The notes under the pieces: generated by a model
What the model was told of the DNA's origin: nothing
What the model saw: the letters and a program-made list of their open reading frames with translations, nothing else
The model's database searches: none
Assembly (NCBI RefSeq): GCF_002197845.1
Contig: NZ_NIDE01000001.1
Span: forward strand, 1,240,001-1,304,000
Direction: 5' to 3'
Length of the DNA: 64,000 bases
DNA from: Fimbriiglobus ruber
Lineage (GTDB): Bacteria > Planctomycetota > Planctomycetia > Gemmatales > Gemmataceae
Translations under genes and position numbers: made by a program
Shown: positions 1 to 64,000 of the stretch, piece by piece
Numbering within the stretch: the first letter of the stretch is position 1
Layout of the letters: each line of letters opens with the position of its first letter

Positions 1-230
1 AAAAGTTTATTCCTCGGCCGGCCGGTTTAAAGAACTTGCGACGGACGGCGTCCTCGACGGCGGAAAAGTACTCCCCGGGTTTCGACTCCCTCTCCCTGAG
101 TTGTTTGCAACTACGAAAAAGCGAAAGAAGAAATCCTAGCCGCAACGTTTTCAAAAAACCCGTATTCTGTCCGAATCGTGCGTCGGGGCCGCGTCACCGT
201 GCGGCTACCTCTTCTCTTCCGGAGTGTTCC

Positions 231-1379
231 ATGCCGAAGCCGTTGAACGTCGGGATGATCGGGTACGGGTTCATGGGCCGCGCGCACTCGAACGCGTACA
301 AGCAGGTCGGCCAGTTCTTCCCGTCCGAACACAAAGTGGTCCTCAAGGCCGCGTGCGCCCGGGACGCCGAGAAGGCGAAGGCGTTCGCCGACCAGTGGGG
401 TTACGAGTCGATCGAGACGGACTGGCGGAAGCTGATCGCGCGGAAGGACATCGACGTCATCGACATCTGCACGCCGAACAACCTACACAAGGAGATCGCC
501 CTCGCCGCCGCCGCGGCCGGGAAGATGATCCTGTGCGAAAAGCCCCTGGCGATGACGGCCGCCGAGGGCAAGATCATGGTGGACGCGGTCGAGAAGGCCA
601 AAGTCCCGAACATGGTCTGGTACAACTACCGCCGGATTCCCGCCGTCACGCTCGCCAAGAAACTGATCGAAGAAGGCCGACTCGGCAAGATCTTCCACTA
701 CCGGGCCAAATTCCTCCAGGACTGGACGATCAAGTCCGACCTGCCGCAGGGCGGCCAGGGGCTCTGGCGGTTGGACGTGGCGGCCGCCGGCAGCGGCGTC
801 TCGGGCGACCTACTTGCTCACTGCATCGACACGGCCATCTGGCTGAACGGCCGCCTGGACACCGTCTGCGCGATGACGGAGACCTTCGTCAAGGAACGGA
901 TGCACAACCTGACGGGCAAGGTGGAGAAGGTCGGCATCGACGACGCCTGCACGTTCATGGGCCGGTTCGAGAACGGGTCGCTGGCGAACTTCGAGTCGAC
1001 CCGGTACGCCCGCGGGCACAAGGCGTTGTACACGTTCGAGATCAACGGCGAGAACATGTCCCTCTTCTGGGACCTCCACGACCTGCACCGGCTGCAAATC
1101 TTCGATTACAAGGACGAGGGGAAGATCCGCGGGTGGAAATCGATCCACGTGACCGACAACAGCCCGGACCACCCGTACATGGCGAACTGGTGGGTGCCGG
1201 GCCTGGCGATCGGGTACGACGCGAGTTTCACGCACCAGGTCGCGGACTTCATCGCCGGCCTCGAATCCGGCACGCCGGCCAGCCCGACCTTCCGCGACGC
1301 CTACGAAACCCAGCTCATCCTCGACGCGGTCCTCGATTCGGCGAAGAGCGAGAAGTGGGTCCACGTCCCGAAAGACTAA
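231..1379 (+). CDS. Gfo/Idh/MocA family oxidoreductase
   Basis: This 382-residue protein belongs to the Gfo/Idh/MocA family of cytoplasmic NAD(P)-dependent dehydrogenases that act on sugars, inositols and related compounds; the substrate cannot be told from sequence. The N-terminal Rossmann glycine motif (GMIGYGFMG) begins at about residue 8, the family EKPLA motif lies near residue 104, and the second half is the alpha/beta substrate-binding domain. The frame is open upstream to position 36. I chose the ATG at 231 because GGAG lies 7-10 bases before it and the Rossmann strand begins directly after it. Length is normal for the family. The stop codon sits inside a 27-bp inverted repeat shared with the convergent gene. 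Confidence 0.9.
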
Positions 1380-1504
1380 GAATATTTGGCCGCAAAAAGG
1401 CACAAAAAACGCAAAAAAATTAGACGCGAAAGAATTGCGTCGGATGGAATTTGTTTGGTGTCATTTTTGCGTTTTTATGCCTTTTTGCGGCCAAATATTC
1501 TTAG
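1376..1504. terminator. Inverted repeat covering two convergent stop codons
   Basis: Perfect 27-bp arms at 1376-1402 and 1478-1504 contain the TAA stops of both convergent genes. Imperfect pairing continues inward through A-rich and T-rich runs (CGCAAAAA against TTTTTGCG). The likely role is a bidirectional terminator, although the arms are longer than usual and resemble a dispersed planctomycete intergenic palindrome. Confidence 0.7.
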
Positions 1505-2358
1505 TTGTCGTCCGGTTTGACATCCAGGTCGAGAATCAGGTCGGCGACCGTCTTCTGATGCACTTCCGGAATAACGCCGAGGATGAGTCTGTCCCCCGCG
1601 GTGCTGAATTTCACGCCGTCGAATTCCAACACGCGGAGAGTGTTCACGACCGTCTGGGCGTCCGCATTCTTGAGTTCAAACGTGCGGATTCGGTGCGCCC
1701 GCGGGAGAGCCGCCTTCTCCTCACGGTCGAGAGCCGCGACGATTTCTTCCGCGAGTTGAACGTGCCGCTCGGTGCCGCGAACGATGAGGACGTTTTTGCT
1801 CGTCGTGACTCGCCAGAGGATGGTTCGGTGACCGTCGCCATTGAGCGGAATTGAGTTGCCGCCAAATCCCCCCATCTGTCCACCGAACCCACCCACGCCG
1901 CTGATGCCGCCAAAACCATTTGGTGGCAGCCCGCCCACCCCGGCTAGTCCTAACATGCCCGCAATCCCACCATTGCTCGGTGCGCCACCGAAGCCGCCCA
2001 TAATACTTGCGCCATTGTTCCCCTGAAAGCCGCCGCCCAGGCTCATCAGTCCGGCCACCGGGTGATTAGGCGGCTGTGGAGGCGTGGCATCCGGCGTGAG
2101 ACCGGGCTGGGCTCTTGTTCGCACGTCGTCCTGGTTTCCGAGCAAGTCCGCCAGCGCCAGGCGGACCGACTCGGTCTCGGCGTGTTTGAGCTTAAACACC
2201 TTCACCCGAAGCCCCGGCTTCGACTCGGCCGGCAACGGCGGGAGCGGTTTGGCCGGGGCCGCCGGCTGGGGCTTCGGCGGGTCCGAGAATGCGGCCGGGA
2301 GAAAGAGTGCCGCGGTGGCGAGCCCGGCGAGTGCGAAGAGCGGTTTCGGCAAGCGCAT
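1501..2358 (-). CDS. Exported protein with secretin short N-terminal (NolW-like) domains
   Basis: This is a roughly 285-residue exported protein. A signal peptide (LFALAGLATAALFLPAAFS) is followed by a proline/alanine-rich stretch. A first domain carries the VFKLKHAETESVRLALADLL pattern typical of the short secretin N-terminal repeat. A glycine/asparagine-rich low-complexity middle follows, and then a second repeat (FELKNADAQTVVNTLRVLE). The C-terminal secretin pore domain is absent, so it is probably a periplasmic accessory or a stand-alone planctomycete paralogue rather than an outer-membrane channel. I chose the ATG at 2358 over the GTG at 2370 because GAGGG lies 6-10 bases upstream. It converges on the oxidoreductase gene. 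The function is not known. Confidence 0.65.
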   Translation of the reverse strand: MRLPKPLFALAGLATAALFLPAAFSDPPKPQPAAPAKPLPPLPAESKPGLRVKVFKLKHAETESVRLALADLLGNQDDVRTRAQPGLTPDATPPQPPNHPVAGLMSLGGGFQGNNGASIMGGFGGAPSNGGIAGMLGLAGVGGLPPNGFGGISGVGGFGGQMGGFGGNSIPLNGDGHRTILWRVTTSKNVLIVRGTERHVQLAEEIVAALDREEKAALPRAHRIRTFELKNADAQTVVNTLRVLEFDGVKFSTAGDRLILGVIPEVHQKTVADLILDLDVKPDDN

Positions 2359-2363
2359 GACGA

Positions 2364-2524
2364 CCCTCACTGGTCGGAGAAAGGAGTACGGGCGCGAACG
2401 GAGTGGCTTTGGTTATAACTCCCCTGCCCCGCCCTTTGTTGGCGCAAATGTGGGCGCAAAAGTCGTGCCCCCGAAACGGTTTCGACAAGCACCGCGGCGA
2501 TGATCTACTCTCCGGCGAATCGGG
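2364..2524 (+). repeat. Dispersed repeat, copy 1 of 2
   Basis: About 161 bases aligning closely (clear identity throughout, small differences) to 4815-4977. Landmarks in both are CCCTCACTGGTCGGAGAAA at the left edge and CTCTCCGGCGAATCGGG at the right edge. No transposase or terminal inverted repeat is evident. Confidence 0.8.
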
Positions 2525-2568
2525 CTACCTGATCGGGCAGCGAATAGTGCCTTACCGCCCCAAGTGCC

Positions 2569-3498
2569 TTACCGCCCCAGATGTGAACTCAATCGCCGAT
2601 ATAGCTCGACCGACGCGTCGATCTCCGACTTTCGTATCGAAACGCTCTCGACATTGATGCCGATGGGCAACCGCTTTTCGCGGGCATAGTCCTGCACTTC
2701 GACGAATACCCTCTCGCACAGGTCGACGGAGCGCTCCAGCGTGTCGGCCGAATGGCGGAGTTCGTTTTCGAGCCAGCGCGGGAACGAAATGCCTAACCAC
2801 TTCATGAATTCGAGCGTGCGCACGGAGCCGCACGGTGAGAACGTGAGTACCACGGGGACGGGCGAGCGGCCGGACGTTCGCAACGACAATGCGTAGTCTG
2901 ATAGCAATGATTTTGTGGCGCCGGCATCGTATACAGACTGTGTAATGAAGAAGCGACAGCCGTGGTCCTGCTTGGCGAGCATCCGGTGGTGCTCATCCTC
3001 TTTCGCAATGTGTCGCTCCGCTATGGCGATGCCGCCAATGACCAGGTTGGAAGCAGCGTGCGCGAGCGCGTACGCCTCGGCCAGCGGAAAACCCGGGCGG
3101 TGCGATCGGCCGCGTGGGGCGCCGACAAAAACCCTGACGTGCCGGCCGGCCGTCGACCGCACGTCGTCGATCCAACCCGAAAACTCCTCGCGCGGCTGCG
3201 CGCCCACGCACCGGTACACGATCTTCGGAATCGCGAGTTCGGCGAGCCCGGCGCGTGCGTAGACCTCGGGGTCGACGGTGGGTAGGAACGGGAACGGGCG
3301 TTCCTGACCGCCGCGTCCCGGTTCGTCCTGAATATCGTAGACAACCAGGCCGTCGGGCGCGAGTAGACGAAGTCGGTCTACCTGTTCGGCTGCGATGTCA
3401 CGCAACCGCTCGGGAGTCGACGCAAGCTTCGGCGGCGCGATGCCGTAAAGACGAATTCCCGCGCGCCCGTCGTCTAGTTTTTCAAATAGGGTACTCAA
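2569..3498 (-). CDS. Methylenetetrahydrofolate reductase-like protein
   Basis: This 309-residue protein has the overall pattern of the MTHFR family of FAD-dependent TIM barrels. Supporting segments are the early VVYDIQDEPGR, the central LVIGGIAIAERH, the HGCRFFITQSVYDAG segment that matches the FITQ..YD folate-binding region, and VVLTFSPCGSVRTLEFMKWLG near residue 220. In folate metabolism the family reduces methylene-THF to methyl-THF. The divergence here, including an unusual N-terminus, leaves the true substrate uncertain. The start is a TTG at 3498 without a convincing ribosome-binding site, so the true start may be a little different. It has no operon partner. Confidence 0.7.
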   Translation of the reverse strand: MSTLFEKLDDGRAGIRLYGIAPPKLASTPERLRDIAAEQVDRLRLLAPDGLVVYDIQDEPGRGGQERPFPFLPTVDPEVYARAGLAELAIPKIVYRCVGAQPREEFSGWIDDVRSTAGRHVRVFVGAPRGRSHRPGFPLAEAYALAHAASNLVIGGIAIAERHIAKEDEHHRMLAKQDHGCRFFITQSVYDAGATKSLLSDYALSLRTSGRSPVPVVLTFSPCGSVRTLEFMKWLGISFPRWLENELRHSADTLERSVDLCERVFVEVQDYAREKRLPIGINVESVSIRKSEIDASVELYRRLSSHLGR

Positions 3499-4093
3499 GG
3501 GGAGGCGTTTCTCCGCGTCGACATGCTTATGCGAGCGAACGGATCACCATTTCGTCTGCCCTACGAACAACCTCAGCGGCAACGCCGCTCGGACGACACC
3601 ACGCACCCGACACCGTCACGCATCGCGAAAATTCCCACAATCCTTTCACCAAAGTTTACAGAGTGGTTGCACTGTCGCCACCGCCGGAACACTTTTTATC
3701 GCTCGTACTGGCACGTCACGTCTTTCCTTTCCGACAGCACGCCTCACATCCCGAGCAGGGAGACCGAAGCCGCAGCCCTTCACCCGCACATCGCATCCGC
3801 ATCGGTCATCTCACGGCCACGATCTGGAGGAACCTCGGGGCCAAGGGCCGTTGATTCACCGTCAAACTTAGGTCTTTGTACAGGACGGTACGCGAACGCG
3901 ATCAGCGAAGGTGCAATGAAGCCGGGAACGAGTTAGGCTCATAAAGACAATATTCGTCGGTATATTCTAGATGCATGTGGTCGCCTGAAGATGCGGAACT
4001 GGCGAAGTTTGAGATTGTCTCGGCCAAGCCTTGAAGAAAATTCAGATCGCCACTCAATTCGAGGATTACACTGTCGTGGATCTGGGTAGTGGC
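3499..4093. other. Intergenic region, no supported gene
   Basis: Open frames here are short, overlap one another in several frames, lack ribosome-binding sites and show no recognisable family. I see no RNA gene or strong hairpin. Confidence 0.5.
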
Positions 4094-4609
4094 CTAACGG
4101 TGTGTTGAGCCGCAACGCTTAGATCCAGAGAGTGTGGGAACCAAATTCAGAGCGAGTGATTGTGGTGCGCCCGGGTCTGGGACGGGGTGAAGCATCGCGG
4201 GTGAAGGTCCGCGTCTCTTGGCTTTTGAGATCAGCTTTTTAATTTCTGCCCAAACGGGAGGTCCGAACCGCATCGCAACTCTCGCGGCTCTGGAATACAT
4301 CTGATGGGCCAACAAAGGTGCCTCATCGTACACATTTGGACCAGATTCCCCGAGATACCAAAAATGGTCAAAGAGAATTGTTGGCCCACGAAACCCCGCT
4401 TCGAGCGGCGGTTGAATGTGCGGGCCGACGCCTACCCATGTCAGCTTTTCAGCAATGTCGTTTTTCAGCGGTATCTGACCCAAGCCGCCGATTCCAATAA
4501 CCGCGTCGAACTTCCACCGACGGACTGATCCCATGCAATCGGCGCAACCAAATCTACCCCACCGATCAGCGTCAACGCTGTGTGTTCGTTTGTAGACGAG
4601 AACCCGCAT
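4094..4609 (-). CDS. Conserved-looking hypothetical protein
   Basis: This 171-residue protein starts MRVLVYKRTHSVDADRWGRF and contains CADCMG and FDAVIGIGGLG. A clear AAGAGGG ribosome-binding site precedes the ATG at 4609, which I prefer over the upstream in-frame start at 4672. The N-terminal half reads like a compact globular alpha/beta domain. The C-terminal third is basic and then proline-rich. There is no signal peptide or membrane segment. I do not recognise the family. It stands alone between the folate-reductase-like gene and the glycosyltransferase pair, and nothing in the context assigns a role. Confidence 0.55.
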   Translation of the reverse strand: MRVLVYKRTHSVDADRWGRFGCADCMGSVRRWKFDAVIGIGGLGQIPLKNDIAEKLTWVGVGPHIQPPLEAGFRGPTILFDHFWYLGESGPNVYDEAPLLAHQMYSRAARVAMRFGPPVWAEIKKLISKAKRRGPSPAMLHPVPDPGAPQSLALNLVPTLSGSKRCGSTHR

Positions 4610-4814
4610 GTTGTCGCCCTCTTGCTGCGTAGTCTGCAAATGGATAAGTCTACGGTATGCCAAACCGCTCACGCAAACCGAAACTGCCCGACACGCCGCA
4701 TGTCATATCATACCTTGCTATCCTCACAACATTCGCAGGAATGGTCAGTGTTTAAGATGGGAATGGTTCCGGCCGGCAAGCTTGGCGGCTGGGTCACTCT
4801 GCTCGATTGAGCCG

Positions 4815-4977
4815 CCCTCACTGGTCGGAGAAAAGAATACGAGTGCGAACGGGGTGGCTTTGGTGATAACCCCCCTGCCCCGCCCTCTGTTGGGGCAAAT
4901 GTCCGCGCAAAAATCCCGCCCCCGAAACGGTCTCGACAAGCACCGCGGCGATGATCTACACTCTCCGGCGAATCGGG
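4815..4977 (+). repeat. Dispersed repeat, copy 2 of 2
   Basis: Second copy of the 2364-2524 sequence in the same orientation. It lies just upstream of the GT4 gene at 5007, while copy 1 lies upstream of a gene read in the opposite direction, which argues against a simple promoter role. Confidence 0.8.
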
Positions 4978-5006
4978 TTCCACATCCTTGATGGACTAGC
5001 GGACGC

Positions 5007-6143
5007 ATGCGCGTCGTTCACCTCACCGCGAGTACGTTTTTCGGCGGCCCGGAACGGCAGATGCTCGGGCTCGCCGAACACCTTCCGCCGGACTGCCACA
5101 CCACGTTCGTCAGCTTCCGCGAAGGCGGGCGGTGTGAAGCGTTCCTGAACGTCGTCCGGCACAACGGCTTCGACGCCGTCGGCCTCCGCCACGATACGCC
5201 GCACGTCCGCTCCGCCCTCCGGGAGTTGACCGAGACCCTGCGGGCGGTCCGGGCCGATGTCGTGCTGTGCCACGGGTATAAGCCGAACGTCCTCGGCCGC
5301 ATCGCCGCCCGCCGGGTCGGAATCCCGGCCGTCGCCGTCTCCCGCGGGTGGACGTGGGAATCGCTGAAAGTGCGCGTCTACGAAACGCTCGACCGGTGGA
5401 ACTTGCGGTTCATGGACCGCGTGATTTGCGTGTCCGACGGCCAGGCCGCCAAGGTCCGCCGCGCGGGCGTCCCGGACGACAAGATCGGCGTCATCCGCAA
5501 CAGCGCGCGGCTGGACGCGTTTAAAGAGCCCGATCCGGCATTCCGCACCCGCTTTCGCGACTACTTTGCCCCCGGTACGGTGCCGTCGCACATTGTTCTC
5601 GCCGCCGGCCGCTTGAGCCCCGAGAAGGGGTTCGACGTGCTGGTCGAGGCGGCGGCCCGGGTGCTTCACACCGTGCCCGAAGCCGGCTTCGTCCTCTTCG
5701 GCGAAGGCGCCGAACGGGCGCGACTCGAACAGCGCGTCCGCGAACTCGGGATCGCGGCCCGGTTTCGCTTGCCGGGGTTCATTCACGACCTGGACAAGTA
5801 CCTCCCGTGGGCCGATTTGCTCGTGCTGCCGTCGTTCACCGAAGGGTTGCCGAACGTGGTCCTTGAGGCCGGGGCGGCCGGCGTGGCGGTCGTCGCCACG
5901 GCCGTCGGCGGGACGCCGGAAGTCGTCGCGGACGGCGTCACGGGCCACCTCGTCCCTTCCGGCGACCCGATGCCCCTCGCCGGACGCATCGCCGATCTCC
6001 TGGGCGACGAAGCCGCACGGGCGCGGATGGGCGCCGCCGGCCGCGAGCGGATGCGCGAGCAGTTCAGCTTTGAAGCCCAGGCGGCCGCCTACGTCCGCCT
6101 ATTCGAGACACTGTGCCCGACGCGCATGGCGGTGACGGTTTGA
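5007..6143 (+). CDS. GT4-family glycosyltransferase
   Basis: This 378-residue cytoplasmic or membrane-associated glycosyltransferase has the GT-B fold. The N-terminal acceptor domain opens with MRVVHLTASTFFGGPERQM. The donor domain carries VVLAAGRLSPEKGFDVLVEA near residue 195 and the conserved nucleotide-sugar signature PSFTEGLPNVVLEA near residue 280, with the GT4 glutamates. Such enzymes use UDP- or GDP-sugars to build exopolysaccharide, glycolipid or glycoprotein chains; the sugar here is unknown. It is followed after 11 bases by a second GT4 gene, so the two probably form an operon acting on one glycan. Confidence 0.88.
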   Translation: MRVVHLTASTFFGGPERQMLGLAEHLPPDCHTTFVSFREGGRCEAFLNVVRHNGFDAVGLRHDTPHVRSALRELTETLRAVRADVVLCHGYKPNVLGRIAARRVGIPAVAVSRGWTWESLKVRVYETLDRWNLRFMDRVICVSDGQAAKVRRAGVPDDKIGVIRNSARLDAFKEPDPAFRTRFRDYFAPGTVPSHIVLAAGRLSPEKGFDVLVEAAARVLHTVPEAGFVLFGEGAERARLEQRVRELGIAARFRLPGFIHDLDKYLPWADLLVLPSFTEGLPNVVLEAGAAGVAVVATAVGGTPEVVADGVTGHLVPSGDPMPLAGRIADLLGDEAARARMGAAGRERMREQFSFEAQAAAYVRLFETLCPTRMAVTV

Positions 6144-6154
6144 GGACGGAACCC

Positions 6155-7324
6155 ATGACGGCAGTGATGGCGCCGCCCCAACCCCGCGCGGGGCAAGCGG
6201 CGGGATCTCCCGGACGGACGACACCCGTCCGCGTCTGCTTCCTCATCGACAACCTGAGTCGCGCGGGCACGGAAACGCAACTCCTCGCGCTCATTCGCGA
6301 ACTCGACCGCGCCCGCGTCGCCCCGGCGCTCGTGTTGCTCGACGGCGAGGGCGAGTTGTCGCGGGCGCTCGAACCGTACGATTGCCCCGTCCTCCGGCTC
6401 GGGCTCAAGCGGTTACTCGGCCGGGGTACGCTGTCCGCCGCCCGCCGACTCAAGGCGTTTTGGCGCGAACACGGGACGGAAATTCTCCAGGTCTATTTCC
6501 TCGACTCGGCTTATTTCGGCGTCCCACTCGCGCGCTGGTGCGGCGTCCGCCGGGTCGTCCGCGTGCGCAACAACCTTGGCTACTGGCTCACCCGCAAGCA
6601 CCGCCTGCTCAACCGCGGCGTCGGCCGTCTCGCCCACGTCACGCTGACGAATTCCGAGGCGGGTAAAGACGCCCTGGTCGCGTCCGAGGCGTTGTCGCCC
6701 GACCGGGTGACGGTCATCGAAAACGGGGTGGACCTGGAACGATACCGCGGCTTCCCGGCCCCCCTCGCCCACCCGGGAACGGTCCGCGTCGGCTGCGTGG
6801 CGAACTTGCGGGCCGTGAAGAACATCGACGGCCTCATGCGGGCGGCCCGCCGCGTCTGCGACTGTTGCGCGAACGTCGTCTTCGAGGTCGCGGGCGACGG
6901 CGACGAACGGCCGAACCTGGAGCGACTCCGGGCCGATTTGAACTTGGGCGAGCGGTTCGTCTTGCGGGGGTCGGTGGCGGACGTGCCCGGGTTCCTGAAG
7001 GCGGTCGATGTCGCCGTTCTGCCGTCGCATTCGGAAGGGATGTCGAACGCGGTGTTGGAATACATGGCCGCGGGCCGCGGGATCGTGGTCACGGACGTCG
7101 GGGCGAACACCCGACTGATCCACGCCGGCGAACACGGCCTGGTCGTCCCGCCCGGCGACGACGAAGCCCTCGCGACGGCCATCGAGCGGCTCGTCGTCGA
7201 CGCCCAACTCACCCGCCGGCTGGCCGCGGCGGCGCAGAAGCGGGCGACGGCCGAGTACAGCCGGTCGGCCATGCGCGAGCGGTTTGAAGCGCTCTATACC
7301 CGGCTGGCGACCGAACCCGTTTGA
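6155..7324 (+). CDS. GT4-family glycosyltransferase
   Basis: This 389-residue GT-B glycosyltransferase is related to its upstream neighbour. An N-terminal segment VRVCFLIDNLSRAGTETQL leads the acceptor domain, VGCVANLRAVKNIDGLM opens the donor domain, and LPSHSEGMSNAVLEYMAAGR is the GT4 donor signature with the catalytic-region glutamates. The ATG at 6155 has AGGACGGA directly upstream. The frame extends back to 6113, but that start would overlap the upstream gene. Being second in a two-gene operon suggests it adds the next sugar of the same polymer or glycolipid. Confidence 0.88.
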   Translation: MTAVMAPPQPRAGQAAGSPGRTTPVRVCFLIDNLSRAGTETQLLALIRELDRARVAPALVLLDGEGELSRALEPYDCPVLRLGLKRLLGRGTLSAARRLKAFWREHGTEILQVYFLDSAYFGVPLARWCGVRRVVRVRNNLGYWLTRKHRLLNRGVGRLAHVTLTNSEAGKDALVASEALSPDRVTVIENGVDLERYRGFPAPLAHPGTVRVGCVANLRAVKNIDGLMRAARRVCDCCANVVFEVAGDGDERPNLERLRADLNLGERFVLRGSVADVPGFLKAVDVAVLPSHSEGMSNAVLEYMAAGRGIVVTDVGANTRLIHAGEHGLVVPPGDDEALATAIERLVVDAQLTRRLAAAAQKRATAEYSRSAMRERFEALYTRLATEPV

Positions 7325-7381
7325 CCGACCGGCCCGCGTTCTTCCCGGGGCCGGCCCAGACTCGGCCCGGGGGGGAAGAAC

Positions 7382-8826
7382 CTACCGCTGTCACTATTGA
7401 CTTTTTCTGGTAGACTCGTGGGTGAAGTAAACCCAGACACTTCCCGGAGTTCCGCATGGATGCGGCCGCCATCTACCAGCGATTCGTCGAACAGGCTCCG
7501 GCTGCCGTCTTGATCCACGGTCTGATCCAGAGCTGTATGTCCCCGGAGTTCCTGGATCAAACGGCCGCCCCCCACCTGCCGGCGTCCCCGAACCCCCGCC
7601 AACTCGCGTTCGCGGATCTGGTGGAGATCCTATTGCCCGTCGTCTTCGGGTCCGCGACCTCGGTTCGGCACTCGTACCGACAGGCGACCCACATGCACGC
7701 CGTGGCGACACTCAAGTGCGTCTACGAGCGACTCGACCGGACCCCGCCGGCCGCCGTCGCCGCACTCGTCGGGGCCGTCGCCGATCGCGTCGGCCCACTG
7801 TTCGACACCCCGGCCACCGGACCCCTCCGGTTCCGAACTCTGGATGGGAATCACTTGGCCGCGACGCAGAACCGGTTGGCCGACCTGGCTGGCCGGCCGG
7901 CTCCCCTCCCGGGTCAGGCGATCGTTCTCCGGGACCAAGCGACCGGCGTGTTCGTCCGCATCCTGTTGCACGAGGACGGGCATGCGAACGAGCGGGCCCT
8001 GCACGCCCAATTGATGCCGGCATTCGAACCCGGGGATGTGGTCATTGCGGACAGCTCGTTCTGCACCGAAGGGTTCCTCACGGGCGTTCAGGCCCGGGGG
8101 GCGGCGTCCGTCGTACGCCACCACGGTGGGGTCGGGTTGACCCCGGTCGGCGACCGGATCGACCACGGGTTGGTCCCGACCGGACGGGTGTACGAGACGC
8201 GGGTGCAATACGCCCAGACGGCTCTCGTCCTCCGACTCGTCGAGATCGAACTGTGTCAGCCGACGCGGGAGGGGATCACCGTCGTGGGAGTACTGACCGA
8301 TGTCCCGGCCGAGACCCTGCCGGCTCCGGACGTGGCGGCCACGTACCTGCGTCGGCGAACGATCGAAGTCGCGTTCCAGGAATTGGCCGACGGGTTGCGC
8401 GGGGAGGTCGACACGCTCGCGTACCCGAAGGCCGCGTTGTTCGCGTTCGGGTTGGCGGTCGCCGTGTACAACCTCTTGCAGGTTGTCCGACGGGCAGCCG
8501 AGCACCACGCGGTGGCGTCGGGCGAGCCGATTCCGGACCCGGTGTCCCCAGTCCTGTTGGGGCACGAGGTGCGTTCGTTCGCCGCGGGTGTCGCCACCGC
8601 GCTGAACGGGAACCCCGACATGCCCACGCCCGCGTGGACGGTGGAGCGGTTGCGGGCGTGGGTCAAGACGTTGGCCCGCCGGTTGACTGACGGGCGGTAT
8701 GCGAAGAGCAAACGCGGTCATCGCAAGGCGCGACCCAAGACGCCCAAAGCCCCCAAGGGCTCGCACACTGCGACCGCCCGCGTTCTCGAACAACGACGCA
8801 TCAAAAGTCAATAGTGACAGCGGTAG
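7382..8826 (+). mobile_element. Complete IS4-family insertion sequence
   Basis: Perfect 24-bp terminal inverted repeats occupy 7382-7405 and 8803-8826 (outer bases CTACCGCTGTCACTATTGAC). They are bounded by identical 9-base target duplications GGGAAGAAC at 7373-7381 and 8827-8835. One transposase gene fills the element. The intact ends, target duplication and open transposase imply recent insertion. Confidence 0.95.
7456..8814 (+). CDS. IS4-family DDE transposase
   Basis: This 452-residue transposase belongs to the IS4 element. The probable catalytic triad lies in FRTLDGNHL (first Asp, about residue 130), VVIADSSF (second Asp, about residue 196) and the YLRRRTIEVAFQEL segment near residue 297, which matches the IS4 Y-x2-R-x3-E signature. 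The basic C-terminus (KSKRGHRKARPKTPKAPK) probably contacts DNA, and the stop codon lies inside the right terminal repeat. It catalyses cut-and-paste movement of 7382-8826. No frameshift or truncation is seen, so it is probably active. Confidence 0.9.
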   Translation: MDAAAIYQRFVEQAPAAVLIHGLIQSCMSPEFLDQTAAPHLPASPNPRQLAFADLVEILLPVVFGSATSVRHSYRQATHMHAVATLKCVYERLDRTPPAAVAALVGAVADRVGPLFDTPATGPLRFRTLDGNHLAATQNRLADLAGRPAPLPGQAIVLRDQATGVFVRILLHEDGHANERALHAQLMPAFEPGDVVIADSSFCTEGFLTGVQARGAASVVRHHGGVGLTPVGDRIDHGLVPTGRVYETRVQYAQTALVLRLVEIELCQPTREGITVVGVLTDVPAETLPAPDVAATYLRRRTIEVAFQELADGLRGEVDTLAYPKAALFAFGLAVAVYNLLQVVRRAAEHHAVASGEPIPDPVSPVLLGHEVRSFAAGVATALNGNPDMPTPAWTVERLRAWVKTLARRLTDGRYAKSKRGHRKARPKTPKAPKGSHTATARVLEQRRIKSQ

Positions 8827-8868
8827 GGGAAGAACCCCCCCTTCCCCTTCGTACACTTTCGTCCGCGG
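8827..8868 (+). repeat. Short repeat shared with the radical SAM gene 3' end
   Basis: GGGAAGAACCCCCCTTCCCC followed by TTCGTA and TTCGTCCGCG is nearly identical to 9505-9544. On the minus strand both encode VYEGEGG; with the IS4 element removed the left copy would read RTKVYEGEGGFFPPG, against RTNVYEGEGGFFPPG at the radical SAM C-terminus. The IS4 element is inserted in this copy. Confidence 0.7.
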
Positions 8869-9078
8869 GTCCACCCGTGTGCGTTTGACCCGGTTAGGTA
8901 CTGCGAGAGAACTGATCCCAAGTTTTATAAAGGCAAAATTGAAGGCTTATCAAAACGTCAACATTTCGTAATAGCCTTATGCGACATGAATTGCTGTCGT
9001 AGCCACTATTTTGACCAGCCAAATGCAACCCCTTGTTATGCTGTTGAATCTGCAGTGTGTTGCTTCTGGGGGGAGATC

Positions 9079-9321
9079 ATGACGAATTCTGCTTTTTTGC
9101 CCGGAACGGTCGTTCGCGTGATTTCGGGCGCTTTTACCGGTATGCAGGGTACCATCGTAAGCGCGGACCAGGCACAAAAACGCCTTGCAGAGTTGCCCGT
9201 ACACGATGCTGAGGAGTTCAAATTCGGATCGGCCACGTGGGTGGTTTTGACTATCTATGGTCGGACGATAACTGCAGCAGTCTACAACGAATGGATTCGA
9301 GAGGAAAATCGCGAATCCTGA
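9079..9321 (+). CDS. Small KOW-motif protein
   Basis: An 80-residue protein whose first third (FLPGTVVRVISGAFTGMQGT) is a KOW motif, the beta-barrel RNA/protein-binding segment of NusG and ribosomal proteins such as L24. A purine-rich GGGGGGAG ribosome-binding site lies immediately upstream of the ATG at 9079. The frame is open back to 8986, but that start has no such site. It has no NGN domain, so it is not a full NusG. A role in transcription or translation regulation is plausible but inferred. There is no operon partner. Confidence 0.7.
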   Translation: MTNSAFLPGTVVRVISGAFTGMQGTIVSADQAQKRLAELPVHDAEEFKFGSATWVVLTIYGRTITAAVYNEWIREENRES

Positions 9322-9425
9322 AGTCTGGGAAATCGTCCAACTACTACGTCGGAGAACTTGAAAATTCCGGCAGTGGCCCTGAAAGCGGCGCGACATTGGA
9401 ACCAGGCAACACAAGTAGTTGCAAA

Positions 9426-10283
9426 TTAGTATTTTAGGCGATGCGTGTGTCCGAGTGCGCCGGTTTCTGAGCCACCTCCCATGTCCGAGGCCCTGCTGCC
9501 CGGCGGGAAGAACCCCCCTTCCCCTTCGTAAACGTTCGTCCGCGCCGCGACGGTCTCCACGAACCGTGCGTACTCGTCGGGGCCCCACCGGAGTTCGTCG
9601 CGGAGTTTGACGGCCTCGTCGCCGGTGTCGGCCCCGAACTTCCCGCCCGCGTCGTGAAAGTCTTGCACGACGAGGACGTCCGGCGCGAGTGCGGCCAGCC
9701 GATCGGCAAACGCGGTCGGGTCTTCGAGGGGGAGCGTCGGCGTCACGCAAACGCCGACCGGGACGCCGGCCGCTTTCAACTCTTCCAACGCCAGCCAGCG
9801 GCGGTCGAGCGGCGGGGCTTTCGGCTCGAACCGTCGGCGGACCATTTCCGAATCCGTGGGCACGGACACGTTCACGCGGACGGCATCAAACGCCCGCAGG
9901 ACGTCGATGTCGCGCACGACGAGTGGTCCGCGCGTCTGAATGACGAGCCGCGGCTGGTGAGGGAGGAGTGCTTCGAGAATGCCTCGCGTGAGTAGGAGGC
10001 CGCGTTCGACCGGCTGGTAGGGGTCGGTGACGCTGCTCATGTACACGGCCGCGCCTGACACCTTGTGAGCCTGTTTCCGCGCGAGTTCGACGGCGTTGGT
10101 TTTGGCCGAGACCCACCGCCCCCATTCGTCGACCGGCTTTTTGTTCTGGGGCAGGAAGGCGGCGTAGCAGTACGTGCAGCCGTAGGTGCAGCCGAGGTAA
10201 GGGTTACACGTCCACGCGAAGCCGCCCCGCTTGATGAAGCCATTGGCCATCGAAAAGATTGATCGGGCTTCGATCATTTCCAT
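9426..10283 (-). CDS. PA0069/Rv2578c-type radical SAM protein
   Basis: This 285-residue radical S-adenosylmethionine protein has the cysteine cluster CTYGCTYC (CxxxCxxC) near residue 34, within NPYLGCTYGCTYCYAAF. The TIM-barrel segments VYMSSVTDPYQPVE and PRLVIQTRG are typical of the group related to spore photoproduct lyase. The reaction of PA0069-like members is not established. I chose the ATG at 10283 (GGAG 9-12 bases upstream) over the longer frame to 10466, whose extra residues look non-coding. The C-terminal tail after FFPPG is low in conserved features and coincides with a sequence repeated at 8827, so the original C-terminus may have been altered. Confidence 0.8.
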   Translation of the reverse strand: MEMIEARSIFSMANGFIKRGGFAWTCNPYLGCTYGCTYCYAAFLPQNKKPVDEWGRWVSAKTNAVELARKQAHKVSGAAVYMSSVTDPYQPVERGLLLTRGILEALLPHQPRLVIQTRGPLVVRDIDVLRAFDAVRVNVSVPTDSEMVRRRFEPKAPPLDRRWLALEELKAAGVPVGVCVTPTLPLEDPTAFADRLAALAPDVLVVQDFHDAGGKFGADTGDEAVKLRDELRWGPDEYARFVETVAARTNVYEGEGGFFPPGSRASDMGGGSETGALGHTHRLKY

Positions 10284-10466
10284 TTGCGAATCTCCGGACG
10301 GGGCAAGACGTTGGGAGAGAAAAGCCGTCGCCGATTTTCGGCCGCCGCGCGAATCGGCACGATCCGACCGTGCAAAATGGAAAGAGGCTGGCGAACCGCT
10401 TGACGGTTCGGGGTGTCCCATTAAGATACCGAGACTCGCGGACGGCTCTCGCCGAGTCGACCTCAA

Positions 10467-10550
10467 GCGGAAGTGGCGGAACTGGCAGACGCGCTAGATT
10501 CAGGTTCTAGTTCCCGAAAGGGAGTGGAGGTTCAAGTCCTCTCTTCCGCA
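10467..10550 (+). tRNA. tRNA-Leu (anticodon CAG)
   Basis: The 84-base cloverleaf has the acceptor stem GCGGAAG/CTTCCGC with discriminator A, a D-arm GGCGGAACTGGCAGACGC, the anticodon stem CTAGA/TCTAG around loop TTCAGGT (anticodon CAG), a long leucine-type variable arm TTCCCGAAAGGGAG, and the T-arm GAGGTTCAAGTCCTC. The terminal CCA is not encoded. It is the integration target of the downstream element and remains intact after insertion. Confidence 0.96.
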
Positions 10551-10552
10551 TT
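10494..10552 (+). repeat. attL: 59-bp direct repeat of the tRNA-Leu 3' part
   Basis: Identical over 59 bases to 42261-42319. It runs from the anticodon stem to two bases beyond the tRNA end. An integrase gene starts 133 bases downstream, as in tRNA-targeted genomic islands. Confidence 0.93.
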
Positions 10553-10564
10553 GTAAACGCCAGT

Positions 10565-10600
10565 AAGGACTTAGGTCGAAATACCTGAGTCCTTTTTTTT
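10565..10600 (+). terminator. Rho-independent terminator after tRNA-Leu
   Basis: Stem AAGGACTTAGGT / ACCTGAGTCCTT with a 6-base loop (one wobble) is followed by a run of eight T. It lies inside the element, so the element supplies a new terminator for the host tRNA. Confidence 0.85.
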
Positions 10601-10616
10601 GCGCGCTTTCTGCTTG

Positions 10617-10635
10617 TTGGTACAATTTTGGTACA
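10617..10635 (+). promoter_or_regulatory. Candidate integrase arm site, left
   Basis: TTGGTACAATTTTGGTACA matches 42113-42131 at the other end with one difference. Near-identical short sequences inside both ends of an integrated element suggest arm-type binding sites for integrase or its accessory factor. Confidence 0.45.
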
Positions 10636-10684
10636 CTTGCGGCACTCGCGTTGAATTGACGTTGCCCTCCTCTTGGAGCGCGAC

Positions 10685-12007
10685 ATGGCGACCTTGCAAA
10701 TCAGAAACGGCAGCTTCCGAATCCTGTTTCGGTATCTCGGACGACGACACACCTTTACCATCGGGCGTGTCGCGAAACGAGAAGCCGAACTTCTCGCGGC
10801 AAATGTCGACCGAATTCTTCTGCGCGTGGAACAACGGCTTCTCACGGTCCCGCCCGGGATCGACATCGTGGAGTTTGTTCGCAGTGATGGCACACTGAAG
10901 ACACCCGAAGCTGCAATCGAGGAATTTACGTTCGCAGCTGTTCGCGACGGCTACGTTGAAGCACATGCAACCGGAGCGGTTGAAGCCAACACGCTGGCAA
11001 CGACCCGAATCCACCTGAACCACCTCGGTAAGACCTTGGGCGACCAATTCCTCATGCGGTCGCTTTCTCTCGCTGATGTCCAACGCCACATTGATCGGCG
11101 ATTAGCGAGCCGTCACCACGGTCGCCCCATTGGTCCTCAAACCGTGCGAAAAGAGGTTTCGACGCTCGGTGCCATTTGGACATGGGCAGAAACGCGAGGA
11201 ATGGTTTCCAACCGATTTCCCTCGCGTGGGTTGATCTACCCGAAGACCGATGAGAAATCGCCTTTCATGACCTTGCAGGAAATTGAGCGGCGCGTCGTGG
11301 CGGGAGGTTTAACCGAGGCCGAACAAGAATCTCTCTACGAGTCGCTTTACCTCCGTCGCGAAGAAATTGACAGCTTCCTCGCACACGTCCGCCAGCACGC
11401 CGCCCACCCGTTCATCTACCCTCTAATATGTACCGCCGCCCACACGGGAGCCCGTCGGAGCGAGTTGCTGAGGGTAGAAATAACTGACCTCGATCTGGTA
11501 TCGGGCACGTTACTTGTGAGGGAGAAGAAACGATCCAAAAAACAGCGGACCACCCGGCACGTTTCGCTAACACCGTTTTTGAGCGAAGTGCTGAAGGACT
11601 GGCTGGCGATCCATCCAGGAGGCCGGTATCTGTTCGGGCGATCTGGCATCGTTGCACGGAGCCGGAAACGCAGTGCAACGACCGGGCACCAATCGGGCAA
11701 GGATCGAGAAAAAACTTTGAAAGGTCGACACGCCACGGTTCGGCCGCGTGGCGATGTGGAAAACGCTCCCCTCACGAAAGACGAGGCACACGACCACTTC
11801 AAGCGAACTCTTGCTGGGTCGCGGTGGGAAGTGCTGAGAGGGTTTCACGTCCTGCGGCACAGTTTCATTTCATGCCTAGCCGCCGCGGGCGTGGATCAAC
11901 GGATCATCGATGACTTTGTTGGACACTCGACGCCGGAGCAACAAAGAAGATATCGGCACCTGATTCCGGACGTGAAGCAAAAGGCGATCGCGAATGCGTT
12001 CGGCTGA
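10685..12007 (+). CDS. Tyrosine recombinase (integrase)
   Basis: A 440-residue phage-type integrase that catalyses recombination between attP and the tRNA-Leu. The N-terminal arm and core-binding domains are followed by the catalytic domain. This shows the first catalytic Arg in TAAHTGARRSELL (about residue 260), a Lys-rich beta-hairpin (VREKKRSKK), the HxxR box HVLRHSFISCLAAAGVD, and GHSTPEQQRRYRHL with the second His and the nucleophilic Tyr. GGAG lies 7-10 bases before the ATG at 10685, favoured over the frame start at 10673. Its position just inside attL fits the usual int-at-tRNA layout. It converges on a small HTH gene through a shared terminator. Confidence 0.93.
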   Translation: MATLQIRNGSFRILFRYLGRRHTFTIGRVAKREAELLAANVDRILLRVEQRLLTVPPGIDIVEFVRSDGTLKTPEAAIEEFTFAAVRDGYVEAHATGAVEANTLATTRIHLNHLGKTLGDQFLMRSLSLADVQRHIDRRLASRHHGRPIGPQTVRKEVSTLGAIWTWAETRGMVSNRFPSRGLIYPKTDEKSPFMTLQEIERRVVAGGLTEAEQESLYESLYLRREEIDSFLAHVRQHAAHPFIYPLICTAAHTGARRSELLRVEITDLDLVSGTLLVREKKRSKKQRTTRHVSLTPFLSEVLKDWLAIHPGGRYLFGRSGIVARSRKRSATTGHQSGKDREKTLKGRHATVRPRGDVENAPLTKDEAHDHFKRTLAGSRWEVLRGFHVLRHSFISCLAAAGVDQRIIDDFVGHSTPEQQRRYRHLIPDVKQKAIANAFG

Positions 12008-12011
12008 ATGA

Positions 12012-12049
12012 ACACCCGGCGGCCTGGGTTTTTCCATGCCGCCGGGTGT
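12012..12049. terminator. Bidirectional terminator between integrase and HTH gene
   Basis: ACACCCGGCGGC pairs perfectly with GCCGCCGGGTGT across a 14-base loop containing TTTTT. Confidence 0.8.
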
Positions 12050-12069
12050 GGTCGAGTTTGAAATGATTC

Positions 12070-12342
12070 TTACGATAAGCTGAGCGAGAAAGGGCGCAAT
12101 CCTTCGCGCTGATACCGCAATAACTCGTCGTGGCTGATGCACCACGCCGGAAACGCGCCCCGCCCGGATTTCTTCTTACTAGCCAGAACGCGCCCAAGCC
12201 TGCACCATTCACGAACTGTAAATTCAGCCTTCTTCACGGCTCGGGCAAATTCATCGGTCGAATACCACTCGCGTATCGTTTGGCGTTCGACCAGCGCGGC
12301 AAGCAGGGCTTCGATTTTTTCCAACCGCTCCTCGATTCCCAT
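12070..12342 (-). CDS. Small helix-turn-helix DNA-binding protein (excisionase-like)
   Basis: A 90-residue protein with a short N-terminal coiled helix (IEERLEKIEALLAALVER) followed by a MerR/excisionase-type HTH: WYSTDEFARAVKKAEFTVRE and WCRLGRVLASKKKSGRG, then an ISHDELLRY helix. A GAGGAG ribosome-binding site precedes the ATG at 12342. It is the last gene of a minus-strand series and converges on the integrase. A role as recombination directionality factor is plausible from size, fold and position, but this is inference; similar HTH proteins are also common elsewhere in planctomycetes. Confidence 0.75.
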   Translation of the reverse strand: MGIEERLEKIEALLAALVERQTIREWYSTDEFARAVKKAEFTVREWCRLGRVLASKKKSGRGAFPAWCISHDELLRYQREGLRPFSLSLS

Positions 12343-12387
12343 GCGGTACTCCTCGACGGGGTTTCACTTGGCGTTGTGTTGGGTGGC

Positions 12388-12777
12388 TTACCGTTCACGG
12401 GTCATTTCTGTCTGCTGCTCCTGGCTCTGGGTGTTGTCCTGGCCGGCGGTGGCTTCACGCCCAATCCCCCGCAGATCGTCCAGGGAATAGGTCGCAAATG
12501 CGTCCTGGCCGATCGTGTCGCGCGTAATCACGCCCGGGGCCGGTTGCCCTAGTGCCCCGTAGGGGACCGGCTGGGCAATACTATCCCGGCTCGGGTTGAA
12601 CACCTCGCGCAGCTCGGCCAGCCCTTGCCGCGTCCACGCCTGGGCGTCCGGCCCCCAAATCTCGCCGGCCTTCTCCAGGTAGGGATTAACTTCCGCGCGC
12701 AGCTCATGGAGGAATGCTTTCCATTGCTGAGCCAGGGTCGGGTGTTTCCCGTCAGACTGTTTTGGATTGTCAGACAT
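12388..12777 (-). CDS. Hypothetical protein downstream of coupling protein
   Basis: This 129-residue hydrophilic protein has no signal or membrane segment. GGAAGGA precedes the ATG at 12777, which I prefer to the start at 12798. It begins MSDNPKQSDGKHPTLAQQWK, has a helical middle (FLHELRAEVNPYLEKAGEIW) and a Gln/Thr-rich C-terminus (QDNTQSQEQQTEMTRER). The gene lies 40 bases after the coupling-protein gene on the same strand, so it may be an accessory of DNA processing or transfer. I do not recognise its family. Confidence 0.6.
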   Translation of the reverse strand: MSDNPKQSDGKHPTLAQQWKAFLHELRAEVNPYLEKAGEIWGPDAQAWTRQGLAELREVFNPSRDSIAQPVPYGALGQPAPGVITRDTIGQDAFATYSLDDLRGIGREATAGQDNTQSQEQQTEMTRER

Positions 12778-12816
12778 AGCTTTATCCTTCCTTACCAAGT
12801 GGGTTCCGTGCGGTAT

Positions 12817-14691
12817 CTATGGTTCAACACTGTCGCCGGGATTCCACGCCGGATTTCCCCACCCCGGCGGAATGGGATTAAAGCCGGGATCGTACATGGG
12901 CGATGGAATGGGGCACGCTCGCTGACGCAACTGCTCCTCGCGGACGTGAAGCAGGAACAGTAGGAGGTAGACGGTTGCTGCCAGGAAGACGACGGAGCGA
13001 ACGAGCATCCGCAAACGCCCGCCGAACCACCGGCGGCGGGTCAGGCTAGAATCCTCGAAATAGCGGCGGACGTTAGTGAGTAGCGGCCGTGATCGGCCGG
13101 GCAGGAACACGATTGCCTGCTGCGGGCCGAGCTGAAAAGTTTCGGCAGCCTGGAGCAACTTGCGCCCGGTTTCTTGTGTCGAGGTGCCCGAACTACTGGA
13201 CCACTGGCTCTGATGTCCCTGCTGGCTTGATGACGACGACCACGACGAATTGCGCTGGCTATTCGTCAGTCGGATCGTGCAATCCCCGATCATGTTTTGG
13301 ATGTATTCGGCCGTCTGGTAATCATTCGGCGGGCCGATAAACATCTGACAGCCGACGCAGCTGAGGAACGTCTGGTGTTGGCCGTCCGGAAAGGCCGCGG
13401 ACAGCTGGCCCATCGATTGGTAGGCAAAATTGAGCCGTATGCCGTATCCACGTCCGACGGCCATCGCTTGATCGATACTATCCATGTGCCCAATGGCGGC
13501 CGCTTCGTCGAGAAAGAATTGCACTCGCCGGGCCGGGTCCGTGCCGGCACGGAACATCGCCCGAAACATGCCCGACACCATCAACCGCAACAGCGGGGCT
13601 TGGCTTTTCAGGTGATTGGGTGGCAACACGAGATAAACCGTCACCCGGTCGCGGCACAGACTCATCGGGTCAAAAGCGTTCGGGCCGTTGCTCAGGAATC
13701 GGGCGACCGGCGGTGAGTGCAGGAAGCTCAGGTGCCGCAGGGTGGTGGAGTAGACGGAATTCGCTTCCCGGTCCTTGAACTGGCCGATTTGGTGCGCAAA
13801 CCGCCGCAGGGCTCCACCCCACGCGGGTGATACCGTCATGGCGGCAAGTGCCCCGGCCCGGGCTTCAGGATCAGCAAGGACTTCCTGGGTGTCGGTGAGG
13901 GTGCGATGCTGAGCGTCGGCGTGAGCCAGGACGAATGCCGGGAACCCCGTCAAAATGGTTTCGGCGGAATCATTCCAGTGCGCTTCCGTTTCTCGGCCTG
14001 TCCGAAAAACCAGGGCGTTGGCGAGGTCACGCACCTCGTCCAACGCGGCATCGGAATTCGGGTCGGGATGCGTGAGTGGGTTGTAGGTCCACGAAGGCGG
14101 CCCGAGGACGCCATAAGGGTCCAAAGCCACAATCTTGCTGCCGAAGCGCCGGGCGCGGTGGGCAGCGGTGGCCTTGAAAATCTCCCCTTTGAGATCAATA
14201 ACGACAGCATTGTCAGAACAAGACAGCAGAGCCGGAATAATAAACCCCGTCGTCTTGCCTCCCCCGGGTGGGGAGAACACAACCGAGTGAACACCATCGG
14301 GTAGTCGGACCGGCTCACGGGCGACCCGTTTCGAGCCGCCAAGGGCACAGTCGAAGTGACGGACGGCACCTTCAGCATCTTTAGACCGGGAAGTGAAAAG
14401 CCGGCGGGCCGCACGCAGCAAACTAGGACGTTCGGCTCCCACCAAATAGCCGAGCGGCAATCCGGTCGGACCCCCGATCAAATTGGCCGCCAATGCATCG
14501 TTGGCTGTGCCCCACCGGGCCGAGCCGTAGCTGCTAGACCTGGACCGCCGGAGATAGAGGAACGCGACGACCCCGACCCCCAGCATCGGCCACGGGTAGA
14601 ACAGGGAGTGAATGACCGCACATGAGCCGGCCCCGGCGAGACAGCCCCCGCGCTGGCACATCCGGGTAAGGAAGACCGATAGTTTACGCAT
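12817..14691 (-). CDS. Type IV coupling protein (VirD4/TraG family)
   Basis: A 624-residue inner-membrane ATPase that links the relaxase-DNA complex to a type IV secretion channel. Hydrophobic segments occupy residues about 22-46. Walker A is SPPGGGKTTGFIIPA near residue 135, followed by VVIDLKGEIFKATAAHR. Walker B is VQFFLDEAAAIGHMDSIDQA near residue 390, and the FAYQSMGQLSAAF region matches the TraM-recognition domain. A serine/glutamine-rich stretch (about 490-510) and a second hydrophobic segment near residue 565 precede a proline-rich tail, which is unusual. Its start overlaps the end of the ParB-like gene by 8 bases, implying translational coupling. Confidence 0.9.
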   Translation of the reverse strand: MRKLSVFLTRMCQRGGCLAGAGSCAVIHSLFYPWPMLGVGVVAFLYLRRSRSSSYGSARWGTANDALAANLIGGPTGLPLGYLVGAERPSLLRAARRLFTSRSKDAEGAVRHFDCALGGSKRVAREPVRLPDGVHSVVFSPPGGGKTTGFIIPALLSCSDNAVVIDLKGEIFKATAAHRARRFGSKIVALDPYGVLGPPSWTYNPLTHPDPNSDAALDEVRDLANALVFRTGRETEAHWNDSAETILTGFPAFVLAHADAQHRTLTDTQEVLADPEARAGALAAMTVSPAWGGALRRFAHQIGQFKDREANSVYSTTLRHLSFLHSPPVARFLSNGPNAFDPMSLCRDRVTVYLVLPPNHLKSQAPLLRLMVSGMFRAMFRAGTDPARRVQFFLDEAAAIGHMDSIDQAMAVGRGYGIRLNFAYQSMGQLSAAFPDGQHQTFLSCVGCQMFIGPPNDYQTAEYIQNMIGDCTIRLTNSQRNSSWSSSSSQQGHQSQWSSSSGTSTQETGRKLLQAAETFQLGPQQAIVFLPGRSRPLLTNVRRYFEDSSLTRRRWFGGRLRMLVRSVVFLAATVYLLLFLLHVREEQLRQRACPIPSPMYDPGFNPIPPGWGNPAWNPGDSVEP

Positions 14692-15487
14692 GGGGGATCT
14701 CCTGATGCGAACGATCGTTCATCATCCGAATCCAGGTCGTGACCGGGTGGCCTGAGTCGTGTGCGCGGCGGGCGCTCTTGAGGGTTTCGGAAAGGTGGTC
14801 GATAACGCCGGCCAGGGTAAGCCCGTGGCCGCGTAGGGTAACGAGGGTTCCACCGTGCAGGGATACTTTGACGGTTGTAAGGCGGGATTCCGTATCGCTC
14901 CCACGAGCCGCGCGGGTCCGCTTCCGTTCGAGTTGATCGCGGGAAAGGCCGCTCAGTTTAGCGGCGAGAAGCTCCTTCTGTTCTGTTTCCCCTTCGGCCT
15001 TGGAGATGGCGTAGACATCGCTCTGGGAAATCGTGCCGGCGGCAAAGGCATCGCGGACGTGCTCACACACCTTGCCGGCAGCGAGGATTTTGGTCACCGA
15101 TGCGGGGTCGATCTTCAAGTACCCGGCGAGTTGTTTCCCATTCCAATTGTTGAGGCGCAGGAGTTCTTCGCAAGCCTGGAACTTTTCAAACGGGGTGAGG
15201 TCGACGCGTTGAAAGAACGTCGTCAGTCGAATGGCTGCAAGCTCTTGAGGTGAGGGAATATCGTCCCACACAATGCCATTGAGTGTTTCCAATCCGACCA
15301 GCTGGGCAGCACGCCAGCGGCGTTCACCGTCGATCAGTGTGCCATCGCGCCGTAAGTGGATTGGCTCGATCTGCCGCCACTTGAGTGATGCGCCGAGGTA
15401 TTGGAGATCCGCTTGTTCAAAGGCTTTTCGTGGATTGTTGGGGTCGGGTTTGATGTCGATGACGGGATATTTGACGATCTGCTGCAT
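14684..15487 (-). CDS. ParB-like nuclease/partition domain protein
   Basis: This 267-residue protein has the N-terminal ParB/Srx domain: VIDIKPDPNNPRKAF near residue 10, then the GERRWRAA box typical of the CTP-binding pocket. A KorB-like HTH segment follows (KQLAGYLKIDPASVTKILAA). The C-terminus is basic with no recognised dimer domain. AAGGAGAGATTC precedes the ATG at 15487; the longer frame to 15565 lacks a site. It is not adjacent to ParA, which lies 19 kb away with its own small partner. Coupling to the VirD4 gene suggests a transcriptional or DNA-transfer role rather than classical partition. Confidence 0.85.
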   Translation of the reverse strand: MQQIVKYPVIDIKPDPNNPRKAFEQADLQYLGASLKWRQIEPIHLRRDGTLIDGERRWRAAQLVGLETLNGIVWDDIPSPQELAAIRLTTFFQRVDLTPFEKFQACEELLRLNNWNGKQLAGYLKIDPASVTKILAAGKVCEHVRDAFAAGTISQSDVYAISKAEGETEQKELLAAKLSGLSRDQLERKRTRAARGSDTESRLTTVKVSLHGGTLVTLRGHGLTLAGVIDHLSETLKSARRAHDSGHPVTTWIRMMNDRSHQEIPHA

Positions 15488-15561
15488 GAATCTCTCCTTG
15501 CGTTGCCGTCTGCTGTGAGACTGGAAAGAGATGGTGAATTGCCCGCATCGTTGCGGAAAAA

Positions 15562-15594
15562 GCACGGCCGGCAGAAGGAGCCTGCCGGCCGTGC
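15562..15594. terminator. Hairpin between microprotein gene and ParB-like gene
   Basis: Perfect 13-bp stem GCACGGCCGGCAG / CTGCCGGCCGTGC with a 7-base loop. There is no T-run on the minus strand, so it may attenuate or stabilise rather than terminate. Confidence 0.55.
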
Positions 15595-15657
15595 GGGTTT
15601 CAGGTCATCCGGGGCGAAGCAACTTCCTTCAGATGACCGGCCGGTAGGACTTAGATA

Positions 15658-15681
15658 GGCCGGTGAATCCGTTCACCGGCC
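15658..15681. terminator. Hairpin just after the microprotein stop codon
   Basis: GGCCGGTGAA pairs with TTCACCGGCC around a 4-base loop, 12 bases beyond the minus-strand stop at 15694. Confidence 0.55.
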
Positions 15682-15693
15682 GGGCCAAGGGCG

Positions 15694-15819
15694 TTAGCCC
15701 TTGAGCCGTTTCCACAACCCCGTGAGTCCCGAGCCGTCGCTCGGGTTGCTCTTCATGAGGTAGACGCCGCCAGCCACGCTGCAACCGACAACCAACACGC
15801 CGAATAGGAACAGGCTCAT
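15694..15819 (-). CDS. 41-residue membrane microprotein (family member 1)
   Basis: The frame encodes MSLFLFGVLVVGCSVAGGVY then LMKSNPSDGSGLTGLWKRLK and a final Gly. One transmembrane helix is followed by a short polar linker and a basic amphipathic tail. GGAGG lies 8-12 bases before the ATG, a strong ribosome-binding site. A paralogue lies immediately upstream (15913-16080), and related frames lie at 25369 and 25614. A perfect hairpin stands in its leader. It is the second gene of a minus-strand series leading to the coupling protein. The function is unknown; a membrane role in conjugation, exclusion or toxicity is only a possibility. Confidence 0.7.
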   Translation of the reverse strand: MSLFLFGVLVVGCSVAGGVYLMKSNPSDGSGLTGLWKRLKG

Positions 15820-15836
15820 CGCATATCCTCCGTTCA

Positions 15837-15862
15837 CGAGACACCCAGGATTGGGTGTCTCG
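15837..15862 (-). promoter_or_regulatory. Leader hairpin of microprotein 1
   Basis: CGAGACACCCA / TGGGTGTCTCG with a 4-base loop, 17 bases before the start codon. A degenerate version (GACACCCGGATTGGGT) occupies the same place before microprotein 2. Confidence 0.65.
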
Positions 15863-15912
15863 CACTTCTATGTCTCTCAAGCGATGTAATTTTCTCGGAT
15901 TTGTTGGGGTTG

Positions 15913-16080
15913 TTAGCCCTGGAGTCGCTTTCGGACCCATTCACCCACCCCGGTCGTGCCGTCCTGAGACTCCTTCATCAGATACACTCCACCGGCAAAG
16001 CCGCAGCCAACGAGCAGCAGGCCGACACCGCTCGCCACGAAACAACCGACCATCAGCGCTCCACACAGGAACAGGTTCAT
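15913..16080 (-). CDS. 55-residue membrane microprotein (family member 2)
   Basis: The frame encodes MNLFLCGALMVGCFVASGVG, then a second hydrophobic stretch LLLVGCGFAGGVYLMK and the tail ESQDGTTGVGEWVRKRLQG. It aligns with the 41-residue downstream neighbour at MxLFL, at VGC..AGGVYLMK and at the W-x-(K/R)-R-L-(K/Q)-G end, with an internal duplication of the VGC-type segment. GAGGAG precedes the ATG at 16080. The leader resembles that of microprotein 1. Tandem duplication of gene and leader is the simplest origin. The function is unknown. Confidence 0.7.
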   Translation of the reverse strand: MNLFLCGALMVGCFVASGVGLLLVGCGFAGGVYLMKESQDGTTGVGEWVRKRLQG

Positions 16081-16260
16081 CGCATCTCCTCATTTCGCGG
16101 GACACCCGGATTGGGTTCTTCCGCACCCTTCTATGTTCACTCGCGACAAAAATTTACCCGATTTGGTTTGCGGAACGCGCGAATTGGATGTCGACAAAAG
16201 AGCCTGCCACGAAACCCGTTTCTTACCGGCTGCGGGGGGGGCGGGAAAACGCTGTGAGGT

Positions 16261-16560
16261 TCACGGCACCGGAAACAGCAGGCGCTCGTAGTCGCGTGCG
16301 GCGTGCAAGATATGCACGATCAGAACACGATCGGTCTCGACTTGGTAAAAGACCGAATAATTACCAATCGGTCGGCGGCGAAGACCGTGGTTTTCGTAGC
16401 GTGGAATCAAAGGATAGGCGCGAGGGGTATCCCCCAAGGCGAGCGTAGCGGTGTGGAGTTCTTTGACGAAGGAGAGCGCCCGGTGCGGGTTGTCCTCAGC
16501 GATATAGTTGCCGATCGCGGTGAGGTCAGATTTTGCGGCGTCGGAAAAGACGACCTTCAC
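16261..16560 (-). CDS. parE: ParE/RelE-family toxin
   Basis: This 99-residue protein has the ParE fold pattern: MKVVFSDAAKSDLTAIGNYI with the leading helices, ALGDTPRAYPLIPRYENHGLRR in the middle, and a C-terminal strand pair YSVFYQVETDRVLIVHILHA followed by RDYERLL. ParE toxins poison DNA gyrase and block replication. The gene overlaps the antitoxin gene by 4 bases (ATGA type), the usual antitoxin-first order. It probably stabilises the element. The exact target (gyrase or ribosome) is inferred from closeness to ParE rather than RelE. Confidence 0.88.
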   Translation of the reverse strand: MKVVFSDAAKSDLTAIGNYIAEDNPHRALSFVKELHTATLALGDTPRAYPLIPRYENHGLRRRPIGNYSVFYQVETDRVLIVHILHAARDYERLLFPVP

Positions 16561-16823
16561 GAGTTCCTACGTTCCTCAGCCATCCGCACATACCGGGCTT
16601 CCAACTCCCCGAATACTTCTTCGGCCGGCGTGACACGACCGGCTTGGCCGTCCGCTATGCCTTTTTCGATCCGGGCATCAAGAGCGGCTAACCACCGTTC
16701 ACGCTCCTCCATGAGTCTGAGGGCATCCCGCAAGACTTCGCTCGCGTTGTTGTACCTCCCGCTGGCGAGTTGCGCCCGCACGAACGATTCGTAGTGTTGA
16801 CCGAGGGTATAGCTGCTGGGCAT
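16557..16823 (-). CDS. parD: ParD-family antitoxin
   Basis: This 88-residue antitoxin has a ribbon-helix-helix N-terminus (MPSSYTLGQHYESFVRAQLA) and the diagnostic GRYNNASEVLRDALRLMEER segment. A helical, acidic C-terminus wraps the toxin. I chose the ATG at 16823 because family members begin with this short strand; an in-frame ATG exists at 16847. No clear ribosome-binding site precedes either. Overlapping AT-rich palindromes directly upstream are the probable autoregulatory operator. Confidence 0.88.
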   Translation of the reverse strand: MPSSYTLGQHYESFVRAQLASGRYNNASEVLRDALRLMEERERWLAALDARIEKGIADGQAGRVTPAEEVFGELEARYVRMAEERRNS

Positions 16824-16832
16824 AGTGACAAA

Positions 16833-16855
16833 ATGATTAATTATCATCTAATGAT
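16833..16855. promoter_or_regulatory. Operator of the parDE pair
   Basis: Two overlapping palindromes, ATGATTAATTATCAT (16833-16847) and ATCATCTAATGAT (16843-16855), sit where the ParD ribbon-helix-helix protein would bind and cover the promoter side of the operon. Confidence 0.6.
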
Positions 16856-16977
16856 AAGAATTTCTAGGCCGTTGTCAATCTGTTCTCATTACGGGTTTCG
16901 CCAGAACCCTGCATAGCAAGCGAATGTCACCAAATCAAAAATTAAACACATTTACAATACATAGAAAACATGACAAG

Positions 16978-17046
16978 TTGTGTGACGGCTTTCGGAACCG
17001 AGAGCCGGGGAAGACGCAAAGTCACACAAACGGTCGTTTATGTGAC
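16978..17046. promoter_or_regulatory. Candidate resolution site or operator upstream of the resolvase
   Basis: TTGTGTGAC (16978-16986) is inverted as GTCACACAA (17021-17029), and a third related half-site TTTATGTGAC follows (17037-17046). Small serine recombinases usually have their res site directly upstream of the gene, as here. Confidence 0.4.
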
Positions 17047-17087
17047 ACCGCGAGTAAGATCAATTCGTGCGAGGTGAAAGGGCTGGA

Positions 17088-17639
17088 ATGCAAGTTGGGT
17101 ACATGCGGGTAAGCAAGGCGGATGGGAGCCAGGTCACGGACCTTCAGCGGGATGCCTTGCTTGCTGCGGGCGTCGATACACATCATCTCTACGAAGACAT
17201 GGCTTCGGGCAAGGTTGAAGATCGTCCTGGCCTCACGGCGTGCCTCAAAGCGTTGCGAGAAGGCGATACGCTGGTAGTTTGGAAACTCGACCGCCTAGGC
17301 CGCGATCTTCGGAGCCTCGTCAATCTCGTCCACGATTTGAATCAACGAGGGATCGGCTTCCGAGTGCTGGCCGGCCACGGGGCCAGCATTGACACGACCT
17401 TGCCTAGCGGAAAGCTCGTCTTTGGAATATTCGCAGCTCTTGCGGAATTTGAACGCGCCTTAATTGTTGAGAGGACTATCGCGGGCTTGGCTGCTGCTCG
17501 CGCCCGTGGACGACGGGGGGGGCGGCCGTACAAGATGACGGCGACGAAGCTGAAAATCGCCGTCGCGGCTGTCAAGAACAAGGAAACGAGGATCAGTGAA
17601 CTCTGCACCGAATTGGAGATTACCCGGCAGACGCTCTAG
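17088..17639 (+). CDS. Serine resolvase/invertase, C-terminus cut by an in-frame TAG
   Basis: This 183-residue small serine recombinase has the catalytic-domain start MQVGYMRVSKADGSQ with the nucleophilic Ser, LDRLGRDLRSLVNLV with the conserved arginines, and the E-helix region KLVFGIFAALAEFERALIVE. The HTH domain is interrupted: the frame reads ITRQTL, then TAG, then RHVGPDGSVRDDGKRLL up to a second TAG at 17730-17732. Family members normally have TLYRHV here, so TAC to TAG is the likely change. The full frame would end inside the ribosome-binding site of the next gene, which suggests that this was the original stop. The truncated HTH probably binds DNA poorly. Confidence 0.85.
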   Translation: MQVGYMRVSKADGSQVTDLQRDALLAAGVDTHHLYEDMASGKVEDRPGLTACLKALREGDTLVVWKLDRLGRDLRSLVNLVHDLNQRGIGFRVLAGHGASIDTTLPSGKLVFGIFAALAEFERALIVERTIAGLAAARARGRRGGRPYKMTATKLKIAVAAVKNKETRISELCTELEITRQTL

Positions 17640-17741
17640 CGGCATGTTGGGCCGGACGGAAGCGTGCGGGACGACGGTAAACGGTTGCTGCAAGGGGAGC
17701 GCAAACCCGACACCGGTTTCACGAACACGTAGGAGGATCGA

Positions 17742-18080
17742 TTGGAAAACCTGCTCACCGTCATCTTCGAAGCTCATCACGCCGCGCTGAACCACCACCG
17801 ATTCTACGAAGTGACCATCGGGCGCGACTTGCTGGACGACTGGACGGTGGTGATCCGCTATGGCCGGGACGGGCAGGGAGGTCAGGAGAAACGCTTCGCG
17901 TCTCCCGATCCGAGTGTTTTGCGGGCGATAATCCGTAACCGTCTCCGACGGCGTTTGACAGCACCCAGGCGTATCGGGTGTTCGTACCGGCTCGTAGGTA
18001 GCAACGCCGCGCCCGACTACGCGGCCGCGGATTGGTTTCCTGATGACGTGATGAAACAATTTGGCTTCGACGTAACTTGA
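17742..18080 (+). CDS. WGR-domain protein
   Basis: This 112-residue protein is dominated by a WGR-like domain: RFYEVTIGRDLLDDWTVVIR then YGRDGQGGQEKRF, with the W, YGR and GGQ positions of the motif. WGR domains bind nucleic-acid ends in PARPs, and stand-alone versions occur on plasmids. The TTG start at 17742 is chosen because AGGAGG lies 5-10 bases upstream. It follows the resolvase reading frame closely, so the two were probably co-transcribed. A role in DNA maintenance of the element is inferred. Confidence 0.7.
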   Translation: MENLLTVIFEAHHAALNHHRFYEVTIGRDLLDDWTVVIRYGRDGQGGQEKRFASPDPSVLRAIIRNRLRRRLTAPRRIGCSYRLVGSNAAPDYAAADWFPDDVMKQFGFDVT

Positions 18081-18162
18081 GTTTTGGCAACAAATAACGC
18101 CCGCCACGCTTGAAAATCTGCCGCCGATCCGACTCGACCGTATATTCCGCTCCGCCGCCCCG

Positions 18163-18330
18163 CTATCTTGTTTTCTTGGGCGTTCGCGCTTGACTTGAAA
18201 TTCGGATCGTAGATCCTTGTAATTCGAGAGTTACGGCACGGCCAGGAGGCAACTTTGCCCGCTTCCGAAGAGGGACAGGGATTGTTATTCTGCCCTTACT
18301 GCCGATGCGCGTGAGGTGGACGCTTTTCAT
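18163..18330 (-). CDS. AbrB/MazE-type small DNA-binding protein
   Basis: This 55-residue protein has the swapped-hairpin AbrB pattern: MKSVHLTRIGSKGRITIPVP, LRKRAKLPPGRAVTLELQG, then a short basic tail. Proteins of this type are transcription factors or antitoxins. The expected pattern of an antitoxin with its toxin gene just downstream is not seen, so it is an orphan or a regulator. The start at 18330 fits the family better than 18354. It lies divergent from the AT-rich ROCO gene. Confidence 0.65.
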   Translation of the reverse strand: MKSVHLTRIGSKGRITIPVPLRKRAKLPPGRAVTLELQGSTIRISSQARTPKKTR

Positions 18331-18434
18331 TCCGGGACTGCGGATGTATCTCACAATAAGAAAAGCACATAGACCAGTGCAAAATTACAATTATTAAATA
18401 AAATTATGCATAGCTTGGCATTTAATCGGCAGAA

Positions 18435-18440
18435 TATAAT
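18435..18440 (+). promoter_or_regulatory. Candidate -10 box of the ROCO gene
   Basis: TATAAT lies 33 bases before the ATG at 18474 in an AT-rich leader. A TTGGCA lies upstream but at a short spacing, so the -35 is uncertain. Confidence 0.4.
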
Positions 18441-18473
18441 GGACATGTATACACTACAGCAATGGAGGCAGCC

Positions 18474-19166
18474 ATGACATCTGAAGAAGCAAAAAAGGAA
18501 GCCACACAACGAATTCGTAAAGCCAAGTCATCAGGTCAATGGTGGCTTGGCCTAGGAGATTTGACACTTACGACCTTACCAAAATCTTTTTTATCACTTG
18601 CCCCTCAACTGCGATTCTTGAGCCTGGGTCGGCGAAAGGTTGACCCAAATAAAAAATTTTGGGAGTGGGAGCTTGAATTTGAAAAGGAGCAGTTTTTTCA
18701 CGATCTGCGCCAATTAGTACAGTTTCGAAAACTTACCAGTCTGGATCTAAGTGGAACGCAAGTTACTAAGCTGGATTGTCTTGAGAATATAACTAGTCTC
18801 GCCTGCTTAGATCTCAGCGGAACTCAAATTAAAGACCTCAGCCCGCTCTCCAGCCTCACCAATCTTACTTGTTTATTATTGGATTACACAAACGTTTCAG
18901 ACCTTGCCTCTCTTTCTAATCTCACCAAAATCAATTTATTGAGTATAGATGGCACCTTAATTACAGACATTAATCCACTCTCCAATCTTACCTATTTGAC
19001 GTATCTAGACCTTGCAGGGTCTCAAATTAAGGACGTAAGTCCGCTCTCTGATCTAACGAGTTTGGAATATTTAGACCTCGCAGCGTCTCAAATTAAGGAC
19101 CTGACTCCACTTACCCGTCTCACAAATCTTACTTACCTTAGAGCCTGTCCGGGAAGACTATTTTGA
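18474..19166 (+). CDS. ROCO gene 5' fragment (leucine-rich repeats)
   Basis: GGAGG lies 4-8 bases before the ATG at 18474. It encodes about 222 genuine residues: a lysine-rich start, WWLGLGDLTLTTLPKSFL, then internalin-type repeats (SLDLSGTQVTKLDCLENITS). The last residues and stop come from the left end of IS5 copy 1. The fragment alone lacks the GTPase. Confidence 0.8.
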   Translation: MTSEEAKKEATQRIRKAKSSGQWWLGLGDLTLTTLPKSFLSLAPQLRFLSLGRRKVDPNKKFWEWELEFEKEQFFHDLRQLVQFRKLTSLDLSGTQVTKLDCLENITSLACLDLSGTQIKDLSPLSSLTNLTCLLLDYTNVSDLASLSNLTKINLLSIDGTLITDINPLSNLTYLTYLDLAGSQIKDVSPLSDLTSLEYLDLAASQIKDLTPLTRLTNLTYLRACPGRLF

Positions 19167-20091
19167 TGCAACTCTATATTTAAACGGGGGATAACGCTCT
19201 TGTGGATCCATGCGATTGAGGATCAGCTGGATTGACCGCACACGAATCATGGATTCGCTGGAACTATTCAGTCGCTCATAATTACGACTTAACCGCCGGG
19301 CCCGCCCGAGCCACCCGAACGTCCGCTCGACGACCCACCGCTTGGGTAACAGGGTGAACCCCTTGACCCCGTCCGGTCGGCGGACGATGACGAGTTCCCA
19401 TCCGAGTTCCGGGTGGCCGTCTTTCCACCCGTTCAGGGCATGGTTGTGGTACTTCCCGTCGGCCCACACGACCTTCAATCGCGGGTACGCGTCACGGTCC
19501 AACCCTTCGAGTACGGTCGGGGCCGCGGCCGCGTCGTCGACGTGCCCGGCGGTCACCGCCACGACCATCAGCAGGCCCAGCGTATCGACCACGATCGACC
19601 GCTTCCGGCCCTGGATTTTCTTGCCCGCATCGTACCCGTTCCCGCCCGCGTGTTCGGTCCCTTTGACCGACTGGCTGTCGATGCTCGCGGCACTCGGGGT
19701 CCGCTCGTGACTCGGGGCGTGGACTTCCCGATACCCCTCCCGGAGGACATCCAGGAGTTCTTGCCAGGTGCCATCGTCCCGCCACTGGGCGAAGTATTCG
19801 TACACCGTACTCTTGGCCGGGAAGTCGTGCGGGAGCATCGACCACTGACACCCCGACCGGTTCACGTACACGATCGCGTTCAGCACCTCCCGGAGGTCCA
19901 CCGACCGGGGGCGTCCTCCGGGTCGGGCGGCCGGCAGGACGACCTGGATGATCTCCCATTGGAGGTCGGTCAAATCGGTCGGATACGGTTTGCGAACGGT
20001 CGCATCCATGACTTCGCTCCTCGAGTACGAAGGAGCGACTAACTTACAAGAGACGCACAACTTACAGCAAGGTCACTTTTCGGACAGCCTC
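19141..20091 (-). mobile_element. IS5-family element, copy 1
   Basis: A 951-bp element with imperfect terminal repeats GAGCCTGTCCGGGAAG (left) and GAGGCTGTCCGAAAAG (right, read inward), and a TTA target duplication at 19138-19140 and 20092-20094. It is nearly identical to 32838-33789 but inverted, and interrupts the ROCO repeats in a codon-neutral way. Confidence 0.93.
19158..20009 (-). CDS. IS5-family transposase
   Basis: This 283-residue DDE transposase has the N-terminal helix domain YPTDLTDLQWEIIQVVLPAA, the first catalytic Asp in AASIDSQSVKGTEHAGG, the second in VVWADGKYHNHAL and the Glu in WVVERTFGWLGRARRLSRNY. The GAGGAG before the ATG at 20009 decides the start; the frame upstream to 20060 is the element end. 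It appears intact and differs from copy 2 at only scattered residues, for example RLNSSSESMIRVR against NTSSSESMVKVR. Confidence 0.93.
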   Translation of the reverse strand: MDATVRKPYPTDLTDLQWEIIQVVLPAARPGGRPRSVDLREVLNAIVYVNRSGCQWSMLPHDFPAKSTVYEYFAQWRDDGTWQELLDVLREGYREVHAPSHERTPSAASIDSQSVKGTEHAGGNGYDAGKKIQGRKRSIVVDTLGLLMVVAVTAGHVDDAAAAPTVLEGLDRDAYPRLKVVWADGKYHNHALNGWKDGHPELGWELVIVRRPDGVKGFTLLPKRWVVERTFGWLGRARRLSRNYERLNSSSESMIRVRSIQLILNRMDPQERYPPFKYRVASK

Positions 20092-20096
20092 TTAGT

Positions 20097-23000
20097 TTGG
20101 AGAAAACCAAAATAACAGACCTAACCCCGCTTAGCAATCTAACGAATCTTAAGCATCTGGATCTATGTGATACTAAAACTAAGGACATAAGTTCGCTCGC
20201 CAGCCTTAACCATGTCACAGGCCTAAGTTTAGAAAAAACGCGAGTCACGAATTTGAGTCCGCTTGCTTGTTTGAGAGATCTTTCAGTTTTGAATCTGAAA
20301 GACATAAAAGCGACAGATCTACAGGTACTCTCTGCTTTTTCTAATCTTACAGTTTTAGATCTTAGTGGCACTCAAATCAAGGACCTGAGCCCTCTCTCCA
20401 AGCTTACTAAGCTTTTTTCTTTGAATTTGAAGCACACACATGTAACTGACATTAAACCACTCGCTACCCTGTCGAATCTCACAGATTTGAGCCTGAGTTG
20501 CACCAAGATCACAGACATTTCCTCACTCGCCAATCTTACTCGGCTTATTTGTTTAGATCTGTACGGGACAAATATCTCAGATATAAGCCCACTCGCCAAT
20601 CTCGCACATATTAATACACTGAACTTAGAAAGCACACAGGTTACCGACCTTAGGATGTTTCCACTCGCCCATCTCTCCACATTAAATCTTAGATTGACTC
20701 CAGTAGTAGATCTACGACCGCTCTGTAATGCGACTGCGCTGACTACAATAAATTTAGCCAATTGCAGGAGAATTACGAGCGTACAAGGCCTGGGAGGCCT
20801 TCCTGTGCTCGCTACTATCAATCTGAATGCATGTGAAGAACTGGTTGATGTTGATGGACTAGCGGATTTGCCCTCCCTAAACTCGCTTAACCTTGCCGAC
20901 TGTTCTAATCTGAGAAGTATTGAAGGCTTATCAAATTTAACATCTCTGAAACGGCTATATTTGCAGTATTGTAACAATATAACTAACCTGGACGCCTTAT
21001 CTGGCCTAAGATCACTTACGGAGTTGTACATATGTTACTACTCCAACTTGACGAATATTGAAGGTCTAGCAAAACTTGTTTCCCTCACCACCCTCAGTCT
21101 TTCGCATTGCTCAGGCTTGACGAGTGTAGAGTATCTGTCTCAACTTACCGCGATCACTGTACTCGATTTGTCGCATTGCTCTGGTCTAACTAGCGTCGAG
21201 GGCCTAGCGAGACTCATAGCGATTACCCATCTCAGCCTGTCAAGTTGTTCTGGTCTGTCGAGTGTCAAGGGCTTGGCAAAACTAACCGCGCTCACTTCTC
21301 TTAATCTGTCTTTTTGTGCGGAGCTGGAGGATATCAGAGACTTGGCCGGCCTTTCATCGTTAACCACTCTCGATCTATCTGATTGCGCACAACTCTGCAA
21401 CCTCGAAGGCTTGTGCAATATGACGGCTCTCGCCAAGCTCAATCTATCTAAATGCTTTAAACTAGAAAATCTTGATGGAATGGCCGATCTACCTAAAATT
21501 GACGAAATTGACCTATCATTTAACGAAGCTTTACTCAGCATAAACGCCATAAGTAATTTGCAACATTTACGGTCATTAAATCTGTCACATTGCATAGCAC
21601 TTAGGCATATCTCACCTGTGAAACATTTGTTGGATAAAATGGAGTTTCTCTACATTGAGAACACTTTTTTTGAAGACCTGCATCCTGATATGAATGAATG
21701 GGGATTGCACGAAAATCCAGTAGACATGCTACGCAAGTATTATTGTGCAATAGAGCACGGATCGCAGCCAGACGCCGAAATCAAAGTGTTCGTGCTTGGT
21801 AATGGAGGAGTTGGGAAGACTAAACTGATAGGAAGATTGCTAGGAGAATCATTCAATTCGATACCGGAAATCCGTACACATGGAATACAGATTCCACGAC
21901 CACTTACTATTTATCATGGAGAACAGGCTATAAAGTTGCATTTTTGGGATTTTGGAGGGCAAGATATCTACCACGGTACTCATTCATTGTTTCTTACTGG
22001 GCCAGCGATATTCATGCTAATTTTATCCGATGATATGGAAAACGAGTCGGAATCGATCGTCAATGGTATCCCGGTAAAAAACAGATTGATAGACTATTGG
22101 TTTGATTATCTCGTCCAAGTTGCTGGTAAAGATGGTCATGTTGAAATGCCTATAGTTTTCGTAAAAAACAAGTGCGACTCACTTGTAGATGAGCACACTG
22201 ACTCGTCACACTACTCCTTTCCGAAAGATCGCTTTGTTCGCCTTACAAAACTTTTGAGAACAAGTGCAAAAACTGGGAGCGGCCTTGGCGACATACAAGG
22301 CTCTCTGTGGACAGCGGTATATCAGATAATGTCCAATTATCCGCAAAAGCTACTCCCGTTGAGTTGGTTTAGAGTGCGCGAGGACTTGAGAGTCATGCAG
22401 CAAAATCGATCACCGCGAACTTTGTCGCTAGCTGATTTGGCAACGATTTGTGAAAAGCATGGCTGCCCTGGGGATGAGTGCGTCGTCAGAGATATTTTCC
22501 ATCGAATGGGTGTCGTGTTTTACCGCAAAGGAATTTTTGACAACCAAATTATTCTGGATCAGTCATGGGTGCTTGACGCAGTATATACAATTTTTACGCC
22601 GAACAAAAACTTTCAAGGGATAATAAGGTCATCGGGTCGATTCAGTAGAATCGACCTGATGTATCATTTCTGGAGAAATTTCTCTAGAGAAGAGCAGTCG
22701 CTTTTTTTGAGTTTATGCAACAGTGCCACATTTGTTTCAATATCCAGGAATCTAGGGGTAGTGAAGATAGTGTATATATTGCTCCCGACATGCTCGCTCC
22801 TTGGGGAGCAATCGAAAGCAGATTATTTGCGTGGCAGCAAGATGTTAAACCCTTATGTAAAATGGAGGCCGAGTACGTTCTATTGCACGATGGCATACTT
22901 CGCATATTGCTATCAAAAGTTGGTCGTATCGCGATGGCCAATGCTATCTATTGGAAATACGGTTGTCATTTTCATGAAGAAGAAACGGGAAGCGAGGTAA
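20097..23000 (+). CDS. ROCO gene middle fragment (repeats, Roc, start of COR)
   Basis: It continues the repeat array directly after IS5 copy 1. The first half is 22-residue repeats, then repeats of the form LxxLxLSHCSGLTSVEGLAxL. Walker A GNGGVGKTK is near residue 567, the switch-II DFGGQDIYHGTHSLFL follows, then VFVKNKCDS and LRTSAKTGSGLGD, and the COR region begins LSWFRVREDLRVMQQNRSP. The true coding part ends near 22708. After that, the residues in this frame lose COR character, while the -1 frame continues it (FMQQCHICFNIQ). Confidence 0.82.
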   Translation: MEKTKITDLTPLSNLTNLKHLDLCDTKTKDISSLASLNHVTGLSLEKTRVTNLSPLACLRDLSVLNLKDIKATDLQVLSAFSNLTVLDLSGTQIKDLSPLSKLTKLFSLNLKHTHVTDIKPLATLSNLTDLSLSCTKITDISSLANLTRLICLDLYGTNISDISPLANLAHINTLNLESTQVTDLRMFPLAHLSTLNLRLTPVVDLRPLCNATALTTINLANCRRITSVQGLGGLPVLATINLNACEELVDVDGLADLPSLNSLNLADCSNLRSIEGLSNLTSLKRLYLQYCNNITNLDALSGLRSLTELYICYYSNLTNIEGLAKLVSLTTLSLSHCSGLTSVEYLSQLTAITVLDLSHCSGLTSVEGLARLIAITHLSLSSCSGLSSVKGLAKLTALTSLNLSFCAELEDIRDLAGLSSLTTLDLSDCAQLCNLEGLCNMTALAKLNLSKCFKLENLDGMADLPKIDEIDLSFNEALLSINAISNLQHLRSLNLSHCIALRHISPVKHLLDKMEFLYIENTFFEDLHPDMNEWGLHENPVDMLRKYYCAIEHGSQPDAEIKVFVLGNGGVGKTKLIGRLLGESFNSIPEIRTHGIQIPRPLTIYHGEQAIKLHFWDFGGQDIYHGTHSLFLTGPAIFMLILSDDMENESESIVNGIPVKNRLIDYWFDYLVQVAGKDGHVEMPIVFVKNKCDSLVDEHTDSSHYSFPKDRFVRLTKLLRTSAKTGSGLGDIQGSLWTAVYQIMSNYPQKLLPLSWFRVREDLRVMQQNRSPRTLSLADLATICEKHGCPGDECVVRDIFHRMGVVFYRKGIFDNQIILDQSWVLDAVYTIFTPNKNFQGIIRSSGRFSRIDLMYHFWRNFSREEQSLFLSLCNSATFVSISRNLGVVKIVYILLPTCSLLGEQSKADYLRGSKMLNPYVKWRPSTFYCTMAYFAYCYQKLVVSRWPMLSIGNTVVIFMKKKREAR
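22702..22709 (+). promoter_or_regulatory. -1 shift site: slippery TTTTTTG in the COR domain
   Basis: Zero-frame codons CTT TTT TTG contain T TTT TTG. Slipping back one base gives CTT TTT TTT GAG TTT ATG, encoding LFFEFM, which continues the COR domain. Loss of one T from an eight-T run explains it equally well. Confidence 0.5.
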
Positions 23001-23620
23001 ATATCAAGACAGACGGAAACAAGCTTGTCTTCTGCGCGTGGCGCGGTGACGGCGAACGAGTACTACGTAAGCTCATAAATATTCTCGAAACCCTGCCAGT
23101 AGGGACACCTCCCAAAATTATCTTTGATAATTTAGGCGTGCGGCAACAAGTAATGTCTCATCCGGAATCGATGTTAGTTATCGACAAGAAAATACATATT
23201 CCACTGCTATTCACCTCAGAAGTGGAACTTTTAGATTACGAGTGGGATTTACTTATATACTATTACGTTGGCTGCGCATATAATGATGGTCAACCCTCTC
23301 TTACTCAGGTTTCTAAAATATTGATCGGAAAAGCTAATAATGGCGAAATCCCTCAAAAAGCCGGCAGAATTCCTTCAAAACTATCAGAAATGCTTAGCAA
23401 ACTTCATGAGGATATATTTTCCCACATCATTGTGCCTAAGGGCGATAAACTTCTTGACTCCCCAAAAAAAGGTTGGGCAGGTACTGATTCAAAACTGAGT
23501 CCATATGGACAAAGAGCGTGGGAAGAGACGAAATTATATCTTGAGTTTGTCAACAGATCAACGAGTTGGATACCAAGTCAAGTGATTAGAAATAATAACA
23601 GGACGAAAAAGAAAAATTGA
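22715..23620 (+). CDS. ROCO gene 3' fragment (COR end and C-terminal domain)
   Basis: This frame continues the COR domain as QQCHICFNIQESRGSEDSVY then IAPDMLAPW, the typical dimerisation-domain pattern. It then holds the COR beta-sheet and, from about residue 140, a helical region (VELLDYEWDLLIYYYVGCAY..LSEMLSKLHEDIF) resembling a winged helix. The ATG at 22715 is internal to the ancestral gene and has no ribosome-binding site, so independent translation is doubtful. Confidence 0.7.
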   Translation: MQQCHICFNIQESRGSEDSVYIAPDMLAPWGAIESRLFAWQQDVKPLCKMEAEYVLLHDGILRILLSKVGRIAMANAIYWKYGCHFHEEETGSEVNIKTDGNKLVFCAWRGDGERVLRKLINILETLPVGTPPKIIFDNLGVRQQVMSHPESMLVIDKKIHIPLLFTSEVELLDYEWDLLIYYYVGCAYNDGQPSLTQVSKILIGKANNGEIPQKAGRIPSKLSEMLSKLHEDIFSHIIVPKGDKLLDSPKKGWAGTDSKLSPYGQRAWEETKLYLEFVNRSTSWIPSQVIRNNNRTKKKN

Positions 23621-23678
23621 CAATACTAATAGCATCACTTTTGATTGCAATTACGGCATGTGCTGTGTAGCTAATTGA

Positions 23679-24062
23679 ATGGTATCTGATTTAACTCTAA
23701 ATTATTCCTCAATTCACTTTCCAAGCGATCGAATTACAATCGCTGACCTTCGTCGCGTCCATTCGAGACAAATGGAATCAGAAAAAGCGAATCGAATACA
23801 GATGGTAGTCGACGACCCTAACTTTAATCTAGGTTCAATTGTTTATATTGAGCGCCTGCTTGCCCGTGCAGCTTTTGAGGATGCCTGCGGATTCAGCAAT
23901 AATATATTGTTAGACAGAGGATTAAGCTGGAATGATTGTATGGAAGAATTATCACAATACTATGGACAATACGGGGTTGCACAAGGCAGGCACCATACCG
24001 AGTTGATGGTACGGGGTATCGAGGCCCAGGCTAGAACTCAAGCACCAGGCCACGCGAAGTAG
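23679..24062 (+). CDS. Hypothetical protein downstream of the ROCO gene
   Basis: A 127-residue soluble protein, AT-rich like the ROCO gene. It contains FPSDRITIADLRRVHSRQME and a helical NLGSIVYIERLLARAAFEDA; the C-terminal SQYYGQYGVAQGRHHTELMV is unusual. It lies 58 bases after the ROCO stop on the same strand, so it may have been co-transcribed and be a partner of the GTPase. No good ribosome-binding site precedes the ATG. I do not recognise the family. Confidence 0.5.
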   Translation: MVSDLTLNYSSIHFPSDRITIADLRRVHSRQMESEKANRIQMVVDDPNFNLGSIVYIERLLARAAFEDACGFSNNILLDRGLSWNDCMEELSQYYGQYGVAQGRHHTELMVRGIEAQARTQAPGHAK

Positions 24063-24075
24063 GTCAGTCTGAACC

Positions 24076-24120
24076 TTTCCTGAATCCGGAAGGGTTCAGA
24101 ATCCTTCCGGATTCAGGAAA
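24076..24120. terminator. Large perfect hairpin
   Basis: An 18-bp perfect stem, TTTCCTGAATCCGGAAGG / CCTTCCGGATTCAGGAAA, with a 9-base loop, 13 bases after the stop at 24062. There is no immediate T-run. It probably terminates the ROCO transcript. Confidence 0.7.
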
Positions 24121-24219
24121 TCTAGAAACCAGCTTTTGACCTTTTAATATTCTATCGGATCGCGAACGCTTCGCGATGCTCCTTGACCTGTGATGTTCCA
24201 CAAGTGTGGAGTGCCCTCC

Positions 24220-25164
24220 ATGAGCAAGAACAGCTCGTCCGGCTTCTCTTCTCAAGACTTTCCACTGAACCGCAAGCAGTGGCAACTGCTGAAAAAGCTT
24301 AAGAAGCCGGAGCAAAGTAATGTACCGCCGGAACAGAATTCCCCAGAGGACATAAACCAAGTACTTCGGCCTTTCGTGACCGCTGCAAACGGGCAAGCGG
24401 TTCGGGCCATCCTACAGCATGATGCCCATCAACGACTCCGGTTTTTGTGTGTAATCAAAGTGCAAGAAGCGGAAGAAGACGTCGATGGAAAGAGAGTATT
24501 TATCGATGACGAGCAAGTTTATGAGCGCAGCTTGAACGGGATAGCCAACAAAACTGCTCGGGGCAAATTCGACATGGTCAACCCGTGGGGCATGTGCGTA
24601 GATATTGTAGCAACGAACGTCTGGAAACAAGAATTATTGTCCTATAATCAGCAAAACCCGATTAAGAAAGCTCGCCGGCCGACGAAGGAAAACTCGGAGC
24701 GCATCGAATCCACGGCCACATTGTTTGTCCAGATGGAGGACATGAACATCCTTCGCGGCCTTCGTCTTGAGAGCCAAAGCGAACAACGCCAATGGACCGA
24801 ACCGTTCAAAGCGCTGAAGTCCGAATTCATGAAGAAGAATAAGAAACTCCGCTCGCAAATTTTCGAGATTGCCACCGATCACATCTTAAATCACAAAACG
24901 CGTAGCGGAGCATTCAAGGCGATTTCAGAACGTGCCGTACTCAGAGGAGAAGGCGATAAGAGTAAGGTCGTAGCAATTGCTCCTTCGCCGCCCAGCTCGC
25001 CACAACCCTTCAGCAAAAGGACATACAGACAGATCCGCCGTCTGTATTTTCAGGCCCTGGACGGAGTCATTCAAGTGCTCCTGCAGCATGGCATCCACGT
25101 TCCGCCCTCCGTCTTGAACCCGAAGAAAGGTCGTGTCCGCGAGACCAAGCGCAAAGACCAGTAG
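24220..25164 (+). CDS. Hypothetical protein lying between two large hairpins
   Basis: This 314-residue soluble protein begins MSKNSSSGFSSQDFPLNRKQ, has the segment VLRPFVTAANGQAVRAILQH, a charged middle (KKARRPTKENSERIES) and a basic C-terminal region (SKRTYRQIRRLYFQALDGVI, then HVPPSVLNPKKGRVRETKRK). The ATG at 24220 is preceded by GGAG at a slightly long spacing; a second in-frame start lies at 24190. The basic ends suggest nucleic-acid binding. No family is recognised. An 18-bp hairpin lies upstream and a 24-bp hairpin just after the gene. Confidence 0.6.
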   Translation: MSKNSSSGFSSQDFPLNRKQWQLLKKLKKPEQSNVPPEQNSPEDINQVLRPFVTAANGQAVRAILQHDAHQRLRFLCVIKVQEAEEDVDGKRVFIDDEQVYERSLNGIANKTARGKFDMVNPWGMCVDIVATNVWKQELLSYNQQNPIKKARRPTKENSERIESTATLFVQMEDMNILRGLRLESQSEQRQWTEPFKALKSEFMKKNKKLRSQIFEIATDHILNHKTRSGAFKAISERAVLRGEGDKSKVVAIAPSPPSSPQPFSKRTYRQIRRLYFQALDGVIQVLLQHGIHVPPSVLNPKKGRVRETKRKDQ

Positions 25165-25181
25165 GAGGACGGGCCCGAAAT

Positions 25182-25233
25182 CAACTTCAAAAGGCGCGGG
25201 GCGGCAGATGCCGCCCCGCGCCTTTTGAAGTTG
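25182..25233. terminator. Very strong hairpin/terminator
   Basis: A perfect 24-bp stem (CAACTTCAAAAGGCGCGGGG with GCGC/GGGG core) closes a 4-base AGAT loop, 18 bases after the stop at 25164. It is A/T-rich at the base and GC-rich at the top, so it can act in both directions. Confidence 0.8.
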
Positions 25234-25368
25234 AAGTGACGCTTCGTTCTGATCCCATTACCCAATCCGATTTCCGCTGAACCCACCAAGAAAATTCCCG
25301 TCACTTGTCGGCAAGTTTAAGTAGCGAGAAACCCATTTCGGGGCCTCGTGCAGAAGGAGTACGACAAC

Positions 25369-25500
25369 ATGACGATCGCCTTGCTGTGCAAAATGTTCGG
25401 TGGCTATGTCGTAGCTGGCGGCATGCACCTACTGCAAAGTAATGCCGACACGATCAATGGGGTGCAACAGTGGCTTTGCAAACGTCTCAAGCGTAAATGA
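25369..25500 (+). CDS. 43-residue microprotein (family member 3)
   Basis: The frame encodes MTIALLCKMFGGYVVAGGMH, then LLQSNADTINGVQQWLCKRL and KRK. It has the same plan as the proteins at 15694 and 15913: a hydrophobic start, an AGG(V/M)(Y/H)L(M/L) turn, SN, and a W-x-x-(K/R)-R-L-K basic end. AAGGAG lies 10-15 bases before the ATG, a slightly long spacing. It is the first of three small genes in a row. The function is unknown; the recurrence in one element suggests a maintained role. Confidence 0.65.
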   Translation: MTIALLCKMFGGYVVAGGMHLLQSNADTINGVQQWLCKRLKRK

Positions 25501-25568
25501 CGCGGAATATCGTCACCGGACTTTCCGACACAAAATCGAAAAAATTCACGACTCGAATCGGCATAGAG

Positions 25569-25591
25569 GGATGCGTGGGAAGGACGCATCC
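25569..25591 (+). promoter_or_regulatory. Leader hairpin of the next microprotein
   Basis: GGATGCGT / ACGCATCC with a 7-base loop, 22 bases before the ATG at 25614. It parallels the hairpins before the minus-strand microprotein genes. Confidence 0.5.
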
Positions 25592-25613
25592 GAGTCTCGA
25601 CGAGAGATGAGCC

Positions 25614-25742
25614 ATGTTAACCATTACGTTCGCGCTACTGGTAATCGTGTTCGGGGTGGGTTCGCTGGTGTCGAAGGCGGTCAAACACCCGAATACGTCC
25701 GCCGGCGTCGGACGGATCTTTTTCGGGTTGTTCAGGAAGTAA
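25614..25742 (+). CDS. 42-residue membrane microprotein (family member 4)
   Basis: The frame encodes MLTITFALLVIVFGVGSLVS, then KAVKHPNTSAGVGRIFFGLF and RK: one transmembrane helix, a polar SAGVG-type linker like TTGVG in member 2, and a short basic end. GAGATGAGCC precedes the ATG. It is the most divergent member and its assignment rests on size, layout and neighbourhood. Two hairpins follow. Confidence 0.6.
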   Translation: MLTITFALLVIVFGVGSLVSKAVKHPNTSAGVGRIFFGLFRK

Positions 25743-25747
25743 AACCC

Positions 25748-25821
25748 GACCGCCATCGCGAGAAGGTAGCTCCTGGCGATGGCGGTCAATGATTCTCTAC
25801 CGGCCTCATCGTGGGGGCCGG
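25748..25821. terminator. Two successive hairpins
   Basis: GACCGCCATCGC pairs with GCGATGGCGGTC, and then ACCGGC..GCCGGT is followed by TTT. The second has the form of a rho-independent terminator placed before the 25851 gene. Confidence 0.65.
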
Positions 25822-25850
25822 TTTTCTCTAACTTGACGGGGATTTTCAAC

Positions 25851-25991
25851 ATGGCTGTTTCCGCACAACACGTAAAGGCCCAACTTCGGCACTTCGCCCG
25901 TCAATTTGAACAATTTGTTCGGGCCTGGAATCAGCGGGTGGAACGGTGGCTCAGCCAGCACTTGTCCCTGACCAAGAATCCCAAAAAGTAA
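25851..25991 (+). CDS. 46-residue basic small protein
   Basis: The frame encodes MAVSAQHVKAQLRHFARQFE, then QFVRAWNQRVERWLSQHLSL and TKNPKK. It is amphipathic, Gln/Arg-rich and without a membrane segment. It lies third in the microprotein run and ends at a good terminator. The start at 25851 removes 24 unlikely residues from the longer frame (25779), whose DNA forms the preceding hairpins. The function is unknown; a helical nucleic-acid or membrane-surface binder is possible. Confidence 0.55.
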   Translation: MAVSAQHVKAQLRHFARQFEQFVRAWNQRVERWLSQHLSLTKNPKK

Positions 25992-26011
25992 TCTCGCTCG
26001 CGAAACCAACC

Positions 26012-26046
26012 GCCGCCGGGGACCATGTGGCCCCCGGCGGTTTTTT
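26012..26046 (+). terminator. Rho-independent terminator
   Basis: CCGCCGGGG / CCCCGGCGG stem followed by TTTTTT, 21 bases after the stop at 25991. Confidence 0.85.
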
Positions 26047-26103
26047 CGTTCACATAGATCCGATTCCCAAATCTTGTTTCGCGAGGAATGCCATCCCTTT
26101 TCA

Positions 26104-26739
26104 TCAGTCCGGTGAATTGATCGGTATGCCCCGGCCAGTAGACGATCGGTCCTTCCACTCCAGAACACGGGCGGGCGGGATCGTGACGCGAATACGCCCC
26201 CGCTCGACCGGCCCCCGGACGCTATCGCAGTACGCCGAAAACGCTTCCTGAGATGAGTCGTATCGGTCGGGATCATCGATTAATAACGTATCCCACCCTA
26301 TACCGTCGGTTTTGCAAATGAGTTGGGCCTGGACCCAGGCCGCTGCTTGGACGTATTCCAGTAGTGGAGCAGCCCATCCTTCCCGCTGGGCCAGTTTCCA
26401 CACTTGGGACGTTTTCATGTAGCGGGTGACATAGGCATCGGTCATTTCCTGGGCCTGCTGTCGCCGTAGTGCCGCCTCGGACGGTTCTCGCTTCGGCGGC
26501 GCGCATTGCCGGCACGCTTCCGCAATCACCCCAGGATTCGGCCACACCCAATAGGTTTGTTCGGCAACGACCTTCGCCCATCCGCGCTCCAGGGTCGCCC
26601 GGTCGAATCCCGCCAGGGCTTTCTCGTAAGCGGCCAGGGCGACGGCCTGAACGCGCTCGTCCGCCCGCAGGTGGGTGGGAGGCGGATACAGCGCCGTCAA
26701 CGGGGCGAGAACAGCCTCCCGCACGTCGGCCGCCGTCAC
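26104..26739 (-). CDS. Hypothetical protein downstream of the relaxase operon
   Basis: This 211-residue soluble protein starts at a GTG and reads MTAADVREAVLAPLTALYPP. The helical segment RVQAVALAAYEKALAGFDRA is followed by TLERGWAKVVAEQTYWVWPN and PGVIAEACRQC, a pattern reminiscent of small replisome-loader or phage replication proteins, though I cannot assign it. The C-terminus is mixed and ends near a proline-rich stretch. It lies downstream of the relaxase and the coupled 26865 gene on the same strand, so it may be in their operon. Confidence 0.55.
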   Translation of the reverse strand: MTAADVREAVLAPLTALYPPPTHLRADERVQAVALAAYEKALAGFDRATLERGWAKVVAEQTYWVWPNPGVIAEACRQCAPPKREPSEAALRRQQAQEMTDAYVTRYMKTSQVWKLAQREGWAAPLLEYVQAAAWVQAQLICKTDGIGWDTLLIDDPDRYDSSQEAFSAYCDSVRGPVERGRIRVTIPPARVLEWKDRSSTGRGIPINSPD

Positions 26740-26833
26740 CGCAACCTGCGCGCCCCCACCCGGGGGTACTGTAACGCTCTAGGGCGTTGGAAATTGGGTC
26801 CGAAAGTCATGACCGCGATCATAGCGCGACGGT

Positions 26834-26853
26834 GGCGAGGCGCAAGCCTCGCG
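26834..26853. terminator. Hairpin after the 26865-27377 gene
   Basis: GCGAGGC GCAA GCCTCGC: a stable 7-bp stem with a GNRA-type tetraloop, without a T-run. Confidence 0.45.
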
Positions 26854-26864
26854 TGGCGATCCCG

Positions 26865-27377
26865 TCATCGCAGGAAGGCGGGCGCTTTCGCCCTCACCCA
26901 CTCCCGTAGGTCAGTTAGCGACTCGAATTCCCCGACCTCAATGGCGTCGACCGTTGGCCCCCCTGCTCCCACCGCTTTCAGGCTCGCTGGGTCCATTGCC
27001 CGTACCCACGTGACCCGATGCCGCTGGAAACCTCGATCCAGCATATTTACCCCGTCCGTGTTCACCGGCGCGTCCAGGTTGCTCCCCCGCACCAGCACCA
27101 GGGAAACCACGTCGGCCGTGAACCGCAGTAACAGCCCGACTGACGGGTTGAACCGCCACCCGGCCAGATGGCTGTAGGGGAAAATGTCGCTGTTCCCGTT
27201 CAAGAACCGGAATTCGACCGCCAGTGCCCGAGCCGTACTGCCCCGCAGGAACCCGAAGGCCGGGCACGTTTCCTCTTCGCCTTCCGCCGTGGTCTCGCCC
27301 GCCCCCCGGCGGGCGGCCGCCGCTTTGAGATACGGGAGGCGGGTGGTCAGGGCGTCGGGCGGGCCGTTATCGCTCAT
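26865..27377 (-). CDS. Hypothetical protein translationally coupled to the relaxase
   Basis: This 170-residue protein begins MSDNGPPDALTTRLPYLKAA. Its ATG at 27377 overlaps the relaxase stop region by 11 bases, and GAGGGG precedes it. It contains FRFLNGNSDIFPYSHLAGWR and FNPSVGLLLRFTADVVSLVL, then VRWVRAMDP-like and EFESLTDLREWVRAKA segments, suggesting a compact alpha/beta fold. Tight coupling implies a role with the relaxase, perhaps at oriT. The longer frame to 27587 is a shadow of the relaxase. I do not recognise the family. Confidence 0.65.
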   Translation of the reverse strand: MSDNGPPDALTTRLPYLKAAAARRGAGETTAEGEEETCPAFGFLRGSTARALAVEFRFLNGNSDIFPYSHLAGWRFNPSVGLLLRFTADVVSLVLVRGSNLDAPVNTDGVNMLDRGFQRHRVTWVRAMDPASLKAVGAGGPTVDAIEVGEFESLTDLREWVRAKAPAFLR

Positions 27378-30060
27378 GTCCCCTCTCCTGGTGGGCTGCG
27401 TTGCGGTCAAGTTGCTTCCCGAAAAGCTCGTGTGTACGAGCGAACGTAGCAAGCCGGCGGACGAACGCAAGGTGCTTGTCGAGCCGATCGCGAAGCCCAG
27501 GTTTCCGCCGCCGGGTTTCGGCCAGGGCGGTCGCGGAAAGCGGCTGGTCGGCCCGCTGGACCGCGGTCCGGAGAGCTGCGTTGTCATCTGTGAACACGAC
27601 GGCTTGCTCCCGCCCTCTGCTGACCGACACGTAGAACTGGCGGGCGCTTGAAGCCGCGAATGATGCCCCCGACTGTGCGATGAACACCTTGTCCACCGTC
27701 TTGCCTTGGCTCGCGTGGCTGGTCACAACGTAGCCGTGCGACAGATGACCGAATTCACGGTCGATCACCCAGCCGCGATTGTCGATCAGGTCGCCGCGCG
27801 GGGTGAACCCGGCGATGGTAACGAGTGCCCCGGTGTCGAGCCGGTGCTTACCATCTTTCGTTTTGCCGCCCGCCGTGACCCGCAGCCGGTCCCCGACCGC
27901 GACCGCTAGGGTGAATGGGCGATACACCTCGAATCGATCAGCGACCGCGACCGGCGGGGCAGCGCCGGCGGTGAGTACCAGCCGGGAGCCATTCCGGTGG
28001 CCGGGCGCGTTCTGATGGAACCGGAGCAGATCGCCGGATTCGTACTGCGTCGGGTCGGCTTTCTGGGCGTCGGTCAGGTGGGCCGGCCTCCAGGTCGCGA
28101 AGATTCGCTCCTCGCCGAGCCGCCCGGCGGCCTGGAGGTCTTGCCGCACGGCGCGTGTGACGCGGTCCGCCTCGGCGTGGGTCGGGCTGACCACCAGCGC
28201 CGTCTTGTACTCGCCATCGGCCTTCCGCTCGGCTGTGGCCGCCAGATACGCGGCCACGAGCGCCTGATCCCGTTCATCGTCGGGCACTTCGCGGACCCAT
28301 TTCAGCCGGACGAGTTCGGCAAACCCGGCCGCGATGTCTCCCTGACTCAGCGCCTCCGTTGCCGCCCGATAATCTCCCGATTGCCGGATGATGTCCTTAA
28401 CCTCGGCAACCGGGAGCCCGGCCCGCTCTTCCAGCAGGGCGAGCGGTTCACCGGCCGCAACAGCCCGGTGCTGTCGGCGGTCGCCTACCAGCACCACACG
28501 CGCCTCGATTTTCTCAGCCGCGTCGAAGACCCGGAGCAGATCGCGAGTGCCGAGCTGACTGGCTTCATCGACCAGGATGACCCCTCCCCGCGCGCGGGCT
28601 TGCATGTCGCGGTCGACCAGGAAGCGGGCGACCGTATCGGCGTCCGCGAACCCGGCCTCGTCGCGTAGCACGCCCCGGCTGGCGTCGGCTGACTGAGCCA
28701 GCGCGACGACCGGCGTATTGGTCTCACGGAACGCATCCCGCAACTCGGCTTCGAGCTTGGTCTTGCCGGTCCCGGCCGCACCGCGAACGATCGTGACCCG
28801 GTCCCGGGAGCCGAGGACGTGGCGGACGGCCGCTTTCTGCCCGTCATTCAGCCACTCCCGAATGAATGGGCGGCCTTCGTCCACCAAAGGGCGACACCGG
28901 CCTCTTCCGGATCGGGCGAAGGCCACCAGACGGGTTTCTGCGGCGAGCATGTCCGGGGTAGTGGCCACGGCCCGCCCGCCGTGATCGCCCCGGATCAGGT
29001 TCCGGGTTGCTAATTCGCGGGCGGTGTTGCCGACCGTGACCGACCCGAGCCCGCGTTTCAGGGCTTCGGTCAGTAACTCTCGCTCGGGGACTACAGCCTC
29101 CCGGGTGAAACAGTGGTCCAGGGCATAATCGACCGCGGTTCGTTCACTGTGCGCAGGTTTGGGATGCGGTGACGTGCGATCGAACGCCCGGTCCAGGGCG
29201 TCCCGCTCGCCGTCGGACAGGCGGTTCGCCCATTGCTGGCGCAAGGTGGCCCAGGCGAGCGGAGCCCCTTTTTTCTCCCGGGTTGACGCCCCGAGTTCGG
29301 CCTTGCGATCGGGATTAGTGACGCCCAGCTCGGCCGCCAGTTCTTCGATTTGGGTGGTCCGCCGGGAGAACCTTTGCAGTACGTCGGGCGCTACGCCGGT
29401 GATCTCGAAATCGTCCCGCTTCCGCTCGACCTGATACCCGAGGTCTTGCAGCCGGTTGGCCAGCCGTACCCGGAACGCGGCCTGGAAGTACGGGGCGTCC
29501 CGCTTGAGGTCGCGGAACTGTCCGGCCTTCCACTGCCGTTCGTGAGCATCCCAAGTGGCGTTGAGGGCGAAGCAATGGGCGTGGAGTTGCGGGTCCGGCA
29601 TCCCGTCGACCGGCCGCGAGGTGGTGTGGACGAATTCTGCCCAGACCATGTTGCCAGTGGCCCGGTCGACATCCGCCCCACCCTTACGGACGCGGGTTTT
29701 CGCCTCGGCCTCGATCTCCCGCATGGTATCGCCGACCGCACAACGGAAGGCGTCCCGTATGGCCGGATCATCGGTCAGGGCGTAGGCAAGAGAAACGGAT
29801 TTGGGCACTGAGAAGGTGAAATCGTACCCGACCGTGCGTTCCGCGCTGGTGCGGGCCGTGAGTTGTTTCTCGGACTGTGGGTGGAGGTTGTCGCACAGCC
29901 GATCGAAGGCGGCCTTATCGACTGGACCGTGCAGACCCAGCCGCCGGGCCGCCTCCCCGCCCCAATTGCCGACGACTTCCTGGCCCTCGCTGTAGTAATC
30001 GGCGGTGGAATAGTACCGCTTGGCGGCGTCGGCGGATTGCTGCTGCGTGATGCGGAGCAT
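27367..30060 (-). CDS. MobF-family conjugative relaxase with helicase domain
   Basis: This 897-residue protein joins a TrwC/TraA-type relaxase to a RecD-like helicase. The N-terminus has the nicking tyrosines in AKRYYSTADYYSEGQ. VGYDFTFSVPKSVSL is a relaxase hallmark, and the metal-binding histidines lie in FVHTTSRPVDGMPDPQLHAH. The helicase has GAAGTGKTKLEAEL (Walker A, about residue 430), ILVDEASQLGTRDL (Walker B), LVGDRRQH and the C-terminal VTSHASQGKTVDKVFI motif. It nicks oriT and unwinds the transferred strand. It is long and apparently intact. The coupled gene 26865 follows. Confidence 0.93.
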   Translation of the reverse strand: MLRITQQQSADAAKRYYSTADYYSEGQEVVGNWGGEAARRLGLHGPVDKAAFDRLCDNLHPQSEKQLTARTSAERTVGYDFTFSVPKSVSLAYALTDDPAIRDAFRCAVGDTMREIEAEAKTRVRKGGADVDRATGNMVWAEFVHTTSRPVDGMPDPQLHAHCFALNATWDAHERQWKAGQFRDLKRDAPYFQAAFRVRLANRLQDLGYQVERKRDDFEITGVAPDVLQRFSRRTTQIEELAAELGVTNPDRKAELGASTREKKGAPLAWATLRQQWANRLSDGERDALDRAFDRTSPHPKPAHSERTAVDYALDHCFTREAVVPERELLTEALKRGLGSVTVGNTARELATRNLIRGDHGGRAVATTPDMLAAETRLVAFARSGRGRCRPLVDEGRPFIREWLNDGQKAAVRHVLGSRDRVTIVRGAAGTGKTKLEAELRDAFRETNTPVVALAQSADASRGVLRDEAGFADADTVARFLVDRDMQARARGGVILVDEASQLGTRDLLRVFDAAEKIEARVVLVGDRRQHRAVAAGEPLALLEERAGLPVAEVKDIIRQSGDYRAATEALSQGDIAAGFAELVRLKWVREVPDDERDQALVAAYLAATAERKADGEYKTALVVSPTHAEADRVTRAVRQDLQAAGRLGEERIFATWRPAHLTDAQKADPTQYESGDLLRFHQNAPGHRNGSRLVLTAGAAPPVAVADRFEVYRPFTLAVAVGDRLRVTAGGKTKDGKHRLDTGALVTIAGFTPRGDLIDNRGWVIDREFGHLSHGYVVTSHASQGKTVDKVFIAQSGASFAASSARQFYVSVSRGREQAVVFTDDNAALRTAVQRADQPLSATALAETRRRKPGLRDRLDKHLAFVRRLATFARTHELFGKQLDRNAAHQERGHER

Positions 30061-30499
30061 ACGGCACCATACCCCGACGAGCGGCGGGGTAAATCACTTC
30101 CGTTCACCCCCTCTTCTCATGCCGGATTCCGGCGTGAATTTTCTTGCCATTGTGATGGACCTGCTCCGTCCTGATTTAACTCCGGCTCTTTGGCGTCCCC
30201 CGCCACGCGGGTCGGGCACTATGCGGCTCGCTGTTCGCTCGGTCCTGACGGACCAAACCGCTTCGATCCCTGACGCGAGATGGGGGCGCTGCCCCCTCGC
30301 CTTCAAGCCTCGCTACGCTCGCCTACGGTTCGCGGCGGGTATCCCCATGCTTCGGTCGCTACGCTCTCTGCCAGCACGGGTGATTCCCCTCCCGCCGCTC
30401 AGGGCTTTCCGGTTCACCCCCGCGTTCGCCACGTGGCAGAAGGTTATGGCGGCGAGAGCAAGCCATACCTTCAGAAACCACGAGTAAGGAGACAACCTC
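30061..30499. other. Intergenic region between divergent transfer genes, candidate oriT
   Basis: No supported gene. It lies upstream of the relaxase and of the divergent 30500 gene, the usual place for oriT. Small palindromes such as GGGGGCGCTGCCCCC occur near 30285-30300, but no nick-site sequence is recognisable. Confidence 0.4.
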
Positions 30500-31468
30500 A
30501 TGACAGCAGAACAGCTTAAGCCAACGCACTCAGAGTCCCCAATTATCGCCGGTCCCAATGACATCGACCCGGACTTTGCGGCCCGAGCGTTTGCCAATAC
30601 CAGCTTCACTCCGGAGACACGGGGGGACCAGAGGCGAAAAGAGTACGCGGAGGCTGTCAACGGCCTCTATGAGGAGCTTTGGCCGTTTGCCAAAACGGAT
30701 GAGCAGAAGCAACTGCTTGCTGATCGGATGGAACGATACCGCGATGGCTACCGTCTGCGAATGAACGCCTACCTTGCTAGCCACGCGAGCGTGGCGTCCA
30801 GCTTTATCGTCGGTCCGGCCCGGTTTCCCGTGGCGAGGATGCAGAAACGCAGCCGGTGGGCGGACAACAAGGCTAACGAACTGCTGGCCTGGAGCAACAA
30901 GGCCAAGGCAGCGATCAAACGGGACATCCAGGCCGCCAGACCGCAGGGAGAGAAGGACATCGCCGCATGGCAGTCGCTCCGTCGGGATTTGTCGGGAAAT
31001 CTTGCCACGATCATTGAGATCGACGCGGGTCGGAAGCATTGGAGTCGTTCGGCTTTCGCCAACTCCATCGCGGGCAAGATCGAGCGGTTGGCTCTGTCGG
31101 GAGAAGTCGCCCTAGTGGATCAGGCCATCGCCTGGCTAACCAAGCACAACCTGGAGAGCGGAAAGGTTATCCTGACCAACCGGCACAAGGTCTGGTCCTT
31201 CGGCGATCTCGCCCGGCAACGAGTGGCCCAACGGGAGGTAGCTCTTGCGCGGGGGCCGGAACTGGTCGCCAGTGGTGAGGGCGTTAGGGTCATTGTTGAC
31301 CCGCAGGCCGACCGCGTGCAAATCGTATTCGACGACAGGCCAGCGGCGAACATGATCGCGAAGCTCAAAGGAGAAGGCTGGAAGTGGTCCCCTAAGGTGG
31401 GCGTCTGGCAACGAAAGCTTACCAATGCCGCCAAGTACAGTGCAAAGAGCATCACCTGCTTGAGCTAA
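30500..31468 (+). CDS. Mobile-element protein with LPD/DUF3560-like C-terminus
   Basis: This 322-residue soluble protein has AAGGAG 9-14 bases before the ATG. The middle is helical and basic (WADNKANELLAWSNKAKAAI). The C-terminal VQIVFDDRPAANMIAKLKGE, then GWKWSPKVGVWQRKLTNAA, matches the short domain found at the end of many plasmid and phage polyvalent proteins. Such proteins travel with conjugative DNA or act just after entry; the activity here is unknown. It is divergent from the relaxase and ends at a good terminator. Confidence 0.7.
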   Translation: MTAEQLKPTHSESPIIAGPNDIDPDFAARAFANTSFTPETRGDQRRKEYAEAVNGLYEELWPFAKTDEQKQLLADRMERYRDGYRLRMNAYLASHASVASSFIVGPARFPVARMQKRSRWADNKANELLAWSNKAKAAIKRDIQAARPQGEKDIAAWQSLRRDLSGNLATIIEIDAGRKHWSRSAFANSIAGKIERLALSGEVALVDQAIAWLTKHNLESGKVILTNRHKVWSFGDLARQRVAQREVALARGPELVASGEGVRVIVDPQADRVQIVFDDRPAANMIAKLKGEGWKWSPKVGVWQRKLTNAAKYSAKSITCLS

Positions 31469-31495
31469 TAAAATCCGTTGAACTGTCTTTAGCAG

Positions 31496-31529
31496 AGCCC
31501 GCCGGTAGCCCCGAGCGGGCTTCTTTTTT
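31496..31529 (+). terminator. Rho-independent terminator
   Basis: GCCCGC / GCGGGC stem followed by TTCTTTTTT, 27 bases after the stop at 31468. Confidence 0.85.
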
Positions 31530-32151
31530 ACTCCGTAAGTATACCGCGTTGATGGCTTCCTTGACCTTGGTCGGTTTCGCATCGTCTTCAACAGCGGCTG
31601 TCGGCCTACGGCCGACCGAAATTCGCTACCGCCGGCCCAAGCCGGCGGTATGCCCTTGCGGGCACTTTTGAAGTGTAGCAAAGACAGTAAGTGGTCAGGC
31701 GTCTTCCCGATGCGGCGCTTCGGCAGAATTGCCCCGGGCAATCCGCCAGATCAGCCATCCGGCTGACTGGCGGACGGGAAAGCCGGCCAGTGATTGGGAC
31801 GGTTAGCGTGATGCACGGCACACGTCAAGGATGTTGGAAAACGATGCTAGGTCTGCTATGGTTTTCACGCGGTACAGCCTGGGAAGGCGATGATCGCAAA
31901 GGTGATGGGGCGACTTCGCAAGGGGTCGCCCTTTTTGCCTACGAACACAGGAAAAATGTATTCTCTACCCCGATTTAATCGATTCATCGCTCTCACCTTT
32001 TGCAAATATCCTAGCCGGGGGTGTGGGGGCCGGTAATGAGGCCCCCACCTGATGTAGTTTGTGCCGCCAAAGGCGGCACTCCGCTTGATCGCCCATATAT
32101 TTTGCGCGGCGGCGTGAGCCGCGCACCGCTTCTCCTTCACGGACCGAGAAG
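31530..32151. other. Intergenic region with several hairpins
   Basis: No convincing gene. Hairpins include CCGCCGGCCCAAGCCGGCGG (31629-31648), CCGCCAG..CTGGCGG near 31743-31774, and a terminator-like GGGCGAC..GTCGCCC followed by TTTTT near 31907-31939. A short transcript or small peptide cannot be excluded. Confidence 0.45.
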
Positions 32152-32428
32152 TTATCCACAAGCCTAGAGTGTTAATTATTGAGTTAGATACTGTGTTAAG
32201 GGGCTCAATCCTCGCCAGAACCCATTCAAATAAAACGCAAATCCGAAACAGCCGGTGGGTAAATACACGATGGATGGTGGGCAAATACACGAAAACCGGT
32301 GGGTAAAAGCACGTTCGCTGCGGGCAGTGGGTGAAAGCACGATGATCCAGTCCCGGTGTGTGAAAACACGATGCTTGACATTGGTGTGTGAAAACACGAT
32401 AGTCCGGATATGGTGGGTAATAACACGA
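32152..32428 (+). other. Plasmid-type replication origin (oriV): DnaA box, AT-rich segment and seven iterons
   Basis: TTATCCACA (32152-32160) is a consensus DnaA box. An AT-rich stretch follows (32165-32200). Seven direct repeats of consensus GGTGKGTRAAWRCACGA then start at 32254, 32276, 32298, 32326, 32355, 32383 and 32412, with spacing 22, 22, 28, 29, 28 and 29. RepA begins at the last iteron. This is the layout of iteron-controlled plasmids, where RepA binds the iterons to open DNA and limit copy number. Confidence 0.88.
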
Positions 32429-32874
32429 AGATACGCACGCCGCTGCTCCCGGATCGTCATCCGATCCAGGATTTCTTCGTGTGCGACGTAACCGACGCTA
32501 TTCCGAAAGATGACATGGGATCGATGGAACACCCCATCTTCTCCCTCTCCACCAAGCCCGATCTGGCCATTCGGGAATACGAACACAACGGGGTCAAGGT
32601 GTCCATTGCGCCGAGTATGCTGGGTATGGCGACCATTCACGACAAGGACATTCTGATCTACTGCATCAGCCAGCTAATCGCCAAAATGAAAACCGGGGTG
32701 GGCTTAAACCGGACCCTCCATGTCAAGGCCCTCGACCTGTTGCTCGCAACGAACCGCAACATTGACGGCCGCGGGTACGAGCAACTGGTCGCTGCCCTCG
32801 ACCGACTGCGGGGCACCAGCATCCGTACCAACATTAAGAGGCTGTCCGAAAAGTGCCCTTGCTGTAAGTCGTGA
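32410..32874 (+). CDS. RepA N-terminal fragment
   Basis: About 142 genuine residues holding the first winged-helix domain, followed by a dozen residues from the IS5 end. The ATG overlaps the last iteron, so RepA binding would also repress its own expression. Confidence 0.75.
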   Translation: MVGNNTKIRTPLLPDRHPIQDFFVCDVTDAIPKDDMGSMEHPIFSLSTKPDLAIREYEHNGVKVSIAPSMLGMATIHDKDILIYCISQLIAKMKTGVGLNRTLHVKALDLLLATNRNIDGRGYEQLVAALDRLRGTSIRTNIKRLSEKCPCCKS

Positions 32875-33789
32875 GATTCCTTTAAGTTAGTCGCTCCTTC
32901 ATCATTCAGGAGCGAGGTCATGGACGCGCCCGTTCGTAAACCGTATCTGACGGATTTGACCGATGTCCAATGGGAGACCATCGAGCCCCTTCTGCCCGCC
33001 GCCCGGTTCGGAGGGCGGCCCCGGTCGGTCGACCTCCGGGAGGTGATGAACGCGATCCTGTACGTGAACCGGACCGGGTGCCAGTGGTCCCTGCTCCCGC
33101 ACGATTTCCCGGCCAAGAGTACGGTGTACGAATACTTCGCCCAGTGGCGGGATGACGGCACCTGGCAACACCTCCTGGATGTCCTCCGGGAGGGGTATCG
33201 GGAGGTCCATGCTCCGAGTCACGAGCCGACCCCGAGCGCCGCGAGCATCGATAGTCAGTCGGTCAAGGGGACCGAGCATGCGGGTGGGAACGGGTATGAC
33301 GCGGGCAAGAAAATCCAGGGCCGGAAGCGGTCGATCGTGGTCGACACGCTCGGGTTGTTGATGACCGTGGCGGTCACCGCCGGGCACGTCGACGATGCGG
33401 CCGCGGCCCCGTCCGTGCTCGAATCGTTGGACCGTGAGGCGTACCCGCGGTTGAAGGTCGTATGGGCCGACGGGAAGTACCACAACCATGCCCTGAACGG
33501 GTGGAAGGACGGTCATCCGGAACTCAGATGGGAACTCGTCATCGTCCGCCGGCCGGACGGGGCGAAGGGGTTCGTCCTGTTGCCCAAGCGGTGGGTGGTG
33601 GAGCGGACCTTCGGGTGGCTCGGTCGCGCCCGCAGGCTAAGTCGGGACTACGAACGAAATACTAGTTCTAGTGAATCTATGGTTAAAGTGCGGTCGATTC
33701 AATTGATCCTCAATCGCATGGACCCCAAAAAGTGTTATCCCCCATTTAAATATAGAGTTGCATCAAAATAGTACTTCCCAGACAGGCTC
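32838..33789 (+). mobile_element. IS5-family element, copy 2
   Basis: A 952-bp copy nearly identical to 19141-20091 in opposite orientation. Terminal repeats are GAGGCTGTCCGAAAAG and GAGCCTGTCTGGGAAG, with TAA target duplications at 32835-32837 and 33790-33792. It interrupts repA. Confidence 0.93.
32920..33771 (+). CDS. IS5-family transposase
   Basis: This 283-residue DDE transposase is almost identical to that of copy 1. The catalytic residues lie in AASIDSQSVKGTEHAGG, VVWADGKYHNHAL and WVVERTFGWLGRARRLSRDY. AGGAG precedes the ATG at 32920. It is intact and probably able to act on both copies. Confidence 0.93.
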   Translation: MDAPVRKPYLTDLTDVQWETIEPLLPAARFGGRPRSVDLREVMNAILYVNRTGCQWSLLPHDFPAKSTVYEYFAQWRDDGTWQHLLDVLREGYREVHAPSHEPTPSAASIDSQSVKGTEHAGGNGYDAGKKIQGRKRSIVVDTLGLLMTVAVTAGHVDDAAAAPSVLESLDREAYPRLKVVWADGKYHNHALNGWKDGHPELRWELVIVRRPDGAKGFVLLPKRWVVERTFGWLGRARRLSRDYERNTSSSESMVKVRSIQLILNRMDPKKCYPPFKYRVASK

Positions 33790-34420
33790 TAAGACCGGCG
33801 GCCAGGAAATCACCTCGGGGTTCGGGATGATAGATAGCTGGACGGTCATTCGGCACACCGAGTCCGGGCGCATGACGGAGATGCGCGTGACCCTGTCCGA
33901 ATGGATTTACAACGCGGTTACGAAGCACGAAGTATTAACCCTGCACCGCAACTATTTTCGGCTCCGCAAACCGCTGGAACGGCGGATGTATGAGGTCGCC
34001 CGCAAACACTGCGGTCAACAGGATGAGTGGGCCGTTTCCCTTGACCTGCTTCGGAAGAAGTGCGGATCGGCTTCGAGCGACAAGGAATTCCGCCGACTGG
34101 TGAGCCTGATTTGCGACGAGGACGCCCAGCATAGCCACATGCCTGATTACGCCGTCCGCCTGGACGACGCTACCGTGCGATTCACCAATCGTAACACCAT
34201 GAAAGCGGTCACTGCGATCCCTGATCCGATCCTGTTTCCCGTTCTCGACAGCGAAACCTACCACGAGGCTCGAATCGTCGCCCCAGGGTATGACGTGTAC
34301 GCCCTGGAAGAGCAATGGCGGGAGTTCTGGTTTGCCAGCGGGAAGCCCGATTTGAAGAGCCCGGACGCGGCCTTTATTGGGTTCTGCAAATACCGTCACC
34401 AGAAGAAGCCCAGCCCTTAG
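33758..34420 (+). CDS. RepA C-terminal fragment
   Basis: After about 12 residues from the IS5 end, the frame holds the RepA C-terminal part: GFGMIDSWTVIRHTESGRMT, EMRVTLSEWIYNAVTKHEVL, LRKPLERRMYEVARKHCGQQ and the final YALEEQWREFWFASGKPDLK. No own ribosome-binding site is evident. Confidence 0.75.
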   Translation: MHQNSTSQTGSKTGGQEITSGFGMIDSWTVIRHTESGRMTEMRVTLSEWIYNAVTKHEVLTLHRNYFRLRKPLERRMYEVARKHCGQQDEWAVSLDLLRKKCGSASSDKEFRRLVSLICDEDAQHSHMPDYAVRLDDATVRFTNRNTMKAVTAIPDPILFPVLDSETYHEARIVAPGYDVYALEEQWREFWFASGKPDLKSPDAAFIGFCKYRHQKKPSP

Positions 34421-34423
34421 CGA

Positions 34424-34492
34424 GAAAGGGAGAATTCAAGAAAGGGAGAAATTTCGCTTTCCTGAATTCTTGCTTTCCGGAAAGCGAGATTT
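34424..34492. repeat. Palindromic repeat cluster downstream of repA and parB-like gene
   Basis: Repeats of the type GAGAAA..TTTC and CTTTCCNGAA, including GCTTTCCGGAAAGC (34472-34485). They match the motif found before and inside the ParA gene. Confidence 0.65.
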
Positions 34493-34493
34493 C

Positions 34494-34763
34494 TTACTCT
34501 TTGAGGCCCTGTTTCTCTTCCCAGGCGTCGAGCGCTTCGATTAGTAACTCGTTCAGCTTCAAATCGGCGAATACAGCCCGCTGTTTGAACCGTTTGCGGA
34601 AGGCCGGGGAAACCTTGAACGCCAGGGCTTCTCTGTTCTCCGATTCCCCCACAGCGGCGCGAATGGGAGAAGCCGTGTGCGACACCCGCTGGATAGCTTC
34701 GGACATGGGAACGGCTTGTTCGGTGGTCAGGGCTAGGAGGTCGAGAGGCGGGCGCTTGCTCAT
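34494..34763 (-). CDS. Small partition partner protein (ParG/CopG-like)
   Basis: This 89-residue protein begins MSKRPPLDLLALTTEQAVPM and ends in a ribbon-helix-helix-like segment FKVSPAFRKRFKQRAVFADL followed by KLNELLIEALDAWEEKQG. Small RHH proteins of this kind work with ParA ATPases and bind the centromere. The ATG at 34763 overlaps the ParA stop by 4 bases (coupling); the longer frame to 34865 is within ParA. It would bind the surrounding palindromes and repress the operon. Confidence 0.75.
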   Translation of the reverse strand: MSKRPPLDLLALTTEQAVPMSEAIQRVSHTASPIRAAVGESENREALAFKVSPAFRKRFKQRAVFADLKLNELLIEALDAWEEKQGLKE

Positions 34764-35461
34764 GCTGGGGTTCTTTCTGTTTTCTTTTCTCCCTTTCTTA
34801 CTTTCTCGCTTTCCGCCTTTCCGGAAATCTCGCTTTCTTGAAATCTCGCTTTCACACAGCACCACACATCGGCTAGTTCCCGTGCGGCCACGCCCTTGGG
34901 GTCGATCTCGAACGCAGTCTTGCCGTGGGCAAAGCTTTCGGCGTAGATGACCCGCTCGTGCATCCGGGCCGGAAGAACCAGACCGAGGGAGTCGAGGGCC
35001 AGGGCAACAGCGTCGTTATGCTTGAGGTGGTGGCGGACCCGGGCCAGCATGAATAGGAATGGCCGGCCAGATTTCTTAACGATTGGCAGCCCTTTGACCA
35101 AGGCGCGAAGGTCCGTCGGGGTAGGATTCAACGGCATCAGGATCAAATCGGCGACGGCGAACAGGTCCGGGTTCACGCCCCCGATCGATGGAGCGGTGTC
35201 AATGAACAGATATTGTGCGCCGGCCTTTTCTAGCGCCCCAAGGTGAGCCGTCAGGTCGGTCAGGGTGAGGGGAGAATACCTCGGCGAATCCAGCCCGGCT
35301 CGCTTCCGCTGGTTGAACCAGTCGGCGGTGCTGGCCTGGGGGTCGGTGTCGGAGATGACAATCGGGCCGTCGCCGGCTTGCTCCGCTGCCACAGCCAGAT
35401 GCACGACCGAGGTGGATTTGCCGGAACCACCTTTCTGATTTGCGAGAACGATCACTTTCAT
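34760..35461 (-). CDS. parA: ParA-family partition ATPase
   Basis: This 233-residue Walker-type ATPase starts MKVIVLANQKGGSGKSTSVV with the deviant Walker A (KGGxxKST), SDTDPQASTADW (switch I) and YLFIDTAPSIGG (Walker B). LPARMHERVIYAESFAHGKT is typical of small plasmid ParA proteins. I chose the ATG at 35461; the upstream in-frame residues are translated palindromes. The last about 30 residues (CCVKARFQESEISGKAESEK..) are encoded by the same repeats, which is unusual. It drives segregation of the plasmid form. Confidence 0.9.
   Translation of the reverse strand: MKVIVLANQKGGSGKSTSVVHLAVAAEQAGDGPIVISDTDPQASTADWFNQRKRAGLDSPRYSPLTLTDLTAHLGALEKAGAQYLFIDTAPSIGGVNPDLFAVADLILMPLNPTPTDLRALVKGLPIVKKSGRPFLFMLARVRHHLKHNDAVALALDSLGLVLPARMHERVIYAESFAHGKTAFEIDPKGVAARELADVWCCVKARFQESEISGKAESEKVRKGEKKTERTPA
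34816..34853. repeat. Palindromic repeats inside the ParA 3' coding region
   Basis: CTTTCCGGAAATCTCGC and CTTTCTTGAAATCTCGC stand in tandem, same motif as the clusters on both sides. Confidence 0.65.
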
Positions 35462-35482
35462 GAATACAAGAATTACATCGAA

Positions 35483-35572
35483 TCTCGCTTTCATGAAAGC
35501 GATATTTCTAGAAAGAGAGAAAACAAGAAGGCGAGATTTCTCCCTTTCCGGAAAGGGAGAAATCTCGCCTTC
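35483..35572. promoter_or_regulatory. Palindrome cluster upstream of parA (operator/centromere)
   Basis: CTCGCTTTCATGAAAGCGA, then ATTTCTAGAAA, then a perfect 46-bp palindrome at 35527-35572 centred on TTTCCGGAAA and containing GAGATTTCTCCC on one side. All share TTTCNNGAAA. The position before parA fits a parS/operator bound by the small partner. Confidence 0.75.
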
Positions 35573-35803
35573 GACCCGAACCGCATGCTGGCCGGGAGGT
35601 CGGTCCGCCGTCGTCACCGAGATCGTTCGCCGGAAGGGGAACTCGATCGGTCACGACGGAACCGAATCAAATCATCCGCTGTTGCCACGGTTCGAGTCAC
35701 TAAAATTCTTGGAAGCGTCCGTGTAGAATGTGCTTCCCGTAGACGACGCCCGCGCCCCGGCGGTCGTCCGTAACTCCTTGCGACGTGCCACAGGACTCGC
35801 GAA

Positions 35804-36112
35804 ATGACCGATTACACGCAGGCGGAGCGGTGCGCCGGACTCTTTCACGCGCTGGCGGAACCGACCCGCATTCGCATCATTGACGCCCTCCGCACCGGCC
35901 GGAAACCCGTCATCGACTTGGCCCGACTCTTACACACGGAGACCGTCAACATTTCGCACCACTTGAGCGTCCTCCGCCAGGTCGGATTGGTTCGCGGCGA
36001 GAAATACGGCCGGTACGTCGAATACGCCTTGCGCCCGGATTATTTTTCGGACGATGCGACTATGGCCCTGGACTTCGGCTGGTGCCGCGTTGAGATTGTC
36101 ACCGCTGCCTAA
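35804..36112 (+). CDS. ArsR-type winged-helix regulator
   Basis: This 102-residue protein has the ArsR winged helix: CAGLFHALAEPTRIRIIDAL, then LARLLHTETVNISHHLSVLR as the recognition helix, and GLVRGEKYGRYVEYALRPDY as the wing. No metal-binding cysteine pair (CxC in helix 3) is seen, so it may sense something other than metal or be constitutive. A YFSDDATMALDFGWCRVEIV tail follows. No target gene is adjacent. Confidence 0.85.
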   Translation: MTDYTQAERCAGLFHALAEPTRIRIIDALRTGRKPVIDLARLLHTETVNISHHLSVLRQVGLVRGEKYGRYVEYALRPDYFSDDATMALDFGWCRVEIVTAA

Positions 36113-36734
36113 CGCGCGGGGCGTCCATCGAAGCCGAGCGAAAGAAAAACGAACAAGAAGCCGAAGAAGCGGCACACTGGCAAGCCATCGAGCGGAGTCG
36201 CCGCAATCCGACGGAGGAGAACACTCGCACAACCAAGCGGCATTCCGCATCCTAGTAATACGTTATCACCCGGATCAAAGGGGCAGTCATCACGACTTCC
36301 TCCGCCCAAAGGCACCTATTACCGGGGGGCCGCTGTGGGGCGACCGTCGGTCGCTGAACGACGATTTCGGATGGGAAATGGTACGAGTTAGCCGACTGGA
36401 GGTCGGCGACCTGGATATAAATTAGGATGTTTCAAATCCTTTAATTGCAGCGATTTGTGTCATCGAGATCAGATTTTCGATGCTGCTCGGTAATTCTGCC
36501 GTTAGTTTTTGCCAAGAGCAAGCGTAGTTATCTATACAACGGGGCATGGGGACCAACCGCATAGGCGGTTGCTCCGCAGCCCCTCTCCCCACTCCCTCCC
36601 TCAAGCTATGCGCCGGGAAACCCCTCGCAGCGCGAGAGAGAACTGGCCATGCGGTGGCTAGATGCCGATTTTGGAAGACCGTAATAGCACGGGCATTCAG
36701 TTCTGGCATGCCACTGCATTTTCCCGCTACCAAG
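36113..36734. other. Intergenic region, no supported gene
   Basis: A segment at 36145-36260 reads in one frame as a Glu/Arg-rich helix (KKNEQEAEEAAHWQAIERSR) and may be a gene remnant, but has no start site. Nothing else is recognisable. Confidence 0.4.
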
Positions 36735-36947
36735 CTATCGAGCGAAAAAACCCACCATATACTGTTTTACATGTCGCTTGTTTGAGTTCGCCTCGGCCTC
36801 AGTAATAACGTGACCGGAGGCATCGGCGACGGAAACTTTCCCCACAGGTACGACGCGAGTTGGGGAGGTTGGGGAAGATTTGAGTTCAGATTGGGCAATT
36901 CCTGATACACCGAGAAGACCAGCAACCAACAAGGAAGTCACTGACAT
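36735..36947 (-). CDS. Small exported protein
   Basis: A 70-residue protein with a signal peptide MSVTSLLVAGLLGVSGIAQS and a hydrophilic mature part (SSPTSPTRVVPVGKVSVADA, then SGHVITEAEANSNKRH). GGAGGAG precedes the ATG at 36947 at good spacing. No family is recognised. It is divergent from the exported-protein cluster starting at 37302. Confidence 0.6.
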   Translation of the reverse strand: MSVTSLLVAGLLGVSGIAQSELKSSPTSPTRVVPVGKVSVADASGHVITEAEANSNKRHVKQYMVGFFAR

Positions 36948-37243
36948 ATCACTCCTCCGATAAAAAGCTCCAGCAAAACCGGGATAGTTTTCAAACCATC
37001 CCTGAATTCGCGGATATTGACCGAAGCCAGCGATCCAGTCAAGTCCAGATGCTTCCGCGGTTTTTTGAGGGAGGGAGACCGCTTTGAAACTCTAGTTGTA
37101 TGCGATTACAGTTTGGATTCGTCTTAGAATAATACGCCCCCAAAATATATAAATATAAATAAAAATAACACTACTTTGATTTTAGAAAAGTTAAAGAAAA
37201 AATTACTTTTTCCTTTGCTTAGGATCTACCACTCGTATACGTT
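36948..37243. other. AT-rich intergenic region
   Basis: It includes a run of TATAAATATAAATAAAAATA-like sequence near 37150. A promoter for the rightward cluster probably lies here, but no clear -35/-10 pair was found. Confidence 0.4.
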
Positions 37244-37279
37244 GTTATTGTTGCGGGTTGCACAACCCGCAACAATAAC
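37244..37279 (+). promoter_or_regulatory. Leader hairpin before the Cys-rich exported protein
   Basis: GTTATTGTTGCGGGTT pairs perfectly with AACCCGCAACAATAAC around a GCAC loop, 9 bases before the ribosome-binding site of the next gene. It may control its translation or end an upstream transcript. Confidence 0.6.
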
Positions 37280-37301
37280 TCAATTTGTGGGAGGTGTAAA
37301 A

Positions 37302-37694
37302 GTGCGTGGAATGCGTTTGGTCAAAGTCACCTTTGCCGTATTGGCTATTGCCATCGGTTTTATGGTGATGTTAATGCGGGCGGACGCCCAAAGCACGGTG
37401 TATTGCGATTTCAGCGTACCGTACACCTGTCCAACGTGCCAGAATAATGGGCCGCCGTACTTACCCAACAGTTCATGTCGAGTTGCCACTTCACCGGCGT
37501 TCATTTATCTCTGCGATGTGAGTGGAACTGCCACCTGTGTTGCGGGAAGTACTGTGACTTGTACCGGGACTTTTTACAGTGCGCCATGCGGGGTTGGACA
37601 AGGGGGAACCACCGGGGGTGCTTGCACTTACTACTACAACACCTGTGGACTTACTGTTGTTGTGCCACCTCCGCCGCCGCCGCCGCTGGGATAA
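37302..37694 (+). CDS. Cysteine-rich exported protein
   Basis: This 130-residue protein starts at a GTG with GGGAGG 8-13 bases upstream. A signal peptide (VKVTFAVLAIAIGFMVMLMR ADA) is followed by a mature part rich in Cys, Thr and Tyr: STVYCDFSVPYTCPTCQNNG, SCRVATSPAFIYLCDVSGTA, TCVAGSTVTCTGTFYSAPCG, and a C-terminal VVPPPPPPPLG. Ten or more cysteines suggest disulphides outside the cytoplasm. No family is recognised. It opens a run of four rightward exported-protein genes. Confidence 0.6.
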   Translation: MRGMRLVKVTFAVLAIAIGFMVMLMRADAQSTVYCDFSVPYTCPTCQNNGPPYLPNSSCRVATSPAFIYLCDVSGTATCVAGSTVTCTGTFYSAPCGVGQGGTTGGACTYYYNTCGLTVVVPPPPPPPLG

Positions 37695-37884
37695 GTGGGT
37701 CCGTGGTATTTTTGACAGCAAAATAGTTGGCTTAAAAGCCTGCTAATGCTTACCGGTACAGAAGTCGGACGATGGCGTTCGGTCTATTTGCGAGTATTCA
37801 GTGAAATCGCTCGATCCGGCTTCTGTGCCGCTTTGTTATTGCGCTTTTTCTGCATCTTTATTCAACTAATATTGGCGCGCTATT

Positions 37885-39012
37885 ATGCATAATGATTGCC
37901 GTGGGTTATACGGCCATGCAGGTCGCTTTCCGTCTGTCGCTCTGTTAATCTCGATTTTGTGTTTTGCAGGATCTGTTTCTGCTCAAGATGACAAGGTTGC
38001 CGTCGCCATTGCTGGCAACTCGGCATCTATAGGATCAATCTCTACACTGTATACAAAGGTCAGTTTTAAGATATTCCCAGCCGGGGATACCGACCCCAAC
38101 TTTATATGCACGGCCGAATACTGGCGCGAACCGGGACTAATTCGATGTACAGAACAAGGAATAAAGGGAACTGATACGCAAATCGAGTATTTAGTCGAAA
38201 AGGGCGAGCAGCGAGTATTGTACAAACGACCAGGTCCGCAGCCTGGCTCTTATGCATTGAACGGTGTTGTAGCATCGGAATGGCGGCCAAGTATACGTAC
38301 TGATGCTTGGAGGCTTGGGCTATGCGGGCTTCCGACTTTTGACAGCGATGCCAAGCCATTATTGACCGTAGCTCAAGCCTTGCAGAAATTTAAATTTAAA
38401 GGAGCAACCAGCGAAAGGCTTCAAAAACGACCTGTCGTGCATCTGACATTTATTGAACCAGTCGCTGAGACTACAACTGATGGGATAATATACGATTTAT
38501 GGCTCGATCCATCTGTAAATTGGATGATTTGCAAGGCTCTCGTGTGTTTTGACGTGCCGGACAAAAAATTCCGGACGAAAAACGAGTATTTAATTGATTC
38601 TTTCACGGAAGTAATTCCCGGGCAGTTTTTTCCTTCAAAAATGACAATGCGATGTGAGGTAAACGGAAATCATTTCGTCACCCAAGTCGCTGAATTTACG
38701 GACACCAAACTGAATACCATCAAACGCTGTCCCTTCTCGGTAGCTCTCAATGCACCTGCCGCTACGCCTTTCCAAGACGAGATTCGTGGGACGGTTTATG
38801 TTTTAGGAAAAGATGGAAAACCCGGGGGCAAGCCCATGCCACTACAAGCAGCCGCGCCGGCGACTACTGTGGGCACTACTCCGCTTCCAACAACCTCTCC
38901 TCCAACTCCAACATCCCGCATCGCCATCGTCCTTATGGGCAGCGCTGTATTGCTCACGCTTGCGGCAGCCGTCGTCGCATATCGCCGACGGAGAAAAAAC
39001 TCGGGTGATTAA
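37885..39012 (+). CDS. Exported, membrane-anchored protein with LolA-like pattern
   Basis: This 375-residue protein has a signal peptide (SVALLISILCFAGSVSAQD), then beta-strand-rich segments with the outline of LolA-like lipid carriers: AEYWREPGLIRCTEQGIKGT, IEYLVEKGEQRVLYKRPG, IIYDLWLDPSVNWMICKALV. A Pro/Thr-rich linker (TTPLPTTSPPTPTS) precedes a C-terminal transmembrane helix (IAIVLMGSAVLLTLAAAVVA) and a basic tail. It is therefore anchored with the domain facing outward. The LolA comparison is from pattern only. No strong ribosome-binding site precedes 37885. Confidence 0.55.
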   Translation: MHNDCRGLYGHAGRFPSVALLISILCFAGSVSAQDDKVAVAIAGNSASIGSISTLYTKVSFKIFPAGDTDPNFICTAEYWREPGLIRCTEQGIKGTDTQIEYLVEKGEQRVLYKRPGPQPGSYALNGVVASEWRPSIRTDAWRLGLCGLPTFDSDAKPLLTVAQALQKFKFKGATSERLQKRPVVHLTFIEPVAETTTDGIIYDLWLDPSVNWMICKALVCFDVPDKKFRTKNEYLIDSFTEVIPGQFFPSKMTMRCEVNGNHFVTQVAEFTDTKLNTIKRCPFSVALNAPAATPFQDEIRGTVYVLGKDGKPGGKPMPLQAAAPATTVGTTPLPTTSPPTPTSRIAIVLMGSAVLLTLAAAVVAYRRRRKNSGD

Positions 39013-39038
39013 ATACACCTATTAATCGCAAGGATATC

Positions 39039-40175
39039 ATGAAGAATATTGCATTCGGACATTTTGCTCGATTGCTTTCACCAATTCGACTCTCGACTCT
39101 GGGCGTAATTTGCTTGGCAGTCGTGGCGGTAATTTTGGTGGGAGCGGAACGCGGTTGGCTTTTTTCGGCAACGAGAGGCAGCCCACCACGGATCGAAATG
39201 GAACGCGAACTCGATCTAGGTCGCGCCGATCTGAACAGGCCACGGATCAACCGCTTCAACGTCACAAATAGTGGAGGTCAACCGCTGATAATCCGCTCGG
39301 CTAAGACGAGTTGCCGATGCCAGGGAGTGTTCCACGAAACCTTCGAGGGCAATCAAGAAGAGGTGCGGGATTTGGCCGTACACCCTGGAGAAACGGCAGT
39401 TCTAGGCATATCGTTTGTTGCTACTGGTTCACTTGGCGTTCAGACTGGCATTTCTGTTGACTTGGAGACGAACGATCCGATTGAACCCGTTGCTCATTTC
39501 GGATTGGTTTACACTCCTTCCGCCCCTATTTACTCTATTCCACCCGTGGTCCGTTTCGGGACGGTGTCAGTTGCTCAATCGGCAGAAGCTACCGTTGATG
39601 TATTCGATGACGGCCGCGCAAGCCGAGTAAATTGGGCCGGGGTTGCCTCGCTGAACCCCGGTCCTTATTCAGTCCGCTTTACCCCCGCAGCAGCCAAACA
39701 AGATGCTAATTATTCGCGGCCGGTACTCGTTGGCAGCTTGACGGTTTCAAGACAGCCTTCGGCCCAACCCGCTGAAATCGATGAGCCGGTTGTGGTAATA
39801 AGTGGTGGTCAGGAAGTCTTTCGGTTGCCCGTATCGGGTAAGGTCGTGAATGATTTCGAGTTGACACCAGCAACACTGACATTTCCCCGTCAGTCGTCTT
39901 CAGGGTTAATCTATGAATCTGTGATTCTATGCCGAAGCAATCATGATAAGGCATTCAGTATAAAGACGATAAAGATTCTGGAAGATTTTGAGGTGATGTA
40001 TTCCACCGCGGGGCAGCAATCATGCCACCAGATGAAAGTGGTCTACGTGGGCAAGCATTCCTTAACGACGCCCAGGAAAGACGAGATCGTATTCGAGGTG
40101 AATTCAGAGGGCAACACGGCAACGCTTAGGTTGGCGGTTTCGACCGCAGATGGTATTATCGCCAATGAGAAGTAG
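39039..40175 (+). CDS. DUF1573-domain exported protein
   Basis: This 378-residue protein has AAGGAT before the ATG and an N-terminal transmembrane/signal segment (LGVICLAVVAVILVGAERG). DUF1573 then follows: DLGRADLNRPRINRFNVTNS, GGQPLIIRSAKTSCRCQGV with the conserved Cys pair, and GETAVLGISFVATG. Further immunoglobulin-like modules follow (FGTVSVAQSAEATVDVFDD, FELTPATLTFPRQSSSG). The domain is common in Planctomycetes and Bacteroidetes; its function is unknown. It lies 26 bases after the LolA-like gene, probably in one operon. Confidence 0.8.
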   Translation: MKNIAFGHFARLLSPIRLSTLGVICLAVVAVILVGAERGWLFSATRGSPPRIEMERELDLGRADLNRPRINRFNVTNSGGQPLIIRSAKTSCRCQGVFHETFEGNQEEVRDLAVHPGETAVLGISFVATGSLGVQTGISVDLETNDPIEPVAHFGLVYTPSAPIYSIPPVVRFGTVSVAQSAEATVDVFDDGRASRVNWAGVASLNPGPYSVRFTPAAAKQDANYSRPVLVGSLTVSRQPSAQPAEIDEPVVVISGGQEVFRLPVSGKVVNDFELTPATLTFPRQSSSGLIYESVILCRSNHDKAFSIKTIKILEDFEVMYSTAGQQSCHQMKVVYVGKHSLTTPRKDEIVFEVNSEGNTATLRLAVSTADGIIANEK

Positions 40176-40309
40176 GGGGCAAGGATTCCCAACAAAAGGA
40201 GCTCGCACGTACGGCTTTACCCTAGTAGCGCCAAAAGGCTGTATGTGTCTGAAGGGCTACTATTCATTTTGTGGTTTAGCCGGCGAGCCCTATTCTTCAG
40301 GAGGTGGCC

Positions 40310-41239
40310 GTGCTACCACACAACTCGATTCGGCGCGGATTTACCCTAATCGAAATCCTTGTGGCCTTGGCGATCATCGGCTTTTTGCTGGGGCTGTTAT
40401 TGCCCGCTGTACAAAAGGTACGAGATGCGGCAACCCGACAGGCGTGCCAAAACAACTTAAAGCAAGTTGGAATTGCCCTTCACTCTTTTCAAGTCACCTA
40501 CGGCATTTTGCCGCCGCTGCCCTTAGATAGTGCAGGCTTTCGGGGGGATACTTATTCACGGCAACAAGTCAGTTGGCAGGTGTACGCTTTACCGTTCGTG
40601 GAGCGTGAGGATGTCTGGCGTCTCGCCCAGCAAGCGTACGCAGAAAATCCGAATCCTCTATCTCCCCCACATAGGCCCGCTTTGGCCGCCTACGTGAAAA
40701 CTTACGCGTGTCCAGCGGATGGCCGTATTACGGCTTCCGTTCAGGATGCCGAAGGCATAACTGCCGCCTATACTTCCTATTTGGCAGTAACGGGGAGTTT
40801 CACCGGAACCCTAGATGGGTGTTTTTCCGGTCGGCCAGGCATCAAACTTATCAGCATTTCGGACGGGACCAGCCAAACGATACTTGTTGGGGAACGCCCA
40901 CCGAGTTCCACTCTGGACGCCGGATGGTGGTATACGTCCCACCCATTACCCATGAATTCTTGGGAATTCGAGATGACTGCGCGATCCGGACTCGATCCGT
41001 TCCACCCACAATGCGGTGGGTTTGCTGTTCCGACGCCTTCAGGGACGGTGGCCATGTACACTTATGCACCCGGAATTCTAAGTGACGAATGTTCCCGATA
41101 CCACTTCTGGAGTTTACACGCGGGAGGGGCCAACTTTTTACTCGCCGACGGCTCTGTGAAACTCCTGCCGTATTCCGCTGAGCCAATTTTAGGCGCTCTG
41201 GCATCTCGGTCGGGCGGCGAGACGCCGGTGATTCCCTAA
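40310..41239 (+). CDS. DUF1559 (H-X9-DG) type IV pilin-like protein
   Basis: This 309-residue protein has AGGAGG 6-11 bases before the GTG at 40310. The N-terminal prepilin motif RRGFTLIEILVALAIIGFLL is followed by the DUF1559 pattern VRDAATRQACQNNLKQVGIA LH, then ISDGTSQTILVGERPPSS, GWWYTSHPLP, and the C-terminal HAGGANFLLADGSVKLLPYS with the H-X9-DG motif. These abundant planctomycete proteins are exported by a prepilin-like route and probably form surface or periplasmic assemblies. It ends the exported-protein run. Confidence 0.88.
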   Translation: MLPHNSIRRGFTLIEILVALAIIGFLLGLLLPAVQKVRDAATRQACQNNLKQVGIALHSFQVTYGILPPLPLDSAGFRGDTYSRQQVSWQVYALPFVEREDVWRLAQQAYAENPNPLSPPHRPALAAYVKTYACPADGRITASVQDAEGITAAYTSYLAVTGSFTGTLDGCFSGRPGIKLISISDGTSQTILVGERPPSSTLDAGWWYTSHPLPMNSWEFEMTARSGLDPFHPQCGGFAVPTPSGTVAMYTYAPGILSDECSRYHFWSLHAGGANFLLADGSVKLLPYSAEPILGALASRSGGETPVIP

Positions 41240-41502
41240 AGTTGCTGGCTTACGAGGCATAATCTCAAGAGGATAGTAATAATCGGTCAGTGGCTACCGC
41301 GAACTAAATTCATTAAGGTGGGAGACTTTGTAGGGCGTGAGCGATCGTCCCAGAATTGCCCTAGAATTCTGGGCACCGAGAGTAATTATGACTTGGTGGT
41401 GCCCCCGACCTACGGGAGCGTAAGCGGGGATGGGCAGCGCGATTCAATCGAACACTTTGCGGATCGCGTCTTGTTGAGTGGACGGGTATCGACCTAAGAT
41501 CC

Positions 41503-41913
41503 CGCGACGGCGTGCTATACCGTGACTCGGCGGTTCGTTTCAGCGATATCACCGACGGGACTTCGCAAACGCTGCTCGCCGGCGAGCGGCCCCCGAGTCC
41601 GGATTTCCAGTACGGTTGGTGGTACACCGGACTCGGGCAGTTGCGTACCGGGTCGCTCGATATGGTCCTCGGCGTCAACGAGGCAAATCGCATGGCCTCC
41701 GTCTTCGACCTGTGCCCACCCGGGCATTATTCCTTCCAACAGGGGCGGCTCGACAATCCCTGCGACCGTTTCCACCTCTGGAGCCCCCACCCGTCTGGGG
41801 CAAATTTCGCGTTTGCCGACGGCTCCGTGAAGTTTCTCGGATACTCTGCAGCCCCTGCCCTACCTGCCCTCTCAACACGGGCCGCGGGAGATTCGGTCCC
41901 TGCCTTCGATTGA
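41503..41913 (+). pseudogene. Truncated DUF1559 protein gene
   Basis: The 133-residue frame keeps only the C-terminal half of a DUF1559 protein: VRFSDITDGTSQTLLAGERP, YGWWYTG, CDRFHLWSPHPSGANFAFAD then GSVKFLGYS. The prepilin leader and first half are missing and no start or ribosome-binding site fits. The 260 bases before it hold no missing part in any frame I could read. It is GC-richer than the neighbour at 40310, so it is a separate remnant and not a recent copy of it. Confidence 0.75.
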
Positions 41914-42260
41914 CCAGCACTTCTGGTACGATCGCTTTCGTCTTAGGGCAGCAGACATAGCCCTGTCTTGCTTCCCTATTCATTTCGCTTTGCTAAAGCG
42001 ACGGGCAGGTAAAACTGTACCGCGGATTCGCCCCCCTTTCAGCAAGCAACTCCCTTCCGAAATAATGCCGATTTGAAAACCGGAAATACCGACATAGCTA
42101 CCCGGGTTCGGTTTGGTACAATTTTGGTGCAGTTTGTGGCCGTTTCAGCCCAACGCGACGAAAACTCGCGACATGGTGGGACTGGCCAAAAATCCTTGAA
42201 AATTGAGGGTAAACAACGTCAATTAGGGGTGTTTGCAGTGCGGGTGATTTGGCAGACACA
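41914..42260. other. Right end of the element, no gene
   Basis: It contains the candidate arm site TTGGTACAATTTTGGTGCA (42113-42131) and a tRNA-Leu-like 5' half just before attR (TTTGGCAGACACACTAGA). Open frames here lack support. Confidence 0.5.
42113..42131 (+). promoter_or_regulatory. Candidate integrase arm site, right
   Basis: Matches 10617-10635 with one difference and lies in the same orientation, 130 bases inside attR. Confidence 0.45.
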
Positions 42261-42319
42261 CTAGATTCAGGTTCTAGTTCCCGAAAGGGAGTGGAGGTTC
42301 AAGTCCTCTCTTCCGCATT
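42261..42319 (+). repeat. attR: 59-bp direct repeat, tRNA-Leu 3' fragment
   Basis: Identical to 10494-10552. The preceding 5' half resembles a D-arm (TTTGGCAGACACAC) but cannot form the GCGGAAG acceptor stem, so it is not a second functional tRNA. It is the element's own attP arm. Confidence 0.92.
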
Positions 42320-42330
42320 CATGATGAGTC

Positions 42331-42367
42331 AAAAGATCCCGTGGCCGAACAGCCGCGGGATCTTTTT
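42331..42367 (+). terminator. Displaced tRNA-Leu terminator
   Basis: AAAAGATCCCG / CGGGATCTTTTT with an inner loop and T-run, 12 bases beyond attR. It is probably the original terminator of the tRNA-Leu, now separated from it by the element. Confidence 0.75.
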
Positions 42368-42473
42368 GCGCGCTGATCGAGTACCCGTCGTTTTGTGTTC
42401 GGCGATCGCTTCAAAAATACGCGCATTTCAGGGTGCCCCTGTAGATTTTGGCGTTTGGGATTTGGCACGCGAT

Positions 42474-43511
42474 TTATGCTGCGACCCAGAGCGTATTCCA
42501 ATCGGGCGTGTCGATCAACGCGGCCAATTCCACCAGCGGGCCGACGTGGGCGACCTTCCACTTCGCCCCGGTCTGCTTCAGACGCCGGTTGACGAACTGC
42601 GTGATCGACCCTTCCACCAGCCCGCTGCCAATGCTCCGGCCTCGGGCCAGACGAGAGGCATACTCGAGTCGCGTCGCGTGCGGCAGCAGATACGCGGCCA
42701 GACCGATCAGCGGTTCGCCATCCGCCCCCGCCGGCAACTCGCCGAACCGATCCGCGATCCACGTTTCGATCCCGACCTTGCCCTGGCCCAGCAACGCCCG
42801 CCGGCCGGTGGCGATCCGCTCGGCCGCGGCCGACGGCTCGGTCCAGATGGCCTTCACCGCGTCCGCCACATGCGCGATGGCGTGGAAGGCATCCAGGACC
42901 CCGGCCGCCTGGGGGACGACAGCCGCGCTCAGATTCCAGATCCACTCGGCCCCGTCGCCCAGGACCGTGATGTCGGCGGCGGTCGTGACATTCAGTCGAT
43001 CCGACTCGGCCCGCACCCGTCCGGCGAACGCACTCGCTTCTTCAATCGCGGCGACCACTGCGCGGACCGACGGGGTAGGAAGTGTCCGGTCCTTCCACTG
43101 GTCCAACCCCACCGGCGGCCCCGCTTTCCGCCGGCAAAAGACGGCCAGTTTGACGTCCCGCCAGCCCGTGTCGGTGTTGACCTTACCGGCGTCGATGGCG
43201 ACTTCGAGGTCGCCGGGTGCCCGGGCCATACGTTCGTCGTCGGTCCGCGTCTCGCGGTGAGCCGTGGCGCGACGGGCGGCCGCGTGCGTGAGCTGGCGGA
43301 TGACCTCATCGTCGAGGTGCCAACCGCACAATTCCCGCAGGGTTTGCTGAGCGTGGGCGAACGAATCCCGGGTGCCGGCGAACACGGCCATGCGCTCGGC
43401 GGCCGGGCTCACGTACCCGTCGATGCCGAGGGTGTCGTCGGCGAGGAAGTGTCCGCCATCGGCCGTGGTGGTGTACTGCCGACCGAAGCGGAGGGTGCCG
43501 AGGGCGGTCAA
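42474..43511 (-). CDS. ISKra4-family transposase, ORF2 (catalytic part)
   Basis: About 345 residues from the first ATG-like codon, but probably entered by frameshift from ORF1. In the -1 frame the protein reads KKVPGHRRKGRHTRWILTAL, then GTLRFGRQYTTT. Conserved points are LEVAIDAGKVNTDTGWRDVK with the first Asp, ITVLGDGAEWIWNL with the second, and SIGSGLVEGSITQFVNRRLK with the Glu. These match the ISKra4 DDE pattern. It ends in the left repeat region and looks intact. Confidence 0.87.
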   Translation of the reverse strand: MTALGTLRFGRQYTTTADGGHFLADDTLGIDGYVSPAAERMAVFAGTRDSFAHAQQTLRELCGWHLDDEVIRQLTHAAARRATAHRETRTDDERMARAPGDLEVAIDAGKVNTDTGWRDVKLAVFCRRKAGPPVGLDQWKDRTLPTPSVRAVVAAIEEASAFAGRVRAESDRLNVTTAADITVLGDGAEWIWNLSAAVVPQAAGVLDAFHAIAHVADAVKAIWTEPSAAAERIATGRRALLGQGKVGIETWIADRFGELPAGADGEPLIGLAAYLLPHATRLEYASRLARGRSIGSGLVEGSITQFVNRRLKQTGAKWKVAHVGPLVELAALIDTPDWNTLWVAA

Positions 43512-43777
43512 AATCCAACGGGTATGCCGCCCCTTGCGGCGGTGGCCGGGAACTTTTTTTGGGCGTCGGTCGTGTCGGCCCGGGTCTGGAGGGCAGCGGC
43601 GAGGGTCTCGCGGAGGAGCTGTCGCCCGCCGCTCAGGGCGAGTTGCTCGCAGACCGCCAGGACGGTCCCGTGTTCGGCGGTTTGCGCCAGTTGGTTCAGG
43701 TTCTGGACGCAGGCGATGGCCTGTTCAAAAGCCATCCGTTCCGCATCCGTCTGGTACTCGATCGTGAGCGTCGGCAT
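43508..43777 (-). CDS. ISKra4-family transposase, ORF1
   Basis: An 89-residue N-terminal part, MPTLTIEYQTDAERMAFEQA then IACVQNLNQLAQTAEHGTVL. It ends soon after the codons CAA AAA AAG at about 43560-43552, which contain the slippery heptamer A AAA AAG; a -1 slip there joins it to ORF2. The start at 43777 is chosen over 43834, whose extra residues lie in the terminal repeat. Confidence 0.8.
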   Translation of the reverse strand: MPTLTIEYQTDAERMAFEQAIACVQNLNQLAQTAEHGTVLAVCEQLALSGGRQLLRETLAAALQTRADTTDAQKKFPATAARGGIPVGF

Positions 43778-43950
43778 CCTTGCCTCCGAAAACGGGAACC
43801 GGGGGCAAAACTGATACCCGAAACCGCCCGCCAAAATCTACAGCGGCACCCCCGCATTTCACTTCGGCTTCCGCGGACTCCTCGGATTGGGTATACACCG
43901 CCTGTTGCGGGGTCGGCCCGCCTGTGGTTCGGTCGCAAGGAGGCGCCCGT

Positions 43951-46923
43951 ATGTCGTCCCGGTTCGTTCTGCCGGCCGTTCTTGTCGCGCTGCTCGGCTC
44001 GCTGGCCGCCGTGTCGTTGACCACGGCCCAGCAACCGCCCCAGGTCTACCGGGACAACTTCTCCGGGCGGGACGTCTCGTTCGTCGCCGGCGACGCCAAC
44101 ATCAAGTACGCCGAGAAAGACCACAAACTGTCCGACGAGCACAACAAGAGCGCGCGCACGTCCGAGTACATCAAGATCGAGGCCACGCCGCCGGCCGGGG
44201 CGACGGAAGCCGAATTCGTTCACTACTACTACGAGACGCCGCCGGCCGTTGTGACCGAGCGGATGACGGCGAGCGTGTGGGTCAAAGCCTACCGGGCCGG
44301 GGTGCAGATCAAAGCCCGGGTCGTGTTTCCGCGGGAGAAAGACCCGCGGAATCCGGACGCCCCCCTCACGACGCTCATTCCCGGCGAGAAGTACGAAAAA
44401 GTCCGCCAGTGGCAGCGGCTCGGGTTCGGCGACCCGGCCGACCAACTCAAGAAGCATTTGCCCGTCCTCCACGCCCGCCTGGGCCGCGCGATCGACCCGA
44501 CGGACGCCTACGTCGACCGGATCGTGCTGAACGTGTACGCCGGGCCGGGCACCACCGAAGTGTGGGTCGACGACCTCGAAATCGGCCCGACCCGCGGGGA
44601 CGTCGGCCCCGCGACGACACCGGGCGACCGGCGGGCGGTCGGCGCGGCGGCCGCCAAACGGAACCGGCCGGCGACCAAGGCGGTGCCCGTCGAGTTCGCG
44701 GACGGCCAGATTCTGGTCGACGGCGACCCGTTCTTCATGCTCGCGATCCGCCACACCAACACGCCGCTCCACGTTCTGCGGGAGGCCCAGTTCAACACGG
44801 TCTGGTTCCCGAACGACGCGACCCCGCAGACGATCGAGGAAGCCATCCGGTACGGGTTCTGGATCGTCCCGACCCTCCCGCTGGACGCCGTCGAGTGGGA
44901 CGCCCGGAAGCCGAAAAAGCCGGACCCGGAATCGGTCAAGCGGGACGCCGACCGCGTCACCACGTACCTGCGGAAATTCCTCTCCGGCGACGCCGTCCTG
45001 ATGTGGGACTTCGGGAGCGGGCGGACCAAGGAAGACCTGGAGCGGGTCGTCCGGGCGTCGGACGTCGTCCGCACGTACGACCCGCGGCGGCCCCGGGCGG
45101 TCGACCTGTGGGACGGCTACCAGGCTTACTCGTCGTACGTCAACGCGATCGGGGCGCACCGTTGGCCGCTCTTTTCCAGTCTCGAAATGGAAATGTACCG
45201 CGAGTGGCTGACCCAGCGCCGCGCCCTGACCGGTCCGGGCAAGCTGGCGTGGACGTGGGTCCAAACCCACCTGCCGGACTGGTACGTTCAACTTCTGACC
45301 GGGCGCCCCGACTGCGAATCGTTCGACGACCCGATTGGCCCGCACCCGGAACAAATCCGCATCCTCACTTACTTGAGTATCGCGACCGGGTCTCGGGGAC
45401 TCGGGTTCTGGTCCGACAAGTTCCTCTCGAACGCGTGCCACGGGCGGGACCGATTGCTCGAACTCGCCTTGTTGAACACCGAAATCGAAATGATCCGGCC
45501 GATCCTGTTCGACACGCAGGACGCGGCGACCTGGCTCGATACCAACAAACCGGAAGTCCGCGCGGCACTCTTGCGGGGGCCGAAAGAACTCGTCGTCCTG
45601 CCGATCTGGTTGGGCGCCGGGACCCAGTACACGCCGCCCCAGGCCACGGTCTCGGGCCTGACCATCCGCGTCCCGATGGTGCCGGACGGCACCGTCCCGT
45701 GGCTGGTGACCGCCGCCGGGGTGAGCGAAATCAAGGACGTCAAACGTGTCGCGGCGGGCACCGAAATCAAGATCGCCGAGTTCGACACGACCGCCATCGT
45801 GGTGTTCACCAGTGACTACGGGGTTCAAGGAAAAGTCGTGCGGTGGCAGGACGAAACCCGCTTCAAGATTGGGAACAAGGTCGCCGAGTGGGCGATCCTG
45901 CAGGCGAAAGAGCAATACAATAAGGCATTCACCACACACCAGAAAATCATCGCGGCCGGCGGCCCGGACATCCCGGAGGCGGGCGAGTTATTCGCCAAGG
46001 CGAAGCAGTACCTGGACGCGGCCGAGGAACTCGCGAACAACAAGCAGTGGGACGTGGCCTACCGCGAGGCCCGCCGGGCGGTCCGGCCGATCCGCGTCCT
46101 GATGCGCGCGGACTGGGAGAAGGCCGTCGCCCCGCTCGACACGACGACCGCCAGCCCGTACGCCGTCAGCTTTTACTCGCTCCCGCAGCACTGGCAGTTC
46201 GCGCGGGAGGTCGCGGGGTTGGTTCCCGGGCCGAACGGGTTCCCGCACGGCGGCTTCGAACTGAGCCGGCCAGCCCCGACGGAAGGGGCGGCGGTCGCGT
46301 CGCTGCCGGGGTGGGAAGTCCGCAAACTGATCCTGGATCAGGTCGACGGGCTGGCCGCGATCATCAACGTCAAAGGGCAGGAAGACCCGCCGCCCGTGCG
46401 CACGCCGCCGGGGAAAGGTCGTTACGCGCCACAGAACGTTACTCTCCAACCGCTCGATTACCGGCAGCCGGAGTTCGGCCAGCATTGCCTCCGGCTGTCC
46501 ATGAGTCCGAAGCGGGAACTCGACAAGGGGGGCAAGGTTCTGCCGCCGCCGTTGGCCGTGGAACGGACGGTGCTGGCCGTCGACAGCCCGCCCGCGACGT
46601 TCCCACCGGGGACCATCGTGCGCATCAGTTTCTGGGTGAAGGCGAGTATCGCGGCGTCGGCCGACGGGGTCGTCATATTCGACACCGTCGGCGGCGAACC
46701 GCTCGGGGTGCGGGTCCGCGGAACCGCGAAATGGCTGCAGTATCACTTGTACCGCCGGATCCCGGCGTCCGGGAAGATCGCCATGACGTTCGCCCAGACC
46801 GGGCTCGGCGCCTCCTACATCGACGATGTCAAAATCGAGCCGATGTATCCGGCCGCGTCAACGGTTCAGGCCCCGGCACCGACTGTGTTAACTCCGGTCG
46901 GTGCCACATCCAGCCGGCGCTAG
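43951..46923 (+). CDS. Large exported protein with putative carbohydrate-binding modules
   Basis: This 990-residue protein has AAGGAGG before the ATG at 43951 and a signal peptide (VLPAVLVALLGSLAAVSLTT AQ). The first about 200 residues and last about 170 residues look like beta-sandwich carbohydrate-binding modules, ending TTEVWVDDLEIGP and GASYIDDVKIEP respectively. The middle begins VEFADGQILVDGDPFFMLAI and resembles a glycoside-hydrolase-like TIM barrel (FNTVWFPNDATPQTIEEAIR, YGFWIVPTLPL), though the catalytic acids are not identifiable. It probably acts on polysaccharide outside the cytoplasm. Planctomycetes carry many such proteins. Confidence 0.6.
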   Translation: MSSRFVLPAVLVALLGSLAAVSLTTAQQPPQVYRDNFSGRDVSFVAGDANIKYAEKDHKLSDEHNKSARTSEYIKIEATPPAGATEAEFVHYYYETPPAVVTERMTASVWVKAYRAGVQIKARVVFPREKDPRNPDAPLTTLIPGEKYEKVRQWQRLGFGDPADQLKKHLPVLHARLGRAIDPTDAYVDRIVLNVYAGPGTTEVWVDDLEIGPTRGDVGPATTPGDRRAVGAAAAKRNRPATKAVPVEFADGQILVDGDPFFMLAIRHTNTPLHVLREAQFNTVWFPNDATPQTIEEAIRYGFWIVPTLPLDAVEWDARKPKKPDPESVKRDADRVTTYLRKFLSGDAVLMWDFGSGRTKEDLERVVRASDVVRTYDPRRPRAVDLWDGYQAYSSYVNAIGAHRWPLFSSLEMEMYREWLTQRRALTGPGKLAWTWVQTHLPDWYVQLLTGRPDCESFDDPIGPHPEQIRILTYLSIATGSRGLGFWSDKFLSNACHGRDRLLELALLNTEIEMIRPILFDTQDAATWLDTNKPEVRAALLRGPKELVVLPIWLGAGTQYTPPQATVSGLTIRVPMVPDGTVPWLVTAAGVSEIKDVKRVAAGTEIKIAEFDTTAIVVFTSDYGVQGKVVRWQDETRFKIGNKVAEWAILQAKEQYNKAFTTHQKIIAAGGPDIPEAGELFAKAKQYLDAAEELANNKQWDVAYREARRAVRPIRVLMRADWEKAVAPLDTTTASPYAVSFYSLPQHWQFAREVAGLVPGPNGFPHGGFELSRPAPTEGAAVASLPGWEVRKLILDQVDGLAAIINVKGQEDPPPVRTPPGKGRYAPQNVTLQPLDYRQPEFGQHCLRLSMSPKRELDKGGKVLPPPLAVERTVLAVDSPPATFPPGTIVRISFWVKASIAASADGVVIFDTVGGEPLGVRVRGTAKWLQYHLYRRIPASGKIAMTFAQTGLGASYIDDVKIEPMYPAASTVQAPAPTVLTPVGATSSRR

Positions 46924-46991
46924 CGCCCGCGCGGTCCGGTCTCGCCGAACGGGTTCCCCGCACTCCACGGAACCACAGGCGACCACGTGAC

Positions 46992-48674
46992 TCAGGATTT
47001 CCGGGAGCTTTCCAGATAGGCCTTGAGAAGTTGTCCGCCGGCGTTGACGAGTTGCCGGACGACCTTCTTCGTCCGGCCCGCAAGCGCTTCCAGGTGTAGG
47101 GCGCGGAGTAACCCGACCCCGCGGGCCTCGCCCAGAAGACCGGCGATCGTCGTGAGCAATTCGTCCCGCACGCCGAGTTCTTTGCCGGCCGCGGTACAGA
47201 CCGGGATCACACTCAACACGTTCGCCCCGAACTGCTCCCGCGCGGCCGCACACGCCTCGCGGATTTGAACTTCCTTCGGCCGCGACCCGGCTTCCCAGTC
47301 GTAAGGCGGCGCCCACTCCATCGCCGGGCTGAGTAAATCGACGTGCGACAAGACCAGGAGTACGGGCGGCAACTTCAGGTTCGGCGTCGCCGCCACCCCG
47401 GCGCGGATGCGGTCGAGGAAATCCACTTCGGGCTTCCGCGCCGCCGACCGGGCCGGGACGACGAGTAACATCACGTCCGCGTGCCGCGCCGCTTCGACGG
47501 CCGCCGCCACGTCCGCGTCCGTCGGGCCAGCCTGCCCGAAGCCGGCGGAATCGAGCAGACAGAGTTCGGGTAACCCGGGCTGGCGGAGCTGATATTTCGT
47601 GACACCCGCGGTCAGCGGGAGAACGTCCGTCCCGGCCCGGCGGTCGCCCAGGAGCGTGTTCACGAGGCTCGATTTCCCGGCCTTGACCGGCCCCACGACG
47701 GCGACCGTGACCGGGGGCACCGTTTCGCCATTTGGGGACTCGGAAGGGGAGCCGGAAGAGGACCCGGAAGGCTCCGGTGGCGCGCTCGGGGCGGGCGAGC
47801 CGGTGTCCGGCCCGCTTCCCGCGTGTTCCTGGTGCGGCGCGGTCCCCGGCTCACCGAGCGGCGGAACCTGGTGGAGGGCCATCAGTTCCTGATACCGTTT
47901 CGCCCCGACTTTGAGCCGCCCGCTGTTGAGTTCGATGAGATACCGACCGAGTTCGCGTGTGTACGTGGTCTGGAACCACATCATCACGTTTTGTTGGAAC
48001 CCTTTCGATGCGGGCGCGAGTCCGGCCTTCGTCGCGGCGACCTGGAGGCCGACCTTGATCGGGTCGAAGACCGCGGAGACGGCCCAGTAGATGTTCCGCA
48101 GGCGCGGGTACCAGTCGGTCGCCGTGTCGACCGCGTCGCGGAGGCGCTGGATGTCGTTCACGGTCAACAGGTGGCTGCCGGGAACGTACTTGTCCACTAG
48201 CTTGTTCATGTCGTGGGCGATCAGTTCTCCGCAGGCGAGGATTTCGGGGAGGGTGAGGTGGCCGAACGGGTCGGTCGCGGTCGGGTTGTAGACGCGGGCG
48301 ATTTGGAGGGCCAGATCCTGGGCTTCGGCCGCATACCGCTTCAAGTCGCTGAGTTGGTCCGCCGTCACGGTTTTAACCGCATCGACCTGGGCTTCGACCA
48401 GTTCCCACGCCCGCTTGTCCCGGTCGGTCCAGTAGCCCGGGAGCGGGTCGGCGGCTGCGCCGCGGACGACCACCTTGGACCGCCGGGTCCAGTACCACAT
48501 GAGGAGGTACGAGGCGAACCAGCACGCGAACATCGGCCAGTACGCGACGAACGACCACCCGCGGTCCCACAGGTGGTAGGCCCCGGCCGCCGTGAGAAAC
48601 AGCACCGGCGCGACCGCCAGCACGGTCACGAGCGAGACGCGGAGTTTGATGCGGGTCGGGATCAAGGAAATCAT
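46992..48674 (-). CDS. Membrane-anchored Era/dynamin-like GTPase
   Basis: This 560-residue protein has two N-terminal transmembrane helices (LVTVLAVAPVLFLTAAGAYH and SFVAYWPMFACWFASYLLMW), then a helical domain of about 220 residues. A Pro/Ser/Gly-rich linker leads to a GTPase domain: VAVVGPVKAGKSSLVNTLLG (G1), VLPLTAGVTKY (G2), CLLDSAGFGQ (G3), LVLSHVDLL (G4-like, with HVD in place of NKxD) and a C-terminal helical tail. Similar proteins in other bacteria have unclear roles in membrane or cell-surface maintenance. The start at 48674 precedes the first helix. Confidence 0.75.
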   Translation of the reverse strand: MISLIPTRIKLRVSLVTVLAVAPVLFLTAAGAYHLWDRGWSFVAYWPMFACWFASYLLMWYWTRRSKVVVRGAAADPLPGYWTDRDKRAWELVEAQVDAVKTVTADQLSDLKRYAAEAQDLALQIARVYNPTATDPFGHLTLPEILACGELIAHDMNKLVDKYVPGSHLLTVNDIQRLRDAVDTATDWYPRLRNIYWAVSAVFDPIKVGLQVAATKAGLAPASKGFQQNVMMWFQTTYTRELGRYLIELNSGRLKVGAKRYQELMALHQVPPLGEPGTAPHQEHAGSGPDTGSPAPSAPPEPSGSSSGSPSESPNGETVPPVTVAVVGPVKAGKSSLVNTLLGDRRAGTDVLPLTAGVTKYQLRQPGLPELCLLDSAGFGQAGPTDADVAAAVEAARHADVMLLVVPARSAARKPEVDFLDRIRAGVAATPNLKLPPVLLVLSHVDLLSPAMEWAPPYDWEAGSRPKEVQIREACAAAREQFGANVLSVIPVCTAAGKELGVRDELLTTIAGLLGEARGVGLLRALHLEALAGRTKKVVRQLVNAGGQLLKAYLESSRKS

Positions 48675-48952
48675 GGTGCCGTTCTCTGGTGGCCGTTCGA
48701 GTGGCAAAACCGCCGGCCCACTCGAACGGATGGCGTTGGCTATTCCCGACAATCAAGAACATTCACACTATACCCTGCGCGGTCCGGAATGAGATGCTTC
48801 TCCGTACCTGCGAGTGGCGACGGGCTCTCACTCGTCGCAGCCATCAACCGACGACCAGAAATATCTTATTCTGAACCGCGTAAAGTATAACAGCGGCCGT
48901 GGGTTCGTGCCGGACGAATCACGGCCGTGGCGTGCGGTTCGGGAACCCGATT

Positions 48953-50305
48953 CTACGGGACGCGCAGCTCTGCCGCGCCGCCGCCCTTGTTCGACGGGGC
49001 GGGCGACCCCGTCGCGGCGCCACTCTTGTTTTCCGGGACGGGCGTATCCTCCCCCTCCCCTGCACCGCCCTTGTTTGCCACGCGGGTGAGCCGAATGCTG
49101 CTTCGTTGGGCGAGGATCTCGTTTTCGAGAGTCCCCGGAGGGTTTTTCCGCCAGGCGGTGTTGGTCAGCGCTTGCCGGCGACCTTCCTCGAACATCCGCG
49201 ACATCTCGCCCGGGTCGAACTTGGTGCTGTCCGTGGGCGCCTGGAAATCGGCCGGGATGGACGCCAGGTGGTAATTCATGCCGGCCAGGATCGACGCCGT
49301 GTAAAGCCGGATTAATTCCACCCGCGTCTCGGCGTCGATCAGTGTGGATACGCCGCTCGACGCGATCTGGACCACCCGCGCTTTCACCTGGTGCGGGTCG
49401 GCATAAAGTTTCCCCGCGACGATGATATAAAGGTCGGACCCGTACAAGAAGTCGGCCGGCGGGCGCGTCCGGTACTCGGGTGGCACTTGCGGCGGCCGCA
49501 AAAACACGTTCTGGCTCACCCCGCCGTCGACGTGGCGCTCGATCAGTTGCCGCCCGTCCACTTCGACCGGGATCTCGGTCGGCGGGAAGAAGGCCGGAAT
49601 CGCCGCCGAGGCGAGCATCACCTTGGCGATCAGTTCCCGCGCCCCGGGTTCGTTGTTGGCGGCAATCGCTCCCACGTCCCAGATCACCGGCCGTCGGCCG
49701 TCCAGGTCGGTCGTTCCGACGTATAACCGCCGCCCCTTCCGGTGTTCTTCGGCCAACCGGGCCATCGTCGCCGGGGTCAGAATCCGGTCGATCTGCTGGG
49801 CGAGCGGGGTGTTGTCGGCCAGCGAGTCGGAGAGCAGCGACCGGACCCCGCGCTTCTTGGTGTAGATGTCTTCGGTCTTGAGGGTGGTGTACACCCGCCT
49901 CAACTCGCAGTCGTAGTCCGGGCCGAGAAACGTGAGCCCGGCGATCAACGCGCCTGTGCTGACGCCCGTGATGGAGTCGAACGCGGGGCGGGTTCCGGCC
50001 TCGGTCCATCCGACCAGGAGTCCGGCTTGGAAGGCACCGAAGGTTCCGCCACCGGAGAGAGCCAGACACGTCTTCTTGGGCGGGATGACGGCCGGTTTTT
50101 GCGACGTGCGGATTCGCTCCCCCACCCGGAAAAGGTCTCGCGCCACCGGCAGGGTCGGGGCGTCTCCGTATCCGTGCGGGTCCACCAACTCGTTCGGCGG
50201 TATCCCGACCGAGACGGGCGTGGGGGTTTGCGACAGGGCCCCACAACCAGCCAGAAGGCCGATCAACACACTCGCTGCAAGCAGCTGGATTGTCGAGCGA
50301 GACAC
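48953..50305 (-). CDS. Patatin-like phospholipase lipoprotein
   Basis: A 450-residue protein with a lipoprotein signal (IQLLAASVLIGLLAGC, lipobox LAGC). It also has the patatin catalytic features: oxyanion hole CLALSGGGTFGAFQAG, nucleophile serine in ITGVSTGALIAGL (GxSxG), and the partner Asp in RHVDGGVSQN. The family hydrolyses acyl lipids through a Ser-Asp dyad. The GTG at 50305 is preferred because the signal peptide follows it directly; ATG codons at 50347 and 50383 are alternatives. A Gly/Ala-rich tail follows the domain. Neighbours give no pathway. Confidence 0.85.
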   Translation of the reverse strand: MSRSTIQLLAASVLIGLLAGCGALSQTPTPVSVGIPPNELVDPHGYGDAPTLPVARDLFRVGERIRTSQKPAVIPPKKTCLALSGGGTFGAFQAGLLVGWTEAGTRPAFDSITGVSTGALIAGLTFLGPDYDCELRRVYTTLKTEDIYTKKRGVRSLLSDSLADNTPLAQQIDRILTPATMARLAEEHRKGRRLYVGTTDLDGRRPVIWDVGAIAANNEPGARELIAKVMLASAAIPAFFPPTEIPVEVDGRQLIERHVDGGVSQNVFLRPPQVPPEYRTRPPADFLYGSDLYIIVAGKLYADPHQVKARVVQIASSGVSTLIDAETRVELIRLYTASILAGMNYHLASIPADFQAPTDSTKFDPGEMSRMFEEGRRQALTNTAWRKNPPGTLENEILAQRSSIRLTRVANKGGAGEGEDTPVPENKSGAATGSPAPSNKGGGAAELRVP

Positions 50306-50983
50306 GGTTGAGGCTCGATCGTTACATAAAATGGCCGTGTAACACATGCGATTGTTTCGACCGCGCAAGGCCCCCAAGTTCACTCAATCCCGTTTCTCCG
50401 CCAGCCTGCTGGTTGAATACTGCGCCCTGCCTTCCCGGCTCTGAGGCAGGCCGCAACTTCTCACAAGCGAAATGACAGCTCCATCCCGCGAGAGCGGGTG
50501 CCCTCCGTAATTTCGCGTGCGTGACCACTGGCGCTGGCTCTGGCCCGCTTCCCTTTCGCCTCGTCAGGCCGCGTTGATGCGGTCAACAAGCGAAAGGTTT
50601 CGGTATGTCCCAAGTCCAGTATTCGTTGCAGTTTCCGTCGATCCCGTCTACAAATGAGATCGAACCAACTCATGTCCCTGTGATGGCCAAATCTGCTGGG
50701 TTTTAAGGCGCTTTTGGGCGATGCCTTCGGCCCGCGTACTTCAGGAGTTCCGTCGCTACGCGACCGGCTTTGCCGCCCTTACGCCCGCTATCGCAGAAGC
50801 GGGAATGTGACCCAAAACGGATTCCAGCAACACCTCGTTGATGCCATAACATCTGTCTGCCGAAGCGGTTCTGCGATGGGTGGCATTCTTCTCACGAAAA
50901 GTAGTCGCTCCTCTTTTTTTCGTGCAGGGAAATCGCCCGTCAGCGGATCATACTTGGAGGAACGACTTCCAAAGGGGCACGAC
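50306..50983. other. Intergenic region, no supported gene
   Basis: The frame of the downstream sigma factor is open back to 50714, but the translated sequence there is not sigma-like. No RNA or strong hairpin is seen. Confidence 0.5.
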
Positions 50984-53053
50984 GTGTCTGAACGCCTCGT
51001 TCAAGTTTGGCATGCCGTTTACGCTTCCCCCGACGCTGGCGTCTCTGACGCCGATCTGTTGGCGCGGCTGGCTGCTGGGAAAGATGACACGGCGTTCGAA
51101 CTCCTGATCCGGCGACATGCCGACTTGGTGTGGCGGGTTTGCAAGCGGGTGGCACGTGACCAACATACTGCGGAAGACGCTTTCCAGGCCACGTTCCTGG
51201 CACTCTTACGGAGAGCCGCGTTCGTACGCGGGGCGTCGGCAGTAGGATTTCTTCATCAGGTTGCTTTTCGAGCCGCCCTGAAAGCGAAACCGCGAGACAC
51301 CGTGTCACCTTTGCCCGAGGATGTCGCTTCGCAGACTCCGGAACCGGACCAAGTTGCTGCCGCATCCGAACTCGGGCGGTTGCTACACGCCGAACTGAAC
51401 TTGCTCCCGGATCGTTACCGAGTGCCCCTGGTGTTGTGCTATCTGAACGGATTTACTCAGGCCGAAGCCGCGGCCCGTCTCGGGTGTCCGGTCGGTACGG
51501 TCTCCGCGCAACTGAGCCGGGGCTGCGATCGCCTTCGGGCCCGACTCATGCGTCGCGGTATCGTGTTGCCGGCATCCGGGGTGGCCGGAATGTTTGTCAC
51601 AACCGTGGAAGCGGTTTCTCAGTCGTTAATCCAAATCACTGCGAGCGTCAGGACGGGCGTCCCCGTACCGGCCGTCGCCAGCCTTGCCAGGAAGGTGTTA
51701 ATTTCCATGCGCTACGCGCACATAAAGACTTTTCTCCTCCCGATCTTCGCGACGATCATTGCGTTCGGGGGAGTGGCATGGTCTGTCGGGCAGACACCAA
51801 AACCGCCCGTGCCGAAGCAAGCCTTGGCCGTGCCTCCGGCACCGAAGCCGCCTAAAGATTTCAATATTTTGATGATCAGACTCGGTGAGATGAAGCCCAA
51901 GATGGGTCAAGACGAGTGGGCCCTCGTGATCCGCGACCTGATACTACTCGGAGCGGATGCAGTCCCCGACCTCATCCAGGCGCTGGATAAAGCCGACGAC
52001 GTATATACTTTGCGCTGTTTGGCGTTCGTGGCCCGCGGGATCGGAGACAAACGGGTCATCCCGGCCCTGATCCGGGCATTCCCAAAGACGTGTGAGTCTG
52101 GAAGCAGCGATTGCGCGTTCATAGCAAAGGACCCGGAATTGCTCGCGTTCATGCAGAAGCACGATACCCGTAAAGGGGATGGGGGCACCCACTACGACTT
52201 TGGCCGTGCGATCACCGAGGTTCGCCTGACGCTTCAGAAGATGACCGGGGTCAAGCATGGGGAGGACGAACTGAATTTCGCCCACCTCGGAGGTTCCGCA
52301 CGCCAACAGTATCTCCAGCGTTCCCAATTCCACCGATGCGCCGACCGTTGGGCGAAGTGGTGGGAAGGTCACTGGAAAGAACTCATCAGTGATGAACGTT
52401 ATTCTCGCGTCGACTTGCCTGCCTTGGCGGTCGTACCTGCCACCTCTGCGGGCGAGTTTCCCCACGGTCCAAAGGCGAAAATCACAGGGTGGGTCTCCGG
52501 CGGTTATCTTCAATCGGTCCACAACCCGAAGGCGAAGCAGGTCTTCCTGGATCTGGATTCCGGCCGGGAGGCTGCCCTCCCCGAGCGACTTCGTTCGGCA
52601 GTGGGCCAACCCGAACGAATTGACGACATTGCTGCCTGGGCGGCGGCCGAAGGGTTGGATCTCATGTGTACTGAGTATCTGATTCCAGGGGACGAGAAGC
52701 CGCACTACGTTCTTAGGGGGTTGGGGTTGGCAACCTGGCGATTCGCCGGTGACCGCCGGGAGGAGTTGAAGACGGACTTATTACGGAAAGACCCCTTGGA
52801 AGGCGGGACCCGCGTCGACGGACTGCTCGTCCGATTCAACACCCAGCTCGGACGATACGACCCGGCGGACACGTCGACGTATTTATTCCATACCCGTGAG
52901 GGCGGATGCGGAGCGTTGTTTGTGGGTGTCGAAGTTCACGACAACAGCATGCAGAATGGTTTCTTCCCCTCCCCGATAAACATCGATCTCAACCCGGTTG
53001 GGTTTCAAAAAGGCCGACGACTGGCTTACACCCTCATCAGCAATGCAGACTGA
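50984..53053 (+). CDS. ECF sigma factor fused to membrane and HEAT-like extension
   Basis: This 689-residue protein starts at a GTG (AAGGGG upstream). Sigma region 2 is DDTAFELLIRRHADLVWRVC, with the extension DQHTAEDAFQATFLALLRRA. Region 4 is ELNLLPDRYRVPLVLCYLNG, then FTQAEAAARLGCPVGTVSAQ. A transmembrane helix (IKTFLLPIFATIIAFGGVAW) near residue 245 is followed by a Pro-rich linker, a helical repeat part (VIRDLILLGADAVPDLIQAL, VARGIGDKRVIPALIRAF) and a C-terminal domain of unknown type. No separate anti-sigma gene is nearby, so the extension may sense a signal across the membrane. Such sigma fusions are typical of Gemmataceae. Confidence 0.88.
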   Translation: MSERLVQVWHAVYASPDAGVSDADLLARLAAGKDDTAFELLIRRHADLVWRVCKRVARDQHTAEDAFQATFLALLRRAAFVRGASAVGFLHQVAFRAALKAKPRDTVSPLPEDVASQTPEPDQVAAASELGRLLHAELNLLPDRYRVPLVLCYLNGFTQAEAAARLGCPVGTVSAQLSRGCDRLRARLMRRGIVLPASGVAGMFVTTVEAVSQSLIQITASVRTGVPVPAVASLARKVLISMRYAHIKTFLLPIFATIIAFGGVAWSVGQTPKPPVPKQALAVPPAPKPPKDFNILMIRLGEMKPKMGQDEWALVIRDLILLGADAVPDLIQALDKADDVYTLRCLAFVARGIGDKRVIPALIRAFPKTCESGSSDCAFIAKDPELLAFMQKHDTRKGDGGTHYDFGRAITEVRLTLQKMTGVKHGEDELNFAHLGGSARQQYLQRSQFHRCADRWAKWWEGHWKELISDERYSRVDLPALAVVPATSAGEFPHGPKAKITGWVSGGYLQSVHNPKAKQVFLDLDSGREAALPERLRSAVGQPERIDDIAAWAAAEGLDLMCTEYLIPGDEKPHYVLRGLGLATWRFAGDRREELKTDLLRKDPLEGGTRVDGLLVRFNTQLGRYDPADTSTYLFHTREGGCGALFVGVEVHDNSMQNGFFPSPINIDLNPVGFQKGRRLAYTLISNAD

Positions 53054-53492
53054 CTCTCGCTGCCAAAGAGAGGGATAGCCCCAAACGCTTCACAGCGCGT
53101 GGGGCTGCGGTTGAGTAGTCAACGTCCGGATTAGGTCCGTTATGGGCCGCAAGTCGGTATCGAGTCCGATCCGCAGCGCATGTCGGAGGGAGCCAGTGGA
53201 GCTACTCCTGACGGATTCCGTGGTTCACTGTCACGCCGTGTAAAATTTTGTCTTTGGTGCATCTCGGTGGTTTGTTTTCGATGTGTGGTTGAGCAGATAC
53301 TGACCCTTTCGTTGGCAGACGTGACCATTTCTTGTGCTGGAGTACTCGATTCCGTTCTTCGGCCGCACGCGGTTCACCACCACAGATTTGCTGCTTGCTC
53401 TCAGCGCGCGGGAACGGGCCGCGGATACATTCCCGCAGCCCTGTTCACAGGTTCTAGTTTTTAATCACGGAGCTTAATTGCCCGTGATTTTT

Positions 53493-53753
53493 CTAGCTAT
53501 CCGGGGCATGGGGAAGAGTCTCCCTGGGCACGATGTGCGGGGGGACAGAGTAGTTGAGGAGCTGCGTTTGCATCGCAAGACCCTCCTGAAGGGCGCGGGC
53601 GGGGGCAGAGAGCCCGAGATGTCGCCCGACGTGAAAATTTAGTGCAGATGCCGCGCCAAACATGTCAGGGAAAGCCACTTCTGGCGCAGTATCATAACGC
53701 AGGGCTTTGGAGTCGTTGGCCGTGATCAGTCGGAGCCGCCGAGGTCGAGCCAC
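53493..53753 (-). CDS. Doubtful small protein or gene remnant
   Basis: The 86-residue frame contains LRLITANDSKALRYDTAPEV and FHVGRHLGLSAPARALQEGL. It has no ribosome-binding site and no family. It is in a gene-poor stretch and could be a remnant of a larger gene or chance. Confidence 0.25.
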   Translation of the reverse strand: MARPRRLRLITANDSKALRYDTAPEVAFPDMFGAASALNFHVGRHLGLSAPARALQEGLAMQTQLLNYSVPPHIVPRETLPHAPDS

Positions 53754-54269
53754 AGATCGTCGTACCCATGAGGGCAGACGTCATCAGCCAGACAGATCAG
53801 TTGGTCGCAGTCCGATGCGATGGAGGCTTGCATACTTCGGCCCTCTTGGCTTTGGCGGTGAGGCGATGGGAGTGATTAAGCAGCGGGCGTGCCACGGCGC
53901 CGTGCGGATTTTTTGCGACCTTTCTTGAGGCCATCCTGACGCGCAAGCGGCGGATTCTTTCGCGTTTCACCCGGGCGAGAGCGCCGGTACGAGAGGTTGG
54001 GGCATTCAGTCAAATTAGACGGCTGCAACTTGTTCCCGTCGTTGGGTAGGAACTACATTTCGTTGTAAACGTGGGAAGCAAAACTTACCCCCTGACGGGG
54101 CCGATCTGGGCGATCCCTCCGGGCCGTGTTCTGCAGGGCTTCGGCCCTGCGGGTAAGAAGCTCAAGTTACATGTTTCCATTCCCTTCCGTGCCGAATATT
54201 ACTTATCAGGCCGCGAGTCACGCAGTAGATTTTTGCGATTTCTGTCGGCGTCGATTTCTCTAACAGAAT

Positions 54270-54292
54270 CCGGTCCGCACAGCGGACCCTAC
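54270..54292. repeat. Copy of the 61-kb palindromic repeat end
   Basis: CCGGTCCGCACAGCGGACCC and TAC, 23 bases exactly matching the outer end of the repeat at 61134-61156. Confidence 0.8.
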
Positions 54293-54319
54293 AAAACAAG
54301 ACTTGACCCTGACGGGCGA

Positions 54320-54886
54320 TCAGCGCTCGGCCGGTTCCTTCAACTTCGCCGCGAACTGCTTGCGGAATTTCGCCACCTTCGGGCTAATCACGTAAGCGCA
54401 ATACGGCTGATACGGGTTGTCGCGGTAATAGCCCTGGTGGTACCCCTCAGCGGGGTAGAACTTCGTAAACGGGGCTACTTCCGTTACGACCGGGTCCGCC
54501 CAGAGTTTTTCCGCCGTCACCTCGGCAATGACCTCTTCGGCCACCCGTTTCTGTTCCGGCGAGTGGTAGAAAATCACCGAGCGGTATTGCGGTCCGACGT
54601 CGTTCCCCTGCCGGTTGAGCGTCGTCGGGTCGTGGGCCGTCAAGAACACCCGCAGGATGTCTCGGAACGAAACGACGGCCGGGTCGAACCGGATTTGCAA
54701 CACCTCGGCGTGCCCGGTCGTCTTCGTGCAGACTTGTTCGTAAGTCGGGTTCGGAACGTGACCGCCGGCATACCCGGATTCGACGGACTCGACGCCCTTG
54801 AGGAGTTCAAACACGGCCTCCACGCACCAGAAGCAGCCGCCGCCGAGGGTGGCGGTTTCGCGGGACGGGTTGGCAGAAGTTGTCAT
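54320..54886 (-). CDS. msrA: Peptide methionine sulfoxide reductase MsrA
   Basis: A 188-residue protein with the MsrA catalytic motif [18 protein letters not shown] (nucleophile Cys in GCFWC), then [31 protein letters not shown] and [19 protein letters not shown]. It reduces the S-epimer of oxidised methionine using thioredoxin. Length and order are normal and no MsrB domain is fused. There is no signal peptide, so it is cytoplasmic. The gene lies 30 bases downstream of the alpha/beta hydrolase gene on the same strand, so the two may be co-transcribed. Confidence 0.96.
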
Positions 54887-54916
54887 GTCTGTTATCTCGT
54901 GAATAGCCGAGTTTGA

Positions 54917-55741
54917 CTATACCGTTGTCAGAAAACGTTGAACAATCGCATTGAATTCGTCCGGGGCTTCCAGGTTGCTCAGGTGTCCGGCGGCCGGGAC
55001 GACCTCGAGTTTGGCCCCGGGAATCGCCGCGGCCAGTTCACGAGCCACGTCCGGGGGCGTCAGCACGTCCTCGGCGCCGACGATCACCAGCGTTGGAACA
55101 TTGATAGACGCGAGGTTCGGGGTCGCGTCGGGTCGGTCGCGCAGGGCGACGAGCGCGGCCGCGACGCCGTCAATGGACTGAGCAGCACCCATTTGTCGTA
55201 CCGCGGTCACGACCTCGGGCCGTTTCGCGTGCGTGGTCGCGCCGAGCAACCGCGGGATCATTTGATCGATCACGGCGCCGGCGCGCTGATCGCGGACCAG
55301 TTCAATCGACTTGTTCCGCCCGGCTTTCACTTCAGCGGTATCTGCCCCGCCCTTTGTGTCAGCCAGAATGAGTCCGGCCAGTTGACTCGGGTAGTGCCGC
55401 GCGAACGCCAGGGCCACGTACCCGCCCATCGAAAGCCCACCGAGTACGACGGGAACGGTTATGCCGATTCCGTCGAGGAAATCCGCGAGGGCGTCCGCCG
55501 CGGTGTCGACAGTCCACCCGCCGTCCGGGACCGGCGAGCCGCCGAAGCCGAACAGGTCGGGGGCGAGAACCCGCCGCCCGCCGCCCGGCCCACCGGAAAG
55601 CGCAACCAGTTGCGGAGCCCACATTTCGCGACACTGAGGGTACGCGTGCAACAGCACCAGCGGCGGCCCGTCCCCGGTCCCGGCTTCGTCATACGTTAAC
55701 GAAATCCGGTCGTGTAAGGCATTCCAGGTATTCATAACCAT
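54917..55741 (-). CDS. Alpha/beta hydrolase
   Basis: A 274-residue alpha/beta-hydrolase fold enzyme with the opening strand PPLVLLHAYPQCREMW (HxxP-type oxyanion region), the nucleophile elbow LGGLSMGGYVALAFARHYPS (GxSxG), the acid in VIVGAEDVLTPP and the catalytic His in VPAAGHLSNLE. This is the pattern of small esterases, 3-oxoadipate enol-lactonases and haloperoxidase-like enzymes. The substrate is unknown. Start at 55741; an in-frame ATG at 55735 is equally possible. Confidence 0.88.
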   Translation of the reverse strand: MVMNTWNALHDRISLTYDEAGTGDGPPLVLLHAYPQCREMWAPQLVALSGGPGGGRRVLAPDLFGFGGSPVPDGGWTVDTAADALADFLDGIGITVPVVLGGLSMGGYVALAFARHYPSQLAGLILADTKGGADTAEVKAGRNKSIELVRDQRAGAVIDQMIPRLLGATTHAKRPEVVTAVRQMGAAQSIDGVAAALVALRDRPDATPNLASINVPTLVIVGAEDVLTPPDVARELAAAIPGAKLEVVPAAGHLSNLEAPDEFNAIVQRFLTTV

Positions 55742-55836
55742 AACTCGCGAGATTCCTGTTAAACTTTACCGCCTCATGGGTAAAGATAACGGAGTAGTGC
55801 GGGCACTACCAACCCACCCCATAGCGACTCGCGAAT

Positions 55837-57219
55837 ATGACTCGACTTCTGACCGGCCTTAATAAATGCCGCATGTCGGTTCGTTTGCCCTTGTTCCGCT
55901 CGACCGGCCGAGTGGTTCTTGCCGTCGGGCTCGGGTTGGCGGTGGGGTGCGCGCGGCCGGCCCCGCCGATCGTTCAGACCAAGCCGGCGGAAGTCGTCAT
56001 CGACAACCCGATCGCCCGCGAGATCACCGACTTCGAAGACTTCCCCGGCCGGACCGACGCCGTGAACGCCATCGATCTGCGCTCGCGCGTCACCGGGTAT
56101 CTCGATTCGGTCCACTTCAAAGACGGGTCGGACGTGAAGCAGGGCGACCTGCTCTTCAAGATCGACCCCCGGGTGTACAAGGCCGAGCTGGAGCGGACCG
56201 AAGCCGCTCTCGAACAGGCCCGGGCCCGGGACGCGCGGCTCAAAAAGGACCACGAACGGGCACTGGGTTTGAAGGGGGTCAGCGCGGAGGAATTGGATCG
56301 GATTGCCGGGGACAAGGCGGAAGCGGAAGCGGGCGTCGCGGTGGCGATTGCCGCCCGGCGGCTCGCACAACAGAACGTCGAATACACCGAGATCCATGCC
56401 CCGCTCTCCGGCCGGATGAGCCGCCGGTATGCGGACCCCGGGAACCTCATCAAGGCCGACGACACGATCCTGAGTTCGGTCGTGCAGATCGACCCCATTC
56501 ACGTTAACTTCGACATCGACGACCGGACCATGCTCCACGCCCGCCGACTGATTCAAGAAGGCAAGATGACGTCGTCGCGGGTGAAGGCGATGGAGGTCAA
56601 GGTCGGGCTGCCGGACGAAGAAGGCTTCTCGCTGACCGGGATCGTGAACTTCACGGACAACAAGATCGACCCCGGCACCGGTACGCTCCGCGCCCGCGCG
56701 GTCGTGGACAACAAGATTTTCGCGAACAACTCCCAGTCCGGCGAGGGCAAGAGTTCGTTCCTGCTTTCCCCGGGGCTGTTCGTCCGCGTCCGCATACCGA
56801 TCGGCCACCCGCACGCATCCGTTCTCGTCCCCGAGGAAGCGGTCGGGACGGACCAGGGGCAGAAATTCGTTTACATTCTCAACGAAAAAGACGAGGTCGT
56901 TTACCGGAAGGTTCGGCTCGGGCGGACGATCAACAACCTTCGCGTGGTCGAACCGGACGAAACCGGGAAGCTGAACTTGTCGGACAAGGATCGCGTGATC
57001 GTCAGCGGTCTCCAGCGCGTCCGGCCGGGCGTGAAGGTGACGCCGAAGATGGCCGAGAAGAAAACGGACGCGAAGGCGGTCGAGAAAACGCCGGCCGAGA
57101 AAAAAGCCTCGCCGGGCAGTCCGTCGGGCGAACCGGTGAGCCAACCCGTGGTCGCCGTCCCTCAAAGCACGAGCGCGACCCCGGCATCCCCGCCCGGCCG
57201 GGCGGCCGGCAGCCAGTGA
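55837..57219 (+). CDS. RND efflux periplasmic adaptor (membrane fusion protein)
   Basis: This protein of up to 460 residues is the membrane-fusion subunit of the following RND pump. A lipoprotein-type signal (VVLAVGLGLAVGC) is followed by the biotinyl-lipoyl half VTGYLDSVHFKDGSDVKQGD and LLFKIDPRVY, a coiled-coil hairpin (ERTEAALEQARARDARLKKD), the second lipoyl half EIHAPLSGRMSRRYADPGNL, and beta-barrel and membrane-proximal domains. The C-terminal tail is rich in Lys/Pro. The ATG at 55873 is an alternative start. The gene lies 168 bases before the pump gene. Confidence 0.92.
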   Translation: MTRLLTGLNKCRMSVRLPLFRSTGRVVLAVGLGLAVGCARPAPPIVQTKPAEVVIDNPIAREITDFEDFPGRTDAVNAIDLRSRVTGYLDSVHFKDGSDVKQGDLLFKIDPRVYKAELERTEAALEQARARDARLKKDHERALGLKGVSAEELDRIAGDKAEAEAGVAVAIAARRLAQQNVEYTEIHAPLSGRMSRRYADPGNLIKADDTILSSVVQIDPIHVNFDIDDRTMLHARRLIQEGKMTSSRVKAMEVKVGLPDEEGFSLTGIVNFTDNKIDPGTGTLRARAVVDNKIFANNSQSGEGKSSFLLSPGLFVRVRIPIGHPHASVLVPEEAVGTDQGQKFVYILNEKDEVVYRKVRLGRTINNLRVVEPDETGKLNLSDKDRVIVSGLQRVRPGVKVTPKMAEKKTDAKAVEKTPAEKKASPGSPSGEPVSQPVVAVPQSTSATPASPPGRAAGSQ

Positions 57220-57387
57220 CTTTCGCCCGGGGCCGCTCTCTCGATAGCTCTCCGGGTCCACGTCCCGTCGCCCACACGGGGTCTCAAAACTGATGCGTAC
57301 CCCCCGGCCCCCGGGTTCCGTTTCGGACGTCAGTCCGGGCGGGTGCCCGGGGGCGCCGGTTTCACCCCTCCCGAGTAGAGCCGAACC

Positions 57388-60300
57388 GTGCTGGCACGTT
57401 TCTTCGTCGACCGGCCGATTTTCGCCTCGGTGATCTCGATCGTGATCACCCTGGCCGGGGCTCTGGCCGCCTTCAACCTGCCCATTTCTCAGTACCCGCC
57501 GGTCACCCCGCCGACCATCCAGGTCGACTGCAACTACCCCGGCGCGAGTGCGAAGGTCGTGTCGGAGACGGTCGCCGCGCCGATCGAACAGCGGGTGAAC
57601 GGGGTCGAAGGGATGCTGTACATGGCGTCCCAGAGTACGAGCGACGGGTCGTACACGCTCACCGTCACGTTCGAAATCGGGACCAACCTGAACATCGCCC
57701 AGGTCCTCGTCCAGAACCGCCTCAACCTCGCGCTCCCCGAACTCCCGGACGTCGTCCGCGCGACCGGCGTGACCACCCGCAAGCGGTCGTCCGAGATCCT
57801 GATGACCGTCGCCCTGAGTTCGCCCTCCGGGGCGTACGACCAACTCTATTTGAGCAACTACGCGCTGACCCATATTAAGGACGAGTTGGCCCGGATCGAG
57901 GGCATCAGCGACGTCATCGTGTTCGGCCAGCGCGACTACAGCATGCTGCTCTGGATCGACCCGGAGAAGCTCGCGGCCCGCGACCTGACGGCCCTGGACG
58001 TCGTGAACGCCGTCGGCGCGCAGAACGTCCAGGTGTCGCTCGGCCAACTCGGGTCGCCGACGGGGCACGGCGGCAAGACGCAGATTCCGTTGACGTTCAC
58101 GGGCCGGCTGACCGACGAGAGCGAGTTCGAGAACATCATCGTGAAGGCCGACTCGGCCGGCCGGCTCGTCCGCGTCCGGGACGTGGCCGTGGTCGAACTC
58201 GGGGCGAAATCGCTGGACGTGTCGAACCAGTTCGACCGGAAGCCGACCGTCGGGTTGGCCGTCTTCCTCCTGTCGGACGCGAACGCGCTCGAAACGGCCG
58301 ACCAGATCATGGCCAAAATGAACGAACTCTCGAAGTCGTTCCCGACCGAAGTCATTTACGAAATCGGGTACGACACCACGCCGTTCATGCGGGAGTCGAT
58401 CAAGGAGGTCTTCAAGTCCCTCCGGGATTCGATCGTCCTGGTCGCGCTCGTCGTCCTCGTGTTCCTCCAGACCTGGCGGGCGGCGATCATCCCGCTGGCC
58501 GCCGTCCCGGTCGCCATCGTCGGCACGTTCGGCGTCATGTACGCCTTCGGGTTCGGGCTGAACAACCTGACCCTGTTCGGGCTGGTCCTGGCGGTCGGGA
58601 TCGTCGTGGACGACGCGATCGTCGTCGTCGAGGCGGTGCAGCACCAGTTAGAAATGGGGTATCAACCGCGCGAGGCGACGCTGCGCGCGATGGACGAGGT
58701 GGCCGGGCCGGTCGTGGCGGTCGGCGTCGTCCTCACGGCCGTGTTCGTCCCCTGCGCGTTCTTTTCCGGGATCGTCGGCCAGTTCTTCCGCCAGTTCGCC
58801 CTCACGATCGCCATCTCGACGATCATCTCGACTTTTAACTCGCTCACCCTGAGCCCGGCACTGGCGGCCATCCTACTCCGGCCGCCGCACGCCCGGCAGG
58901 ACTTACCGACGCGGGTCGTGAATTTCTTCTTCGGGTGGTTCTTCCGCATCTTTAACTGGTCGTTCGACGTATCCGGCCGGGGTTACGTCTGGCTGGTCGG
59001 GCGGACGATCCGCATCCCGGTGCTGGTCGTCGCGATCTACGGCGGGTTGCTCGTCCTGACCTACCAGGGCTACCTCCGGCTGCCGATCGGGTTCATCCCG
59101 CAACAGGACAAGGGCTACCTGATCGCGAGCGTCCAACTGCCGGACGCCGCGTCGGCCGAGCGGTGTATCGATGTCATGGGCCAGATCTCCAAGATCGCCC
59201 TGGAGACGCCGGGCGTCAAGCACGCGAACAGCGTGGCCGGGAACTCGTTCGTCTTGAGCGCGTACGGGTCGAACTTCGGCTCGATGTTCATCATTCTGGA
59301 CGGCTTCGACGAGCGCCGGAACGACACCAAGCTGTACGCCGACAACATCATGGCCGAGTTGCGGAAGCGCACGGGGCAGCAGGTGTTCGGCGCCCAGGTC
59401 AACATCTTCGGCGCCCCGGCCGTCTCCGGCCTCGGCCGCGCCGGCGGCTTCAAGTACATGGTCGAGGACCGGGGCGACTTCGGCCCGCGAATGCTCCAGG
59501 GCCAGACAGAAAACCTGATGGAAAAAGGGAACCAGCAGCCGGGGCTCGTCGGGCTGTTTTCCGTTTACCGGACCAATTCGCCGCAACTGTTCGTCAACGT
59601 CGACCCGGCCGCGTGTTCGGCCCAGGGGGTCAACATTCAGGACGTTTACGGCGTCATGCAGGCGTCCCTCGGCGCGCGGTACGTGAACGACTTCAACCGC
59701 TTCGGCCGCACGTGGCAGGTGAACGTCCAGGCCGACCAGCGGTTCCGCGTGCGGATCGACGACGTCGGCCGACTCCGGGTCAAGAACCGGAGCGGGCAAC
59801 TCGTCCCGATCTCCACGCTGGCCGAGGTGAAGGAAGTCACCGGGCCGCTCGTCCTCACGCGGTACAACATGTACCAGGCCGCCGCGATCAACGGGAACAT
59901 CGCCCCCGGGGTGAGCAGCGGCGACGGCCAGGCGACGTTGGACGCCCTGGCCAAGAAAGAGTTGCCGAACAACATGGCCGGCGAGTGGACCGAACTGTCA
60001 TTCATCGAGCAACGGTCGCGAGACACCGGGTCGGCCGTGTTCGGGATCTCGGTCCTGGTCGTGTTCCTGATTCTCGCGGCTCTGTACGAAAGCTGGGCGC
60101 TGCCGCTCGCCGTGATTCTGGTCGTGCCGCTGTGCGTGTCGTGTTCGCTGTTCGGCGTCTGGGTGACGCGGTGGGACATCCTGCCGGTGTCGGAATTTAA
60201 CCTCACCCTGTTCGGGAAGACGTTTAACTGGGTCACGTCTCTGGGCATCGCGAACGCCGATCAGGTGTTGGACATCAACATCGCGCGGCGGACGGGGGTG

Positions 60301-60795
60301 TTCAAGCAGGACGTGAACCTGTTTACGCAGATCGGGTTCGTGGTGCTGATCGGCCTGGCGTGTAAGAACGCCATCTTGATCGTCGAGTACGCCAAACGGC
60401 AGCGGGATTCGGGCGCGGACCGCCGCACGGCCATCCTGGAAGCGTGCCGGCTCCGCCTGCGGCCGATCCTGATGACGTCCGTCGCGTTCATTCTCGGCGT
60501 CGTGCCCCTGCTGATCGCCACCGGCGCCGGGGCCGAAATGCGGGCCGCGCTCGGGACGGCGGTGTTCGCCGGGATGCTCGGGGTGACGTTGTTCGGGGTG
60601 TTCCTGACGCCGGTCTTCTTTGTGATCGTCGACCGCATCACGGAGGGCCGTTTGTTCAAGAACGAGTACGTCAGCCGGCTGAGCCGCGTGTCCCTTTTGG
60701 TCGTGCGGCTGGGCGTGCTGGGGCCGTTCGTCGGCAGCCGGATGCTGGCGACCAGGGCGGTCAACTCGGTCCGCCGGCGGCCCATGGATCAGTAG
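57388..60795 (+). CDS. RND efflux pump, inner-membrane subunit (AcrB/HAE1 type)
   Basis: This 1135-residue proton-driven pump starts at a GTG: MLARFFVDRPIFASVISIVI. Typical sites are YPPVTPPTIQVDCNYPGASA, the GLVLAVGIVVDDAIVVVEAV helix with the two proton-relay Asp residues near residue 408, ESWALPLAVILVVPLCVSCS, and GLACKNAILIVEYAKRQRDS in TM10-11. The region IGFIPQQDKGYLIASVQLPD begins the second periplasmic half. It exports drugs, dyes or lipids through the adaptor above. The outer-membrane component is not in the window. A second pump gene follows. Confidence 0.95.
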   Translation: MLARFFVDRPIFASVISIVITLAGALAAFNLPISQYPPVTPPTIQVDCNYPGASAKVVSETVAAPIEQRVNGVEGMLYMASQSTSDGSYTLTVTFEIGTNLNIAQVLVQNRLNLALPELPDVVRATGVTTRKRSSEILMTVALSSPSGAYDQLYLSNYALTHIKDELARIEGISDVIVFGQRDYSMLLWIDPEKLAARDLTALDVVNAVGAQNVQVSLGQLGSPTGHGGKTQIPLTFTGRLTDESEFENIIVKADSAGRLVRVRDVAVVELGAKSLDVSNQFDRKPTVGLAVFLLSDANALETADQIMAKMNELSKSFPTEVIYEIGYDTTPFMRESIKEVFKSLRDSIVLVALVVLVFLQTWRAAIIPLAAVPVAIVGTFGVMYAFGFGLNNLTLFGLVLAVGIVVDDAIVVVEAVQHQLEMGYQPREATLRAMDEVAGPVVAVGVVLTAVFVPCAFFSGIVGQFFRQFALTIAISTIISTFNSLTLSPALAAILLRPPHARQDLPTRVVNFFFGWFFRIFNWSFDVSGRGYVWLVGRTIRIPVLVVAIYGGLLVLTYQGYLRLPIGFIPQQDKGYLIASVQLPDAASAERCIDVMGQISKIALETPGVKHANSVAGNSFVLSAYGSNFGSMFIILDGFDERRNDTKLYADNIMAELRKRTGQQVFGAQVNIFGAPAVSGLGRAGGFKYMVEDRGDFGPRMLQGQTENLMEKGNQQPGLVGLFSVYRTNSPQLFVNVDPAACSAQGVNIQDVYGVMQASLGARYVNDFNRFGRTWQVNVQADQRFRVRIDDVGRLRVKNRSGQLVPISTLAEVKEVTGPLVLTRYNMYQAAAINGNIAPGVSSGDGQATLDALAKKELPNNMAGEWTELSFIEQRSRDTGSAVFGISVLVVFLILAALYESWALPLAVILVVPLCVSCSLFGVWVTRWDILPVSEFNLTLFGKTFNWVTSLGIANADQVLDINIARRTGVFKQDVNLFTQIGFVVLIGLACKNAILIVEYAKRQRDSGADRRTAILEACRLRLRPILMTSVAFILGVVPLLIATGAGAEMRAALGTAVFAGMLGVTLFGVFLTPVFFVIVDRITEGRLFKNEYVSRLSRVSLLVVRLGVLGPFVGSRMLATRAVNSVRRRPMDQ

Positions 60796-60958
60796 CGGGA
60801 TTTAGCCGCGGAGGACACGGAGAGAGGAATTGAGCAATGAGCTGATAAACATGGCGAAACGCCGCACGGGCAAACAAAGCCTTTAATGTGGCATCCATCT
60901 GCGATTTCGAGTGATTATGACCATGTGGCGCCATCCATTTCATCCCGCGCACATCTGC

Positions 60959-61156
60959 GTAGGGTCCGCTGTGCGGACCGGTTATTCCAACGCACGCGGC
61001 GGACACAGGTTCCGTCTCGGGAGGCGGGGGAGAATAACCGGTCCGCACAGCAGACCCTACGAAACTGTGCGGACCGGTTATTCCAACGCACGCGGCGGAC
61101 ACGGGTTCCGTCTCGGGAGGCGGGGGAGAATAACCGGTCCGCACAGCGGACCCTAC
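60959..61156. repeat. MITE-like element with 29-bp terminal inverted repeats
   Basis: Perfect 29-bp arms at 60959-60987 and 61128-61156 (outer bases GTAGGGTCCGCTGTGCGGAC). Inside, 60970-61065 and 61066-61161 are a 96-bp tandem duplication. A degenerate arm follows at 61201-61229. There is no coding capacity. Confidence 0.8.
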
Positions 61157-61351
61157 GAAACCGCGAACACGGCGGGCAACACGGTCATCCCGAGGCGCCG
61201 GAATAAGCGGTCTGCACAGCGGATCCCACGAAGGCGCCGGGGCCGTTTTCGGGATGACCAATAGGCGCGTTCGATATTGGGTTTGGGTTCACGTTTTTCT
61301 CCGTGATCTCTGTGGCTCAGTCTGTTTTCTTTGTCGTCCGAGGTGGTGCCT

Positions 61352-64000
61352 GTGTTCGCTCGGTTCTTCATTGACCGCCCGATCTTCGCGACCGTGCTAT
61401 CCCTGCTCGTCACCCTCGCGGGGTTGGTCGGGTACTTCCGGCTGCCGGTCGCGCTCTACCCGGAGATCACGCCGCCGACCGTCGAAGTGTCGGCCGTCTA
61501 CCCGGGGGCGAACGCGAAGGACGTGGTCAACACCGTCGCCGCCCCGATCGAGCAGCAGGTGAACGGCGTGGAGGGCATGATGTACATGTCGTCCACGTCG
61601 GCCAACGATGGGACGTACACGCTCACGGTCACGTTCAAAGCGGGCACCGACCTGAACATCGCCCAGGTCCTCGTCCAGAACCGCGCCAGCCTCGCCGACC
61701 GCGTCCTGCCGGACATCGTCCGCCGGCGGGGCGTGACGGTGAAGAAGAAGTCGACCGGCCAGCTCATGATCGTCAACCTGAAATCCCCGGGGGGGACGCG
61801 GAACGACGTCTACCTGAGCAACTACGCGACGATCCAACTCCGCGACGAACTGGCCCGGCTCGACGGCGTCGGCGACATCCAGTTCCTCGGCCAGCGGGAC
61901 TACAGTATGCGGGTCTGGCTCGACCCGAACAAGCTGGCCGCCCGGAACCTGACCGCCCTCGACACCGTCAACGCCATCATGGCGCAAAACGCCCAGGTGG
62001 CGGCCGGCCAGATCGGCCAGCCGCCGGCCCCGGTCGGCCAGACCTTCCAGTACACGATCAACACCCTCGGCCGCCTCGAAGACCCCACCCAGTTCGCCGA
62101 CATCATCCTCAAGACGGACGTGGACGGCCGCGCGGTCCGCATGCGCGACGTGGCGAAAGTCGACCTCGGGGCGGTCGGGTACGACCAGGTCTGTACGCTG
62201 GACGGCAAGCCGTCGGTGGCCCTCAGCATCTACCAACTCCCCGGCACGAACGCCCTCGAAACGGCCGAGCGGGTCCGGAAAAAGATGGGCGACCTCCGCG
62301 CGCGGTTCCCGGACGACGTGGACTACGAAATCGCGTACGACACCACGCCGTTCATCGACGAATCGGTCAGCGAGGTGTTCGTGACGCTCCGCGACGCGGT
62401 CGCCCTGGTGGCAATCGTGATGCTCGTCTTCCTGCAAAGCTGGCGGTCGGCGATCATCCCGTTGACCGCCGTCCCGGTCGCCATCATCGGCACGTTCGGG
62501 GCGATGTCGATGGCCGGCTTCAGCCTGAACGCGCTCACGCTGTTCGGCCTGGTGCTGGCGGTCGGGATCGTGGTCGACGACGCGATCGTGGTGGTCGAGG
62601 CGGTCGAACACCACATCGAACACGGGCTGACCCCGCGGGACGCGACGGTCGCCGCCATGAACGACGTGGCCGGCCCGGTGATCGCGGTCGGGATGGTGCT
62701 GGCGGCCGTGTTCATCCCGTGCATTTTCATCACCGGGATCGTCGGCCAGTTCTTCCGCCAGTTCGCGGTCACGATCGCGATCTCGACCCTGTTGTCCGCG
62801 TTCAACTCGCTGACGCTCAGCCCGGCCCTGTGTGCCCTGATGCTGAAACCGCGCCAGGGCCGGGTCCGGGAGCCGCTCCCGCGGATCACGTTCCCGTTCG
62901 CGGCCGCCTACGCCGGCTACGCGCTGGCCCGGCACTTCGCCCCGCACCTCGCCCCGCTGACGGACTGGGTCCGCGACAACTTCCCGCTGGCGGCCCCCGT
63001 CCTCGCCGGGCGGGTCGTCCCGTGGGTGGTCCCGGCGGGCGCGGCCGTTCTCGGGTTCGGCATCGGGTGGCTGTTGCGGATCGTTTTGAACCGCGCCCTC
63101 GGGTTCAGCTTCTGGTTGTTCAACTGGGCGTTCGACAAGTTCACGCTGGGGTACATCGGCATCGTCCACGTCGTACTCTGGTTAACCCCACTCGCCCTGG
63201 TCGGGTATGCCGGGCTGGTCTGCCTCACATACGTGGTCATTACGAGTTCGCCGGTCGGGTTCATCCCGAACCAGGACAAGGGCTACCTGCTGGTCAACGT
63301 CCAGCTCCCGGATTCGGCGTCGCTCAGCCGGACGAACAACGTGGTTCGAGAAGTGGACCGCATCGCCCGGACACTTCCGGGGGTCAAGAACACGATCGCC
63401 GTCGCGGGCCAGTCCCAGCTTCTGAGCGCGAACGCCCCGAACTTCGGGACCGTGTACGTCATGCTCGAACACTTCGACCACCGGGTCGGCCCGGACATGA
63501 CCGCGGACGCGATCGGCGAGCGGCTCCAGCGCGAGTGCGACACCCTCACGGACGCCGAAATTCGCGTGTTCGGCGCGCCGCCGGTGGACGGCCTCGGGGC
63601 GACCGGCGGCGTCAAGATCATGGTCGAAGACCGGGGCGACCCCGACCCCAAGTTGCTCCAGAGTACGGCCGAACAGGTGGTCAAGGACGGCGCCGAGCAG
63701 CCGGACTTGCAGAACGTCTTCTCCGGCTTCCGGGCGGACACGCCCTGGCTCGAACTCAAGTTCGACCGCGAACAGGCCGAGGCGACGGGGGTGCCCGTCG
63801 CCAACGTGATCAACGACCTCCAGGTGTTGTTCGGGTCGCTGTACGTGAACGACTTCAACCGCTTCGGCCGCACGTGGCAGGTCAACGTCCAGGCGGACCA
63901 GCACTTCCGCGAAGACGTGCGCGACCCGCAACGGATGCTGGTCCGCACGCGGGACGGGCGGGTGGTCGCCCTGGCGGGGTTCGTGCAACTGCGCGAGACG
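61352..64000 (+). CDS. Second RND efflux pump subunit, runs off the window
   Basis: At least 883 residues, no stop before the window end. The GTG at 61352 gives MFARFFIDRPIFATVLSLLV. The pump hallmarks are YPEITPPTVEVSAVYPGANA, GLVLAVGIVVDDAIVVVEAV, FFRQFAVTIAISTLLSAFNS and VGFIPNQDKGYLLVNVQLPD. Between the first membrane bundle and the second periplasmic half it carries about 70 extra residues with further hydrophobic segments (AAYAGYALARHFAPHLAPLT and VVPAGAAVLGFGIGWLLRIV) absent from the neighbour. Two consecutive pumps with one adaptor recall MdtBC-type heteromeric systems. Confidence 0.92.
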   Translation, partial: MFARFFIDRPIFATVLSLLVTLAGLVGYFRLPVALYPEITPPTVEVSAVYPGANAKDVVNTVAAPIEQQVNGVEGMMYMSSTSANDGTYTLTVTFKAGTDLNIAQVLVQNRASLADRVLPDIVRRRGVTVKKKSTGQLMIVNLKSPGGTRNDVYLSNYATIQLRDELARLDGVGDIQFLGQRDYSMRVWLDPNKLAARNLTALDTVNAIMAQNAQVAAGQIGQPPAPVGQTFQYTINTLGRLEDPTQFADIILKTDVDGRAVRMRDVAKVDLGAVGYDQVCTLDGKPSVALSIYQLPGTNALETAERVRKKMGDLRARFPDDVDYEIAYDTTPFIDESVSEVFVTLRDAVALVAIVMLVFLQSWRSAIIPLTAVPVAIIGTFGAMSMAGFSLNALTLFGLVLAVGIVVDDAIVVVEAVEHHIEHGLTPRDATVAAMNDVAGPVIAVGMVLAAVFIPCIFITGIVGQFFRQFAVTIAISTLLSAFNSLTLSPALCALMLKPRQGRVREPLPRITFPFAAAYAGYALARHFAPHLAPLTDWVRDNFPLAAPVLAGRVVPWVVPAGAAVLGFGIGWLLRIVLNRALGFSFWLFNWAFDKFTLGYIGIVHVVLWLTPLALVGYAGLVCLTYVVITSSPVGFIPNQDKGYLLVNVQLPDSASLSRTNNVVREVDRIARTLPGVKNTIAVAGQSQLLSANAPNFGTVYVMLEHFDHRVGPDMTADAIGERLQRECDTLTDAEIRVFGAPPVDGLGATGGVKIMVEDRGDPDPKLLQSTAEQVVKDGAEQPDLQNVFSGFRADTPWLELKFDREQAEATGVPVANVINDLQVLFGSLYVNDFNRFGRTWQVNVQADQHFREDVRDPQRMLVRTRDGRVVALAGFVQLRET

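What the first reader, a model, noticed from the sequence alone, without database searches (positions are those of the whole stretch)
15694..16080. Tandem membrane microproteins with duplicated leader hairpins
Two paralogous frames of 41 and 55 codons, each with a strong ribosome-binding site and a similar GACACCC..GGGTGTC leader, open the transcript that leads to the ParB-like and coupling-protein genes. They are too short for routine gene calling and match no family I know.
Basis: partly seen in the sequence, partly recalled or inferred. Interest (0 to 1): 0.75.

Follow-up and report, generated by a model that had tools for sequence, protein, structure and literature searches.

The report
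Orphan membrane microprotein family, mobile element
A mobile DNA element inserted in a tRNA gene carries two small self-contained cassettes encoding at least three related membrane peptides of 41-55 residues (plus a fourth that shares their control region), which match no protein family searched; they may be toxin-like or accessory membrane peptides, but their function has not been shown.

Summary
The two minus-strand frames (55 aa, 15913-16080; 41 aa, 15694-15819) are real paralogues with good ribosome-binding sites, and their divergence shows protein-level constraint in that frame only (permutation p = 1e-4; dN/dS about 0.1-0.4). Two details fail. A perfect leader hairpin forms only before the 41-aa frame. 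A strong intrinsic terminator (15594-15562) separates the microproteins from parB and the coupling-protein gene, so they do not simply open that transcript. I found the set to be larger. A third homologue (mp3, 43 aa, 25369-25500 +) and a fourth small membrane ORF (mp4, 42 aa, 25614-25742 +), whose leader matches that of the first, form a second cassette about 9.5 kb away. Both lie in one 32-kb element flanked by tRNA-Leu copies (integrase, MOB_F relaxase, T4CP, ParB, ParDE). No relatives were found elsewhere in the 12.4-Mb genome, in 95 family, 397 class and 392 phylum genomes, in plasmid or phage records, or in Pfam/PHROGs/NCBIfam. Most likely these are element-borne membrane-active peptides working like type I toxins. 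No antisense RNA was found and toxicity is untested, so I do not file them as type I toxins.

The parts
15913..16080 (-). mp1, 55-aa microprotein MNLFLCGALMVGCFVASGVGLLLVGCGFAGGVYLMKESQDGTTGVGEWVRKRLQG; long hydrophobic helix containing a 13-aa internal repeat (GALMVGCFVASGV / GLLLVGCGFAGGV), short linker, basic C-terminal helix
   Evidence: ORF and SD; internal repeat p = 0.001 against residue shuffles; AlphaFold2 helix 2-40 and 45-53, mean pLDDT 72 with only 2 sequences
15694..15819 (-). mp2, 41-aa microprotein MSLFLFGVLVVGCSVAGGVYLMKSNPSDGSGLTGLWKRLKG
   Evidence: ORF and SD; paralogue of mp1
16081..16170 (-). mp1 leader: A/T block (TAAATT), CATAGAAGGGTGCG motif, interrupted stem-loop, SD
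   Evidence: 79% identical to mp2 leader; motif CATAGARGNNTGCG occurs only twice in the 12.4-Mb genome, here and at mp4
15820..15912 (-). mp2 leader with perfect stem-loop GCGAGACACCCA-ATCC-TGGGTGTCTCGT at 15836-15863
15562..15594 (-). intrinsic terminator between mp2 and parB
   Evidence: 14-bp stem followed by TTTTT; -31 kcal/mol, z -5.9
15658..15681 (-). 10-bp G+C-rich hairpin just after the mp2 stop codon, no T run
25369..25500 (+). mp3, 43-aa microprotein MTIALLCKMFGGYVVAGGMHLLQSNADTINGVQQWLCKRLKRK, with AAGGAG SD; third family member
   Evidence: weak hit (E 0.19); best non-self score among 488 small ORFs of the window against mp1, 63 against next 33; segment-wise shuffle p <= 5e-4 against mp1 and mp2
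25614..25742 (+). mp4, 42-aa small membrane ORF MLTITFALLVIVFGVGSLVSKAVKHPNTSAGVGRIFFGLFRK; same architecture, leader homologous to mp1's, protein similarity not significant
   Evidence: leader: best non-overlapping match of the mp1 leader outside cassette A among sequences upstream of 1353 ATGs; motif shared only with mp1 in the genome; best non-training hit of the mp1+mp2 leader model, E 0.078; protein p 0.05-0.39
25276..25368 (+). mp3 leader, similar to mp2 leader (AGAAAATT ... GCGAGAAACCCATTTCGGGGCCTCGT)
   Evidence: best match of mp2 leader outside cassette A among 1353 ATG upstreams; weak, E 2.2, with the mp1+mp2 model
25522..25613 (+). mp4 leader with CATAGAGGGATGCG motif and 8-bp stem-loop GGATGCGT/ACGCATCC
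25181..25234 (.). 26-bp perfect inverted repeat that closes off the upstream gene and isolates cassette B
25748..25787 (+). stable hairpin just after the mp4 stop codon, mirroring the hairpin after mp2
25799..25822 (+). intrinsic terminator of cassette B, followed by TTTTCTC
14684..15487 (-). parB-like gene (context, own start and SD)
   Evidence: PF02195, TIGR00180
12817..14691 (-). type IV coupling protein, TraG/VirD4 type (context)
   Evidence: PF02534 5.7e-68
16261..16847 (-). ParDE toxin-antitoxin pair directly upstream of cassette A (context)
   Evidence: PF05016, PF03693
10467..42317 (.). integrated element bounded by tRNA-Leu(CAG) copies; tyrosine integrase 10673-12007, TrwC-type relaxase 27367-30060, RepA-like 32410-32874

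Best explanation
A tRNA-Leu-integrated mobilizable element encodes a private family of single-pass membrane microproteins in two autonomous cassettes. Each cassette is a pair of small genes, each gene with its own conserved leader, closed by a hairpin and an intrinsic terminator. Three proteins are homologous; the fourth shares the leader and the build. Shown by sequence: coding constraint, paralogy, leader conservation, terminators, confinement to this element. Inferred: the peptides insert N-out/C-in with the basic amphipathic tail on the cytoplasmic face, are made under tight post-transcriptional control through the structured leader, and act on the membrane of a cell that loses or receives the element. 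In other words they work like type I toxins, or a relic of such a system, serving element maintenance alongside the neighbouring ParDE pair.
For: Three homologous ORFs with SDs. Frame-specific protein constraint p = 1e-4 and dN/dS 0.1-0.4. Leaders more conserved than the coding sequence (79% against 64%), shared across the two cassettes and found nowhere else in the genome (four hits at 75-89 bits, next 19.6 bits, judged chance). Terminators isolate both cassettes. Size under 60 aa, one hydrophobic helix and a cationic C-terminus predicted cytosolic are the common features that a review lists for membrane type I toxins (PMC8309996). Copy number, tandem arrangement and a restricted distribution also fit, from general knowledge of type I systems such as Ldr and Ibs. 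AlphaFold2 gives a long helix plus a C-terminal helix.
Against: No antisense promoter was found opposite either cassette by loose scans: one 7/12 candidate facing mp3 and one facing mp4, none facing mp1 or mp2, and no Rfam antitoxin RNA above threshold. mp1's hydrophobic stretch (33 residues) is longer than in known type I toxins, and known toxin families in Pfam/NCBIfam are not matched. The SD itself is not hidden by the stem-loops, and the apparent start-codon sequestration in long leaders changes with the length folded. Toxicity is untested.
Confidence: 0.35

Rival explanations
1. Accessory subunits or modulators of a membrane complex of the element or host: for example small partners of the coupling protein, or small exclusion proteins that bar a second copy of the element.
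For: Cassette A lies beside the T4CP and parB genes. The G-rich helix (GxxxxGxxxxxGG) and the constraint suggest helix packing with a partner. From general knowledge, small inner-membrane proteins such as KdpF, CydX and AcrZ act this way, and exclusion proteins of conjugative elements are often small membrane proteins.
Against: The second cassette lies away from transfer genes. Related parB-T4CP pairs in six other elements of the own and related genomes lack the peptides. The terminator separates cassette A from parB-T4CP. Four separately led copies are unusual for a stoichiometric subunit.
Confidence: 0.27
2. Small membrane peptides with a host-directed regulatory or stress role (cargo), expressed from element-specific promoters, without toxicity or transfer function.
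For: Standalone cassettes between terminators; a shared promoter-like and leader block suggests co-regulation.
Against: No similarity to any known regulator; nothing in the neighbourhood points to a target.
Confidence: 0.25
3. The conserved blocks act mainly as DNA or RNA sites (operators for ParB or another regulator, attenuators); the short ORFs are leader peptides or incidental.
For: The leaders are at least as conserved as the ORFs; the mp2 palindrome is perfect; parB is nearby.
Against: Frame-specific protein constraint and a protein-level match to mp3 across cassettes. The exact palindrome pattern occurs at one other, dissimilar place in the genome, and the mp1 copy is broken.
Confidence: 0.08
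4. Chance ORFs in duplicated non-coding DNA.
For: They are short and have no database match.
Against: Under random placement of the same substitutions a stop appears in about 58% of simulations and residue identity is far lower; SDs on three of four; independent third homologue.
Confidence: 0.03

Closest known systems
Membrane-acting type I toxins (Fst/Ldr, Hok, TisB, Ibs, DinQ, AapA, TxpA/BsrG classes)
   Same: Under 60 aa, one hydrophobic helix, cationic C-terminus predicted in the cytosol, structured leaders, tandem or multiple copies, mobile-element location.
   Different: No sequence similarity, no Fst/Ldr PxxxG motif, no detected antisense RNA, longer hydrophobic stretch in mp1, toxicity untested.
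Small exclusion proteins of conjugative elements (TrbK of RP4, Eex of IncW/IncN plasmids)
   Same: Small membrane proteins encoded in transfer regions.
   Different: Known small ones are lipoproteins with a charged N-region before the lipobox; mp1 and mp2 have a VGC motif at position 11-13 but no charged N-region and continue hydrophobic after the Cys; mp3 and mp4 lack it. No element-encoded VirB4-sized protein was found.
Small regulatory subunits of membrane complexes (KdpF, CydX, AcrZ)
   Same: 30-50 aa single-pass helices.
   Different: No partner operon; multiple copies with their own leaders.

Membership tests
Type I toxin-antitoxin (membrane toxin) | Hydrophobic peptide under 60 aa with one transmembrane helix | tested here: met
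   55, 41, 43 and 42 aa; Kyte-Doolittle 17-residue maxima 2.40, 2.35, 1.55 and 2.45; AlphaFold2 helix for mp1
Type I toxin-antitoxin (membrane toxin) | Cationic C-terminal part | tested here: met
   Net charge after the hydrophobic part +1, +3, +4, +4
Type I toxin-antitoxin (membrane toxin) | Antisense RNA antitoxin | tested here: inconclusive
   Consensus scans give no convincing opposite-strand promoter; no Rfam match; host promoter rules unknown
Type I toxin-antitoxin (membrane toxin) | Translationally inert primary transcript or sequestered start region | tested here: inconclusive
   Start codons of mp1-mp3 can pair with the 5' leader at some fold lengths, but for mp1 and mp2 the result changes with the segment folded
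Type I toxin-antitoxin (membrane toxin) | Toxicity on overexpression, neutralised by the antitoxin | not testable with these tools
   needs an experiment
Fst/Ldr superfamily | PxxxG-type motif in the helix and profile match | tested here: not met
   No proline in the hydrophobic segment of mp1-mp3; no Pfam/NCBIfam match
Lipoprotein-type entry exclusion protein | Signal peptide II with positively charged N-region and lipobox | tested here: not met
   By reading the sequences: no K or R before Cys13 in mp1 and mp2, hydrophobic residues continue after it; absent in mp3 and mp4
Known protein family in Pfam, PHROGs, NCBIfam or PADLOC | Profile match | tested here: not met

The most novel reading that the evidence does not exclude
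A previously undescribed class of mobile-element membrane peptides, in paired cassettes whose proteins can diverge beyond recognition (mp4) while the structured leader that controls them stays the same, i.e. a leader-defined regulon of interchangeable micropeptides private to one element.
Probability: 0.2. Interest if true: 0.65.

Novelty: new member of a known kind. Interest (0 to 1): 0.42.

Why it matters
Short membrane proteins on mobile elements are missed by routine gene calling, and no type I-like system in planctomycetes turned up in the papers searched. A private family present four times on one element, with constrained proteins and an even better conserved leader, is a small testable system: expression in a laboratory strain would show whether it is a stability toxin, an exclusion factor or a regulator.

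Tried and rejected
(1) Start-codon sequestration by the 5' leader looked striking with 75 nt upstream and 12 nt downstream, but with 15 nt downstream mp1 and mp2 lose most of it at that length; kept as a hint only (mp3's 11-bp complementarity is steadier). (2) Hairpin in all four leaders: only mp2's stands out from the background of ATG upstreams (1.8%; mp4 13%, mp1 26%, mp3 38%). (3) Homologues in related elements: none among eleven related T4CP loci, 95 family, 397 class and 392 phylum genomes, viral contigs, plasmids or phages; weak hits lie inside long unrelated frames. (4) Leader model in the own genome: two extra hits at 18.6-19.6 bits have no small membrane ORF behind them; none in 95 family genomes. 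(5) Palindrome GACACCC-N-GGGTGTC as a repeated operator: only one other, dissimilar site in the genome. (6) RNA family search: only hits far below gathering scores, mostly on the inverted repeats. (7) Rhizobial loci fetched through the coupling protein are 23-31% identical T4CPs and were not pursued.

Full report
Location and context. The finding sits inside an element bounded by tRNA-Leu(CAG) copies at 10467-10550 and 42238-42317 (70 nt, 97% identical). The element carries a tyrosine integrase, a TraG/VirD4-type coupling protein, a ParB-like protein, a ParDE pair, a serine resolvase, a TrwC-type relaxase and a RepA-like protein. None of the large ORFs that I tested is VirB4-like, so the element is probably mobilizable rather than self-transmissible (inference).

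The two reported frames. mp1 (55 aa, 15913-16080) and mp2 (41 aa, 15694-15819) are on the minus strand with good SDs. They align over 37 residues at 57%, and a 108-bp block with 261-bp spacing covers leader and start. The difference in length comes from a 13-residue hydrophobic unit present twice in mp1 (GALMVGCFVASGV, GLLLVGCGFAGGV) and once in mp2 (GVLVVGCSVAGGV); the internal repeat has p = 0.001 against shuffles.

Coding test. On two alternative codon alignments dN is 0.33-0.40 and dS 0.99 or more (saturated in the ML estimate), a ratio of 0.1-0.4. When the same substitutions are placed at random, 15-16 residues are expected to be identical against 25 observed (p = 1e-4), with no excess in the other two frames. 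The pair is a single comparison of 40 codons, so the ratio is rough, but the direction is clear.

Leaders. Leader identity (66 of 84 ungapped columns) exceeds coding identity (64-65%), so the leader is itself constrained. Only mp2's forms a perfect stem-loop; mp1's is interrupted and no more stable than expected.

Not an operon with parB. A 14-bp stem with a T run lies between mp2 and parB. parB has its own SD and ATG at 15487. Read-through cannot be excluded, but the sequence argues for a separate unit.

A second cassette. A weak genome hit (E 0.19) proved to be a third member, mp3, at 25369-25500 on the plus strand. It scores 63 against mp1 where the next of 488 small ORFs scores 33, with p <= 5e-4 against composition-preserving shuffles. 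Against mp2 the margin is small (54 against 50), so the claim rests on mp1 and on the joint pattern AGG-x-x-L ... W-x-x-KRL. Downstream lies mp4 (25614-25742): its protein is not significantly similar (p 0.05-0.39), but its leader is the best match to the mp1 leader outside cassette A among 1353 ATG upstreams, and the motif CATAGARGNNTGCG occurs only at mp1 and mp4 in the whole genome. A model from mp1 and mp2 leaders alone ranks mp4 first (E 0.078) and mp3 fourth (E 2.2) among non-training hits (the opposite strand of the mp2 hairpin is one of those between). Thus mp4 membership is good but not certain, and leader homology of mp3 is moderate. Cassette B is bounded by a 26-bp perfect inverted repeat upstream and a terminator downstream, with a stable hairpin after the last stop codon, as in cassette A.

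Distribution. No homologue of proteins or leaders was found elsewhere in the genome or in any collection searched. Related parB-T4CP pairs elsewhere lack them. For peptides this short, distant relatives would be missed.

Function. All four have one hydrophobic segment and a basic tail with moderate amphipathicity; AlphaFold2 predicts a long helix, a short linker and a C-terminal helix for mp1, at moderate confidence with two sequences. These are the common features of membrane type I toxins as reviewed (PMC8309996). In Gram-negative systems the toxin transcripts are described as translationally inert until processed (PMC11228461). A comparable closed form can be folded for mp1-mp3 but is not robust. 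No antisense RNA could be shown. I therefore say 'works like a type I toxin' at 0.35 and do not claim membership.

Noticed in passing
25852-25992 +: 46-aa basic amphipathic ORF (MAVSAQHVKAQLRHFARQFEQFVRAWNQRVERWLSQHLSLTKNPKK) just after cassette B, followed by its own terminator-like inverted repeat at 26013-26040; no transmembrane segment.
   Followed up: partly
19157-20094 and 32835-33772: Two copies (87%) of an IS5-type insertion sequence in inverted orientation; the first appears to interrupt a leucine-rich-repeat gene (18462-23000).
   Followed up: no
34447-34494 and 35481-35572: Several palindromes sharing CTTTCCGGAAAG / GCGAGATTTC, close to the RepA-like gene; possible iteron, partition or transfer-origin sites.
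   Followed up: no
60948-61160: Tandem 96-bp repeat (98%) with long inverted repeats outside the element.
   Followed up: no
17460-18107 -: 215-aa ORF overlapping the resolvase gene on the other strand, no Pfam match.
   Followed up: no

Follow-up and report, generated by a model that had tools for sequence, protein, structure and literature searches.

Our analysis indicates that the par locus of the window (the whole 64-kb stretch of DNA that was analysed) very probably represents a type Ib, ParF/ParG-like partition system, with a split centromere-operator that includes a block in coding DNA and a small partner protein predicted from sequence to bind it. The computed basis for this reading is the 8-bp register of the repeats, their excess over randomized sequence, their recurrence in relatives, the codon choice at the parA 3' end and the tracking of partner residue 48 by the unit sequence. 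In keeping with type Ib systems, the ParA is a small ATPase without an N-terminal DNA-binding domain, its relatives and a profile comparison (hhalign) point to a small downstream partner with a C-terminal ribbon-helix-helix, and an array of short boxes lies beside the par genes (8-bp register, three blocks). If so, the locus offers a natural case in which one stretch of DNA must serve both as partition site and as the end of the motor gene. The features of the locus are as follows.

34424–34493: array 'down', lying between the partner stop and the repA 3' end, 8-bp units in register in 9 of 9 cases
34474: TTTCNNGAAA after repA
34494–34763, minus strand: partner gene (P0002), 89 aa, predicted ribbon-helix-helix centromere-binding protein
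34760–35461, minus strand: parA, 233 aa, encoding a Walker ATPase of ParF type that lacks an N-terminal HTH
34768–34853: array 'mid', with 10 of 11 units in register; the whole array is coding sequence of the parA 3' end
34818 and 34834: TTTCNNGAAA in the parA 3' end
35430–35475: short chain of 5 units spanning the parA start, where TTTCATGAA contains the ATG
35487–35572: array 'up', 5' of parA, with 11 of 11 units in register
35489, 35505 and 35545: TTTCNNGAAA before parA
35527–35572: perfect 46-bp palindrome, within the upstream array

An 8-bp register in three arrays

The unit was defined as 8 bp, with GAA at positions 1–3 or TTC at positions 4–6 followed by two variable bases; either orientation was accepted, GAATTC scoring as both a GAANNN and an NNNTTC unit, and in-register chains of GAANNN/NNNTTC were scanned across the window at periods 5–13. 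The longest period-8 chains were those of 'up' (11 units), 'mid' (10) and 'down' (9), followed by the 5 units at 35430–35475, by 4 (34609) and by 3; no in-register run of 9–11 units was found outside the three arrays in the 64-kb window, and at periods 5–13 other than 8 no chain of more than 5 units occurred there. The observed value was reached by none of 1000 dinucleotide shuffles for each array.

The first-pass annotation had described palindromes after repA, within the ParA C-terminal coding region and before parA, and all six TTTCNNGAAA sites of the window do lie at these places, inside the reported stretch. The perfect 46-bp palindrome that it named is exact; no other palindrome of the window comes near it in length, the second longest having 18 bp. 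The repeat unit itself, however, is not a palindrome, as had been supposed, and is an 8-bp element found in direct or inverted orientation. Since direct as well as inverted units share one 8-bp register, the palindromes are best taken as by-products of that register, and the simple palindrome reading was dropped. A heptad reading of the omega type was also rejected, there being no period-7 signal and the best period-7 chain (4 units) lying outside the par locus. A scan of 34400–35700 for sigma-70 promoters gave no match.

Related loci and the translated end of parA

For comparison we collected 10 plasmid loci and a further 32 found with the partner alignment (31 on genome contigs and 1 locus from viral contigs). 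Loci in which no intact ParA was found (L024, L030 and L046) and duplicates (L041 of L012, L048 of L016) were left out of the counts, and the scored set comprised 38 loci, the window included. A significant block (P≤0.05) was present before parA in 22/38 loci and between the ParA core and the partner gene in 28/38; by the GAA/TTC measure the latter block was not significant in 10/38. In a motif-free test, period 8 was the best of periods 5–13 in 30/38 loci for the upstream block and in 30/38 for the middle one, and the junction block exceeded every parA-internal control window in 35/38. Within the window's clade (10 loci) the upstream, middle and downstream blocks were significant in 10, 9 and 4 loci, respectively; 13 distant loci, namely 12 together with L014, which was kept out of the close set, gave P≤0.05 upstream in 9/13 and in the middle in 5/13. 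The initial proposal had been a centromere spread over the whole par locus: a split centromere-operator with a coding block stands as the best reading of it, with comparative support, but blocks that follow the partner gene are not a general feature, being significant (P≤0.05) in only 7/37 loci. A search for further members added none to the counts. The single one among 392 genomes of the window's phylum was the window's own, the single one among 369 genomes of another set was the query genome, and a further set of 385 genomes gave 5 (query genome included). Many of the loci are MAGs, so single phylum assignments are soft (several phyla by record titles).

TP228 ParF (4dzz) is the nearest solved structure to the window's ParA by sequence (E 3e-13), and in a predicted-fold search with this ParA the ParF chains rank 1–4. 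Judged by its profile score, the protein is related to the ParA family partition ATPases of NCBIfam NF041546 but lies outside the named equivalog (133.5 bits, under the curated cutoff of 180). Its Walker motif starts at residue 10 and its core ends at about residue 201–208; the tail, about residues 205–233, is encoded by the middle array, and the partner start overlaps the parA stop (ATGA). The repetitive ParA tail that the earlier reading had pointed out is thereby borne out, the C-terminus being repetitive because the array is translated.

A typical distance between the conserved ParA core and the partner start is 50–62 nt, and at 98 nt that of the window is the longest among the 38 loci. 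In L027, L028 and L031 ParA stops early (204–208 aa) and a gap of 35–49 nt carries the remaining junction. L001, L002, L025 and L029 use the TGA within the array motif GAATTCATGA as their ParA stop. In the window, L026 and L032, parA shares 1 to 23 nt with the partner gene, and translation runs through the whole block. The unit spacers of the window's middle block are GA, CG and AA, with no AT spacer, so that translation of ParA continues as far as the partner start; the order in which stop and spacers changed we infer. Since the parA stop takes different positions along the middle array, the tail of ParA has the look of site DNA that is translated. We suggest that the middle block would be a fixed DNA site through which the parA stop drifts, with the tail as a by-product, and such an array would explain why the C-terminal tails of a group of ParA proteins are so odd and variable. 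In L031, array-like GAATTCATGA is also found where the partner gene ends (1380–1430), and the array of this locus may write the C-terminus of the partner too.

It could be argued that the tail has been selected as protein, for example as a basic DNA-binding extension, and that the DNA repeats merely reflect it. The tail is indeed rich in K, R and E, and a basic C-terminal stretch is found in many relatives, but we consider this explanation unlikely in view of the codons used. The last 36 parA codons hold 10 in-register units, against a mean of 3.21 after synonymous randomisation with local codon usage, which thus destroys the register; 0/1000 draws reached 10 units (P 0.001, the floor of 1000 draws), and the codons are therefore bent to the register beyond the needs of the protein. 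Over the whole set of loci the same null gave P≤0.05 in 18/40 rows and P≤0.01 in 9/40 (17/38 and 9/38 without the duplicates L041 and L048). Moreover, an array of like kind is non-coding in L027 and L028, where it lies in the gap between parA and the partner gene, and the confidence of the ParA model falls below 50 over residues 215–222 and 229–232.

Rather improbable, in our judgement, is that the arrays are operators only, through which the partner represses parA and its own gene, and not the partition site. The upstream block overlaps the parA start and is significant in every locus of the window's clade, and ParG, too, represses via an operator (available part of PMC7308502). Nevertheless, three blocks of 9–11 units, two of them away from a promoter position, exceed what an operator needs, and known type Ib repeats serve both roles (available part of PMC5016525). 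Confined to the 46-bp palindrome is the explanation that this is a transcription terminator, to which we give quite a low probability: scored on the minus strand, it resembles a terminator hairpin with T-rich DNA behind it, but its halves share the 8-bp register of the upstream array, and it may have a dual role.

The partner, residue 48 and the host element

The partner of the window scores 23.3 bits against Pfam RHH_10, below the curated cutoff of 27, and 25/28 of its aligned relatives match this family at E≤0.01. Aligned by hhalign with a ParG-like set (five partners, of which four carry a ParG or ParB annotation), the partner profile gave a probability of 97.4 over 46 columns. The AlphaFold model of the partner monomer is one long helix (53–85) and not a ribbon-helix-helix. 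With this model, Foldseek placed vimentin and microtubule chains first (E≥1.5), with no ribbon-helix-helix chains among the matches listed, and VIA-align gave no match above Z 3.9. A PDB search with the partner sequence alone gave no match, and with the partner alignment the best was 2kel (E 0.092).

The repeats are very probably docking sites for this small protein. We suggest that ribbon-helix-helix dimers of the 89-residue partner would bind successive 8-bp units in either orientation, one dimer per unit, at three blocks: before parA, at the parA–partner junction and after the partner gene. Arrays coated in this way would then be captured by ParA on the nucleoid, and the block before parA, which overlaps the start codon, would double as an operator for autorepression.

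Residues 46, 48 and 50 of the partner were taken as facing outward from the predicted DNA-reading strand, since 47, 49 and 51 are near-invariant hydrophobics; the geometry of the strand we take to be that of ribbon-helix-helix proteins. At position 48, 9 loci have Ala and 29 have Asn, and the unit sequence follows this residue. AC, CA or CC precedes GAA in 1/159 units with Ala48 vs 164/270 with Asn48, the frequency before control GAA outside the arrays being 0.20 (Ala48) and 0.19 (Asn48). The groups in this contrast are defined by residue 48 itself, and partner residue 15 separates them equally well. The window's nearest ParA relative, L032 (74% identical, in the window's ParA clade at 100/100), has a partner with Asn48, and 15/22 of its units carry AC, CA or CC. 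Since the tree cannot order L032 relative to the window, the data call for one switch or more without establishing two; the contrast may thus rest on one evolutionary switch only. We tentatively entertain the possibility that, in this branch of type Ib systems, selection on the 8-bp register in a coding part of the centromere writes the ParA C-terminus and that residue 48 (Ala or Asn) sets the spacer dinucleotide. Array and protein would then have changed specificity in step, leaving neighbouring systems that do not cross-react. The window and L032, differing in both strand residue and site sequence, form a ready-made pair with which a change in centromere specificity and the splitting of plasmid incompatibility groups become testable by single-residue swaps. 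Separately, one Desulfovibrio sp. DV record set contains two such par loci (L039 and L054), each on its own contig, and so offers a natural test case for cross-talk.

The locus lies in an element integrated at a tRNA-Leu and not on a free plasmid: the contig to which the window belongs is 1.3 Mb or longer, and a 59-bp perfect direct repeat of a tRNA-Leu(CAG) 3' end brackets 10494–42319, a 31.8-kb element whose cargo includes a T4SS coupling protein, a ParB-family protein, a MOBF relaxase and an RPA-type repA.

10494–10552, plus strand: left 59-bp repeat, putative att site, tRNA-Leu 3' end
10673–12007: tyrosine integrase, beside the left repeat
32410–32874, plus strand: repA N-terminal part, interrupted (RPA, PF10134)
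32920–33771, plus strand: IS4/5-type transposase gene interrupting repA
33758–34420, plus strand: repA C-terminal part, interrupted (RPA, PF10134)
42261–42319, plus strand: right 59-bp repeat, putative att site

Since the transposase gene splits repA, replication of the element by repA is probably impossible; the par ORFs and arrays are intact, and the par locus may either stabilize an excised circle or be a remnant. The integrated element also carries a second partition-like gene (14684–15565, minus strand), which overlaps the coupling-protein gene and encodes a protein with a ParB N-terminal domain and a weak HTH, and a gene for a large LRR-Roc-COR protein of the ROCO GTPase type (20097–23000, plus strand).

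Although one block adjoins the repA 3' end, it is very improbable that the arrays are replication iterons bound by RepA, given that their sequence tracks the strand residue of the partner and that they accompany parA–partner pairs beside unrelated rep genes: RPA in the window, repC on the plasmid of L001 and in L016, other rep genes in L011 and L013, and none in the stretch examined of L010. With such differing rep neighbours, the arrays follow the par genes and not the rep type. Finally, one might take the palindromes for a mobile or REP-like element spread into the locus, seeing that they resemble one another and stand at several places, of which one is coding. This is barely credible, since the core pattern GAAAGNGAGAWWTC has just 7 exact matches in the 12.36-Mb genome, 6 of them within these arrays, and relatives keep the positions though the unit sequence has diverged.

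Comparison with known partition systems

In the open-licence literature we found no paper on these arrays or on a block at the parA 3' end, nor a family-wide array in the 3' end of a motor gene with a matching change in the partner. Among the closest known systems is ParF–ParG–parH of TP228: ParF is the nearest solved ParA by both sequence and fold, and a small ribbon-helix-helix partner (predicted here) is encoded downstream of parA. The TP228 box is reportedly ACTC, an assignment said to go back to Zampini 2009 and Wu 2011, whereas the unit here is GAANNN with a variable dinucleotide. Unlike TP228, moreover, the window has one full block within the coding sequence at the 3' end of parA and a further one beyond the partner gene. 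According to the available part of PMC7308502, parH consists of degenerate tetramer boxes with AT-rich spacers. An IncX1 locus annotated ParG, used as a control for parH-type DNA, gave a strong 8-bp signal upstream of parA; at its junction, a 51-nt gap, the 8-bp signal was not significant (P 0.156).

The three separate arrays of the window resemble parS1–3 of the pSM19035 delta–omega system, in which direct and inverted repeats are bound alike (available part of PMC5016525). The repeats of pSM19035 are heptads, in contrast to the window, where period-7 chains reach at most 4 units and the heptad array of the omega family was not found; a further difference is that each parS of pSM19035 sits at a promoter. 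The type Ib parCAB locus of Myxococcus pMF1 likewise has iterons on both sides of its par genes, and also in other ORFs, with an 8-base motif, AGATGTCT (available part of PMC3235114). These iterons differ from the arrays of the window in being dispersed and few per site, and in that part of PMC3235114 none is reported inside parA. Additionally, the ParT–parS system of SCP2 has its partition site within the coding sequence of a par gene, although this site is a single 18-bp inverted repeat in the ParB-like gene parT and no array within parA (available part of PMC12260392). Considering the precedents of pSM19035, pMF1 and SCP2, a split centromere is not in itself a novelty, and the same holds for a site within coding sequence.
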